Shown: piece by piece, positions 1 through 34,858 of the stretch
Layout: every line of letters begins with the position of its first letter
How positions within the stretch are numbered: position 1 is the stretch's first letter
IMG/VR virus record: IMGVR_UViG_3300021959_000176
Location: 1 to 34,858 of that record
Length of the DNA stretch: 34,858 nt
DNA from: a virus
Strand: one strand, 5' to 3'
Notes under the pieces: model-generated
Told to the model about the DNA's origin: nothing
What the model saw: only the letters and a program-made list of their open reading frames with translations
Database searches by the model: none
Made by a program: the position numbers and the translations under genes

Positions 1-392
1 TTTCTAAAAAGCAGTATGAATTTATACCTAATGATATATCCCCCACACATGAGAAGATTTCGCTATCAGGTCTCGTGGAGCATGGTGATATAGATGAGCA
101 TATAATAAAACAGATTAAAAATAATATTGTGAGGTTTGTAGTTGATAGAAACATAGCTCCTGATGAAATTGAACAGTTGTTAAGATTGCTAAGCTCATAT
201 AAACCATTGTTAATAACAACAGATTACAATATCAACTTTGATAAGTTTGGCTTAGAGGAAAACGAAAACGAAGCAGATCTCTCTGGAGTGAGTATATCAT
301 CCGCTATCGAAGAGTTTGTAAACTTATTAGATGTTGAAAACAAAAAAAAGATAATACAATATACAACAGATTTATACCATCGATGTAAATGA
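1..392 (+). CDS. 47: gp47-like (SbcD/Mre11-type) recombination nuclease subunit, C-terminal part
   Basis: The reading frame is open from base 3, so the gene is cut by the left edge; about 129 C-terminal residues remain. An in-frame GTG at 75 exists, but the frame continues upstream with protein-like sequence, so I treat it as internal. None of the Mre11 metallophosphatase motifs is in view. Identification rests on the C-terminal character (charged helical tail ending YTTDLYHRCK, as in T4-like gp47) and on its place directly before a gp46-like ATPase, which it overlaps by ATGA. In T4, gp46/gp47 resects DNA ends for recombination-dependent replication. The identity is inferred mainly from context. 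Confidence 0.6.
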   Translation, partial: SKKQYEFIPNDISPTHEKISLSGLVEHGDIDEHIIKQIKNNIVRFVVDRNIAPDEIEQLLRLLSSYKPLLITTDYNINFDKFGLEENENEADLSGVSISSAIEEFVNLLDVENKKKIIQYTTDLYHRCK

Positions 393-2230
393 AATATATA
401 CAATTTAAACAGTTAACAATCAAAAATTTTTTATCTGTAGGTGATACCGCAGTGACTATAGACTTTCGCCCCGGTCTACATATCATTACAGGTCTAAATA
501 AAGATAAAGTTGACAGACGTAATGGAGTAGGTAAGAGTACTGTAGCAGATGCATTATACTTCGCGTTATATGGTAGCACGTTGAGAGAACTCAAAAAAGA
601 GTTCATATCGAACAACATCTCTCCTGGAAAATGTGAAGTGTCTTTGACGTTGATAGTGAGTCATAAACAAAGACATGATGAATATAAAATCACAAGATTA
701 CTCAACCCTACAAAATGTTACATATATAAAAATGGTCAAGACTGTACTCGAGACACTATCGGAAATACTACAGATTATATAAATAATCTGATTAATACAT
801 CTGAAGAAGTATTTCAAAATTGTGTATTGATGACAGTGAATAACACTGTACCGTTCATGGCTAAAAAGAGGCTAGACAAAAGAAAATTTATAGAAGGTAT
901 ACTCAACCTTGAAGTATTTAGTGACATGATCAATCTACTCAGAAATGAATATAATGAAGAGAGACGTGAGTTAGAAACAGAATGTACTATTAGAGATGAA
1001 GTAGAGAATACTCTGAAATCTTACAATGAGCAAAAAAAATTACATGAATTAAACAAAAAAAATAAACTAGAAAAATATAAAACTAGACAGCATGAAAATT
1101 TAAAAGAATTAAATAATATTAATGATAACTTAAAAAAGATAAAACACCATGATTCAACTGAGTTTGAAAAGAGAATCGAACTGCTCAACATGAGGCTCGT
1201 TACATGTGAAGATAAAATAACAAAATGTACATCTAAAGTTGTAGAACAAAAAACTAACATAAAATTATATAAAGAGCAGCTAAAAACACTATCTGGAGTG
1301 AGCAGCGCCCCGGTGTGCCCCACATGTTTAAGAAAAATAGAATCAGACGACAAGCAACACATTGAAAATGAGAAACAAAAAATTAAAGATAAAATCATTA
1401 AATGTGGTGAGATAATAGATAGCCAAGTGAACATACATAAAGAATTAATTTCCGTTAAGAATGTTTTGATAGAGCGCGTAGATAAAAACAACCAATCCAT
1501 ATCAGAATCCAAGCTCATAAGAAAAGAAATAGAAAATTTAAATACAAGAAAACTTCAGTTAGGGTCTTGGCAAACAGAGCTGAAACAAGACATACAAGAA
1601 CTGGACAAAACCACAAGTGAGTTTGATACGAGTGTAAAAAATACTGAAGAGCGTCTAGACACAATTAAATCCAACATATATAAACTAAAAACAAGCATAA
1701 AAGATTTAGACATTGTAAAATTTGTGGTTTCAGAAGAAGGTGTAAAATCATACATTGTTAAAAAAATATTAGAACTACTAAACAGTAAATTATCTTACTA
1801 TTTGAAAAAGATGGATAGTAATTGTATATTATTTTTCAATGAATATTTTGAAGAACAGATAGTAGACGATAAAGGTAAAATATGTAGCTACTTTAACTTC
1901 AGTGGTGCAGAGAGAAAAAATATCGACCTAGCATGCTTATTCACATTCATGGATATACGTCGGTTACAGGGAGATGTTAGCTTCAATGTGAGTGTATATG
2001 ATGAATTGTTTGATAGTAGCTTGGATGAAAAGGGTGTGGATCTTGTTGTTAATATATTAAATGAAAGACTCAACAAATATAATGAATGTATGTATGTAAT
2101 CTCTCACCGAAAGGAAAGTATAAACTTTACAACTCAAAACGAACAATCACCGGGTGAAGTCATTTTCTTACAGAAAGAAAATGGTATAACAACTCGAGTG
2201 GAATTCACCGCTGAACCTAATAAAATATAG
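389..2230 (+). CDS. 46: gp46-like (SbcC/Rad50-type) recombination endonuclease ATPase subunit
   Basis: This 613-residue SMC-like ATPase (T4 gp46 is about 560) has a Walker A box NGVGKST at residues 45-51 and long charged coiled-coil arms. A zinc-hook CPTC sits near the middle (C310, C313). The ABC signature FSGAE is near 505-508 and a Walker B YDELFD near 538. A late SHRKE follows, as in SbcC/Rad50 H-loops. With gp47 it forms the nuclease complex that processes DNA ends for recombination-primed replication. The start codon overlaps the gp47 stop (ATGA), with no recognisable Shine-Dalgarno sequence, which suggests translational coupling. The next gene starts 2 nt after its stop. Confidence 0.92.
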   Translation: MKYIQFKQLTIKNFLSVGDTAVTIDFRPGLHIITGLNKDKVDRRNGVGKSTVADALYFALYGSTLRELKKEFISNNISPGKCEVSLTLIVSHKQRHDEYKITRLLNPTKCYIYKNGQDCTRDTIGNTTDYINNLINTSEEVFQNCVLMTVNNTVPFMAKKRLDKRKFIEGILNLEVFSDMINLLRNEYNEERRELETECTIRDEVENTLKSYNEQKKLHELNKKNKLEKYKTRQHENLKELNNINDNLKKIKHHDSTEFEKRIELLNMRLVTCEDKITKCTSKVVEQKTNIKLYKEQLKTLSGVSSAPVCPTCLRKIESDDKQHIENEKQKIKDKIIKCGEIIDSQVNIHKELISVKNVLIERVDKNNQSISESKLIRKEIENLNTRKLQLGSWQTELKQDIQELDKTTSEFDTSVKNTEERLDTIKSNIYKLKTSIKDLDIVKFVVSEEGVKSYIVKKILELLNSKLSYYLKKMDSNCILFFNEYFEEQIVDDKGKICSYFNFSGAERKNIDLACLFTFMDIRRLQGDVSFNVSVYDELFDSSLDEKGVDLVVNILNERLNKYNECMYVISHRKESINFTTQNEQSPGEVIFLQKENGITTRVEFTAEPNKI

Positions 2231-2232
2231 AT

Positions 2233-3441
2233 ATGTTCATAAACCCATTAGCCCAACTTCCCGCTGGTCAACAAATGTTTGGTAACCCATCATTACCACC
2301 CATACAGCACCCTATCATGAAGAAAGATGAACCAGGTGGGCTGAAAAGATATTTAAATTTTATAGCAGACTATACAGGTTGCGGTCATTGGAGGATGCTC
2401 TGGCCAGAACAAGTGCTCAACTCATACCGGCAATGTGTAATACAAAGTTCAACTGTGATGGTAACTGACCCGAAATACTTTCACGGGGTAAAGTGCGTTC
2501 GTGTACAGCGTCAAGCCACAGAATCACAACATCAATATTTGAAATTCTTAAAAGAAAAAGTTGGCGTCCGGTTAATATATGAAATAGATGATATTTGTTT
2601 CGGAGAGGATATACCAGAATACAACGCCTTCCGTGGAGCTTTTGTAGGCGACAAAGTAAGAGCTGGTGTACAATCCATGATGGAGTATTGTGATGAGATG
2701 ACAGTCACAAACATGGAGATGAAAAACTATTATCTAAACAAAACATCTCAAACAAATATATCAATAATACCAAACTACCCTCCACGTATGTGGTTAGGTA
2801 GACTATATGATCATAAGAAAATCAGTCAATTGTATGATAAGCATAGAAAAAAACCACGAGTGTTGTATGCCGGTAGCAGCTCTCACTTTGACTTACATGT
2901 ACGTAATAATAATGTTGATGATATAACACATGTTGTTGAATCTATAATCAATACAGTCGACAAATATCAATGGGTATTCATGGGTGGTTACCCGGCTCAG
3001 CTCAAACCATTTGTAGAGTCTGGAAAAATAGAATATCATAAATGGACACATCTAATGGACTACCCAGTTACTGTAAAAAATTTAAAAATAAATGCAATGA
3101 TTGCACCACTTGCTGATAACATATTTAATAGATGTAAAAGTGATATAAAATTTTTAGAAGCAGCGTCATTAGGTATACCAATCTTATGCCAAGATCTCCC
3201 TACATATAAGCTATGTAATACAAAATTTTCTACCGGTATACAAATGCTGACCGGTCTACAGCACTTGTTCAGTGATAAAAAACATTATACCCGGACAAGC
3301 GAAAAAAATTTAAAAATAGTGGAAAATATGTGGTTAGAAAATGAACCAAATCGGAACAAATATCTAGAATTATATGCATATGAGTATGGCAATCCGGAAA
3401 GGAAAGAACTAAATAAAATAAATGACAGCAAAAAAGACTAG
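2233..3441 (+). CDS. GT-B fold glycosyltransferase (family 1/4-like)
   Basis: The 402-residue protein has the C-terminal half of a GT-B glycosyltransferase. RVLYAGSSSHFD opens the second Rossmann domain, FMGGYP follows, then APLADN and the donor-binding segment KSDIKFLEAASLGIPILC, which carries an acidic residue in an EX7E-like position. The N-terminal half has YEIDDICFG, common in such enzymes. It should move a sugar from a nucleotide donor to an unknown acceptor (DNA base, virion protein or host glycan). It lies 2 nt after gp46 and shares that operon. It is one of three glycosyltransferase candidates in the window. The fold is well supported; the substrate is unknown. Confidence 0.75.
   Translation: MFINPLAQLPAGQQMFGNPSLPPIQHPIMKKDEPGGLKRYLNFIADYTGCGHWRMLWPEQVLNSYRQCVIQSSTVMVTDPKYFHGVKCVRVQRQATESQHQYLKFLKEKVGVRLIYEIDDICFGEDIPEYNAFRGAFVGDKVRAGVQSMMEYCDEMTVTNMEMKNYYLNKTSQTNISIIPNYPPRMWLGRLYDHKKISQLYDKHRKKPRVLYAGSSSHFDLHVRNNNVDDITHVVESIINTVDKYQWVFMGGYPAQLKPFVESGKIEYHKWTHLMDYPVTVKNLKINAMIAPLADNIFNRCKSDIKFLEAASLGIPILCQDLPTYKLCNTKFSTGIQMLTGLQHLFSDKKHYTRTSEKNLKIVENMWLENEPNRNKYLELYAYEYGNPERKELNKINDSKKD
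3408..3415 (+). promoter_or_regulatory. possible late-type promoter core for the 70-aa gene
   Basis: ACTAAATA ends 6 nt before ATG 3422. The same octamer precedes the sheath, tube and 26601 genes. Here it lies inside an early-type operon in very AT-rich sequence, so chance is a real alternative. Confidence 0.3.
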
Positions 3442-3634
3442 CAAAAAAACAGAATCAGTTGATACATTTAAACCTCTTTTGATTGAGACAGTAAATCTAT
3501 CACAAGCGCTTGTACGTGAAGTAGATAATTTAATGACATCCAAACTACCACCAGCTCAAATAGGAAAGGTATTAGGTGATATAATGTCCGGATTTTCAGA
3601 TCAAATTGAAAAGGTTGAGAATCAAATTAGTTGA
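3422..3634 (+). CDS. small unknown protein, 70 aa
   Basis: I do not recognise this protein. It has a Lys/Ser/Thr-rich N terminus (TAKKTSKKTES) followed by a helical region with heptad-like hydrophobics and an acidic/amide tail. The start overlaps the end of the glycosyltransferase gene by 20 nt. A late-type core ACTAAATA (3408-3415) ends 6 nt before the ATG, so it may also have its own late transcript, unlike its neighbours. It is followed by the polymerase promoter. Confidence 0.6.
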   Translation: MTAKKTSKKTESVDTFKPLLIETVNLSQALVREVDNLMTSKLPPAQIGKVLGDIMSGFSDQIEKVENQIS

Positions 3635-3659
3635 CTAAGCTGGTAGCATATACTATAAT
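3631..3659 (+). promoter_or_regulatory. sigma70-like promoter of the DNA polymerase gene
   Basis: TTGACT (3631-3636), a 17-bp spacer and a perfect TATAAT (3654-3659). The -10 box ends 6 nt before the GTG at 3666, so the predicted transcription start is the start codon itself and the mRNA would be leaderless. Confidence 0.85.
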
Positions 3660-3665
3660 GTTCTA

Positions 3666-6275
3666 GTGTATAGGAACATTATATATGATGCAAAAAATGA
3701 ACTATGTAAATTGTTTACATGGGATAAGAGCGGTACTAGGGTATGTTACGATATGTCCTTCAACCCATATGTATATTACGAGACAAATGGTAAGAGTAAC
3801 GGTACCAGCATATTCAACACTGCAGTAAAAAAACGTTCATTTAGAACTCAATATGACCGTTATAAATATGTAAAAGACTGCGGTATAAAAAGAGTATTTG
3901 AAAATATACCAAGTGAGCAGCAATTTTTAATCGATCAATTCTGGGAACAAAATGAATCTAAAGAGTTTACGCAGCATCCACTCAAGATACACTTCATAGA
4001 TATTGAGACATATAGCCCGGATACATTCCCAGATGTAGAGAACCCAACACACCCGATCAACGTAATAACGTTGTATGATTCAATTCTCAATAAATTTTAT
4101 TCATGGGGAACCAAACCATATGAAACGACAAATATTGGCACAACAAATAACAAGATAAACAAGACCGATATAATATATTATCATTGTCGTACCGAGGTAG
4201 AAATGCTCCGGAAATACCTAGAATTTACCAAAACCGACCACCCAGATATCATCACCGGGTGGAACAGTGAATTATTTGATATACCCTACATTATAACACG
4301 TATGGGTAGAGTCCTAGAAGAGAATGAATACAAGCAATTAAGTCCGGTAGGTGATGTATATTGTAGAGAAGTAACCGGGCAGTTTGGTAACTCTAGATAC
4401 AGATGGTATATAAAAGGTGTAGCGAGTTTAGATTATCTTGATATATATAAAAAATTCAGCATGGGCCTTCGACCAAATTATAAACTCGATACTATAGCTG
4501 AGATCGAGCTAGGAGATAAAAAAATTGATACCGGTGGTATAAACCTTGCTACATTAGCAGATAATGATTGGAAAACATTTGTAGATTATAACATACAGGA
4601 TGTAAACTTGCTAGTGCAAATGGAAGACAAGTTACAGTATTTAAAATTATTGAGAATGTTAGCATATGTTGGTTTGGCACCTCTAGAATCTGCAATGGGT
4701 ACACTGACAGTAATCACCGGAGCATCTGTTATACAGTCAAGAAAAGATGGTTATGTAATACCAACATTCATAAAAGATATAAATAAGGAAGGTAAATATG
4801 AAGGTGCGTATGTAGGCGAACCGGAACGAGGTTTTCAACAAGACATTATAAGTTTTGATGCGAACAGCCTATATCCAAGTACCATGGTAACGTTAAATTT
4901 ATCCCCCGAGACAAAAGTTGGTACTATAATAGAAAAAGATGATAAACATGTTGTTGTAAAGCATGTCAGTGGTAAAGTATTCAAGTTGACGCATGAAAAA
5001 TTTTTAAAATTTGTAAAAAAAGATAAAATAACAATAACAAAAGCCAAAGCTCTATTCAGTCAAAAAACTAAAGGTATCATACCTAAAATTGTAGATAAGC
5101 TATACTCTCAGAGGGTTGAATTTAAGAAAAGTATGGATATCGCCCGCCGGCAGTTATCTAAAATGGATGAAAAAGATCCGGAATACCGAGATAAGAGGCT
5201 GGAATCAGAGACGTGGTGGGTTAAACAGTACACTGTCAAGATATTGATTAATAGTATCTATGGATATTTCGGGAATAAATACGCTCCTCTAGGTGATAGT
5301 GATATTGCTCGTAGCATAACATTAACTGGTCAGGCAGTAATTAAAGAATCAAATAAAATATTATACAACTACGTTAAACAACTAACAGGAAATGAAAACT
5401 TAAGGTTGGAAGATGTCATTAAGTATAATGATACTGATTCGAGTTATATAAGTATAAAGGCCATAAACGACCATTTAAATCAAACATTATGTGATTCATC
5501 TGGTAAAGTAGCTAAACATACGTATGATGTTGTACAAGATGTTGAGGATCACTTGAACGAAAAAATTACTATATGGGCTAAACGCTCATTAAACAGTCTA
5601 GACCCGCGATTTGTCTTCAAGCGTGAGTGTATCGCAGACGTTGGTATGTTCTTGGAAAAGAAAAGATATGTTTTACATGTACTCGATGATGAGGGTATAC
5701 AGGTCAATAAATTCAAATATACGGGGGTAGAGGTTGTAAGAACAACCCTTCCAGAACCTGTAAAACCGTACATTAAGAAAATTATTGAAACAATGATGTT
5801 AGGTCAAAATTTAGGGGAAACAAATAAGATTTTACATGAAACATATGACATATTCAAAGACCTTCCAGTAGAGGATATATCATTCGGAATGGGCTGTAAG
5901 GAGTACGATAAATATGCTAGTAGATGTCATGAGTTCAACACATGCAAAGGCATGCCGATCCATGTAAAAGCTAGTTATATACATAATAAAATTTTAGAAA
6001 AGCTAAACATTGAACACAAGTATGAATCAATAGGCTCTGGTGACAAAGTCCGGTACTTTTATGTACAGCAACCGAATCGATACGGTATCAATGCCATAGG
6101 TTACAAATATTATTACCCGGAAGAGTTCAATGAACTATTCAAAATAGATAGAGAGTTGATGTTTGACAAAATTGTTTATAGTATCATCGAGAGATTTTAT
6201 GATAGTGTCAAATGGAAAGCAAAAAAACCGGGAATGGCAGTACAGACAGATTTGTTTGATTTATTAGCTGTTTAA
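3666..6275 (+). CDS. 43: family B DNA polymerase (gp43-like)
   Basis: The 869-residue replicative polymerase is close in length to T4 gp43 (898). The 3'-5' exonuclease motif FIDIET has acidic residues at about D112 and E114, and ITGWNSELFDIPY follows as exo II. Polymerase motif A is SFDANSLYPS (D398), motif B is KILINSIYGYFGN, and motif C is YNDTDSSY (D589, D591). KKRY follows in the expected place. The polymerase works with the clamp, helicase/primase and gp32-like protein encoded downstream. The start is GTG, chosen because the frame has no better start and because the promoter places the transcription start exactly there. It seems to be transcribed alone, as the next gene has its own promoter. 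Confidence 0.96.
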   Translation: MYRNIIYDAKNELCKLFTWDKSGTRVCYDMSFNPYVYYETNGKSNGTSIFNTAVKKRSFRTQYDRYKYVKDCGIKRVFENIPSEQQFLIDQFWEQNESKEFTQHPLKIHFIDIETYSPDTFPDVENPTHPINVITLYDSILNKFYSWGTKPYETTNIGTTNNKINKTDIIYYHCRTEVEMLRKYLEFTKTDHPDIITGWNSELFDIPYIITRMGRVLEENEYKQLSPVGDVYCREVTGQFGNSRYRWYIKGVASLDYLDIYKKFSMGLRPNYKLDTIAEIELGDKKIDTGGINLATLADNDWKTFVDYNIQDVNLLVQMEDKLQYLKLLRMLAYVGLAPLESAMGTLTVITGASVIQSRKDGYVIPTFIKDINKEGKYEGAYVGEPERGFQQDIISFDANSLYPSTMVTLNLSPETKVGTIIEKDDKHVVVKHVSGKVFKLTHEKFLKFVKKDKITITKAKALFSQKTKGIIPKIVDKLYSQRVEFKKSMDIARRQLSKMDEKDPEYRDKRLESETWWVKQYTVKILINSIYGYFGNKYAPLGDSDIARSITLTGQAVIKESNKILYNYVKQLTGNENLRLEDVIKYNDTDSSYISIKAINDHLNQTLCDSSGKVAKHTYDVVQDVEDHLNEKITIWAKRSLNSLDPRFVFKRECIADVGMFLEKKRYVLHVLDDEGIQVNKFKYTGVEVVRTTLPEPVKPYIKKIIETMMLGQNLGETNKILHETYDIFKDLPVEDISFGMGCKEYDKYASRCHEFNTCKGMPIHVKASYIHNKILEKLNIEHKYESIGSGDKVRYFYVQQPNRYGINAIGYKYYYPEEFNELFKIDRELMFDKIVYSIIERFYDSVKWKAKKPGMAVQTDLFDLLAV

Positions 6276-6276
6276 G

Positions 6277-6305
6277 TTGAATTACACAAAAAAATATATT
6301 ATAAT
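6277..6305 (+). promoter_or_regulatory. sigma70-like promoter for the 6312-uvsX unit
   Basis: TTGAAT (6277-6282), a 17-bp spacer and TATAAT (6300-6305). ATG 6312 begins 6 nt after the -10 box, predicting a leaderless transcript. Confidence 0.85.
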
Positions 6306-6311
6306 AATAAC

Positions 6312-6749
6312 ATGAGTCTAGATCTAAGAGTAATTGTAGATGCCGCCGGAAGAACTATTTTAGGTGAGCATGAGAAAGAAACTAAAAGCACGATTGTGTT
6401 GAGAAATCCAGCCACGCTGTTTATTCAACCAAACCAACAAACAGGGCAACTGGCAGTACAGTTGATACCATTTTTCTTTAGAGAGTTTGTTGAAGAAGAC
6501 AAACGAGCCACTGGGCTCGCATGGACATTCGATAAAACAAGTGTGTGCTACACAGAACCGTTCAATTTAGATGAAAGACTGTTCGGTCAGTATGAAAAAA
6601 TGATGACTAAAGAGGCTAACTCAAACCCACCAACAGTTGATGAGTTCGAAAATGCCGGCGGGGCAGCAAGTAAAGCACCTAAAGAAGTAAAACTTTTTGA
6701 TGAAAAAGCTGCCGCTGAAGAAGCTCAAATAGATGAGCAAGAAAAGTAA
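6312..6749 (+). CDS. conserved-looking small protein upstream of uvsX, possibly Sm-like
   Basis: I do not recognise a named family. The 145-residue protein has a compact beta-rich N-terminal half (about residues 5-65). The pattern GRTILG, then alternating hydrophobics, then a second strand pair ending in LIPFFFREF is reminiscent of a small Sm/SH3-like barrel. The second half is a long acidic and alanine-rich disordered tail. It sits between polymerase and recombinase, and its last 17 nt overlap the uvsX start, so the two are probably coupled. A role in replication or RNA binding is only a guess from position and shape. Confidence 0.75.
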   Translation: MSLDLRVIVDAAGRTILGEHEKETKSTIVLRNPATLFIQPNQQTGQLAVQLIPFFFREFVEEDKRATGLAWTFDKTSVCYTEPFNLDERLFGQYEKMMTKEANSNPPTVDEFENAGGAASKAPKEVKLFDEKAAAEEAQIDEQEK

Positions 6750-7803
6750 ATCTGATATCAGCGCAGACGCTCTCAAGGCGTTAGATAGTATAGACAAAAT
6801 GAACTCTTTAGCAGGGTTCCTTGATGAAAGTACGCTGAGCAATGTGAGCTCATGGCATGACACGGGATGTCTAGTGTTGAATAGTATCATTAGTGGTAGT
6901 CTGTACAAAGGTGTACCAAAAGGTAGAGTCACTGGCTTTGCCGGTCCTAGTATGGCTGGCAAAACATACATAATCAACAAAATATTAGCCAGCGCTCAGC
7001 GCGAAGGAATGATACCTGTAATATTCGATACAGAGGCTGCTGTAGATGAAAGTAGCGTCCGCGGTGTAGGTTTGGATCCTTCCAAAGTAAAGTATGTCCC
7101 TGTACAAACTGTAGAGGAGACTAGAAATCAAATTGTTCAATTTTTAGACAAAATTATTGAGAATAAACAACAAGGTAAATTTATCATAAGTATTGACAGC
7201 CTGGGTAATTTGGCTAGTCAAAAAGAAATGGATGATATTGGTAAGGATAAAACCGCTGTAGATATGGGAACTCGCGCGAAAGGTCTCAAAAGCATGATGA
7301 GGACCTTGACATTCAAAGCAGCTGAGGCTGATACTACTATTCTTTTTAGTAACCATACATATGATGACCCGGCAGCTATGTTCCCTTCTTTAGTAAAAAA
7401 TCAAGCCGGTGGTAAAGGACCTGTCTATCTAGCTAGTGTACTAGTACAGCTTGCAAAGAAAGATGAACGACATGATAAAGCTAATGAATCAGACAAAATG
7501 ATAGCTGAAGCCAAAACATATAGCGGTACAACATTACGAGCATTAACCGTAAAAAACCGTTTTGTTCCTCCATTCTTAGAAGCTGAGATGTATTTAAATT
7601 TCAAAACAGGCCTAGACAAATATTCCGGTTTGCTCAACATAGCTGTGAATCATGGAGCTATTGTTCAAACCGGGAGTACATACCAACTACCTGATGGAAC
7701 TAAATTAGGATATTACAAGCAATGGCGTGACAATGAAGAAATCTGGGAAAAAGTTCTCCCAGTAATTGAAGAGAAATTATCAGCAGAATATCAGTACAAT
7801 TAA
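6733..7803 (+). CDS. uvsX: UvsX-like RecA-family recombinase
   Basis: The 356-residue protein (T4 UvsX is about 390) has Walker A GPSMAGKT at residues 71-78 and Walker B FIISIDS with the aspartate near 155. The RecA core continues through ILFSNHTYDDP and the loop QAGGKGPVYLAS. It forms filaments on ssDNA and drives strand exchange for recombination-dependent replication and repair, partnering with the gp32-like protein and the gp46/47 nuclease. Its ATG overlaps the previous gene by 17 nt. Its stop codon overlaps by 4 nt the stop of a gene on the opposite strand, with no terminator between them. Confidence 0.93.
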   Translation: MSKKSKSDISADALKALDSIDKMNSLAGFLDESTLSNVSSWHDTGCLVLNSIISGSLYKGVPKGRVTGFAGPSMAGKTYIINKILASAQREGMIPVIFDTEAAVDESSVRGVGLDPSKVKYVPVQTVEETRNQIVQFLDKIIENKQQGKFIISIDSLGNLASQKEMDDIGKDKTAVDMGTRAKGLKSMMRTLTFKAAEADTTILFSNHTYDDPAAMFPSLVKNQAGGKGPVYLASVLVQLAKKDERHDKANESDKMIAEAKTYSGTTLRALTVKNRFVPPFLEAEMYLNFKTGLDKYSGLLNIAVNHGAIVQTGSTYQLPDGTKLGYYKQWRDNEEIWEKVLPVIEEKLSAEYQYN

Positions 7804-8483
7804 TTGATTCTTTTATTCGCCCAGCCTGGTCGATTTAAAATTGATTCATTGACCACACGCTCTAATTCTTCTTCTTGTTCAGCAAACTGAACACCACTCT
7901 GATTACCTTTGATATATCTCCCGGTTTTAGGATCTCTTCTAAGTCCAGGTGCTGGTTGAGTAGAACTATAGCCATCTTTCACACCATCAGCAAAATCACC
8001 AGCGGCAGCACCAACAGCATCTGCACCAGCTGCAACTGCCCCGGCACCTTTCTCAACACCTCGTGCAACCGCACCAGCGCCCTGTTGTGCTAGCTGAGCT
8101 CCTTTTTGTAAACCAGCTTGCCCAATCTCTCCAGCCTTTTGAAGACCTTGTCTCAATCCGGAATTAGGATCAGTAACTTGCTGTTTGGCTGCATCATAAG
8201 CCTTACCACCAAACTGCTTGATCATGCCACCAAGCTTGCCAAGAGCACCACCAGCTCTTTGCGCGAGCCCTGGATTCGTAATAGTCTGAATTTGTTGCAA
8301 TTGGTCTAATGTTAGATTAACCCCAATCTGACTATTAATTTGTTTGACCATATCATCTGTGATAGCAGCTTCTTCAATCGCTTGTTGAGCTTCATATAAT
8401 GCTTGCCATACAAGCTCAGAGTTTTCTGTCAATATGGCTTGACGTTGTCTAGCCTCCCAAATTAAATGTGTATCGTTATTCAT
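7800..8483 (-). CDS. Ala/Gly-rich late protein with possible capsid-targeting leader
   Basis: This 227-residue protein belongs to no family I recognise. The N terminus is a short amphipathic stretch ending ILTE at residue 20, which fits the (L/I)xE cleavage rule of T4-like prohead proteases. The middle (about 75-150) is a repetitive Ala/Gly/Gln-rich segment with KGAGAVA-type repeats that could form amphipathic helix. The C terminus is charged and ends NRPGWANKRIN. It lies on the - strand inside the replication region and has a late-type promoter, so it is likely a virion or internal head protein. That role is inference. Confidence 0.8.
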   Translation of the reverse strand: MNNDTHLIWEARQRQAILTENSELVWQALYEAQQAIEEAAITDDMVKQINSQIGVNLTLDQLQQIQTITNPGLAQRAGGALGKLGGMIKQFGGKAYDAAKQQVTDPNSGLRQGLQKAGEIGQAGLQKGAQLAQQGAGAVARGVEKGAGAVAAGADAVGAAAGDFADGVKDGYSSTQPAPGLRRDPKTGRYIKGNQSGVQFAEQEEELERVVNESILNRPGWANKRIN

Positions 8484-8485
8484 GC

Positions 8486-8514
8486 TTGAATTATTTAGTC
8501 TAATAAGCTATAAT
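8486..8514 (+). promoter_or_regulatory. sigma70-like promoter of the queC operon
   Basis: TTGAAT (8486-8491), a 17-bp spacer and TATAAT (8509-8514). ATG 8521 follows after 6 nt, predicting a leaderless transcript. The spacer contains the late core for the divergent - strand gene. Confidence 0.85.
8492..8499 (-). promoter_or_regulatory. late-type promoter core for the - strand 7800-8483 gene
   Basis: On the - strand this reads ACTAAATA, the same core as upstream of the sheath and tube genes. The core ends 8 nt before the ATG, so the predicted leader is about 3 nt. It lies inside the spacer of the queC promoter on the other strand. Confidence 0.65.
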
Positions 8515-8520
8515 TAATAG

Positions 8521-9231
8521 ATGAGAAAGTGTATAATACCTGTGAGTGGTGGTGTCGATTCAAGTACAATACTGTATTATGTAAAAAAACAACGCCCGGA
8601 ATTTGAAGAAATACACACAATAACATTCGATTATGGTCAAAGACATAAACGAGAGATTGATAGCGCCACTGATGTAATCTTAGGTCAAGTCACAAGCCAT
8701 CGAGTGGTAAATATACAATTTATTAAAGAGATATTCCTAACTAGCTCATTGACAAATGACGGTATAGATGTGGCTAAAACAGCTGATGTATTAGGAGACC
8801 CGCAGACTGTCAATTATGTACCTAATAGGAATATGATATTGCTAAGTATATGCACCGGATACGCCGAAAGTATTGGAGCAGACACAGTATTTCACGGATC
8901 AGCTCAAGTAGATAGTGAAGCCGGTTATTGGGACGGGACACCTGAATTTCTCAAGTGTATGAACAATTTGAATGATTTGAACAGAAGAGATCGGGTGACA
9001 ATTGAAGCTCCATTACTAGACAAATCTAAACAACAAATTATCAAACTAGGGTTAGACTGTGGGGTAGACTACAGTAAAACATGGACTTGTTATGAGGGTG
9101 GAAAGGAGGCATGTGGCAAATGCACTGCGTGCAGTAGCCGCATAAAGGGGTTCATAGACAACAAAAAGCAAGACCCGATACCTTACGCAATATACATTCC
9201 ATGGGAACAATTCAATTGTGATTTAATATAA
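8521..9231 (+). CDS. queC: QueC-like 7-cyano-7-deazaguanine (preQ0) synthase
   Basis: The 236-residue protein has the PP-loop ATP pyrophosphatase motif SGGVDS at residues 9-14, FDYGQRH, and NRNMILLS. The zinc site has four cysteines (C190, C198, C201, C204). QueC converts carboxy-deazaguanine to preQ0 using ATP and ammonia. In phages such genes usually serve deazaguanine modification of DNA rather than tRNA queuosine. The stop codon shares one base with the ATG of a GlmS-type glutamine amidotransferase, which could supply the ammonia. In the known GAT-QueC fusions this pair is associated with archaeosine-type amidine formation. No other deazaguanine gene (folE, queD, queE or dpdA) is visible in the window. 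Confidence 0.92.
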   Translation: MRKCIIPVSGGVDSSTILYYVKKQRPEFEEIHTITFDYGQRHKREIDSATDVILGQVTSHRVVNIQFIKEIFLTSSLTNDGIDVAKTADVLGDPQTVNYVPNRNMILLSICTGYAESIGADTVFHGSAQVDSEAGYWDGTPEFLKCMNNLNDLNRRDRVTIEAPLLDKSKQQIIKLGLDCGVDYSKTWTCYEGGKEACGKCTACSSRIKGFIDNKKQDPIPYAIYIPWEQFNCDLI

Positions 9232-9917
9232 TGTGTGGTATATACGGTTCAACATCTTATGATAGGTATAAAAAACTATACCAATTAAACAAATCTCGTG
9301 GTTCATTTGCTAATGGTTACTTGTTCTATAGTAACGAACCAGGTGAATATAGAGTAGAGAGATTTCCTGGTGAGAATGACTATGATACATACCCGCAATA
9401 TGATGATATAGGACATTTTGATATGTACCTAGGACACACACAATCACCTACCGGTTCAGTCAGAGATTATAGTGTAGAAACAACCCATCCATTTGAAACT
9501 GCAAATTGGCTAGTAGCACATAACGGAGTAATAAACAATTATAAAGAGATAATCTCAAAATATATACCGGATCATAAATGTGATGTAGACTCGAGTGTAA
9601 TACCCGTGTTTATGGAGTATTTATTGAAAAATAAACCGGTAAAATACAATACAGAGTTAATGGATTCAATTGTGAAAAACACTCTGAATCGTATATCTGG
9701 GACGTATGCAGTGTTTATATACAACATACCAAACAAAATATTATATATTGCCCGATGTGGTAGTACACTATTTTTTAATAAAAATACTCTAGAATTCTCT
9801 TCAACACATACTGAAGATTTAGAAGAAGTTCCGGAGTGTGTATTGTATAAAATTTCTTTTAACAAATTTCAACAAATTGATACATTGAAAAACAACTCCT
9901 CCTTTCTAATATTTTAA
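9231..9917 (+). CDS. stand-alone class II (GlmS-type) glutamine amidotransferase
   Basis: The protein begins MCGIYG, so Cys2 becomes the N-terminal nucleophile of an Ntn-type glutaminase once Met is removed. GHTQSPTG at 68-75, THPFE, AHNG at 96-99 and ISGTYAVFIYN follow in the order seen in GlmS/PurF glutaminase domains. At 228 residues it is a glutaminase domain only, without the sugar isomerase domains of GlmS. Such a domain hydrolyses glutamine and passes ammonia to a partner. The overlap with queC (TAATG) and the shared promoter make QueC the likely partner. It is followed with no gap by a glycosyltransferase gene. Confidence 0.88.
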   Translation: MCGIYGSTSYDRYKKLYQLNKSRGSFANGYLFYSNEPGEYRVERFPGENDYDTYPQYDDIGHFDMYLGHTQSPTGSVRDYSVETTHPFETANWLVAHNGVINNYKEIISKYIPDHKCDVDSSVIPVFMEYLLKNKPVKYNTELMDSIVKNTLNRISGTYAVFIYNIPNKILYIARCGSTLFFNKNTLEFSSTHTEDLEEVPECVLYKISFNKFQQIDTLKNNSSFLIF

Positions 9918-10616
9918 ATGAAAAACAAAATTGAACTCAAACCACTATTGATAGTATCTGCTACTCAACAGGAAGATTCCAAGAACACACGATTATCTAG
10001 TTGTAAACCGGCTCTAGATTCTCAGGCTAAATTTAAATTTATAACTGAGAATGAAAAAGGACTACCTAAAGTATACAATGATCATTTCACTAAAAAAATT
10101 GCCAATAAACATGATATTGTAATTTTCTGTCATGATGATTTATATATAGATGATACTAAATTAAGAGGTAAATTATACAAATCCATGTTTATTGATAAGT
10201 ATGATGTAGTAGGACTCGCTGGAGCTAGTACATGTACAATTTCTCCAGAGACACCCACCCTATGGCATTTGATGAGTGACAGAAGCACGTGGAGCGGTAC
10301 AGTGTTTCACCCACATGGTAATGAAACCAATCAAGTAATGTCAACAACATATGGACCTACCCCTCAACGATGTTTAGTATTAGATGGGCTATTTCTAGCG
10401 GTCAATATAAAACGTGCAAGAGAAACCGGTTGGAGATTCAATGAAAACTTTAGCTTTCATCACTATGATATAGCCGCTAGTTTAGATGCAAACGAAAAGA
10501 AAATGAAATTAGGTACCTGTATGATACATGCTATACATGACTCCCCGGGATTAGCATCACTAGAAGATGAAGAATGGCAAAAAAGTTCAAACAAATTTTT
10601 AGAGTTGTATAATTAA
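9918..10616 (+). CDS. GT-A type glycosyltransferase, StrF-like domain
   Basis: The 232-residue protein resembles the StrF-like glycosyltransferase family. It has an early beta-strand region and a DxD-like IVIFCHDDLYID (C71-D74). GLAGAS follows, then VLDGLFLAV (D156) and FSFHHYDIAASLDA, and it ends with IHAIHDSPG, the usual late His/Ser motif. It should transfer a nucleotide-activated sugar; the acceptor is unknown. The ATG directly abuts the amidotransferase stop (TAAATG) and there is no promoter or Shine-Dalgarno sequence, so it is made from the queC transcript. That linkage hints at modification of the same product, but it could be independent cargo. Confidence 0.75.
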   Translation: MKNKIELKPLLIVSATQQEDSKNTRLSSCKPALDSQAKFKFITENEKGLPKVYNDHFTKKIANKHDIVIFCHDDLYIDDTKLRGKLYKSMFIDKYDVVGLAGASTCTISPETPTLWHLMSDRSTWSGTVFHPHGNETNQVMSTTYGPTPQRCLVLDGLFLAVNIKRARETGWRFNENFSFHHYDIAASLDANEKKMKLGTCMIHAIHDSPGLASLEDEEWQKSSNKFLELYN

Positions 10617-10633
10617 CAAGCTTAATATACAAT
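10605..10633 (+). promoter_or_regulatory. sigma70-like promoter of the helicase gene
   Basis: TTGTAT (10605-10610), a 17-bp spacer and TACAAT (10628-10633). The -10 box ends 7 nt before ATG 10641. It is weaker than its siblings but keeps the same geometry within one base. Confidence 0.65.
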
Positions 10634-10640
10634 CGTATCT

Positions 10641-11963
10641 ATGATAGGGATTGACGATCAATTGTTTGAGCATGTGCTCATACACAACTGTTTCACGGAT
10701 GAAAGATATTTAGCTAGTATTGTAGATTACCTAAAACCGGAACATTTAAAGGATGTGAGCATAAAAAGAACATATCTGCTGTTGTCGGAATTTTACAACG
10801 AGCATGGTGACCTCCCAAGTTCGACAGAGATAAAAACACGGTGTGATACAGATGATTTGAGAGATGCTGTGAGAACAACTGTAGGTTACATGAAGAACTT
10901 AGATAAGCAGTATAATAGAGATGAGTTATATAAAAATACAGAACAATTCATAAAAGAACGTGCAGTATATACTACTTTATTAGATGTGGTGGATAAAGGT
11001 CAAAACGGTCAATTGGAACCTAGTGACTTATTAACTAAATTTGAAACGGCATGTAACATAAATTTAAATGTTGATGTGGGTATAAATTATTTTGAAGAGA
11101 TCGACCGCCATGTAGATGATATGTTAAGAGAGGAGAAATATTTGAAGACAGGTTGGGACTGGTTAGATAAAAAATTACAAGGAGGATTTTTAGAAAATGG
11201 TCGCGCGTTATATGTTTTTGCTGGAGAAACAAATGTAGGTAAAAGTATATTTCTAGGTAATATAGCAACAAACCTATGCAAGCAAGGCAAAGATGTATTG
11301 ATTGTATCTCTTGAGATGTCAGAGATGTTATATTCAAAACGTATCAGCTCAAACATTGCCCAGGTACCGATAAATGAGACACATCTGAACACAGAATACT
11401 TGAAAGAAAATATCAAAAGTTTTAAAACAAATCATGGCACGGCCAAACTAGTGATAAAAGAATTTCCACCTAGTACGGTAACACCTAGACAGTTAACAGC
11501 TTATATAAAAAAGCTGTCACAAACTGTAATGAAACCTAGAGCAATTGTGTTAGATTATATAAACCTACTCAAAGGACCAGACGGGTCTAGTAGTTATGAA
11601 CAAATTAAAAAGATCACAGAGCAGGTGAGAGCGATTTCATACAAATATGAATGCCCGGTGATCACTGCCACTCAGCTCAATCGCTCTGGATATAACGAGA
11701 CAGATCCAGGTCTTGAATCAGTAGGTGAGAGTTACGGGATGGGGGCTACAGCTGACGCTGTTGTTAGCATTTGGCAACGTGATGAAGATGCAGAACTGAA
11801 TGTCATCAACATGGGTATGATGAAAAACCGTTTCGGTCCTAACTTCGGTACCTGTGCAATGAACATAGATTATAGTACATTGACCGTAACAGAACAAGAA
11901 ACAGTGAATGATACGGAGCAGATGGCTGAAACTATAAGTTCGCTGTCAATTTTAAGTGATTGA
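10641..11963 (+). CDS. 41: DnaB-family replicative helicase (gp41-like)
   Basis: The 440-residue protein has a helical N-terminal domain (about 1-150) and a RecA-type ATPase domain. TGWDWLDKKLQGG precedes Walker A GETNVGKS at residues 195-202. LIVSLEMSE, AIVLDYINLL (Walker B region), ITATQLNRSGY and a SVGESYGMGATADAV segment match the DnaB/gp41 motifs in order. T4 gp41 is 475 residues. It unwinds DNA 5'-3' ahead of the polymerase and works with the DnaG-type primase encoded at 18423. The next gene, a DHH phosphoesterase, begins 34 nt after its stop. Confidence 0.94.
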   Translation: MIGIDDQLFEHVLIHNCFTDERYLASIVDYLKPEHLKDVSIKRTYLLLSEFYNEHGDLPSSTEIKTRCDTDDLRDAVRTTVGYMKNLDKQYNRDELYKNTEQFIKERAVYTTLLDVVDKGQNGQLEPSDLLTKFETACNINLNVDVGINYFEEIDRHVDDMLREEKYLKTGWDWLDKKLQGGFLENGRALYVFAGETNVGKSIFLGNIATNLCKQGKDVLIVSLEMSEMLYSKRISSNIAQVPINETHLNTEYLKENIKSFKTNHGTAKLVIKEFPPSTVTPRQLTAYIKKLSQTVMKPRAIVLDYINLLKGPDGSSSYEQIKKITEQVRAISYKYECPVITATQLNRSGYNETDPGLESVGESYGMGATADAVVSIWQRDEDAELNVINMGMMKNRFGPNFGTCAMNIDYSTLTVTEQETVNDTEQMAETISSLSILSD

Positions 11964-11988
11964 TTTACCAGTTTACGTACATTAAATA
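11960..11988 (+). promoter_or_regulatory. possible promoter of the DHH phosphoesterase gene
   Basis: TTGATT (11960-11965), a 17-bp spacer and TAAATA (11983-11988), ending 9 nt before ATG 11998. The -10 element also resembles the late core, so the class is uncertain. Confidence 0.4.
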
Positions 11989-11997
11989 TATTTCACC

Positions 11998-12891
11998 ATG
12001 AAGACAATAGTATTTACAGATGCAGATTTAGACGGTAGCATGAGTTATCTATTATTGAAATGGCTCACACCCCGTACATTACCATACAAAGTAACCACGG
12101 TTACTAAATTCCATGATGATTTTGTAGCGTGGTCTAGAAAAAATAAACCAGAAGATTATGATAAAATCATAATTTTAGACCTCGATGTTTCAAAATCCGC
12201 GGATATTATAGATCTACCTAATGTGTTTATAATTGACCATCATAAAACACATGTTTCCGGTAAAGATAATTACAAAGTGGCGAAACATGTTGTACAGGAG
12301 TATCCCAGTTGCGCTAAACTGATATACAAAATATACAAACAGAAACTAGATAAAAAAATAGATGATAATCAAAAGAAATTACTTTTACTAGTTGATGATT
12401 ATGACAGCTGGACACACAAATACCCTCAGAGCAAAAAACTTAATTATTTGTTTTGGAACTACCAAGGTGATCGTCTAGATAAATTTTTAAAAGACTTTCA
12501 GTTTGGTTTTAAAAACTTTAACGAACAACATTTACGCACCATTGAATTTTATGAAAGAAAACTAGAACGTACTATAGATAATCTAGCTTTCCACCAAGCA
12601 ATTGTATCAATACAAGGTAAAAAGCGTAGATGTGTAAGCACCTTTGCTAGTACATTGATAAGTGATATAGGTAATTATATTGTAGATGAAATGAATGCTG
12701 ATATAGGATTTGTGATCAACGCAGACAATAACCGAGTAAGTTTGAGAAAAAACAAATCATGTACTGTAGATTTAGGAGACCTTGCTGCGGCTCTTGTTGA
12801 TGGTGGCGGGCACGATGCCGCAGCCGGAGGGGTATGTACAGAAAAATTTTTAGAGTTCAGTAAATTATTCAAACCTATTAACAATGGATGA
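11998..12891 (+). CDS. DHH/DHHA1 phosphoesterase (RecJ/NrnA-like exonuclease or oligonucleotide hydrolase)
   Basis: The 297-residue protein carries the DHH superfamily metal motifs. These are DADLDG (D8, D10, D12), ILDLDV (D61, D63), DHHK (80-82), and a late aspartate in LLVDDYDSW. It ends in a DHHA1 domain with the substrate motif DGGGHDAAAGG near 268-278. Members cleave single-stranded DNA (RecJ), short oligonucleotides (NrnA) or cyclic dinucleotides. The length is closer to NrnA-like proteins than to full RecJ. Lying between helicase and gp32, it may recycle nucleotides or process single strands, but cyclic-dinucleotide degradation as an anti-signalling function cannot be excluded. Confidence 0.88.
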   Translation: MKTIVFTDADLDGSMSYLLLKWLTPRTLPYKVTTVTKFHDDFVAWSRKNKPEDYDKIIILDLDVSKSADIIDLPNVFIIDHHKTHVSGKDNYKVAKHVVQEYPSCAKLIYKIYKQKLDKKIDDNQKKLLLLVDDYDSWTHKYPQSKKLNYLFWNYQGDRLDKFLKDFQFGFKNFNEQHLRTIEFYERKLERTIDNLAFHQAIVSIQGKKRRCVSTFASTLISDIGNYIVDEMNADIGFVINADNNRVSLRKNKSCTVDLGDLAAALVDGGGHDAAAGGVCTEKFLEFSKLFKPINNG

Positions 12892-13171
12892 AGCCTCTAC
12901 AGACCCAATAGGTTCTTTATATAGACAAGATTTAGAACATACATTTTACTGCTTTTGTGCTATGGTTTCCATGATGAAAAACAAAAAAATGAATATCGCT
13001 AGTGTGTTTATAGAGATACTAGATAATGATTATTTACTTGACATTTATATGGATCTAGGTGATCATAAGACAAAGTACGATGCTGTTAGAAGTTTCCTAA
13101 CAATCGAACCAACTTTACAAAAAAGCAAATATATAAAACGATACATAAACAAAAAACTTGAAAATAACTAA
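12884..13171 (+). CDS. small unknown protein, 95 aa
   Basis: I see no recognisable domain. The protein is mostly helical, with a Cys/Met-rich segment (FYCFCAMVSMMKNKK) near the start and a basic C terminus (KYIKRYINKKLENN). It overlaps the end of the DHH gene by 8 nt and ends just before the gp32 promoter, so it is the last gene of the helicase unit. In T4, small genes near gp32 include the helicase loader gp59 and coactivator gp33; I cannot match it to either. Confidence 0.65.
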   Translation: MDEASTDPIGSLYRQDLEHTFYCFCAMVSMMKNKKMNIASVFIEILDNDYLLDIYMDLGDHKTKYDAVRSFLTIEPTLQKSKYIKRYINKKLENN

Positions 13172-13186
13172 CAAATATACTATAAT
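13158..13186 (+). promoter_or_regulatory. sigma70-like promoter of the gp32 operon
   Basis: TTGAAA (13158-13163), a 17-bp spacer and TATAAT (13181-13186). ATG 13193 follows after 6 nt, so the mRNA should be leaderless. The spacer shares the block AACTAACAA with the primase promoter. Confidence 0.88.
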
Positions 13187-13192
13187 AAAATT

Positions 13193-14086
13193 ATGAGCGC
13201 ATTCACAACAAGCATGTTTGATTCAATCAAAGAATCTTTATCTAAAGCCCCTACATCCGGTTTTAAGGATGTTTTAAAATTCAAACCTGGTACCAGCTGC
13301 GAATTAAGATTACTACCAAATGTAAAAAAACCTTCTGCTACATTTCACCATTACTATACTTATGGCTGGGAAAGCTTCGCTACAGGACAATACATAAATG
13401 TAGTGTCACCGCAGTCTATAGGAGAAAGATGTCCGGTAAGTGAAGCTCGATATCAACTACGTCAACGAGGTTCTGCAGAAGAGCAAGAAAAATCAAACAA
13501 AGTGATGAGACGTGAACAGTGGTTGGTGAATGCCTATGTAGTAACGCACTCAGAAGATTCGGAGAATAATGACACGGTTAAAATCTTGAGATATGGTAAA
13601 CAACTTCACAAGATTATTACTGATGCTATTGAAGGTGAAGATGCTGATCAGTTTGGGGCACGAGTATTTGACCTATCTGAAAAGGGCTGCAGCTTTAGAG
13701 TGAGGTGTGATAAACAAGGAGACTTTCCAACATATGTCGCTAGTAAATTTTTAATTCCAGCAGCAGTACCTGGTTTAAAGTCTGACGATGTGAGTAAGAT
13801 ATACGACCAGACAATCGATTTGGATACAGTATTTCCGATTAAATCGTACGATGAATTACAAGAAGTTGTCAACGAGCATTTACATTGTAAAACAGCAACA
13901 AGTGTTGTTGTGGAGAATAAACCAGAAAGCAAAGACGCAGATTTAGAAGAAGATGTACCTTGGGGAGATCCAGTAACGGAGAAATCAACCGAGCCGGTAG
14001 CTACTAAAAATGAAACTTCTAAGACATCTAAAGTAGATGATATTGAAATTCCGGATGATTTGTTGGAAGGCTTGGATGATCTGTAA
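13193..14086 (+). CDS. 32: gp32-like single-stranded DNA-binding protein
   Basis: The 297-residue protein aligns with T4 gp32 through CELRLLPN, the segment leading to ERCPVS, a core strand WLVNAYVV, YGKQLHKII, FRVRC and ASKFL. It ends with an acidic tail whose last residues, LLEGLDDL, mirror the T4 tail that contacts replication partners. T4 gp32 holds zinc with one His and three Cys; here the CPVC site reads CPVS (C80, S83) and the other cysteine is absent, so the zinc finger is probably lost. The protein coats ssDNA for the polymerase, UvsX and helicase. Its stop overlaps the next start (TAATG). Confidence 0.88.
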   Translation: MSAFTTSMFDSIKESLSKAPTSGFKDVLKFKPGTSCELRLLPNVKKPSATFHHYYTYGWESFATGQYINVVSPQSIGERCPVSEARYQLRQRGSAEEQEKSNKVMRREQWLVNAYVVTHSEDSENNDTVKILRYGKQLHKIITDAIEGEDADQFGARVFDLSEKGCSFRVRCDKQGDFPTYVASKFLIPAAVPGLKSDDVSKIYDQTIDLDTVFPIKSYDELQEVVNEHLHCKTATSVVVENKPESKDADLEEDVPWGDPVTEKSTEPVATKNETSKTSKVDDIEIPDDLLEGLDDL

Positions 14087-14685
14087 TGACAGGTAACAAT
14101 ACAGATCAACCCCCACCACCGGAACTACACAAACCACCACCTCCGGTTACAGAAAACGAAAAGAATGGGTATAAACCAGCTAAACAAGAAATATCTAGTG
14201 ACAATTTAGATCTCGTTGAAAATTTCATCGGATCTATATATGGCGAAGCTAAACGAATTGACCAGGCTAATATTGGCGAAAATCAATTTACAAAAGGTGT
14301 GAAATTGGACGCGCACAAAGAGATAGTAAATTTAAGAAAAGAAGTTAGTAGCACAACCAACCCATCAGTACAACAACCACCTCAGATGCAGCCACATCAA
14401 CCAGTACATCAACCACCTCAGATGCAGCAAAATACATTGCCAGTCTCACCGTCTGATTCATTAATACTCAAACATGAAATAGATCAGCTGAAAGAGCAAA
14501 TTAAAGATATAAAAAGAGTTTATGATGAATTTGTAAAGCTTAAAACCTTAAAGGGTAAATGGGTAGTGTCATCTACAGAAAAATCTCAAAGTGCACCTAC
14601 AATCTCAAAAACATGGAACATTATAACAAAGTTGTTGAAAAACAAGACAAAGTCCATTACAATTGAGTATGTAGAAGATGAGTAA
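14086..14685 (+). CDS. proline/glutamine-rich coiled-coil protein of unknown function
   Basis: I do not recognise this 199-residue protein. The N terminus has polyproline runs (PPPPELHKPPPP), and the centre (about 97-122) has two copies of a QPPQMQ motif. Residues 124-150 form a likely coiled coil (LKHEIDQLKEQIKDIKRVYDE) and the C terminus is basic then acidic. It lies between gp32 and the clamp, overlapping both genes at its ends, so it is translated with the replisome genes. The low-complexity linkers plus coiled coil suggest an adaptor, but that is inference. Confidence 0.7.
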   Translation: MTGNNTDQPPPPELHKPPPPVTENEKNGYKPAKQEISSDNLDLVENFIGSIYGEAKRIDQANIGENQFTKGVKLDAHKEIVNLRKEVSSTTNPSVQQPPQMQPHQPVHQPPQMQQNTLPVSPSDSLILKHEIDQLKEQIKDIKRVYDEFVKLKTLKGKWVVSSTEKSQSAPTISKTWNIITKLLKNKTKSITIEYVEDE

Positions 14686-15418
14686 TAATAACTTAAAAAT
14701 AACAAACGGTCCAGAATTTGTAAACAGTTTTTTAGGTACTATTGGTAAGGTAGCTGAAGATTGTATACTGGATGTGACGGCAGATAAAATAACGTCACTG
14801 TGCTCTACATCAGATGGTACGTTAATACAGTATATTGTGTATAACAATAACAACGATTTTGTACAAACATTAAATGTACCTGATGTAAAGAGATTACATA
14901 AAATAATAGGTTGTGTTCAAGATGATCAAATATCTCTAGATGTTAGTGAAAATTGTATATCATATAAATCCAACACTACACGTTTTAAATATCATCTACT
15001 AGATGATGGTATATTATCGTCACCACCTGTCAGTGTAGAAAAGTTACAAAAACTTACATATGATAATACATTCGAAATTTCACATGATAGGTTAGTAGAG
15101 TTGATAAAGGGAAGCACTTTCGCGAACGAGTCAGAAAAACTATACCTATACACTTCAGACACTGGAGAGTTGTTTGGTGAACTTACCGATAGGGAGAAAC
15201 CTAATATGGATAGTTATTGCATAAAGATGACAGATGGTGAACGATTAGAAACTCCCATCAAACCTATGGCATTCAATTTTGAAAATATACGCATTATAAG
15301 CAGTACCCGGTGTGATAAATTAAAATTTAGTATAAACTCGCAAATGAGTGTAGCGAGAGTTGATTATAAAGGCTCTAACTGCTATATATCATATATAATA
15401 TCAGCTCTAATAAAATAA
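14678..15418 (+). CDS. 45: gp45-like sliding clamp (PCNA fold)
   Basis: The 246-residue protein (T4 gp45 is 228) shows the clamp pattern. The opening FLGTIGKVAEDCILDVTADKI is followed by paired beta segments ending YIVYN and a central VPDVKRLHKIIGCV. Near the C terminus come FNFENIRII and a final strand pair ending YISYIISALIK. Clamps tether the polymerase. In T4-like phages gp45 also activates late transcription with gp55 and gp33, which fits the late-type promoters in the right half. It overlaps the preceding gene by 8 nt. Loader genes (44, 62) are not in the window. The assignment rests on fold pattern and neighbourhood. Confidence 0.8.
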   Translation: MSNNNLKITNGPEFVNSFLGTIGKVAEDCILDVTADKITSLCSTSDGTLIQYIVYNNNNDFVQTLNVPDVKRLHKIIGCVQDDQISLDVSENCISYKSNTTRFKYHLLDDGILSSPPVSVEKLQKLTYDNTFEISHDRLVELIKGSTFANESEKLYLYTSDTGELFGELTDREKPNMDSYCIKMTDGERLETPIKPMAFNFENIRIISSTRCDKLKFSINSQMSVARVDYKGSNCYISYIISALIK

Positions 15419-15419
15419 C

Positions 15420-15854
15420 ATGCCAAAAGGAAAAAACAACTTATACACTCCTAGCTATTTCATGAAAAGGATGAAAGATAGCGGCTTTGGAGTATGGAAA
15501 ATATTTGACAAATACGGTCCTCATGATAGTAGGTACTGGACTATGTTGATCGACCCAGGAGGTTACTCAATATGGGTGACATGTTTTTTGAATCGCGAAG
15601 AACTAGATGATGTATGTTTCGAGTTTAATGATGGAGGGGTGAGGATACCAAGAAACTTCATTATTAAAACATCAAGTATAGAGACAATTGTGTCAAACCT
15701 GCTAGGTTTTGGTATACAAAACACTCAAACATTTGATTCTTGCTTGATTGATATAAATAAGTACGATGGAGAGCAGCGAATCAAAGCCCCAAAAGCGAAA
15801 ACCCGGGCGACCGAAAAAGAAACTTCAGAGGACCACCCCGGAGTTATCAGATGA
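15420..15854 (+). CDS. conserved-looking unknown protein, 144 aa
   Basis: No named family comes to mind, although the pattern YFMKRMKDSGFGVW...WTMLIDPGG...ITVWVTCF-like strands and FEFNDGG looks like a folded, conserved alpha/beta protein. Similar unnamed genes occur in marine T4-like phages as far as I recall. The C-terminal 25 residues are basic and low-complexity, and their coding DNA is shared with the next gene in another frame. It starts 1 nt after the clamp stop, without a Shine-Dalgarno sequence. Confidence 0.7.
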   Translation: MPKGKNNLYTPSYFMKRMKDSGFGVWKIFDKYGPHDSRYWTMLIDPGGYSIWVTCFLNREELDDVCFEFNDGGVRIPRNFIIKTSSIETIVSNLLGFGIQNTQTFDSCLIDINKYDGEQRIKAPKAKTRATEKETSEDHPGVIR

Positions 15855-16125
15855 ACTTGATCCAATTTTTGAAGACGCCCTAACAAACTTTTTAAGACAA
15901 CATGCCGGAAAAAAAGGCAAGTCAATAAAAAATATAAAGTCCTTAGAAAGCTTACTAACTCAATATTTAAATAGTTTTATTTTGATAGGATATTCACAAG
16001 ACACTCGAGAATTTATAAGCATAGTGAATGCAAAAAACGAACAATCTGCCGATTCGCTTAGCACCGCGCTAAACAAATTTATTATGAACAATAACGGGGG
16101 TAACAAGTACCCACCAGTATTGTAA
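15766..16125 (+). CDS. small protein with N-terminal AT-hook-like motif
   Basis: The 119-residue protein starts with a strongly basic stretch containing KRKPGRPKKK (about residues 10-19), a textbook AT-hook core (PGRPK) for minor-groove binding of AT-rich DNA. A helical domain follows. The start lies 89 nt inside the previous gene, so the AT-hook is encoded in the overlap. No later ATG in this frame would give a better start. The stop is directly followed by the next ATG (TAAATG). A DNA-binding accessory or transcription role is plausible; gp33-like function cannot be shown from sequence. Confidence 0.65.
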   Translation: MESSESKPQKRKPGRPKKKLQRTTPELSDELDPIFEDALTNFLRQHAGKKGKSIKNIKSLESLLTQYLNSFILIGYSQDTREFISIVNAKNEQSADSLSTALNKFIMNNNGGNKYPPVL

Positions 16126-17076
16126 ATGTCAGCATTTAAAACCAAACTAGCTATTTTTGGCTCCGGGTTTGTAGGTCACGCCTTAAACAACTTACAATCG
16201 AGTCATTACAATATTACATTATACAATAAAAAGGACCACAATTATAATCAACCAGATGTTTTATTGGGTATATTAAAGGATTCTGCTCCAGATGTAGTGA
16301 TAAATGCATGTGGTTTTACCGGCCGGCCAAATGTTGATGCATGTGAGTCTGACAAACAGAAATGCTGGGATCTAAATGTAAATTTACCTGTAAACATTGC
16401 CACATTATGCAAGACACTTGATATACCTTGCATACACGTTAGTAGCGGGTGTATCTACACAGGATATGATAAACAGTATACAGAACAAGACATACCTAAT
16501 TTTGGAGTATGTAACGACCAGAGCAGCTGGTATAGTAAAACAAAGCATGCAGCGGAAATCGCGATGAAATCTACAGATGCATACATACTGCGCATCCGCA
16601 TGCCATTCTGTGACTCAAATCATGAGAGAAACTTTTTGAATAAAGTGTTAAAATATGACAAGCTTGTAAATTTTCAAAATTCAATGACTAGAATTGAAGA
16701 TTTTGTAACTTTTACTGGTAAATTAGTTGATAAAATTAAAAACGAACTAAACACACTTCCATGGAATAGAAAAATCAAACCGGGAGTATACAACGTATGC
16801 AACCCAGGTTCAACATCAATACAGCGATGTGTTGAACTATTCACTGAAAACGGTATCATAAATGGGAAATGGGAATTTGTTGATATCGAAACTTTGAAAC
16901 TAACGGCTAATCGTTCCAACTGTGTGTTGAACTGTGATAAAATAGCTCAACTAGGTATGAGCTTACCTCCAGTTGATCAAAGTTTACAAGAAAGTATACA
17001 ATCATTATGTAAATCGTTGCTCTACAAAACCGGTTTGCAAAGCCCCATGGGAGGTTTAGAGTGTCAAATAAGGTAA
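16126..17076 (+). CDS. extended SDR nucleotide-sugar reductase/epimerase (RmlD-like)
   Basis: The 316-residue protein has the NAD(P) Rossmann motif GSGFVG near the N terminus, DVVINACGFTG, the catalytic serine region VSSGCIYTGY, and the YSKTK (YxxxK) motif. The ending is typical of RmlD/dTDP-4-dehydrorhamnose reductase and related epimerase-reductases. It should reduce or epimerise an NDP-sugar keto intermediate, giving a deoxysugar donor. It could feed the glycosyltransferases at 2233, 9918 or 25684. It lies in the gp32-clamp operon, so the sugar would be made together with the replisome. The substrate is not determinable here. Confidence 0.82.
   Translation: MSAFKTKLAIFGSGFVGHALNNLQSSHYNITLYNKKDHNYNQPDVLLGILKDSAPDVVINACGFTGRPNVDACESDKQKCWDLNVNLPVNIATLCKTLDIPCIHVSSGCIYTGYDKQYTEQDIPNFGVCNDQSSWYSKTKHAAEIAMKSTDAYILRIRMPFCDSNHERNFLNKVLKYDKLVNFQNSMTRIEDFVTFTGKLVDKIKNELNTLPWNRKIKPGVYNVCNPGSTSIQRCVELFTENGIINGKWEFVDIETLKLTANRSNCVLNCDKIAQLGMSLPPVDQSLQESIQSLCKSLLYKTGLQSPMGGLECQIR
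17049..17055 (+). promoter_or_regulatory. Shine-Dalgarno sequence deciding the GTG start at 17061
   Basis: GGGAGGT lies 5 nt before GTG 17061, inside the end of the previous gene. It is the strongest Shine-Dalgarno match I see before an internal cistron in this window, where most lack one. Confidence 0.7.
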
Positions 17077-17324
17077 AAGTACAACCCGGTCAACTATACG
17101 CAGTCTCTCAAGGTACTTACAAAGGATCTAATTTAGTTATTATTAAACATAATGAAACTACTGTAGAATTTTTAGATTTACCGGAAATGAAACCAATGTC
17201 AATACCTCTAACTGAAGTAGAACATGGTATTGACAATAAAATATTAGAGTTGCTAGATTCACTACCATGCGATATAATAGAGGTATGTACAAAACAATAT
17301 GAAAAAAACATTATTAATAGATAG
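17061..17324 (+). CDS. small unknown protein, possible KOW/SH3-like barrel, 87 aa
   Basis: The first 55 residues read as a small barrel: VQPGQLYAVSQGTYKG, then LVIIKH, TTVEFLDLP and MSIPLTEVEHGI, the spacing of KOW/SH3-like RNA- or protein-binding folds. A short helix and basic tail follow. The start is GTG, supported by a strong Shine-Dalgarno sequence 5 nt upstream, and it overlaps the SDR gene by 16 nt. It overlaps the FEN nuclease gene by 26 nt, so it is likely coupled to it. The function is unknown. Confidence 0.68.
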   Translation: MSNKVKVQPGQLYAVSQGTYKGSNLVIIKHNETTVEFLDLPEMKPMSIPLTEVEHGIDNKILELLDSLPCDIIEVCTKQYEKNIINR

Positions 17325-18204
17325 TAACAATTTAATTTATAGAATCTACTACATGAACAAGGCCCGCGGTACAGATGTCAATACGTTACTGGTGTATTTG
17401 AGATGTATAAAGTCATATGTAGACCTAGTCGGTGGGGTAGATGAACTTATAGCTGTTTGGGATAGTCGCCTATGCCGCGGCCAACCTAATTTTCGACGTG
17501 TATCTACTGCGGCAGACTACAAAGGTAACCGGGACCGTACCGGGCTAGAAGAAGCTCATGCATATGATGAACAAATTCAACGAGCAGTAGAGAGTTTAGG
17601 TGGTAATAACATGTTCCCTAGAAGAATGGAAGCAGATGATGTAATCGCTTGGATTACACACACGCAACAAGATAGAGAGATTACGATAGTCACGGTAGAT
17701 AAGGATATGTATCAATTAATTAATGAGCATGTCAGTGTATACACACCAATTAAAAAGATAATGGTAAATAATAGTAATTTTACTAAAATAACTGGCTGTG
17801 AACATCAGGAATTTTTACATATTAAAGCTCTAACCGGTGATAAATCTGATAATATACCAGGTGTACCTAGAGTTGGAGATAAAACCGCTAAAAAGATCTA
17901 CAAAAACGGTATAGAAGGTCAATTAACCGATGAAAACTTTGAAATATATAAAAAAAATCTCGAATTGATGGACCTCAAACATGGTTATACAGTACATGAC
18001 CATGAGATTGAGAGTTATCAAGAACAATTTCAAGAAGTAGGCAAGTTCACCCCAAACAAAAAGAAATTCAAGCAGATATGTCTACATAATGCTGTATATG
18101 ATATATCAAACAATGTAGATATGTACTTCTCATCATTTGAAAAACAGCAAGACAAGGTACCAAACGTTGTAAATTTGATATCTGAACTAAATATAGGTAG
18201 ATGA
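17299..18204 (+). CDS. rnh: T4 RNase H-like 5'-3' exonuclease (FEN family)
   Basis: The 301-residue protein (T4 RNase H is 305) has the FEN metal-binding aspartates in order: LLIDSNN (D8), EADD (111-114) and TVDKD (134-136). Then comes the helix-hairpin-helix segment GDKSDNIPGVPRVGDKTA (D181, D184). It removes RNA primers from lagging-strand fragments and works with the gp32-like protein and clamp of the same operon. The ATG has no Shine-Dalgarno sequence and overlaps the previous gene. Its stop overlaps the next ATG (ATGA). Confidence 0.92.
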   Translation: MKKTLLIDSNNLIYRIYYMNKARGTDVNTLLVYLRCIKSYVDLVGGVDELIAVWDSRLCRGQPNFRRVSTAADYKGNRDRTGLEEAHAYDEQIQRAVESLGGNNMFPRRMEADDVIAWITHTQQDREITIVTVDKDMYQLINEHVSVYTPIKKIMVNNSNFTKITGCEHQEFLHIKALTGDKSDNIPGVPRVGDKTAKKIYKNGIEGQLTDENFEIYKKNLELMDLKHGYTVHDHEIESYQEQFQEVGKFTPNKKKFKQICLHNAVYDISNNVDMYFSSFEKQQDKVPNVVNLISELNIGR

Positions 18205-18401
18205 GAGATCAATTTAAATACAATGACAAAGTTGAGCCTAGGATAATCAACTCCCCCTATGATGGTACACCTGTTAAACCAAAGTTAATAATTAAAACGT
18301 TGAATGGTGTACAAATAACAGAGGCTCACTGGCATTGTCCGACTACCGGAAGGTTCATCCGCAAAGGAACCGTTGAAATAAAAAAAATTGACAGAAACTA
18401 A
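18201..18401 (+). CDS. small unknown protein, 66 aa
   Basis: This short basic protein has a compact core ITEAHWHCPTTGRFIRKGTVEIKK that looks folded and conserved, but I know no family for it. It begins in an ATGA overlap with the FEN nuclease gene and closes the gp32 operon. Its 3' end carries the -35 box of the primase promoter. Confidence 0.6.
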   Translation: MRDQFKYNDKVEPRIINSPYDGTPVKPKLIIKTLNGVQITEAHWHCPTTGRFIRKGTVEIKKIDRN

Positions 18402-18416
18402 CAATTATAGTATAAT
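18388..18416 (+). promoter_or_regulatory. sigma70-like promoter of the primase gene
   Basis: Consensus TTGACA (18388-18393), a 17-bp spacer and consensus TATAAT (18411-18416), with ATG 18423 after 6 nt. It is the best match of the set and again predicts a leaderless mRNA. The -35 box lies inside the previous gene. Confidence 0.92.
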
Positions 18417-18422
18417 CAAGGC

Positions 18423-19475
18423 ATGACAATACTGCCGGATCAATATGTAATAGAAAAGTTTTGCCAATATGGTGGCTATCCAAAGTACAACAAACGAGCT
18501 AACGCATGGTCAGCCGGGTGCCCTGTATGTAGAGAGGGTAACAGTTGGGGTAAAAAACGGAGAATGTATTACAAGATCGAAAAAAACTATGTATTTTGTT
18601 TCAATTGCGGGTACAAGGGCAATGCGGTAGAGTTTATAAAGCACGTAACTGGTATGGAATTTGGTGAAATTATGACCGAATCATCAAATTACGACACTGA
18701 CAATGTTAAGCGAGCGTTAGTAGAGGTCAAGCCCACAAAAACATTTGAATCTCCTCCGCTACCAGATGATTCTATAAATTTATATGAAAAAACACAGGTT
18801 GACTGGTGGTTAAATGATAAAAATACACCATCTAAAGATAAAAATACAATAACTTTAGCATGTAAGCAGCTGCAAGAAAGAAAACTTGACCAGGCTATAA
18901 ATAGACCTAAAACATTGTGGTTGAGCTTGACTGACTATACACATAAAAACCGTATAACCATTCCATTTTACAACAGACGAGACAAGATAATATTCTATCA
19001 AACTCGTACATTACTCAAAGAACCTAACAAACCTAAGTACCTCAGTAAATCTGGTAGCGAAAAGAGTATATTCAATATAAATCAGATCAGACCGGGTATA
19101 GATACTTTATATCTATTTGAAGGACCTATAGACAGCTGCTTTGTAGCGAATGGTGTAGCAGTAGCAGGTATAACAAATGGTCCAGCTCAAGACTTAAACA
19201 ACTTACAACAACAACAATTGGAAGATTATAGACTATTTGGCAAGACATGGGTGCTAGATTCACAATGGTGTGATAAAACTAGTCTAGAAAAGTCAAAGCT
19301 ACTAGTCGATCAGGGAGAATGTGTTTTCATCTGGCCAGAAAACATAGGGAAACAATATAAAGACCTAAATGAGTTATGTGTAGCTATCAACAAGCCAGGT
19401 ATAGGTTACAAATTTGTAGACAAACACACACACTGTGGGTTGAAAGCTAAATTGTTACTGAATCAAATAGGTTAA
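18423..19475 (+). CDS. 61: DnaG-type primase (gp61-like)
   Basis: The 350-residue protein (T4 gp61 is 342) has an N-terminal zinc-binding domain with CPVC (33-36) and CFNC (59-62). A Toprim core follows with YLFEGPIDS (E233), GITNG and a later acidic cluster WVLDSQWCD; PENIGKQYKDLNE matches the gp61 ending. It makes RNA primers together with the gp41-like helicase. It has its own strong promoter. Its stop overlaps by 4 nt (TTAA) the stop of a - strand late gene, so transcripts from the two strands can run into each other. Confidence 0.88.
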   Translation: MTILPDQYVIEKFCQYGGYPKYNKRANAWSAGCPVCREGNSWGKKRRMYYKIEKNYVFCFNCGYKGNAVEFIKHVTGMEFGEIMTESSNYDTDNVKRALVEVKPTKTFESPPLPDDSINLYEKTQVDWWLNDKNTPSKDKNTITLACKQLQERKLDQAINRPKTLWLSLTDYTHKNRITIPFYNRRDKIIFYQTRTLLKEPNKPKYLSKSGSEKSIFNINQIRPGIDTLYLFEGPIDSCFVANGVAVAGITNGPAQDLNNLQQQQLEDYRLFGKTWVLDSQWCDKTSLEKSKLLVDQGECVFIWPENIGKQYKDLNELCVAINKPGIGYKFVDKHTHCGLKAKLLLNQIG

Positions 19476-19909
19476 TCGTTAGAAATCAAGTAACTTTTGA
19501 GACTCTCGCTCAAACTTCTTAAATCTTGCGCAATTCTACCAATTTTTTTAGTTTCACTACGAGAAATATCATCAAAAATAGTATCGCAAGGTGCACTGTT
19601 TATTTGTGAGTTTAAAGAATTTTCATCTAAACCATTGAGATAGTCAATAAACCCTTCAATCTCAACCACCCATCCATTGATCTTACCGGCGAACTCTGCA
19701 TTTTGTTGCTTTTTTAACTCATCAGCCGGATTACCACCAGGTTCAATCCCTGTGGGTGCAATATCTGGACCAGGCTCTACATCTAACATTGCTGGGTCAG
19801 TACCAGCCTCTAACTCCCCTCCAGCTGCTTCAGCATCTGAGATAGGACCAGTCATTTCATCATCTTGTTCTTGTAAAACTTTAAAAAATCGCTCGGTAAA
19901 TGTCTTCAT
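19472..19909 (-). CDS. acidic late protein with possible capsid-targeting leader, 145 aa
   Basis: I recognise no family. The N terminus MKTFTERFFKVLQE is short and amphipathic and resembles the capsid-targeting leaders of T4 internal head proteins (which begin MKTYQEF). It ends LQE at residue 14, fitting the T4 prohead protease rule (L/I)xE. Next comes an acidic Pro/Gly-rich stretch (about 15-65) and a helical C-terminal domain. It stands alone on the - strand with a perfect TATAAATA late promoter. A head-internal or prohead-core role is inferred from these features only. Confidence 0.78.
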   Translation of the reverse strand: MKTFTERFFKVLQEQDDEMTGPISDAEAAGGELEAGTDPAMLDVEPGPDIAPTGIEPGGNPADELKKQQNAEFAGKINGWVVEIEGFIDYLNGLDENSLNSQINSAPCDTIFDDISRSETKKIGRIAQDLRSLSESLKSYLISND

Positions 19910-19918
19910 AGTGATAAT

Positions 19919-19926
19919 TATTTATA
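19919..19926 (-). promoter_or_regulatory. late promoter (TATAAATA) for the 19472-19909 gene
   Basis: A perfect T4-late-type octamer on the - strand, ending 9 nt before the ATG; the predicted leader is about 4 nt. It lies back-to-back with the + strand late core at 19933-19940. Confidence 0.75.
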
Positions 19927-19932
19927 CCTAGA

Positions 19933-19940
19933 CATAAATA
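19933..19940 (+). promoter_or_regulatory. late promoter core (CATAAATA) for the 19948 gene
   Basis: The core ends 7 nt before ATG 19948, predicting a leader of about 2 nt. It is only 6 bp from the opposing late promoter, so both cannot be fully occupied at once. Confidence 0.65.
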
Positions 19941-19947
19941 TATTAAG

Positions 19948-20343
19948 ATGGAACCTTCAGAAAAAAGCGAAACAACAAAAGAAAACTTAGTTTTTGAGGA
20001 CTTAGTACAATATGCGAATGATTATACGTACGGAGCAACCAGCTCTGGTCGTAACCCCGGTTCAAACAAACTAACGGTGATGGACTTATTGAGGATCAAC
20101 ACAGATGATGATGGTAACGCCCCTAACGTACTACCCCATCAAATGAGTACATTTGTAGATAATCTAGGAGATGTATACATCAAAATAATTGAAGTTCAAC
20201 AAATGGTTGCTCAAGCGTACAAGTCTAATTTAACTAAAAATTCTAAACAAATAAAACAGGGTCTAGTTGAAATTAATAAAAATTTACAGCAACAAAAAAA
20301 GCTTATCAAAAAATGTGGTAAATTGGTAGATAAGTTGACTTGA
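19948..20343 (+). CDS. unknown late protein, 131 aa
   Basis: No family recognised. The N-terminal half has a hydrophilic start and a segment VMDLLRINTDDDGNAPN. The C-terminal half is predicted helical and rich in Lys and Gln, ending KKLIKKCGKLVDKL, likely a coiled coil. It has its own late-type promoter and lies in the virion half, so a structural or assembly role is likely but unproven. Confidence 0.7.
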   Translation: MEPSEKSETTKENLVFEDLVQYANDYTYGATSSGRNPGSNKLTVMDLLRINTDDDGNAPNVLPHQMSTFVDNLGDVYIKIIEVQQMVAQAYKSNLTKNSKQIKQGLVEINKNLQQQKKLIKKCGKLVDKLT

Positions 20344-20354
20344 TATATATTTTC

Positions 20355-20362
20355 AATAAATA
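20355..20362 (+). promoter_or_regulatory. late promoter core (AATAAATA) for the 20368 operon
   Basis: The TAAATA core ends exactly 5 nt before the GTG at 20368, so the predicted start of transcription is the start codon. Confidence 0.7.
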
Positions 20363-20367
20363 TTGAT

Positions 20368-20826
20368 GTGTTTGAAATTGTAAAATCATTAACTATACTT
20401 GTATTTGTATCTGGTTCTGTAGCCGGTATCAGTTACACATTTTTAAATGCCTCGTTCCCTGGTATTTTTTTACTAGCTACGGTTGTACAGTTAGTACTGA
20501 GCTGGTTCCTTAAGACATATATAACACATACACAAAAAAGAGCATATATCGACCGACAATCTCAAATGTTATCTCAAATAGAGCAAGAAGCTACAGAAGC
20601 GCCTTGCGCGTACTGTGGATATACAAACTTAATACCAATCTCTCCGGAAGAATCAAATGATTTTGAATGTACAGAATGTGGTGAACATAATAGTGTATAT
20701 GTGAACATAACAGTCGCGCAGAAGACAATACCAATTGATTCACAACCATATGAAGTGACAAACTTTAATGAAAATTTACAATCTGCAAAAGAAAAATTAA
20801 ATGGACGCGCCAAAAAGTCAAGTTAG
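20368..20826 (+). CDS. membrane-anchored zinc-ribbon protein
   Basis: The 152-residue protein starts with two hydrophobic helices (about residues 6-27 and 30-48), so it should sit in the host inner membrane as a hairpin. A charged helix follows, then a zinc ribbon with CAYC (C80, C83) and CTEC (C101, C104), then a polar tail. The GTG start is set by the late promoter geometry. A membrane hairpin plus cytoplasmic zinc ribbon is not a usual T4 structural part; roles in prohead docking, lysis timing or membrane remodelling are guesses. It overlaps the next gene by 26 nt. Confidence 0.72.
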   Translation: MFEIVKSLTILVFVSGSVAGISYTFLNASFPGIFLLATVVQLVLSWFLKTYITHTQKRAYIDRQSQMLSQIEQEATEAPCAYCGYTNLIPISPEESNDFECTECGEHNSVYVNITVAQKTIPIDSQPYEVTNFNENLQSAKEKLNGRAKKSS

Positions 20827-21223
20827 CAAACAGACGAACGAGATCCCTCCTAGTAAATTCAATCCTAGTAGGGACCAAGAACAAATTATAGACATGCAGA
20901 ACATTGGGCGTAATAACAATAAATTCTGGGAACAACAAAGTGTATCTCTACATAAATGCTACAAACAAGGACAAGCATTCGCTAACAACAGTACAAAAAA
21001 GACCGCTATAGACCTGTTACAGGACATGTTTATATTACTAAAGCAGCAGTACAAAGACAATAGTGAACATCAACAACATTTTGAGACTATATTTACACAA
21101 ATAAACTCCAATCTGCAGTTGATTGATGACATGGGTAATAGTGTTGACAAAAACTGTATTCTATCTATAATACAAGGTTATACCCTAGGGTGTTTACAAC
21201 GATATGAAAAAGACTCCAATTGA
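20801..21223 (+). CDS. unknown helical protein, 140 aa
   Basis: No recognised family. The protein is hydrophilic and rich in Gln/Asn/Lys, with mainly helical segments such as AIDLLQDMFILLKQQYKDN and two internal cysteines near the C terminus. It overlaps the membrane zinc-ribbon gene at its start and the next gene at its end, so it belongs to the same late transcript. Nothing in the sequence fixes a function. Confidence 0.62.
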   Translation: MDAPKSQVSKQTNEIPPSKFNPSRDQEQIIDMQNIGRNNNKFWEQQSVSLHKCYKQGQAFANNSTKKTAIDLLQDMFILLKQQYKDNSEHQQHFETIFTQINSNLQLIDDMGNSVDKNCILSIIQGYTLGCLQRYEKDSN

Positions 21224-21470
21224 TCAATTAGAATATACAAACAAACGTGGTGAGCATATTAAAATGTCACAAGATGAAATAGCCAGATGGTGTTGCTTGA
21301 TTGAAGCGGTGGATATAATAGACAAGAAGGGCAAACAAATGAATGTAGACATGGTTAAAAATAATTGGGTCAAGCCTATCGCAATACAGAAATATATTGA
21401 TGAGAGATATGATACTATGAATGAAGAGATTGACCATGAAAAGCAAAATCTTCCAATAAACATCACTTAA
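21204..21470 (+). CDS. unknown small protein, 88 aa
   Basis: No recognised family. It has a charged, helical sequence with EIARWCCLIEAVDIIDKKGK in the centre and a VKNNWVKPIAIQKYIDERYD segment that looks like a small helical bundle. It overlaps the previous gene by 20 nt and is followed after 3 nt by the next gene; no Shine-Dalgarno sequence is seen. Confidence 0.6.
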   Translation: MKKTPIDQLEYTNKRGEHIKMSQDEIARWCCLIEAVDIIDKKGKQMNVDMVKNNWVKPIAIQKYIDERYDTMNEEIDHEKQNLPINIT

Positions 21471-21473
21471 GCT

Positions 21474-21875
21474 ATGTTATACATTGTAGGTACTGAGATT
21501 TCTACTAAAAATACCTTTGACCCTAGGTTTCCTAACAAAAAAACTAAACCAGCCACATGGTTACCAGCCGATTTGAACTGGACACTGGGTAGAATATCAC
21601 AAACCCCAGGGGCAAATACTATTGACTATATGTTTTACTGCTCTGACAACCCTCAGCGAACACATACAACAACATTTGAAAGTTGTGAAGTTGCAGACAT
21701 AGCCATTTCTACAGCTAGAGGAGAGCAAATTGTCGATACTGACGATAGAGACCGGAAAGAAGTTAATACACAAGAGAAGTTCAGTCAGGTGTCAGATCAA
21801 TTGAATAGAAGACAATCTCCAAATTCTAGACGTGGTGGCCGACCCGGTAATTTAGGTCGCCGGCTTGGTCGTTAG
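21474..21875 (+). CDS. unknown late protein with Arg/Gly-rich tail, 133 aa
   Basis: The first 80 residues look folded and beta-rich (MLYIVGTEIS, WTLGRISQTPGANTIDYMFYCS). The C-terminal 50 residues are polar and end in an Arg/Gly cluster (RRGGRPGNLGRRLGR) typical of nucleic-acid or acidic-partner contacts. I know no family. It is the last gene of the + strand late operon, and its stop overlaps by 4 nt the stop of the - strand gp14-like gene. Confidence 0.65.
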   Translation: MLYIVGTEISTKNTFDPRFPNKKTKPATWLPADLNWTLGRISQTPGANTIDYMFYCSDNPQRTHTTTFESCEVADIAISTARGEQIVDTDDRDRKEVNTQEKFSQVSDQLNRRQSPNSRRGGRPGNLGRRLGR

Positions 21876-22660
21876 TAATAATCACCGTAAACTGCATCAC
21901 CACCACCATAGTCACCGTAGTCAAAAATCTCTTTTGGTCTTATCGTTGACCAGGTTTCATCCGATTGTAAGTAAGGATCATATATAGAATCCTCATCTAC
22001 TTGTGTACTACCACCTTCAGGGGTTACATTCTGCTCGAAGCTAAAATCAAAACGTTTGGCTTTGAGTAACCATATGTAATGACCCATTAACGGGTTAATT
22101 TTTTGTATATCTTGGTCCAATCGCTCTGTTATTTCATATACACTCCCCGTTCTAGGGAACACACGATCATTACCATATTCAGATAAGCGAAATATATCAC
22201 CGGCTTTAGGTTCAATCTTACCTTGTTTAGCATCACCTTGACCCCCTAGTTTATTATAGAAATCTTGTATATGTATGTAAGCAGTAACTTCATCATCACT
22301 ATTGATACCGAACTGACTCAATGTCAATGCATTTTCATTCAACTCTATATACATTATCATTCTAATCTCATTACTAAATGTTTGAGATGAATCTTCACCG
22401 TATAACGGATCATATGTTGCTAAATCTTCATTAGAACTCTGGTACAATATTTCAGTACCAAACTGACAAATCTGCTCTTGAAACCATCTACTATAATTGC
22501 CACGTTCATTATTATTTTTTGATTTGTCTGTAAACCGAGGACAACCATTATTGAATTTGAAAACGTTATCTAATGGTACTACACCATCCGTCAGTTCATG
22601 ACACTCTGGTTTCTTGGTCACAAATGACCCATTACAAAACTCCTCCGGGTAATTATTCAT
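21872..22660 (-). CDS. 14: gp14-like neck protein
   Basis: The 262-residue protein (T4 gp14 is 256) shows the order of features I associate with T4-like gp14. These are QICQFGTEILYQ, the DPLYGED turn, a medium acidic strand pair IRMIMYIELNE, LSQFGINSDDEV, PKAGDIFRLSEYG, VYEITERL and GHYIWLLKAKRFDFS. The tail (about 235-262) is Gly/Tyr/Asp-rich. The neck protein joins the filled head to the tail. Its ATG overlaps the stop of the upstream gene by 4 nt, and it is the third gene of the terminase transcript. The assignment is by pattern, without an alignment score. Confidence 0.7.
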   Translation of the reverse strand: MNNYPEEFCNGSFVTKKPECHELTDGVVPLDNVFKFNNGCPRFTDKSKNNNERGNYSRWFQEQICQFGTEILYQSSNEDLATYDPLYGEDSSQTFSNEIRMIMYIELNENALTLSQFGINSDDEVTAYIHIQDFYNKLGGQGDAKQGKIEPKAGDIFRLSEYGNDRVFPRTGSVYEITERLDQDIQKINPLMGHYIWLLKAKRFDFSFEQNVTPEGGSTQVDEDSIYDPYLQSDETWSTIRPKEIFDYGDYGGGDAVYGDYY

Positions 22661-23013
22661 TTCTCTAATACGAAATTGTTTGCTATATCATCCCACCTAA
22701 CAACAATACCTGTGGTGCCCAGTTGTCGCGGCTCTGTTTTAGATAAATTTTCAATGTTATATTCATCTCTTATATAACCCAAATCGTTATCCGAAACAAC
22801 GACCGGAGTAGAACTACCATGCGGAATGTTTCTGAGACGCTCAATTTTAGGATTCAAAGTAGGGTCTACCCTATCACGATCCGGTACTAAATTCTGACTT
22901 CCTTGTCTCCACGGTGTGGCTCCCATCCTAGCAGATTGCTGTCGGGTGGTAGTTTTACCTGCCACTTGTTTAGCCGTATTGAAATAGCCTTCAAATAATT
23001 TATCAAACTTCAC
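22657..23013 (-). CDS. unknown packaging/neck-cluster protein, GTG start
   Basis: This roughly 118-residue protein lies between the terminase and gp14. A longer frame could begin at an ATG at 23034, but a perfect late promoter TATAAATA lies inside that extension and ends exactly 5 nt before the GTG at 23013. I therefore take the GTG, giving MKFDKLFEGYF as N terminus. The rest is polar, with a WRQGSQNLVPDRDRVDP segment and a C-terminal beta-like GIVVRWDDIANNFVLE. Position suggests a head-closure or neck role; I cannot match it to gp13 or gp16. Confidence 0.68.
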   Translation of the reverse strand: MKFDKLFEGYFNTAKQVAGKTTTRQQSARMGATPWRQGSQNLVPDRDRVDPTLNPKIERLRNIPHGSSTPVVVSDNDLGYIRDEYNIENLSKTEPRQLGTTGIVVRWDDIANNFVLEK

Positions 23014-23018
23014 AACAT

Positions 23019-23026
23019 TATTTATA
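23019..23026 (-). promoter_or_regulatory. late promoter (TATAAATA) for the 22657-23013 gene
   Basis: A perfect octamer on the - strand, ending exactly 5 nt before the GTG at 23013; the transcript would be leaderless. It sits in the 17-nt gap after the terminase stop, so the downstream genes can be made independently of the terminase. Confidence 0.8.
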
Positions 23027-23030
23027 CATA

Positions 23031-24716
23031 TCAATAGAGACTAGACCATCCTTGCTGTTCCATTTCAGAAATTTCTGATTCTAGATAGCTATTTTGCCCG
23101 AATAACATGGGACTCGCATCAACAGAATCACCAGTTTTCTGATTGGAATACATACCTAGCGGGTTTATAAATTCTTTAACACCATAGTCTAGCTCTCTTA
23201 ACACTAAAGGCCGTTCATTGTCATCATATTGCTCCACTTCGAAGTACTTATCTACTACAGTACTTTCTAAAACAATTAGACTCCATATCAAACTCATCAC
23301 TCGGTCATCATAATAATTACCCCCTCTAGCCTTCCAAGTACCATTTGAATACCGGACAAAGTTTTTAAGTTCATGAACTAAAGCTTTATCATAAATATTG
23401 ACACACTTCAATTGTGTTAACCAATACCTCATGTTTACTACACCTTTAAATTTGGTATTGGTGTGAGCAACAACACCTAATCGCTCTGCAGTTCTTCCTT
23501 TGATTGTAGGAGCAAAACTAATTAAATTTCTGTAACCAAATTCATTAGCTAAATTATCAACCACTTGCGCGCCACAATTGTTACGCTCTATAGCTGCTAA
23601 AGGACTACCCCAATGTTGCAATATCTCGTACAATTTTTTTGTAAACATATAGGGACTTATACTATTGCTGTTGTATGATGCCACTTGCTTGATGTTACTT
23701 AAATGGGTTATGTCTAATATTTGTATACAACTAGCATCTAAGTTTACACCTTCGCTGACATCAACCCCAGCAACGTATATGTTATCCGGATTGGGCTCTT
23801 CCCATAGCAAATACTTACCATCATCAAATATAAACTCCGGTTCATGACAAGTATTTTTCATCCGCTCATGTAACTCGTCATCGATAGTACTCTCCCCAGT
23901 TTGTAAAAATTGACAGCCAAACTCTTGGTCAAAAGCTTCTTGACTACCCATATTCGATATTTGTTCCTGCTTCCAATCCTCATCTCTACCAGGAACCTCC
24001 CACCAGTCGATCCTACCAAACTCCCACCCATTTGTTTTGTTTTGCGCTCCAGTGTAAAGCTTATGAAATAGGTTCTCAGTCCCGTTAGGTGTACTACTAA
24101 TGAAAATTTTACTCTTCTTGAAACTACTGATGATCGGATATACACTCTTCCAAAATTCTTCAACTAAATGATTGTCAATGAACGCTAACTCATCTAAAAT
24201 TAGTACGTTACAGCTCTGCCCTCGAGCAGCAGTACCTGTTGTGGTACTGATACCAATTGTGGTACCATTGCCTAGTGTCATGCTCGTTTTACCGTATTCT
24301 GTAACACCGGGTTTCAACCAGTTAGGAAGCTCTTCATAAGCCATCCGGACACGTTTGAAAATCTCAATAGCGGTACCCTCTTTGTTGGCTACAATCAATA
24401 TACGCTGATCGTCATTGAAACACGCGTTCCATAATGCATATACAGTCATCAATGTAGTTTTACCCACCTGTCTACTGGCTAGTAATATGAAAAATCTATT
24501 GTCTCTCATCTGCCGGATCACCTTTTTCTGATAGCTATGCAATTTGATTGAATGTCTCCCCTTCTCGCTAATTATAAAAAAGAAATTCTCAGCAAAATGT
24601 AAGATGTTCTTTTTACTCTTCCGGAGATCGGACAGCATTTTGGGTGTCCACTCGAATTCTGCTTCTGGGGTAGGTAAATTTTGATTACCTAGATAATATT
24701 GTGATTTTTTATTCAA
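23031..24716 (-). CDS. 17: large terminase subunit (gp17-like)
   Basis: The packaging motor protein has about 561 residues from the TTG start (T4 gp17 is 610). The ATPase has SRQVGKTTL (Walker A, K86 from this start), NVLILDELAFI (Walker B) and a coupling motif around ISSTPNGTEN. The nuclease domain carries VAGVDVSEG, AAIERNN and a late DDRVMSLI aspartate pair. A longer frame runs to 24812, but it crosses the late promoter TATAAATA at 24725-24732, and its extra 32 residues include CHTVIYACGG, which looks non-coding. TTG 24716 lies 3 nt after the predicted transcription start. It cuts and translocates genome concatemers into proheads. Confidence 0.93.
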   Translation of the reverse strand: MNKKSQYYLGNQNLPTPEAEFEWTPKMLSDLRKSKKNILHFAENFFFIISEKGRHSIKLHSYQKKVIRQMRDNRFFILLASRQVGKTTLMTVYALWNACFNDDQRILIVANKEGTAIEIFKRVRMAYEELPNWLKPGVTEYGKTSMTLGNGTTIGISTTTGTAARGQSCNVLILDELAFIDNHLVEEFWKSVYPIISSFKKSKIFISSTPNGTENLFHKLYTGAQNKTNGWEFGRIDWWEVPGRDEDWKQEQISNMGSQEAFDQEFGCQFLQTGESTIDDELHERMKNTCHEPEFIFDDGKYLLWEEPNPDNIYVAGVDVSEGVNLDASCIQILDITHLSNIKQVASYNSNSISPYMFTKKLYEILQHWGSPLAAIERNNCGAQVVDNLANEFGYRNLISFAPTIKGRTAERLGVVAHTNTKFKGVVNMRYWLTQLKCVNIYDKALVHELKNFVRYSNGTWKARGGNYYDDRVMSLIWSLIVLESTVVDKYFEVEQYDDNERPLVLRELDYGVKEFINPLGMYSNQKTGDSVDASPMLFGQNSYLESEISEMEQQGWSSLY

Positions 24717-24724
24717 ACTATCAG

Positions 24725-24732
24725 TATTTATA
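24725..24732 (-). promoter_or_regulatory. late promoter (TATAAATA) for the terminase
   Basis: A perfect octamer on the - strand. The predicted start of transcription is 24719, 3 nt before the TTG start. It is divergent from the + strand late core at 24743-24750, 10 bp away. Confidence 0.8.
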
Positions 24733-24742
24733 CCACCACATG

Positions 24743-24750
24743 CATAAATA
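24743..24750 (+). promoter_or_regulatory. late promoter core (CATAAATA) for the acidic 24756 gene
   Basis: The core ends exactly 5 nt before ATG 24756, predicting a leaderless mRNA. Confidence 0.72.
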
Positions 24751-24755
24751 ACAGT

Positions 24756-25595
24756 ATGACACGTGTAAACACTTTGAACGAGATAGCGGATATTTATTTC
24801 AGCAATAACCAATTACTAGCAGAGAAAGCTGATAATACAGTCGGTAAACATTCTGCCGGTAGCGAGATTGAGGATGAAAAGAAAGCTTCTAAAAAACCAG
24901 CCAAAGGTACTGGACCAGAATCTGCCGAAAACTACGACAGTAAAGTAAATGAAGCCGGTGGTACTGGAGCAAGAGATGAAAAAAATCAATACTCAGCCGG
25001 GAAAACTGCTAACGAGAGTATAAATAAACAAGACATGAGCAAGAAAAAAAGTATTTTTGATAAACTATATGAAGACGTCCTAGGTGGCGACGACGATGAT
25101 TTAGAAATGGGCGGTGGCTTCGATGCGTTCGGTGATGATGAAGGTATGGAAGATGATGAAATGGGAGGCGGTGATGAAGTAACATTGACGCTACCAAGAG
25201 ATATCGCAGAAAAATTACACGAAGTTCTTATGGGTCAACTCGAAGGTGGTGACGATGATATTGAAGATATCGAAGACACAGAAGATATGGATGAGCTTGA
25301 CGAATATAGCCATGATGACGAAGAAGACGATGAAGTGATGCAAGAAGCACCAGATGCTCAAGAGATTGGCCATGCAATTGTCTCTGATATAGATCGTGGT
25401 AACCTCAAAGGTAAGAGCAACAAAGTTGGTGGATCCGGACCAGCCGCAAAGAGTGGAAGTGGTGATGGTGACGGTAAGCTCAAAGGAGGTAACCCGGAAC
25501 CAACTGATCTAGGAGATCATTCTGGTGCATTAACCGGTAAGAACAACAAGGTATCTGGAAAAGTCCGCGGCAAAGGCCAAGAGCTATTCGATTGA
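24756..25595 (+). CDS. highly acidic late protein, probable prohead-core or internal head protein
   Basis: The 279-residue protein has an N-terminal leader ending LLAE at residue 23, which fits the T4 prohead protease rule (L/I)xE. A Lys/Ala/Gly-rich stretch follows, then a very acidic Asp/Glu/Gly/Met block (about 105-205) interrupted by one folded-looking segment VTLTLPRDIAEKLHEVLMGQ. The Gly/Lys/Asn-rich C terminus has two similar GKxNKVxG motifs. Acidic, repetitive, protease-susceptible proteins are typical of T4 prohead cores (gp67, gp22). It is monocistronic, with its own late promoter and a strong terminator. The role is inferred. Confidence 0.75.
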   Translation: MTRVNTLNEIADIYFSNNQLLAEKADNTVGKHSAGSEIEDEKKASKKPAKGTGPESAENYDSKVNEAGGTGARDEKNQYSAGKTANESINKQDMSKKKSIFDKLYEDVLGGDDDDLEMGGGFDAFGDDEGMEDDEMGGGDEVTLTLPRDIAEKLHEVLMGQLEGGDDDIEDIEDTEDMDELDEYSHDDEEDDEVMQEAPDAQEIGHAIVSDIDRGNLKGKSNKVGGSGPAAKSGSGDGDGKLKGGNPEPTDLGDHSGALTGKNNKVSGKVRGKGQELFD

Positions 25596-25625
25596 TAACA
25601 ATTTAACCAAAACCAAACACAATCA

Positions 25626-25648
25626 AACCACCCACGGGTGGTTTTTTT
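25626..25648 (+). terminator. rho-independent terminator after the acidic head-type gene
   Basis: An 8-bp perfect inverted repeat (AACCACCC / GGGTGGTT) with a very short loop is followed by a run of T to 25648. It lies 30 nt after the stop at 25595. Confidence 0.85.
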
Positions 25649-25670
25649 GTGGCAATATAATAAGCCAATC

Positions 25671-25678
25671 GTAAATTA
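25671..25678 (+). promoter_or_regulatory. weak late-promoter-like element for the GT42-like gene
   Basis: GTAAATTA lies 5 nt before ATG 25684, in the right place but with a degenerate core. A TATAAT at 25656-25661 without a matching -35 box is the alternative. Confidence 0.3.
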
Positions 25679-25683
25679 TTACG

Positions 25684-26592
25684 ATGAATGCCGGTACGTA
25701 TTATAGTGAAGCTATGCAAGACTACACAAACCCACAGGATTTTGTGATGCATTGTAAAGATGATACACAACCAGTTGCTGTTGTAGGCAATGGCGGTAGC
25801 TTGGAGACGTTAACTGATACCCAAATAGATTTGATAAATCAGTCACGACTGTTCCGATGCAACTGGGCGTTTCAAGACCCGGGCAAGATAAAAAAACAAT
25901 ACGCTATATACTTTTCACAAGCTTATGCTGGCTCACTAGAAAAAGATTTAAAAAATAAGGTAGACAGCGCTGTCGCCAGCAATAATATATACATATATAG
26001 ATACATAATACACGTATTATACAATCACAACCCGATGTGCTCATTAATATCCAGCGATGGCGTCGCAGTATGGCCTACAAGTGGCATACAGATGCTGTTG
26101 CAAGCTGCATTCATGATTAGACCTCCAAAATTATACATTGCTGGTATAGATATGTACACACACAAAAGAAAAAAATTACATTTATCCGGTCAAGAGACAT
26201 TAGATTATTTGAAACAGCATGGTAAAAAATTCAGTGACAGTCCAGCTATTAGTGCTGGTATTGGTTTTGGAAAGGATAACATGACGTTGGTCAATCCAGA
26301 ATATTTTTCAAATGTAATAATTGATAAAAAATTTACATATCATAATATAGAAAGTGACATGTTGTTAGTGTTCAATGCATTCGCTCAATGTATATTGAAC
26401 AAAACACAGGTTGAAATATTTCAATGTGATATTTTATCAAAAATATATGAATTGACAAAATCCAACATGAGTATAGTTACAAATTATTTTGAACAAGGTC
26501 ATGACCCGTTGAACAATATTTCAAAGAAAAAAAGTTCGTACAACATGTGGAGATTGATACACCATGCTAAGAAGTCTGTACTACCAGACTAA
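25684..26592 (+). CDS. sialyltransferase-like glycosyltransferase (GT42/CstII-like fold)
   Basis: The 302-residue protein carries the ordered motifs of bacterial GT42 sialyltransferases such as CstI/CstII. VVGNGGSL (35-39 core) matches GNGPSL, LFRCN (F57-N60) matches FRCN, and PTSGIQMLLQAAF (131-143) matches the ITSG helix. LYIAGIDMY (to 158) matches YLSGIDFY. H220 with D225 reproduces the H-x4-D spacing around the catalytic His. An N-terminal extension of about 30 residues and a C-terminal helical extension (about 230-302) are extra. It would use a CMP-activated sugar if the family assignment holds. It lies among late tail genes, just after a terminator; its stop codon forms part of the next late promoter. 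Confidence 0.72.
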   Translation: MNAGTYYSEAMQDYTNPQDFVMHCKDDTQPVAVVGNGGSLETLTDTQIDLINQSRLFRCNWAFQDPGKIKKQYAIYFSQAYAGSLEKDLKNKVDSAVASNNIYIYRYIIHVLYNHNPMCSLISSDGVAVWPTSGIQMLLQAAFMIRPPKLYIAGIDMYTHKRKKLHLSGQETLDYLKQHGKKFSDSPAISAGIGFGKDNMTLVNPEYFSNVIIDKKFTYHNIESDMLLVFNAFAQCILNKTQVEIFQCDILSKIYELTKSNMSIVTNYFEQGHDPLNNISKKKSSYNMWRLIHHAKKSVLPD

Positions 26593-26595
26593 ATA
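26588..26595 (+). promoter_or_regulatory. late promoter core (ACTAAATA) for the 26601 gene
   Basis: It ends exactly 5 nt before ATG 26601. The TAA inside it is the stop codon of the preceding gene. Confidence 0.78.
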
Positions 26596-26600
26596 GTTTA

Positions 26601-27176
26601 ATGGCGGAGCTCAAAAAAGAAGTAAGACAATCATATTTAAACAAAGCCCGGACTGACAAATTCCGAATAGTTGTTCCATTACCATCAGTGTTGAGGAACA
26701 AAGACACGAGAATAGTTCGAAGTAAAGATTTTGTAGATAAAGACTCTATAAATTTTAGTATTTTCGCTATCAACATACCCACGATCGCTGTCGAACCGGT
26801 CGATTTGAAGTTTGGTGGCCAAACCCCACGTATAAGCTCGCTAGCCAGAGCCCCATTCGATCCGGTGGAAGTCAAATTTGTGATAGACAACATGTATGCT
26901 AATTACTGGTTATTATATTCATGGTTGAATCTCATGCATGATGAAGAATCCGGTCACATGATCAAAGCAAAAGGGTCGAGTCAGCCTTTAGATCAATATG
27001 TTACTGATATAAAAGTTTCTGGGATTGATGAATATAATGAAAATGTAATTGAATATACATTCACCCGGTGTGTACCACAGTCTATAGGTGGTATAAACTA
27101 CAATTATCAAGAAACAAACGAAATAGAAAGCAGCTTTCAATTTAGATTTCACCAATTAAAAATTAAAATTGTCTGA
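26601..27176 (+). CDS. tail-tube-fold protein upstream of the sheath
   Basis: The 191-residue protein has the architecture of T4 gp19/gp54-type tube proteins. KFRIVVPLPS is the first strand, INFSIFAINIPTIAVEPV contains the characteristic inner-strand pattern, and PVEVKFVIDNMYANYWLLYSWLN is the helix segment. VTDIKVSGIDEYN...IEYTFTRCVPQSIGGINYN leads into the final strands. It lies just before the sheath and has its own leaderless late promoter. It could be a tail terminator, a second tube-like protein or a baseplate part; the fold is more certain than the role. Confidence 0.68.
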   Translation: MAELKKEVRQSYLNKARTDKFRIVVPLPSVLRNKDTRIVRSKDFVDKDSINFSIFAINIPTIAVEPVDLKFGGQTPRISSLARAPFDPVEVKFVIDNMYANYWLLYSWLNLMHDEESGHMIKAKGSSQPLDQYVTDIKVSGIDEYNENVIEYTFTRCVPQSIGGINYNYQETNEIESSFQFRFHQLKIKIV

Positions 27177-27203
27177 TATCTAGAAAAAATTGAGCATGAT
27201 GCG

Positions 27204-27211
27204 ACTAAATA
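27204..27211 (+). promoter_or_regulatory. late promoter core (ACTAAATA) of the sheath gene
   Basis: The core is 20 nt before ATG 27232. The predicted start of transcription at about 27217 gives a leader of about 15 nt, in contrast to the leaderless late genes. Confidence 0.75.
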
Positions 27212-27217
27212 CTTAGG

Positions 27218-27222
27218 AAGGA
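27218..27222 (+). promoter_or_regulatory. Shine-Dalgarno sequence of the sheath gene
   Basis: AAGGA within a purine-rich stretch, 9 nt before ATG 27232, close to the predicted 5' end of the mRNA. Confidence 0.7.
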
Positions 27223-27231
27223 AAATTTATT

Positions 27232-29886
27232 ATGGCAAGAACAATTCAATCCCCCGGTGTAGAAATTAATGAGATAGATCTGAGTTCACGTACAGTGTTC
27301 CCAATTGGCACAAACGTGCACATACAAGGCTTTTCAGCCAACGGACCTACTGATGAAACGTTGACAGTAAGTACATTCTCAGAATTCGAGACAATATATG
27401 GAGCTCCAACCAATGCAGCTGAAAGATATTTTTATCACACAGTCAAATCCGCATTCAACAGCCCCGCGAACATACTGGTAACGAGATTACCATATGGTAA
27501 CAAGAAAGGTGAAGGCTTCACAGATGAGCTTTACAGTGCCCTTGTGCTACCAGTGAGTGGAGACGATCACATTGCTGAGCCACTGACCGGTAGTTACTTA
27601 ACTGACAGGGTAGCATCCGAAACACCTGATGGTGACGGTTCCGGAACAACCAAATTGGGTAGTGTTTCTGACAGCACACAATTGCAATTCGGTGTACCTA
27701 TCAGAGTTGACCTGCTCCCAGAAGAATACCAAGCAATCAAAAACGGTGAGATTTCATTTGAAGAGAACTGCCTGGTACCATTCACCACCGCCGGAGTGAT
27801 TGACTATACAGACACTATATTCACCGGAAATGCAGATACCGATGCGGCAAATGCATGTAAGTTTGACGATTTACCAGCGTATGATCCAGGTGATGGTAGT
27901 GTTGACGCGACAAATTACGACGCTGATGGAAAACGGAAGTTATCCGCTTTTGTCAAACGCGCCAAATACTCCGGTATGTTGTTAGTGAACAAAGCACAAA
28001 CAACAATCAACACATATTTTGAAGGTTATTATCTCGCATTTGGTGACAACATGCAGTTCGCTATCAACGATGGCACGGACAATGAGACCAACTTTTATGA
28101 TGCACTAGATGGTTTGAAAACATTTGGAGAAGCTGGTACGTATTTTGATACCCCATCAGCGCGACTCAATTTCAAAACCACTGCACATACAGTCACTGGT
28201 GCTCAAGGTAGTATAAGTGAAGTGTTTGAAAACATCCCTAGTTTTGATATAGCCAATGATGAAAACAGAGACGTTATTGGACTTGGTGTGTTCAAGTTGA
28301 GAAAAAGTATATATGCTACTGACACAACCATGTTAGACTTCGGTCTAGATGAGAGTCATGTAGGTAGTATGGATGCTTACAAACAAACAGCTAACATCAA
28401 CGGTGGTAAACCCAAAAGCTTTTACATCGAAACGGTTGATGCTAACAGCGCGCTGCTCACAGTGTTCGCGAACAAGAACATTTCCGAATTAGCCGGAACA
28501 TTCTTGACAGACACTGAGAATCCATCAGTTCCAAACACCACAATCTCATTTCACCCAGAAGCGCAACGATATGCTTGGGCCACCGGTAGTTACCAAGAAG
28601 AGGTTCCTGCTAGTTCCAAGAAAAGTATCGGTAGCATAGTAGAGAAGATCGAGAGAAACTTCGAGAAACTCGCCAATCTTGATGAGTGGGACATTGACAT
28701 CACTCTAGATGCTGGTTTGAGTACAATCAACACGTATGTACAGTACATACAAGAGAAAGAGAAGTACAAAGTTTTAGAAGATTGGATGAGTTCTGACCCA
28801 AGCAGTCTCGGAACAGATTATGCTAGTATCGCCAACAGTTTAGGTACGAGCATTTATGCTGCTACGGAGGCTAGTGACCCACGAGTGAGTGGCCTAACCT
28901 ATCCAGAAGACAACACCATCAATGTCGCGTTTGATGATGAACTGATTGTTGATACGAGCGGTTTATTCTCTAGCGAAGTGAAAGATAGTACCGGGAATGC
29001 CGCGGAGTGGGTAGGCTTACAAGGTGGCACCACATGGTCCGGGCAAACAGTTGTTAATTCATGGAAAGCCGTCGCGAATTCATTCATAATATTTGCACAA
29101 GACCGGAGAAAGGATCATATAACAATACTTGACCCATTACGTCACATATTTGTACAAGGTAGAAACGGTGTAGCCATGAAGGACACCACAAAGAACTTCA
29201 GTCAACACGTGTTTTACCCGTTGAAACACCTGTTAGGCACTGTCAATACCAATTATGCAGCATGTTATGGTAACTGGTTGAAACAGTATGATTCATTAAC
29301 CGACAAGAATGTCTGGATGCCACCAAGTGGTGTGATATCAGCATCATATGCTACAAATGATTCAGTGTATCAACCATGGTTTGCACCAGCCGGTTTCACA
29401 AGAGGCTTGATCACCAACGCGCTTGAGGTGGCAATACGTCCAAATCAAAAGCAACGTGACCAGTTTTATAAAATTGGCTTGAATCCAATCGCATATTTCC
29501 CCGGAGATGGTTATGTTATATTTGGTCAAAAGACCTTACAAGCTAAACCTAGTGCTTTCGACAGGATAAACGTCCGCAGGATGTTCTTATACTTAGAAAA
29601 AGCCGTCCGGAAAACAATTAAATACTTCGTGTTTGAACCAAACACATTCAGTACAAGGCAGAACATACTGGCGGTGCTCACACCCATATTCCAACGGGTA
29701 AAGAGTACGCAAGGTTGTTATGACTACCTGATAGTATGTGACGAGCGGAACAATCCACCAGTGGTGATTGATAGCAACGAATTAGTTGTTGATATATACA
29801 TTAAACCAGTAAGAGCAGCCGAGTTCATCTTGGTCAACTTCTACGCAACCAGAACTGACCAAAACTTTGGTGAGTTGATTGGATAA
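27232..29886 (+). CDS. 18: contractile tail sheath protein (gp18-like), enlarged
   Basis: The N terminus ARTIQSPGVEINEIDLS and FSANGPTDETLTVSTFSEFETIYG are typical of myovirus sheaths. The C terminus is also typical: FEPNTFSTRQNI, then YLIVCDERNNPP and VDIYIKPVRAAEFILVNFYATRTD. At 884 residues it is much longer than T4 gp18 (659); the extra length lies in the middle (roughly residues 110-560), where surface domains usually sit. The sheath contracts to drive the tube through the envelope. The gene is visibly richer in G+C than the replication genes and has a real leader with a Shine-Dalgarno sequence, consistent with very high expression. Confidence 0.94.
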   Translation: MARTIQSPGVEINEIDLSSRTVFPIGTNVHIQGFSANGPTDETLTVSTFSEFETIYGAPTNAAERYFYHTVKSAFNSPANILVTRLPYGNKKGEGFTDELYSALVLPVSGDDHIAEPLTGSYLTDRVASETPDGDGSGTTKLGSVSDSTQLQFGVPIRVDLLPEEYQAIKNGEISFEENCLVPFTTAGVIDYTDTIFTGNADTDAANACKFDDLPAYDPGDGSVDATNYDADGKRKLSAFVKRAKYSGMLLVNKAQTTINTYFEGYYLAFGDNMQFAINDGTDNETNFYDALDGLKTFGEAGTYFDTPSARLNFKTTAHTVTGAQGSISEVFENIPSFDIANDENRDVIGLGVFKLRKSIYATDTTMLDFGLDESHVGSMDAYKQTANINGGKPKSFYIETVDANSALLTVFANKNISELAGTFLTDTENPSVPNTTISFHPEAQRYAWATGSYQEEVPASSKKSIGSIVEKIERNFEKLANLDEWDIDITLDAGLSTINTYVQYIQEKEKYKVLEDWMSSDPSSLGTDYASIANSLGTSIYAATEASDPRVSGLTYPEDNTINVAFDDELIVDTSGLFSSEVKDSTGNAAEWVGLQGGTTWSGQTVVNSWKAVANSFIIFAQDRRKDHITILDPLRHIFVQGRNGVAMKDTTKNFSQHVFYPLKHLLGTVNTNYAACYGNWLKQYDSLTDKNVWMPPSGVISASYATNDSVYQPWFAPAGFTRGLITNALEVAIRPNQKQRDQFYKIGLNPIAYFPGDGYVIFGQKTLQAKPSAFDRINVRRMFLYLEKAVRKTIKYFVFEPNTFSTRQNILAVLTPIFQRVKSTQGCYDYLIVCDERNNPPVVIDSNELVVDIYIKPVRAAEFILVNFYATRTDQNFGELIG

Positions 29887-29897
29887 GGGGCCGCTAG

Positions 29898-29905
29898 ACT
29901 AAATA
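29898..29905 (+). promoter_or_regulatory. late promoter core (ACTAAATA) of the tube gene
   Basis: Its predicted start of transcription at about 29911 gives a 14-nt leader that begins with the Shine-Dalgarno sequence. Confidence 0.75.
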
Positions 29906-29910
29906 ATTTT

Positions 29911-29915
29911 AGGAG
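29911..29915 (+). promoter_or_regulatory. Shine-Dalgarno sequence of the tube gene
   Basis: AGGAG, 9 nt before ATG 29925, at the very 5' end of the predicted mRNA. Confidence 0.75.
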
Positions 29916-29924
29916 AAAAAAGAT

Positions 29925-30587
29925 ATGGCAGATATAACAGATTATGATATTGAACACTTTTACGACAACTTAATTGTACGTGAAGTCGCTAGACAGCATC
30001 AATTCCGCGTAACCAGTATTAGTACAGGTTTCGGTCAGGACGTACCGGAAGGTATAAATGACTTGGAAAACAAGCTTCTAGTAGAGAGCACAACCCTTCC
30101 GTCCCGGAACATCAACAATGTAAGTTTGAATTTTCACGGGGTGGACTTCAATTTACCAGGAAACGCTAAGTATAGTGGTAGTGATGCATGGCCAGTGACT
30201 TTCCGACTTGATCAACAATTGAACATTCGTCGTATATTCGAGGACTGGACCACAGCAGTATTTGACGACCGGACTACCGCAGGTAGTATCGTTCGTAGTA
30301 ATGATGCTTATTTGGTAATAAGTTTGTTTGACCAGATGGGAGCTTCTCATGACCAATATGTGTTATGGGGTGTGTATCCAACAGAGGTCGGATCACTCGA
30401 TTATAATGTAGGAACCGACGGAGACGTTGTCACATGTCAGGTAACACTAGCATATCACTACTGGAGTCGTCAAGGTACGAACGCATTTAACAATCGTGCG
30501 ATTGTTGCTGACCCATCCGATGGTGGTGGAGTTCAAAACTCCGCTAGCACGTTCGGTGGTAGTGCAAATGCAGAAACCGGCCTGTAA
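29925..30587 (+). CDS. 19: tail tube protein (gp19-like)
   Basis: The 220-residue protein (T4 gp19 is 163) lies directly after the sheath, as in T4. Typical tube features are HQFRVTSIST, ESTTLPSRNINNVSLNFHGVDFNLPG, WPVTFRLDQQLNIRRIFEDW, and YVLWGVYPTEVGSLDYN, which matches the T4 segment around TNVGEL. It ends in VTCQVTLAYHYWS. Subunits stack as hexameric rings to form the inner tail channel. The last 35 residues are a Gly/Ser/Asn-rich tail not found in T4. The gene has a Shine-Dalgarno leader and is followed by a strong terminator. Confidence 0.88.
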   Translation: MADITDYDIEHFYDNLIVREVARQHQFRVTSISTGFGQDVPEGINDLENKLLVESTTLPSRNINNVSLNFHGVDFNLPGNAKYSGSDAWPVTFRLDQQLNIRRIFEDWTTAVFDDRTTAGSIVRSNDAYLVISLFDQMGASHDQYVLWGVYPTEVGSLDYNVGTDGDVVTCQVTLAYHYWSRQGTNAFNNRAIVADPSDGGGVQNSASTFGGSANAETGL

Positions 30588-30609
30588 ACCGTATCAATAT
30601 TCTCAAAAA

Positions 30610-30638
30610 AACCGTGCAGCAATGCACGGTTTTTTTTT
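30610..30638 (+). terminator. strong rho-independent terminator after the tube gene
   Basis: A 9-bp perfect stem (AACCGTGCA / TGCACGGTT) with loop GCAA is followed by a T run. An A run (30605-30611) precedes the stem, so it could also act on - strand transcripts. Confidence 0.92.
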
Positions 30639-30660
30639 GTTTTGATAATTGAAGTGGTTG

Positions 30661-30668
30661 ATTAAATA
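30661..30668 (+). promoter_or_regulatory. late promoter core (ATTAAATA) for the 30674 gene
   Basis: It ends exactly 5 nt before the GTG at 30674; the mRNA would be leaderless. Confidence 0.75.
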
Positions 30669-30673
30669 ATTAT

Positions 30674-31513
30674 GTGACTGATCATGTAAAATTCCCACAA
30701 CGTTACAGTACTGGTATAAGTCAGGGCCAACAACGGTTTGACGAGTTTGAAAGACTGTTATTACATAACTGGAGCACGGTGTTGGCCAACCCAACAATGT
30801 GGTTCATTGCATATAGTCATATACCTCATGGAATCCGTGGGTTGGATAGAGACAACATATTAAATAAAGAAGGTCCAAATCAATACGCGCAGTTGAACAG
30901 TAACCAACATAACATAATAAATGCCATGACAAACAGCCGCGGCTGCATGCTGGCACATAGTGTAGAGACACCCATGATAGCGGTTGATGCCAAACGCGAC
31001 CAACCTAGACTAGGTGGTTACTATGGAGGTCTTGTGTCAGAAATTATTAACGAACAAAATCAATTGATGATTGAATTCCGGGAAACCCATAGTTCAATTT
31101 CAGAATTCATACTGAGACCATGGATAGAAATGGTTGCGAAAAATGGTTTCATAGCTAGACCACCTAGGGATCCTAGAAACGTCAAATGCCGGATATGGAT
31201 GATGCAACTTGGTAAAGTCGGTCCTGGTACAGACCCTATTGAGAGAAAGATATGGCAATTTGTGGATTGCGCACCGGTAGATGTGTCAACTCAGAGATAT
31301 GCACATGACGGAACTTGGAATGCTAGTGATATGTTTTTCACGAGTAACTGGGTGTATTCGCATTACACTGTGTCTGATGTACAATTTGATAACATGAGCG
31401 AGATGTACAAGAAACATGTTGAAAGTTCCGCGATCCGTCCACAACCCGGGCAACGGACAAGTGGTAGGGTAGGTGAAAACGACGGACCTGCCGCAGAAAT
31501 TACAGTTCTTTAA
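30674..31513 (+). CDS. baseplate tail-tube initiator-like protein (gp48/gp54-type)
   Basis: The 279-residue protein has a tube-like core. MIEFRETHSSISEFILRPWIEMVAKNGFI resembles the gp54/gp48 segment where a strand is followed by a helix and R-P-W. VKCRIWMMQLG follows, and IWQFVDCAPVDVSTQRYAHDG leads to SNWVYSHYTVSDVQ. In T4 these proteins cap the baseplate hub and start tube polymerisation. The position after the tube gene and before gp26/gp51-like genes agrees. The GTG start is dictated by the promoter geometry. I cannot separate gp48 from gp54. Confidence 0.68.
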   Translation: MTDHVKFPQRYSTGISQGQQRFDEFERLLLHNWSTVLANPTMWFIAYSHIPHGIRGLDRDNILNKEGPNQYAQLNSNQHNIINAMTNSRGCMLAHSVETPMIAVDAKRDQPRLGGYYGGLVSEIINEQNQLMIEFRETHSSISEFILRPWIEMVAKNGFIARPPRDPRNVKCRIWMMQLGKVGPGTDPIERKIWQFVDCAPVDVSTQRYAHDGTWNASDMFFTSNWVYSHYTVSDVQFDNMSEMYKKHVESSAIRPQPGQRTSGRVGENDGPAAEITVL

Positions 31514-31535
31514 TAGTTGCGAAAAGTAACATCAT

Positions 31536-31543
31536 TGTAAATA
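31536..31543 (+). promoter_or_regulatory. late promoter core (TGTAAATA) for the 31549 gene
   Basis: It ends exactly 5 nt before ATG 31549. Confidence 0.75.
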
Positions 31544-31548
31544 CTTGA

Positions 31549-32406
31549 ATGGAATGGACTGTAACAGCACCTGTTATATCACATGAAAAGAACTACCGGT
31601 TTCATCCAATAACCAACAGACATCATGAGATAATCATAAAATACTGCATGGGTAAGGATGATGGTGGGTTAGTGATGTACCTCAAAGATATGTTGAAACA
31701 GTTGGTAGTGGATGACGTAGATATAGAATCAATCCCGGCATTGGATCAACTGTTTTTGTTAATACGTTTGAGATCTCTATGCATAGGTACTCGACTAGAT
31801 GTTATTTTAGAGTCTGAAAATAAATCAAAACATAGAATATCATTGATTGATATACAAAAGAGTATAAACGAGTATTATATTCAACCCACCACGATAAGTG
31901 ACAGTACCGGCACCGTACAAATACATATACATTACACTAGCAGCTGGACGTCCCATGATTTAATAGATTACATACAGGAAGTTACTATAGATGACACACC
32001 GGTCAAATTCAAACAATTGTCATCAGAACAGCAAAAAGAACTGGTAGAACATTTAGATACTAATCATACTAGAGAAGTAGAAGATTTTATAACCAAACTT
32101 GAAAATAGTATAACGAAAATGGTGTTTGTACAGATACCAGGTGAGGAGGACAATATTACAATGGCATCTGATCAATTCACTCACATATTACGTATTGTAT
32201 ACTCAGACACTCTCAACAATTTTGTAGAATTGATGTATGTATTTGTTAAAATTTTAAATTTTACCCTCTCAGATGTAATGAATCTCACACCTAGTGACAC
32301 ACAAATGTACTATCAGATGTTTGTAAAGGAAACAGCCGAGAGAGAAAAGGCACAGAAACAATCACAGGCACAAAACAGTAGTAGAAGTGTATCTTCAAGA
32401 GGTTAA
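31549..32406 (+). CDS. baseplate hub assembly protein (gp26/gp51-like)
   Basis: The 285-residue protein resembles the T4 baseplate family that includes gp26 and gp51. There is an early LDQLFLLIRLRSLCIGTRLDV segment, like the T4 KVFTSSIGTK strand-helix region. KFKQLSSEQQKELVEHL follows, then a C-terminal SDVMNLTPSDTQMYYQMFVKE similar to the gp26 ending around SIMDMIPVERN. The last 20 residues are Gln/Ser-rich and disordered. Members act as chaperones or parts of the central hub. The next gene looks like a related copy. Confidence 0.62.
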   Translation: MEWTVTAPVISHEKNYRFHPITNRHHEIIIKYCMGKDDGGLVMYLKDMLKQLVVDDVDIESIPALDQLFLLIRLRSLCIGTRLDVILESENKSKHRISLIDIQKSINEYYIQPTTISDSTGTVQIHIHYTSSWTSHDLIDYIQEVTIDDTPVKFKQLSSEQQKELVEHLDTNHTREVEDFITKLENSITKMVFVQIPGEEDNITMASDQFTHILRIVYSDTLNNFVELMYVFVKILNFTLSDVMNLTPSDTQMYYQMFVKETAEREKAQKQSQAQNSSRSVSSRG

Positions 32407-32427
32407 TGTTGAATAATCTATATACAG

Positions 32428-32435
32428 AGTAAATA
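32428..32435 (+). promoter_or_regulatory. late promoter core (AGTAAATA) for the 32441 gene
   Basis: It ends exactly 5 nt before ATG 32441. Confidence 0.75.
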
Positions 32436-32440
32436 ATATC

Positions 32441-33253
32441 ATGAGTAACCCGGAACAGTTTAACCAACTATTACAAAATTTAAAACAAAAGAATGAATCC
32501 AGAACGCTTAACATCTGGATACCTTCGTTGAAAAGAGGTGTAGAATTCAAACATCTTACCCTCAATCAACAGAAAAAACTAATACAAAGCTCGATCCGGG
32601 AAAATTTACTCAAACTGGATTTCAGCCGGAATATCTATCAAATATTAGTTGATAACCTCATGGATACTCAAGTTGATGTTGATAAGCTCAACGTTGTAGA
32701 TATGATCAGCATAGGATTATCCTACCGCGCGACAGATATTAGCAGTGACTACGGTTTTTATCTAGATGATGTACTGTATCCGATTGACTTGAACGATACA
32801 TGCAAGCAAGCACGAACAATCGACTATGGAAACATGTTTGAACCGGAGGTAATTGTTGCAGATAATTATCACGTAACAGTACAGGTACCATATATAAAGA
32901 CTGACAAACTAATGAATGATAATCTATTTGAGAAGTATAAAGACATTCCAGATGAAGCAGAAGAACTGAAAGATATTCTATCTGATGTTTATATACATGA
33001 AGCATGCAAGTATATCACACATATTGATGTAACATCCGATGGTGACGATCCTAATAACCCACCACTAGAAGTAGACTTTACGCAATTGACAGCCGCACAG
33101 AGGCTGGAAATAATAGATCAGATACCATTAACAGTACTAAATCGACTAGTTTCAGTATCTGACAAGGTACAAGAGATCGAATCTAAACTTCTAGATGTTG
33201 ATTTAAACGGTGAACCGGCTACCATTGTATTGAATTCTGCGTTCTTTACTTAA
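32441..33253 (+). CDS. second baseplate hub assembly-like protein (gp26/gp51-like)
   Basis: The 270-residue protein opens with TLNIWIPSLKRGVEFKHLTLNQQKKLIQS, typical of T4 gp26/gp51-like baseplate proteins in marine phages. VDMISIGLSYRATDIS, a beta-rich middle with YHVTVQVPYIKTD, an acidic insert and a C-terminal LTAAQRLEIIDQIPLTVLNRLVSV follow. The last motif parallels KFKQLSSEQQKELVEHL in the preceding protein, so the two may be divergent relatives. Each has its own leaderless late promoter. A hub assembly role is inferred from family and position. Confidence 0.62.
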   Translation: MSNPEQFNQLLQNLKQKNESRTLNIWIPSLKRGVEFKHLTLNQQKKLIQSSIRENLLKLDFSRNIYQILVDNLMDTQVDVDKLNVVDMISIGLSYRATDISSDYGFYLDDVLYPIDLNDTCKQARTIDYGNMFEPEVIVADNYHVTVQVPYIKTDKLMNDNLFEKYKDIPDEAEELKDILSDVYIHEACKYITHIDVTSDGDDPNNPPLEVDFTQLTAAQRLEIIDQIPLTVLNRLVSVSDKVQEIESKLLDVDLNGEPATIVLNSAFFT

Positions 33254-33262
33254 ACGTCTGGG

Positions 33263-33270
33263 CATAAATA
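33263..33270 (+). promoter_or_regulatory. late promoter core (CATAAATA) for the 33283 gene
   Basis: It ends 12 nt before ATG 33283, predicting a leader of about 7 nt. Confidence 0.6.
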
Positions 33271-33282
33271 CTAGTATAGTTT

Positions 33283-34858
33283 ATGCCGGAGCAACAGCCA
33301 AAGAAAGTAAAAGAACAAGAGCAACCAGACTTCCGGTTGCTCCGAAAACAACTGCATGAATTTGCTACAGCCCTAAAACCAACAACAGGTACTGTAAAGA
33401 AATTTACAAAAGGCTTAACACAGCTAAAAGATGTAACAATAAAGAGACTAGTCGATCATGATGAACACGAGACAAGTTCTACCTCCCCGGCGGTCCCTAA
33501 AACAAATTTACCGAATATAACTAGAAGTGTCCCGGCTGCAGAACATGTCAAAACAGTCACAACTGCAACCACACCTGTAGATGAAAACCTACCAACCCCT
33601 CAGGAAACAAAACCTAATCAAATATCATCAGACCCTAAGGATTTCACCCCCATATTCAAGACAATACATGGATTAAGAGATGTGTCTAAAAACGTGTTTA
33701 ACACTATAGAGCGTACAGGTAACATGCTGTATAAAGAAGTTGCTAAGACTACAAACATTAGCTTGCAGCAGATTAAAGAACATAAATTACCAGACACGGG
33801 TCCCAATACTAGCGATAAGAGTGTTAAGAAAATATTAGCAGATGAAACTTCTACCAATTCCCCGCAGCAACGAAAATTAAACACACCGGGAACGAAATCT
33901 GATCAGCAATTGAAGTTACCCGCTGTAGATGAAACCTCTGCTAAAACCACTGGTCAACGAGAAGCAAAAAAAACCGGTCCGGAAAAGGTTGAAGTAACAA
34001 ACATTGATGAATTAGGAGAAAAAATTGCCGAGCTTTTGAGTGACAATTTTGATGAACTATCAAAGATAATTGCAACTAGCGCTAACACGAGCAACAGTAC
34101 CGATTCAAGTGACTCTGGTGGCGGTTTGTTAGATTTGCTTGGTTTTGGAGCCGGTGGAGCTGCCGCTAGTGATAAAAACAAGAAAAAAACCAAGAACAAG
34201 AGTAAAAGTAAAACCGGAAAATCAAAACCTAAGACTAAAGGCGGTTTTTTTAAAAGTATCGGGTCTAAACTTAAAAATTTCGGTGGAAAGGGCAAAATTG
34301 GGGGTTTACTCAAAATTGGAGGTATAGCCACCGCCGGTATTGCAACCAAATTAGGGTATGATAAACTATCCGGATCCGACACCCCGGATAGTAAAGCTAC
34401 TAAATCAAGTAACACTAAAGGAATTTCCAAATCAACTGCTAAATCTACTAGTGGTATAACAGATGCAGCAAAGCCTAGTACGACACCAACCAAACCACCT
34501 TCATCACCGACCAAAGCACCAGCACCCGCGGCCAAAGCACCAGCAGCACCTTCAACCCCGGCCAAACCACCTTCAACTCCGACCAAACCACCTTCAACCC
34601 CGGCCAAACCACCTTCAACTCCGACCAAACCACCTTCAACTCCGACCAAACCACCTTCAACTCCGACCAAAGCACCTGCAGCCGCGGCTAAACCAAAACC
34701 TAAACCAAAACCTAAACCTAAACCAAAACCTAAACCTAAACCAAAACCTAAGAGAGGGTTTTTCGGTAGAATGTGGGACAATACAAAGTCTGCTGCAAAA
34801 TCAGCGGGTAAAGCAGTAGTAAGTGTCGCGAAAGACCCGATAGGAAGTGCGAAAAAGG
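33283..34858 (+). CDS. large Lys/Pro-rich virion protein, 3' end outside the window
   Basis: An open frame of 525 codons runs from ATG 33283 through the right edge without a stop. The first 300 residues are polar and low-complexity with short helices (LRKQLHEFATAL, IDELGEKIAELL). A Gly/Lys-rich stretch with GGLLKIGGIATAGIAT (roughly 345-360) is the only hydrophobic segment. From about residue 405 there is a Pro/Ser/Thr/Lys repeat array and then a long KP repeat. It ends in a basic amphipathic segment (RGFFGRMWDNTKSAAKSAG). It follows baseplate genes and has a late promoter. It may be a hub, tape-measure or tail-lysozyme type protein with its enzymatic part beyond the edge, but nothing here proves that. 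Confidence 0.75.
   Translation, partial: MPEQQPKKVKEQEQPDFRLLRKQLHEFATALKPTTGTVKKFTKGLTQLKDVTIKRLVDHDEHETSSTSPAVPKTNLPNITRSVPAAEHVKTVTTATTPVDENLPTPQETKPNQISSDPKDFTPIFKTIHGLRDVSKNVFNTIERTGNMLYKEVAKTTNISLQQIKEHKLPDTGPNTSDKSVKKILADETSTNSPQQRKLNTPGTKSDQQLKLPAVDETSAKTTGQREAKKTGPEKVEVTNIDELGEKIAELLSDNFDELSKIIATSANTSNSTDSSDSGGGLLDLLGFGAGGAAASDKNKKKTKNKSKSKTGKSKPKTKGGFFKSIGSKLKNFGGKGKIGGLLKIGGIATAGIATKLGYDKLSGSDTPDSKATKSSNTKGISKSTAKSTSGITDAAKPSTTPTKPPSSPTKAPAPAAKAPAAPSTPAKPPSTPTKPPSTPAKPPSTPTKPPSTPTKPPSTPTKAPAAAAKPKPKPKPKPKPKPKPKPKPKRGFFGRMWDNTKSAAKSAGKAVVSVAKDPIGSAKK
34549..34674 (+). repeat. six tandem 21-bp coding repeats (Pro-Ser-Thr-Pro-Lys array)
   Basis: Units start at 34549, 34570, 34591, 34612, 34633 and 34654, each beginning CCTTCAAC and differing at two or three positions. 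They encode PSTP(T/A)KP heptads in the large virion protein. Two more decayed units lie just upstream (about 34480-34520). Confidence 0.92.
34686..34752 (+). repeat. Lys-Pro dipeptide repeat tract
   Basis: About eleven KP dipeptides are encoded by alternating AAACCA and AAACCT hexamers. They form a stiff, highly basic rod directly after the heptad array. Confidence 0.9.

Follow-up and report, generated by a model that had tools for sequence, protein, structure and literature searches.

The window analysed here, meaning the whole stretch of DNA under study, is a fragment, 34,858 bases long, from the genome of an uncultivated T4-like phage (virus record IMGVR_UViG_3300021959_000176). It carries genes for gp46, gp43, UvsX, gp41, gp32, a primase, TerL, the sheath, the tube and baseplate proteins; gene calls were our own simple ORF calls, and some gene names are based on sequence reading and synteny. 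When 50,697 phage records were compared, the TerL of the window showed no more than about 37% identity to that of any isolate or phage record. Identity was 59-64% to the TerL proteins of a group of uncultivated relatives and 47-48% to that of the relative G008. For comparison, ten relatives of 31-185 kb were used, together with nine further genomes that were isolates or named comparators. As G001 and G007 were near-duplicates, G001 alone of that pair was pooled and G007 was left out, and all pooled counts below refer to ten genomes, that is, nine relatives and the window. One relative of the TerL, at 48% identity, was also found in a contig of a Verrucomicrobiota metagenome-assembled genome (MAG). 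Because just one of 388 genomes of this phylum has a TerL relative, the link possibly reflects co-binning, and we set it aside as a pointer to the host; that MAG showed no Shine-Dalgarno (SD) enrichment (8%), and the TAAATA signal described below was absent from it and from its GC-rich phage contig.

Thirteen TAAATA sites were found upstream of genes between 19.9 and 33.3 kb, and two late-type sites lay outside this region, with spacings of 8 nt (8492-8497, minus strand) and 9 nt (11983-11988). These putative late promoter cores are the following:

8492 to 8497, minus strand: late-type core TAAATA, 8 nt before the ATG at 8483 of a solitary leftward gene; overlapping with the sigma70 promoter of 8521
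11983 to 11988, plus strand: late-type core TAAATA, 9 nt before the ATG of 11998-12891
19919 to 19924, minus strand: late promoter core (TATAAATA at 19919-19926), 9 nt before the ATG at 19909; predicted 4-nt leader
19935 to 19940, plus strand: late promoter core TAAATA, 7 nt before the ATG of 19948-20343; divergent from 19919
20357 to 20362, plus strand: late promoter core TAAATA, 5 nt before the GTG of 20368-20826
23019 to 23024, minus strand: late promoter core (TATAAATA at 23019-23026), 5 nt before the GTG at 23013 of ORF 22657-23013
24725 to 24730, minus strand: late promoter core (TATAAATA at 24725-24732), with TerL 8 nt downstream at a probable TTG start (24716); divergent from 24745
24745 to 24750, plus strand: late promoter core TAAATA, 5 nt before the ATG of 24756-25595
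26590 to 26595, plus strand: late promoter core TAAATA, 5 nt before the ATG of 26601-27176 (tail-tube-like, phrog_45)
27206 to 27211, plus strand: late promoter core TAAATA, 20 nt before the sheath ATG (27232); SD-like GGAAGG in the leader
29900 to 29905, plus strand: late promoter core TAAATA, 19 nt before the tail tube ATG (29925); SD-like AGGAG in the leader
30663 to 30668, plus strand: late promoter core TAAATA, 5 nt before the GTG of 30674-31513
31538 to 31543, plus strand: late promoter core TAAATA, 5 nt before the ATG of 31549-32406 (baseplate hub, phrog_150)
32430 to 32435, plus strand: late promoter core TAAATA, 5 nt before the ATG of 32441-33253
33265 to 33270, plus strand: late promoter core TAAATA, 12 nt before the ATG of the open-ended ORF 33283

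A preliminary description of the window, made from the sequence alone, had claimed that seven TAAATA cores end exactly 5 nt before ATG or GTG, and all seven were confirmed as exact (starts 20368, 24756, 26601, 30674, 31549 and 32441 on the plus strand and 23013 on the minus strand). As a general headline, "exactly 5 nt" held only in part, since it applies to seven of the 13 sites of the region and the other six have spacings of 7 (19948+), 8 (24716-), 9 (19909-), 12 (33283+), 19 (29925+) and 20 nt (27232+); the 5-nt spacing is the main mode here, not a rule. The description also placed a T4-late-like octamer before nearly every first cistron; gene 25684 has no TAAATA upstream. The six sites with other spacings predict leaders of 2-15 nt, the two longest of which bear SD-like sequences. 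In 2,000 cyclic shifts, a mean of 0.35 and a maximum of 3 starts in the window had TAAATA at 5 nt, compared with the seven observed, and the overall frequency of the hexamer was at chance (50 sites vs 56 expected); the signal in the window is positional, not compositional. The number of full octamers TATAAATA says little (nine occurrences in the window vs 4.7 expected). The statement that the full octamer appears only at 19919, 23019 and 24725 on the minus strand held among promoter candidates, the other copies lying elsewhere, mostly in coding sequence.

Orthologue starts keep the promoter spacing at about 33% protein identity. TAAATA was retained at exactly 5 nt in seven orthologues of 24756-25595 (about 29-35% protein identity) and at 5 nt in five relatives for ORF 22657-23013, and five orthologues of the gene starting at 19909 on the minus strand have TATAAATA at 5 nt. 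For 11998-12891, five of eight orthologues have TAAATA at 5-6 nt. The sheath orthologues have it at 5 nt in G005 and at 6 nt in G001, and the tail tube orthologues of G003, G004, G005 and G008 at 5 nt; as the sheath and tube leaders of the window bear SD-like sequences and several of the orthologues are predicted to be leaderless, genes can apparently switch between the two modes.

The pattern was then evaluated across the clade. Every in-frame start candidate in the first part of each called ORF was scanned, which kept the choice of starts independent of the motif. When every hexamer was counted without preselection at 61 positions upstream of starts in the nine relatives and the window, TAAATA at 5 nt ranked first (202 observed vs 9.6 expected), and TATAAT at 6 nt was among the top-ranked upstream signals (63 vs 6.5 expected). 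Orthologues are common to related genomes, so that pooled counts are not independent events; the peak was present genome by genome, at 6 nt in G001 and G007 and at 5 nt in the other eight relatives. Spacings of 0-4 nt were nearly empty of TAAATA in the relatives (0 sites at 4 nt, 50 at 5 nt and 19 at 6 nt in G005), which show this layout more strongly than the window does. The start codons at the 202 TAAATA sites with 5-nt spacing were ATG in 186 cases, GTG in 16 and TTG in none. At these sites (n = 202) position -12 was A or T in 90% and position -13 in 79%; the core itself was fixed by site selection, and the full TATAAATA was present in only part of the set. Single palindromic TATTTATAAATA sequences were found to serve two head-to-head genes.

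It could be objected that this signal is an artefact of AT-rich composition or of overlap with upstream TAA stop codons, given that the genomes are AT-rich, that the window as a whole has no excess of TAAATA and that an upstream gene ends within 12 nt for 28% of the genes with TAAATA at 5 nt. This objection is all but excluded. Stop-codon and composition artefacts are ruled out by the cyclic-shift control, in which the clade count of 202 compares with a maximum of 22 in 2,000 shifts; divergent genes without an upstream stop also bear TAAATA, and little or no signal at 5 nt was detected in other AT-rich T4-like phages (T4, Mosig and Melnitz).

The second signal corresponds to a sigma70-type class. 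In the window, TATAAT ends 6 nt before five starts (3666, 6312, 8521, 13193 and 18423), in each case with a TTGA -35 box at 17 bp:

3631 to 3659, plus strand: sigma70 promoter TTGACT-N17-TATAAT, 6 nt before the GTG of DNA polymerase (3666)
6277 to 6305, plus strand: sigma70 promoter TTGAAT-N17-TATAAT, 6 nt before the ATG of 6312
8486 to 8514, plus strand: sigma70 promoter TTGAAT-N17-TATAAT, 6 nt before the ATG of a queC-like gene (8521)
13158 to 13186, plus strand: sigma70 promoter TTGAAA-N17-TATAAT, 6 nt before the ATG of the gp32-like SSB (13193)
18388 to 18416, plus strand: sigma70 promoter TTGACA-N17-TATAAT, 6 nt before the ATG of the gp61-like primase (18423)

TATAAT was kept at 6-7 nt in six orthologues of the gp32-like SSB and in seven of the gp61-like primase. 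TTGA at -34 to -36 was present in 44 of 64 genes with TATAAT at 6 nt, compared with three of 202 with TAAATA at 5 nt, a contrast as expected for sigma70 and T4-late promoters. Promoter class was also split by gene function (Fisher p 2.6e-12): virion orthologues had 33 TAAATA and no TATAAT, and replication-side orthologues had 23 TATAAT and five TAAATA, all five belonging to one gene, 11998. The earlier proposal, of T4-late-like promoters with +1 at the start codon and a second class converging on this result, was supported in both parts by the relatives.

Concerning SD use, other genes of the pooled clade had an SD-like sequence at -16 to -4 in 10% of cases, compared with 6-10% in control windows; SD enrichment was not found in the pooled clade, and a few genomes weakly show some. 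By genome, the values were 4-11% in most, and 22% in G001, 22% in G006, 25% in G007 and 17% in G009 (controls 2-13%), so weak SD use remains in these four. The mild excess in the three pooled relatives among them (G001, G006 and G009) is an observation against the main reading given below. In the two putatively leaderless classes, SD-like sequences were present in 3% and 1% of genes. The corresponding share was 57% in T4, 51% in Mosig, 59% in Melnitz, 53% in HTVC008M and 24% in S-RSM4.

An alternative reading takes TAAATA-N5-ATG as a translation-initiation signal, replacing the SD sequence in an SD-poor host, and not as a promoter. The sharp spacing to the start codon, the absence of pooled SD enrichment in the clade and the existence of SD-scarce bacteria (PMC10783764) speak for it. 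We consider it very unlikely, since replication genes have a different motif at a different spacing (TATAAT, 6 nt), together with a -35 box, in the same role; TAAATA in the window also occurs 19-20 nt upstream of starts with an SD in between; a single palindromic TATTTATAAATA serves two head-to-head genes; and the clade encodes gp55.

The promoter reading was examined further by searching for the late-transcription machinery, of which the window itself contains the clamp and, at its left edge, a landmark for gp55:

75 to 392, plus strand: C-terminal end of gp47 (phrog_100, E 7e-4)
14678 to 15418, plus strand: gp45-type sliding clamp (orthologue in G006 matches phrog_223, 1.7e-12)

The AlphaFold model of the clamp (pLDDT 89) matched PCNA structures at 5e-14. 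Homologues of gp55 were detected in six long relatives (G001, G002, G003, G004, G005 and G008; phrog_234, about 1e-18 to 1e-30), so that the absence of a gp55-type sigma factor, which the preliminary description had named as a refutation of late promoters, was not met. The window itself has no gp55 gene. In G005, gp55 lies directly upstream of gp47 (gene order, L135), an adjacency shared with other T4-like phages, and gp55 is therefore expected just to the left of the window, outside the fragment. In several relatives the gp55 gene has a sigma70-type promoter of its own in the leaderless layout. The other homologue proposed for checking, gp33 (phrog_254), was detected in none of the ten clade records, compared with five of five isolates tested; it is a small, diverged protein and the records are partial. 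A conserved 95-aa gene before gp32 (12884-13171) was considered as gp33 and rejected (hhalign probability 0.1, no convincing fold match). According to the T4 review (PMC2988020), gp55 homologues retain a C-terminal clamp-binding segment. No such segment was found in the clade gp55, which has an acidic tail without a hydrophobic motif at its end; the clamp-binding motif is not evident in Mosig gp55 either. With gp33 undetected and gp55 lacking the clamp-binding segment, late activation may differ from that of T4.

The sites resemble the gp55-dependent late promoters of T4 (TATAAATA, PMC2988020) in having a TAAATA core at the -10 position without a -35 box, an AT-rich start region, an association with virion genes, and the presence of gp55 and gp45. 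They differ in that the T4 motif has its peak about 28 nt upstream, with an SD in the leader, whereas that of the clade lies at 5 nt with no predicted leader, and in that gp33 and the gp55 clamp-binding tail were not found in the clade. Cyanophage and Pelagibacter T4-like phages (S-RSM4, HTVC008M, Mosig; Kyanoviridae) share gp55 and TAAATA late sites, but 24-53% of their genes retain an SD. The peak of late cores is about 28 nt from the start in T4 and about 22 nt in S-RSM4. TAAATA exactly 5 nt before starts was found 11 times in HTVC008M and six times in Mosig, and we regard these two as a mixed state, with such sites and otherwise SD use. All nine of these sites in the compared annotated stretch of HTVC008M coincided with annotated CDS starts, mostly of virion genes, including those for the tape measure, DNA end protector, head closure, tube cap and wedge. 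Starts with this spacing in HTVC008M include 16007 and 18916 on the minus strand and 18943 and 31132 on the plus strand. Leaderless mRNAs are known from other phages: lambda cI is mentioned as such (PMC9031893), and phage transcripts are often leaderless according to the AR9 paper (PMC5312081). Thermus P23-45 and phiKZ also have leaderless mRNAs. The likeness is translation from a 5'-terminal start codon, which is predicted for the clade; the difference is that in the clade this layout extends over the entire early and late programmes. None of these mRNAs (lambda cI, P23-45, phiKZ) is known to us to use gp55-type promoters, and no report of leaderless T4-type late mRNA was found in the open-access literature searched, an absence that supports novelty only weakly.

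These analyses establish a sequence pattern that is conserved and divided by gene function, the presence of gp55 in relatives and of the clamp in the window, and the absence of SD enrichment in the pooled clade. Together, the findings very likely (probability about 0.87) represent a T4-type transcription programme that has lost most of its mRNA leaders. The reading of TAAATA sites by gp55-RNA polymerase, the exact +1 and leaderless translation are inferences, the leaderless state being deduced from promoter geometry, as no 5' end has been mapped in any of these phages. According to this model, replication genes would be transcribed from host-type sigma70 promoters (TTGA-N17-TATAAT) and virion genes from gp55-type late promoters, which have a TAAATA core and no -35 box, the timing of expression being itself inferred. 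The distances, 6 nt from TATAAT and 5 nt from TAAATA, would make transcription begin at the start codon. The sigma70 -10 box occupies -12 to -7 and the late box of T4, which begins at -13 (PMC2988020), occupies -13 to -6, so that both would place +1 on the start codon; the preliminary description had argued the same for the late box, and its geometry agrees with that review, +1 remaining an inference. First cistrons would then be translated from leaderless mRNAs without an SD step. Downstream cistrons, mostly without SD too, would probably depend on coupling to the preceding gene or on SD-independent initiation, and a few genes (sheath and tube in the window) would keep a short SD-bearing leader. 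Given spacings of 5-9 nt in the window and peaks at 6 nt in G001 and G007, some leaders of 1-4 nt are expected.

Alternatively, the late promoters could be real but transcripts could begin elsewhere, further downstream or at processed 5' ends, so that the mRNAs are not leaderless or some starts are internal. There are no transcript data, and the spacing shifts by a few nt in the closest relatives of the window, which leaves room for this explanation. It is nevertheless highly improbable, because the difference between 5 and 6 nt fits the known start geometry of T4-late and sigma70 promoters, spacings of 0-4 nt are almost absent and the annotated starts of HTVC008M coincide with the sites.

The leaderless reading thus describes a layout unlike that of T4, with no earlier report for T4-type phages in the open-access literature searched. 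A bolder version remains possible: a widespread aquatic T4-like lineage may have given up leaders and SD initiation almost wholly, so that early genes and gp55-driven late genes alike are expressed from leaderless mRNA, and its late transcription may have been released from the link to the clamp via gp33 and the gp55 tail. Leader control of phage translation is exemplified in textbooks by T4, yet in a related lineage promoter and start codon seem to be fused genome-wide. The mixed state in the cultured Pelagibacter phage HTVC008M makes the idea directly testable. If it is true, knowing a gene start in these viruses could suffice to locate its promoter, and vice versa; one palindromic box could be enough for two late genes placed head to head; and the way a host, possibly an SD-scarce one, translates its mRNAs would prove to reshape the whole promoter layout of its phage.

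In the T4-like genomes compared with the window phage, we identified a motif, GGAAC, located 4-6 nt 5' of a TATAAT-like -10 element that itself precedes the start codon by 5-7 nt. A total of 42 such sites were found, all in genomes G002, G003, G004, G005, G006, G009 and G011. From sequence alone, we infer that this arrangement constitutes a third leaderless promoter type; it might correspond to a middle class, whose activator is unknown.

Promoters were also found in head-to-head arrangements. In G005, and likewise in G003, G004, G006, G009 and G011, there are pairs of divergent late genes whose start codons are separated by 22-23 bp, and the two members of a pair have a single palindromic TATTTATAAATA-like box in common. 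Within the window, the rightward early sigma70 promoter of a queC-like gene (8486-8514) overlaps a leftward late TAAATA core (8492-8497).

Features located in the window and its relatives:
G005 97181, example of a GGAAC-type promoter
G005 119371-/119393+, head-to-head late pair on one TATTTATAAATA-like box
window 12884-13171, gene for a 95-aa protein, directly preceding gp32
L077:5-397 (-) and L110:6463-6855 (+), tmRNA gene copies of G001 and G007 (Rfam RF00023)

The all-helical product encoded before gp32 is conserved across relatives, and no recognisable family or fold was found for it. Near the right end of the window, an array with a 21-nt period (34447-34747), coding for PPSTPTK-like repeats, occupies the last part of the open-ended ORF starting at 33283.

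The closest records to the window, the near-identical T4-like phages G001 and G007, carry a complete tmRNA gene (about 146 bits) with a predicted tag of 27 residues. Another T4-like contig, CAIYYI010000011.1 (stretches L222/L245; TerL identity 48%), was assigned by binning to a Verrucomicrobiota MAG; the genes of the MAG itself showed no SD enrichment. This MAG is a lead to the host, albeit a weak one.
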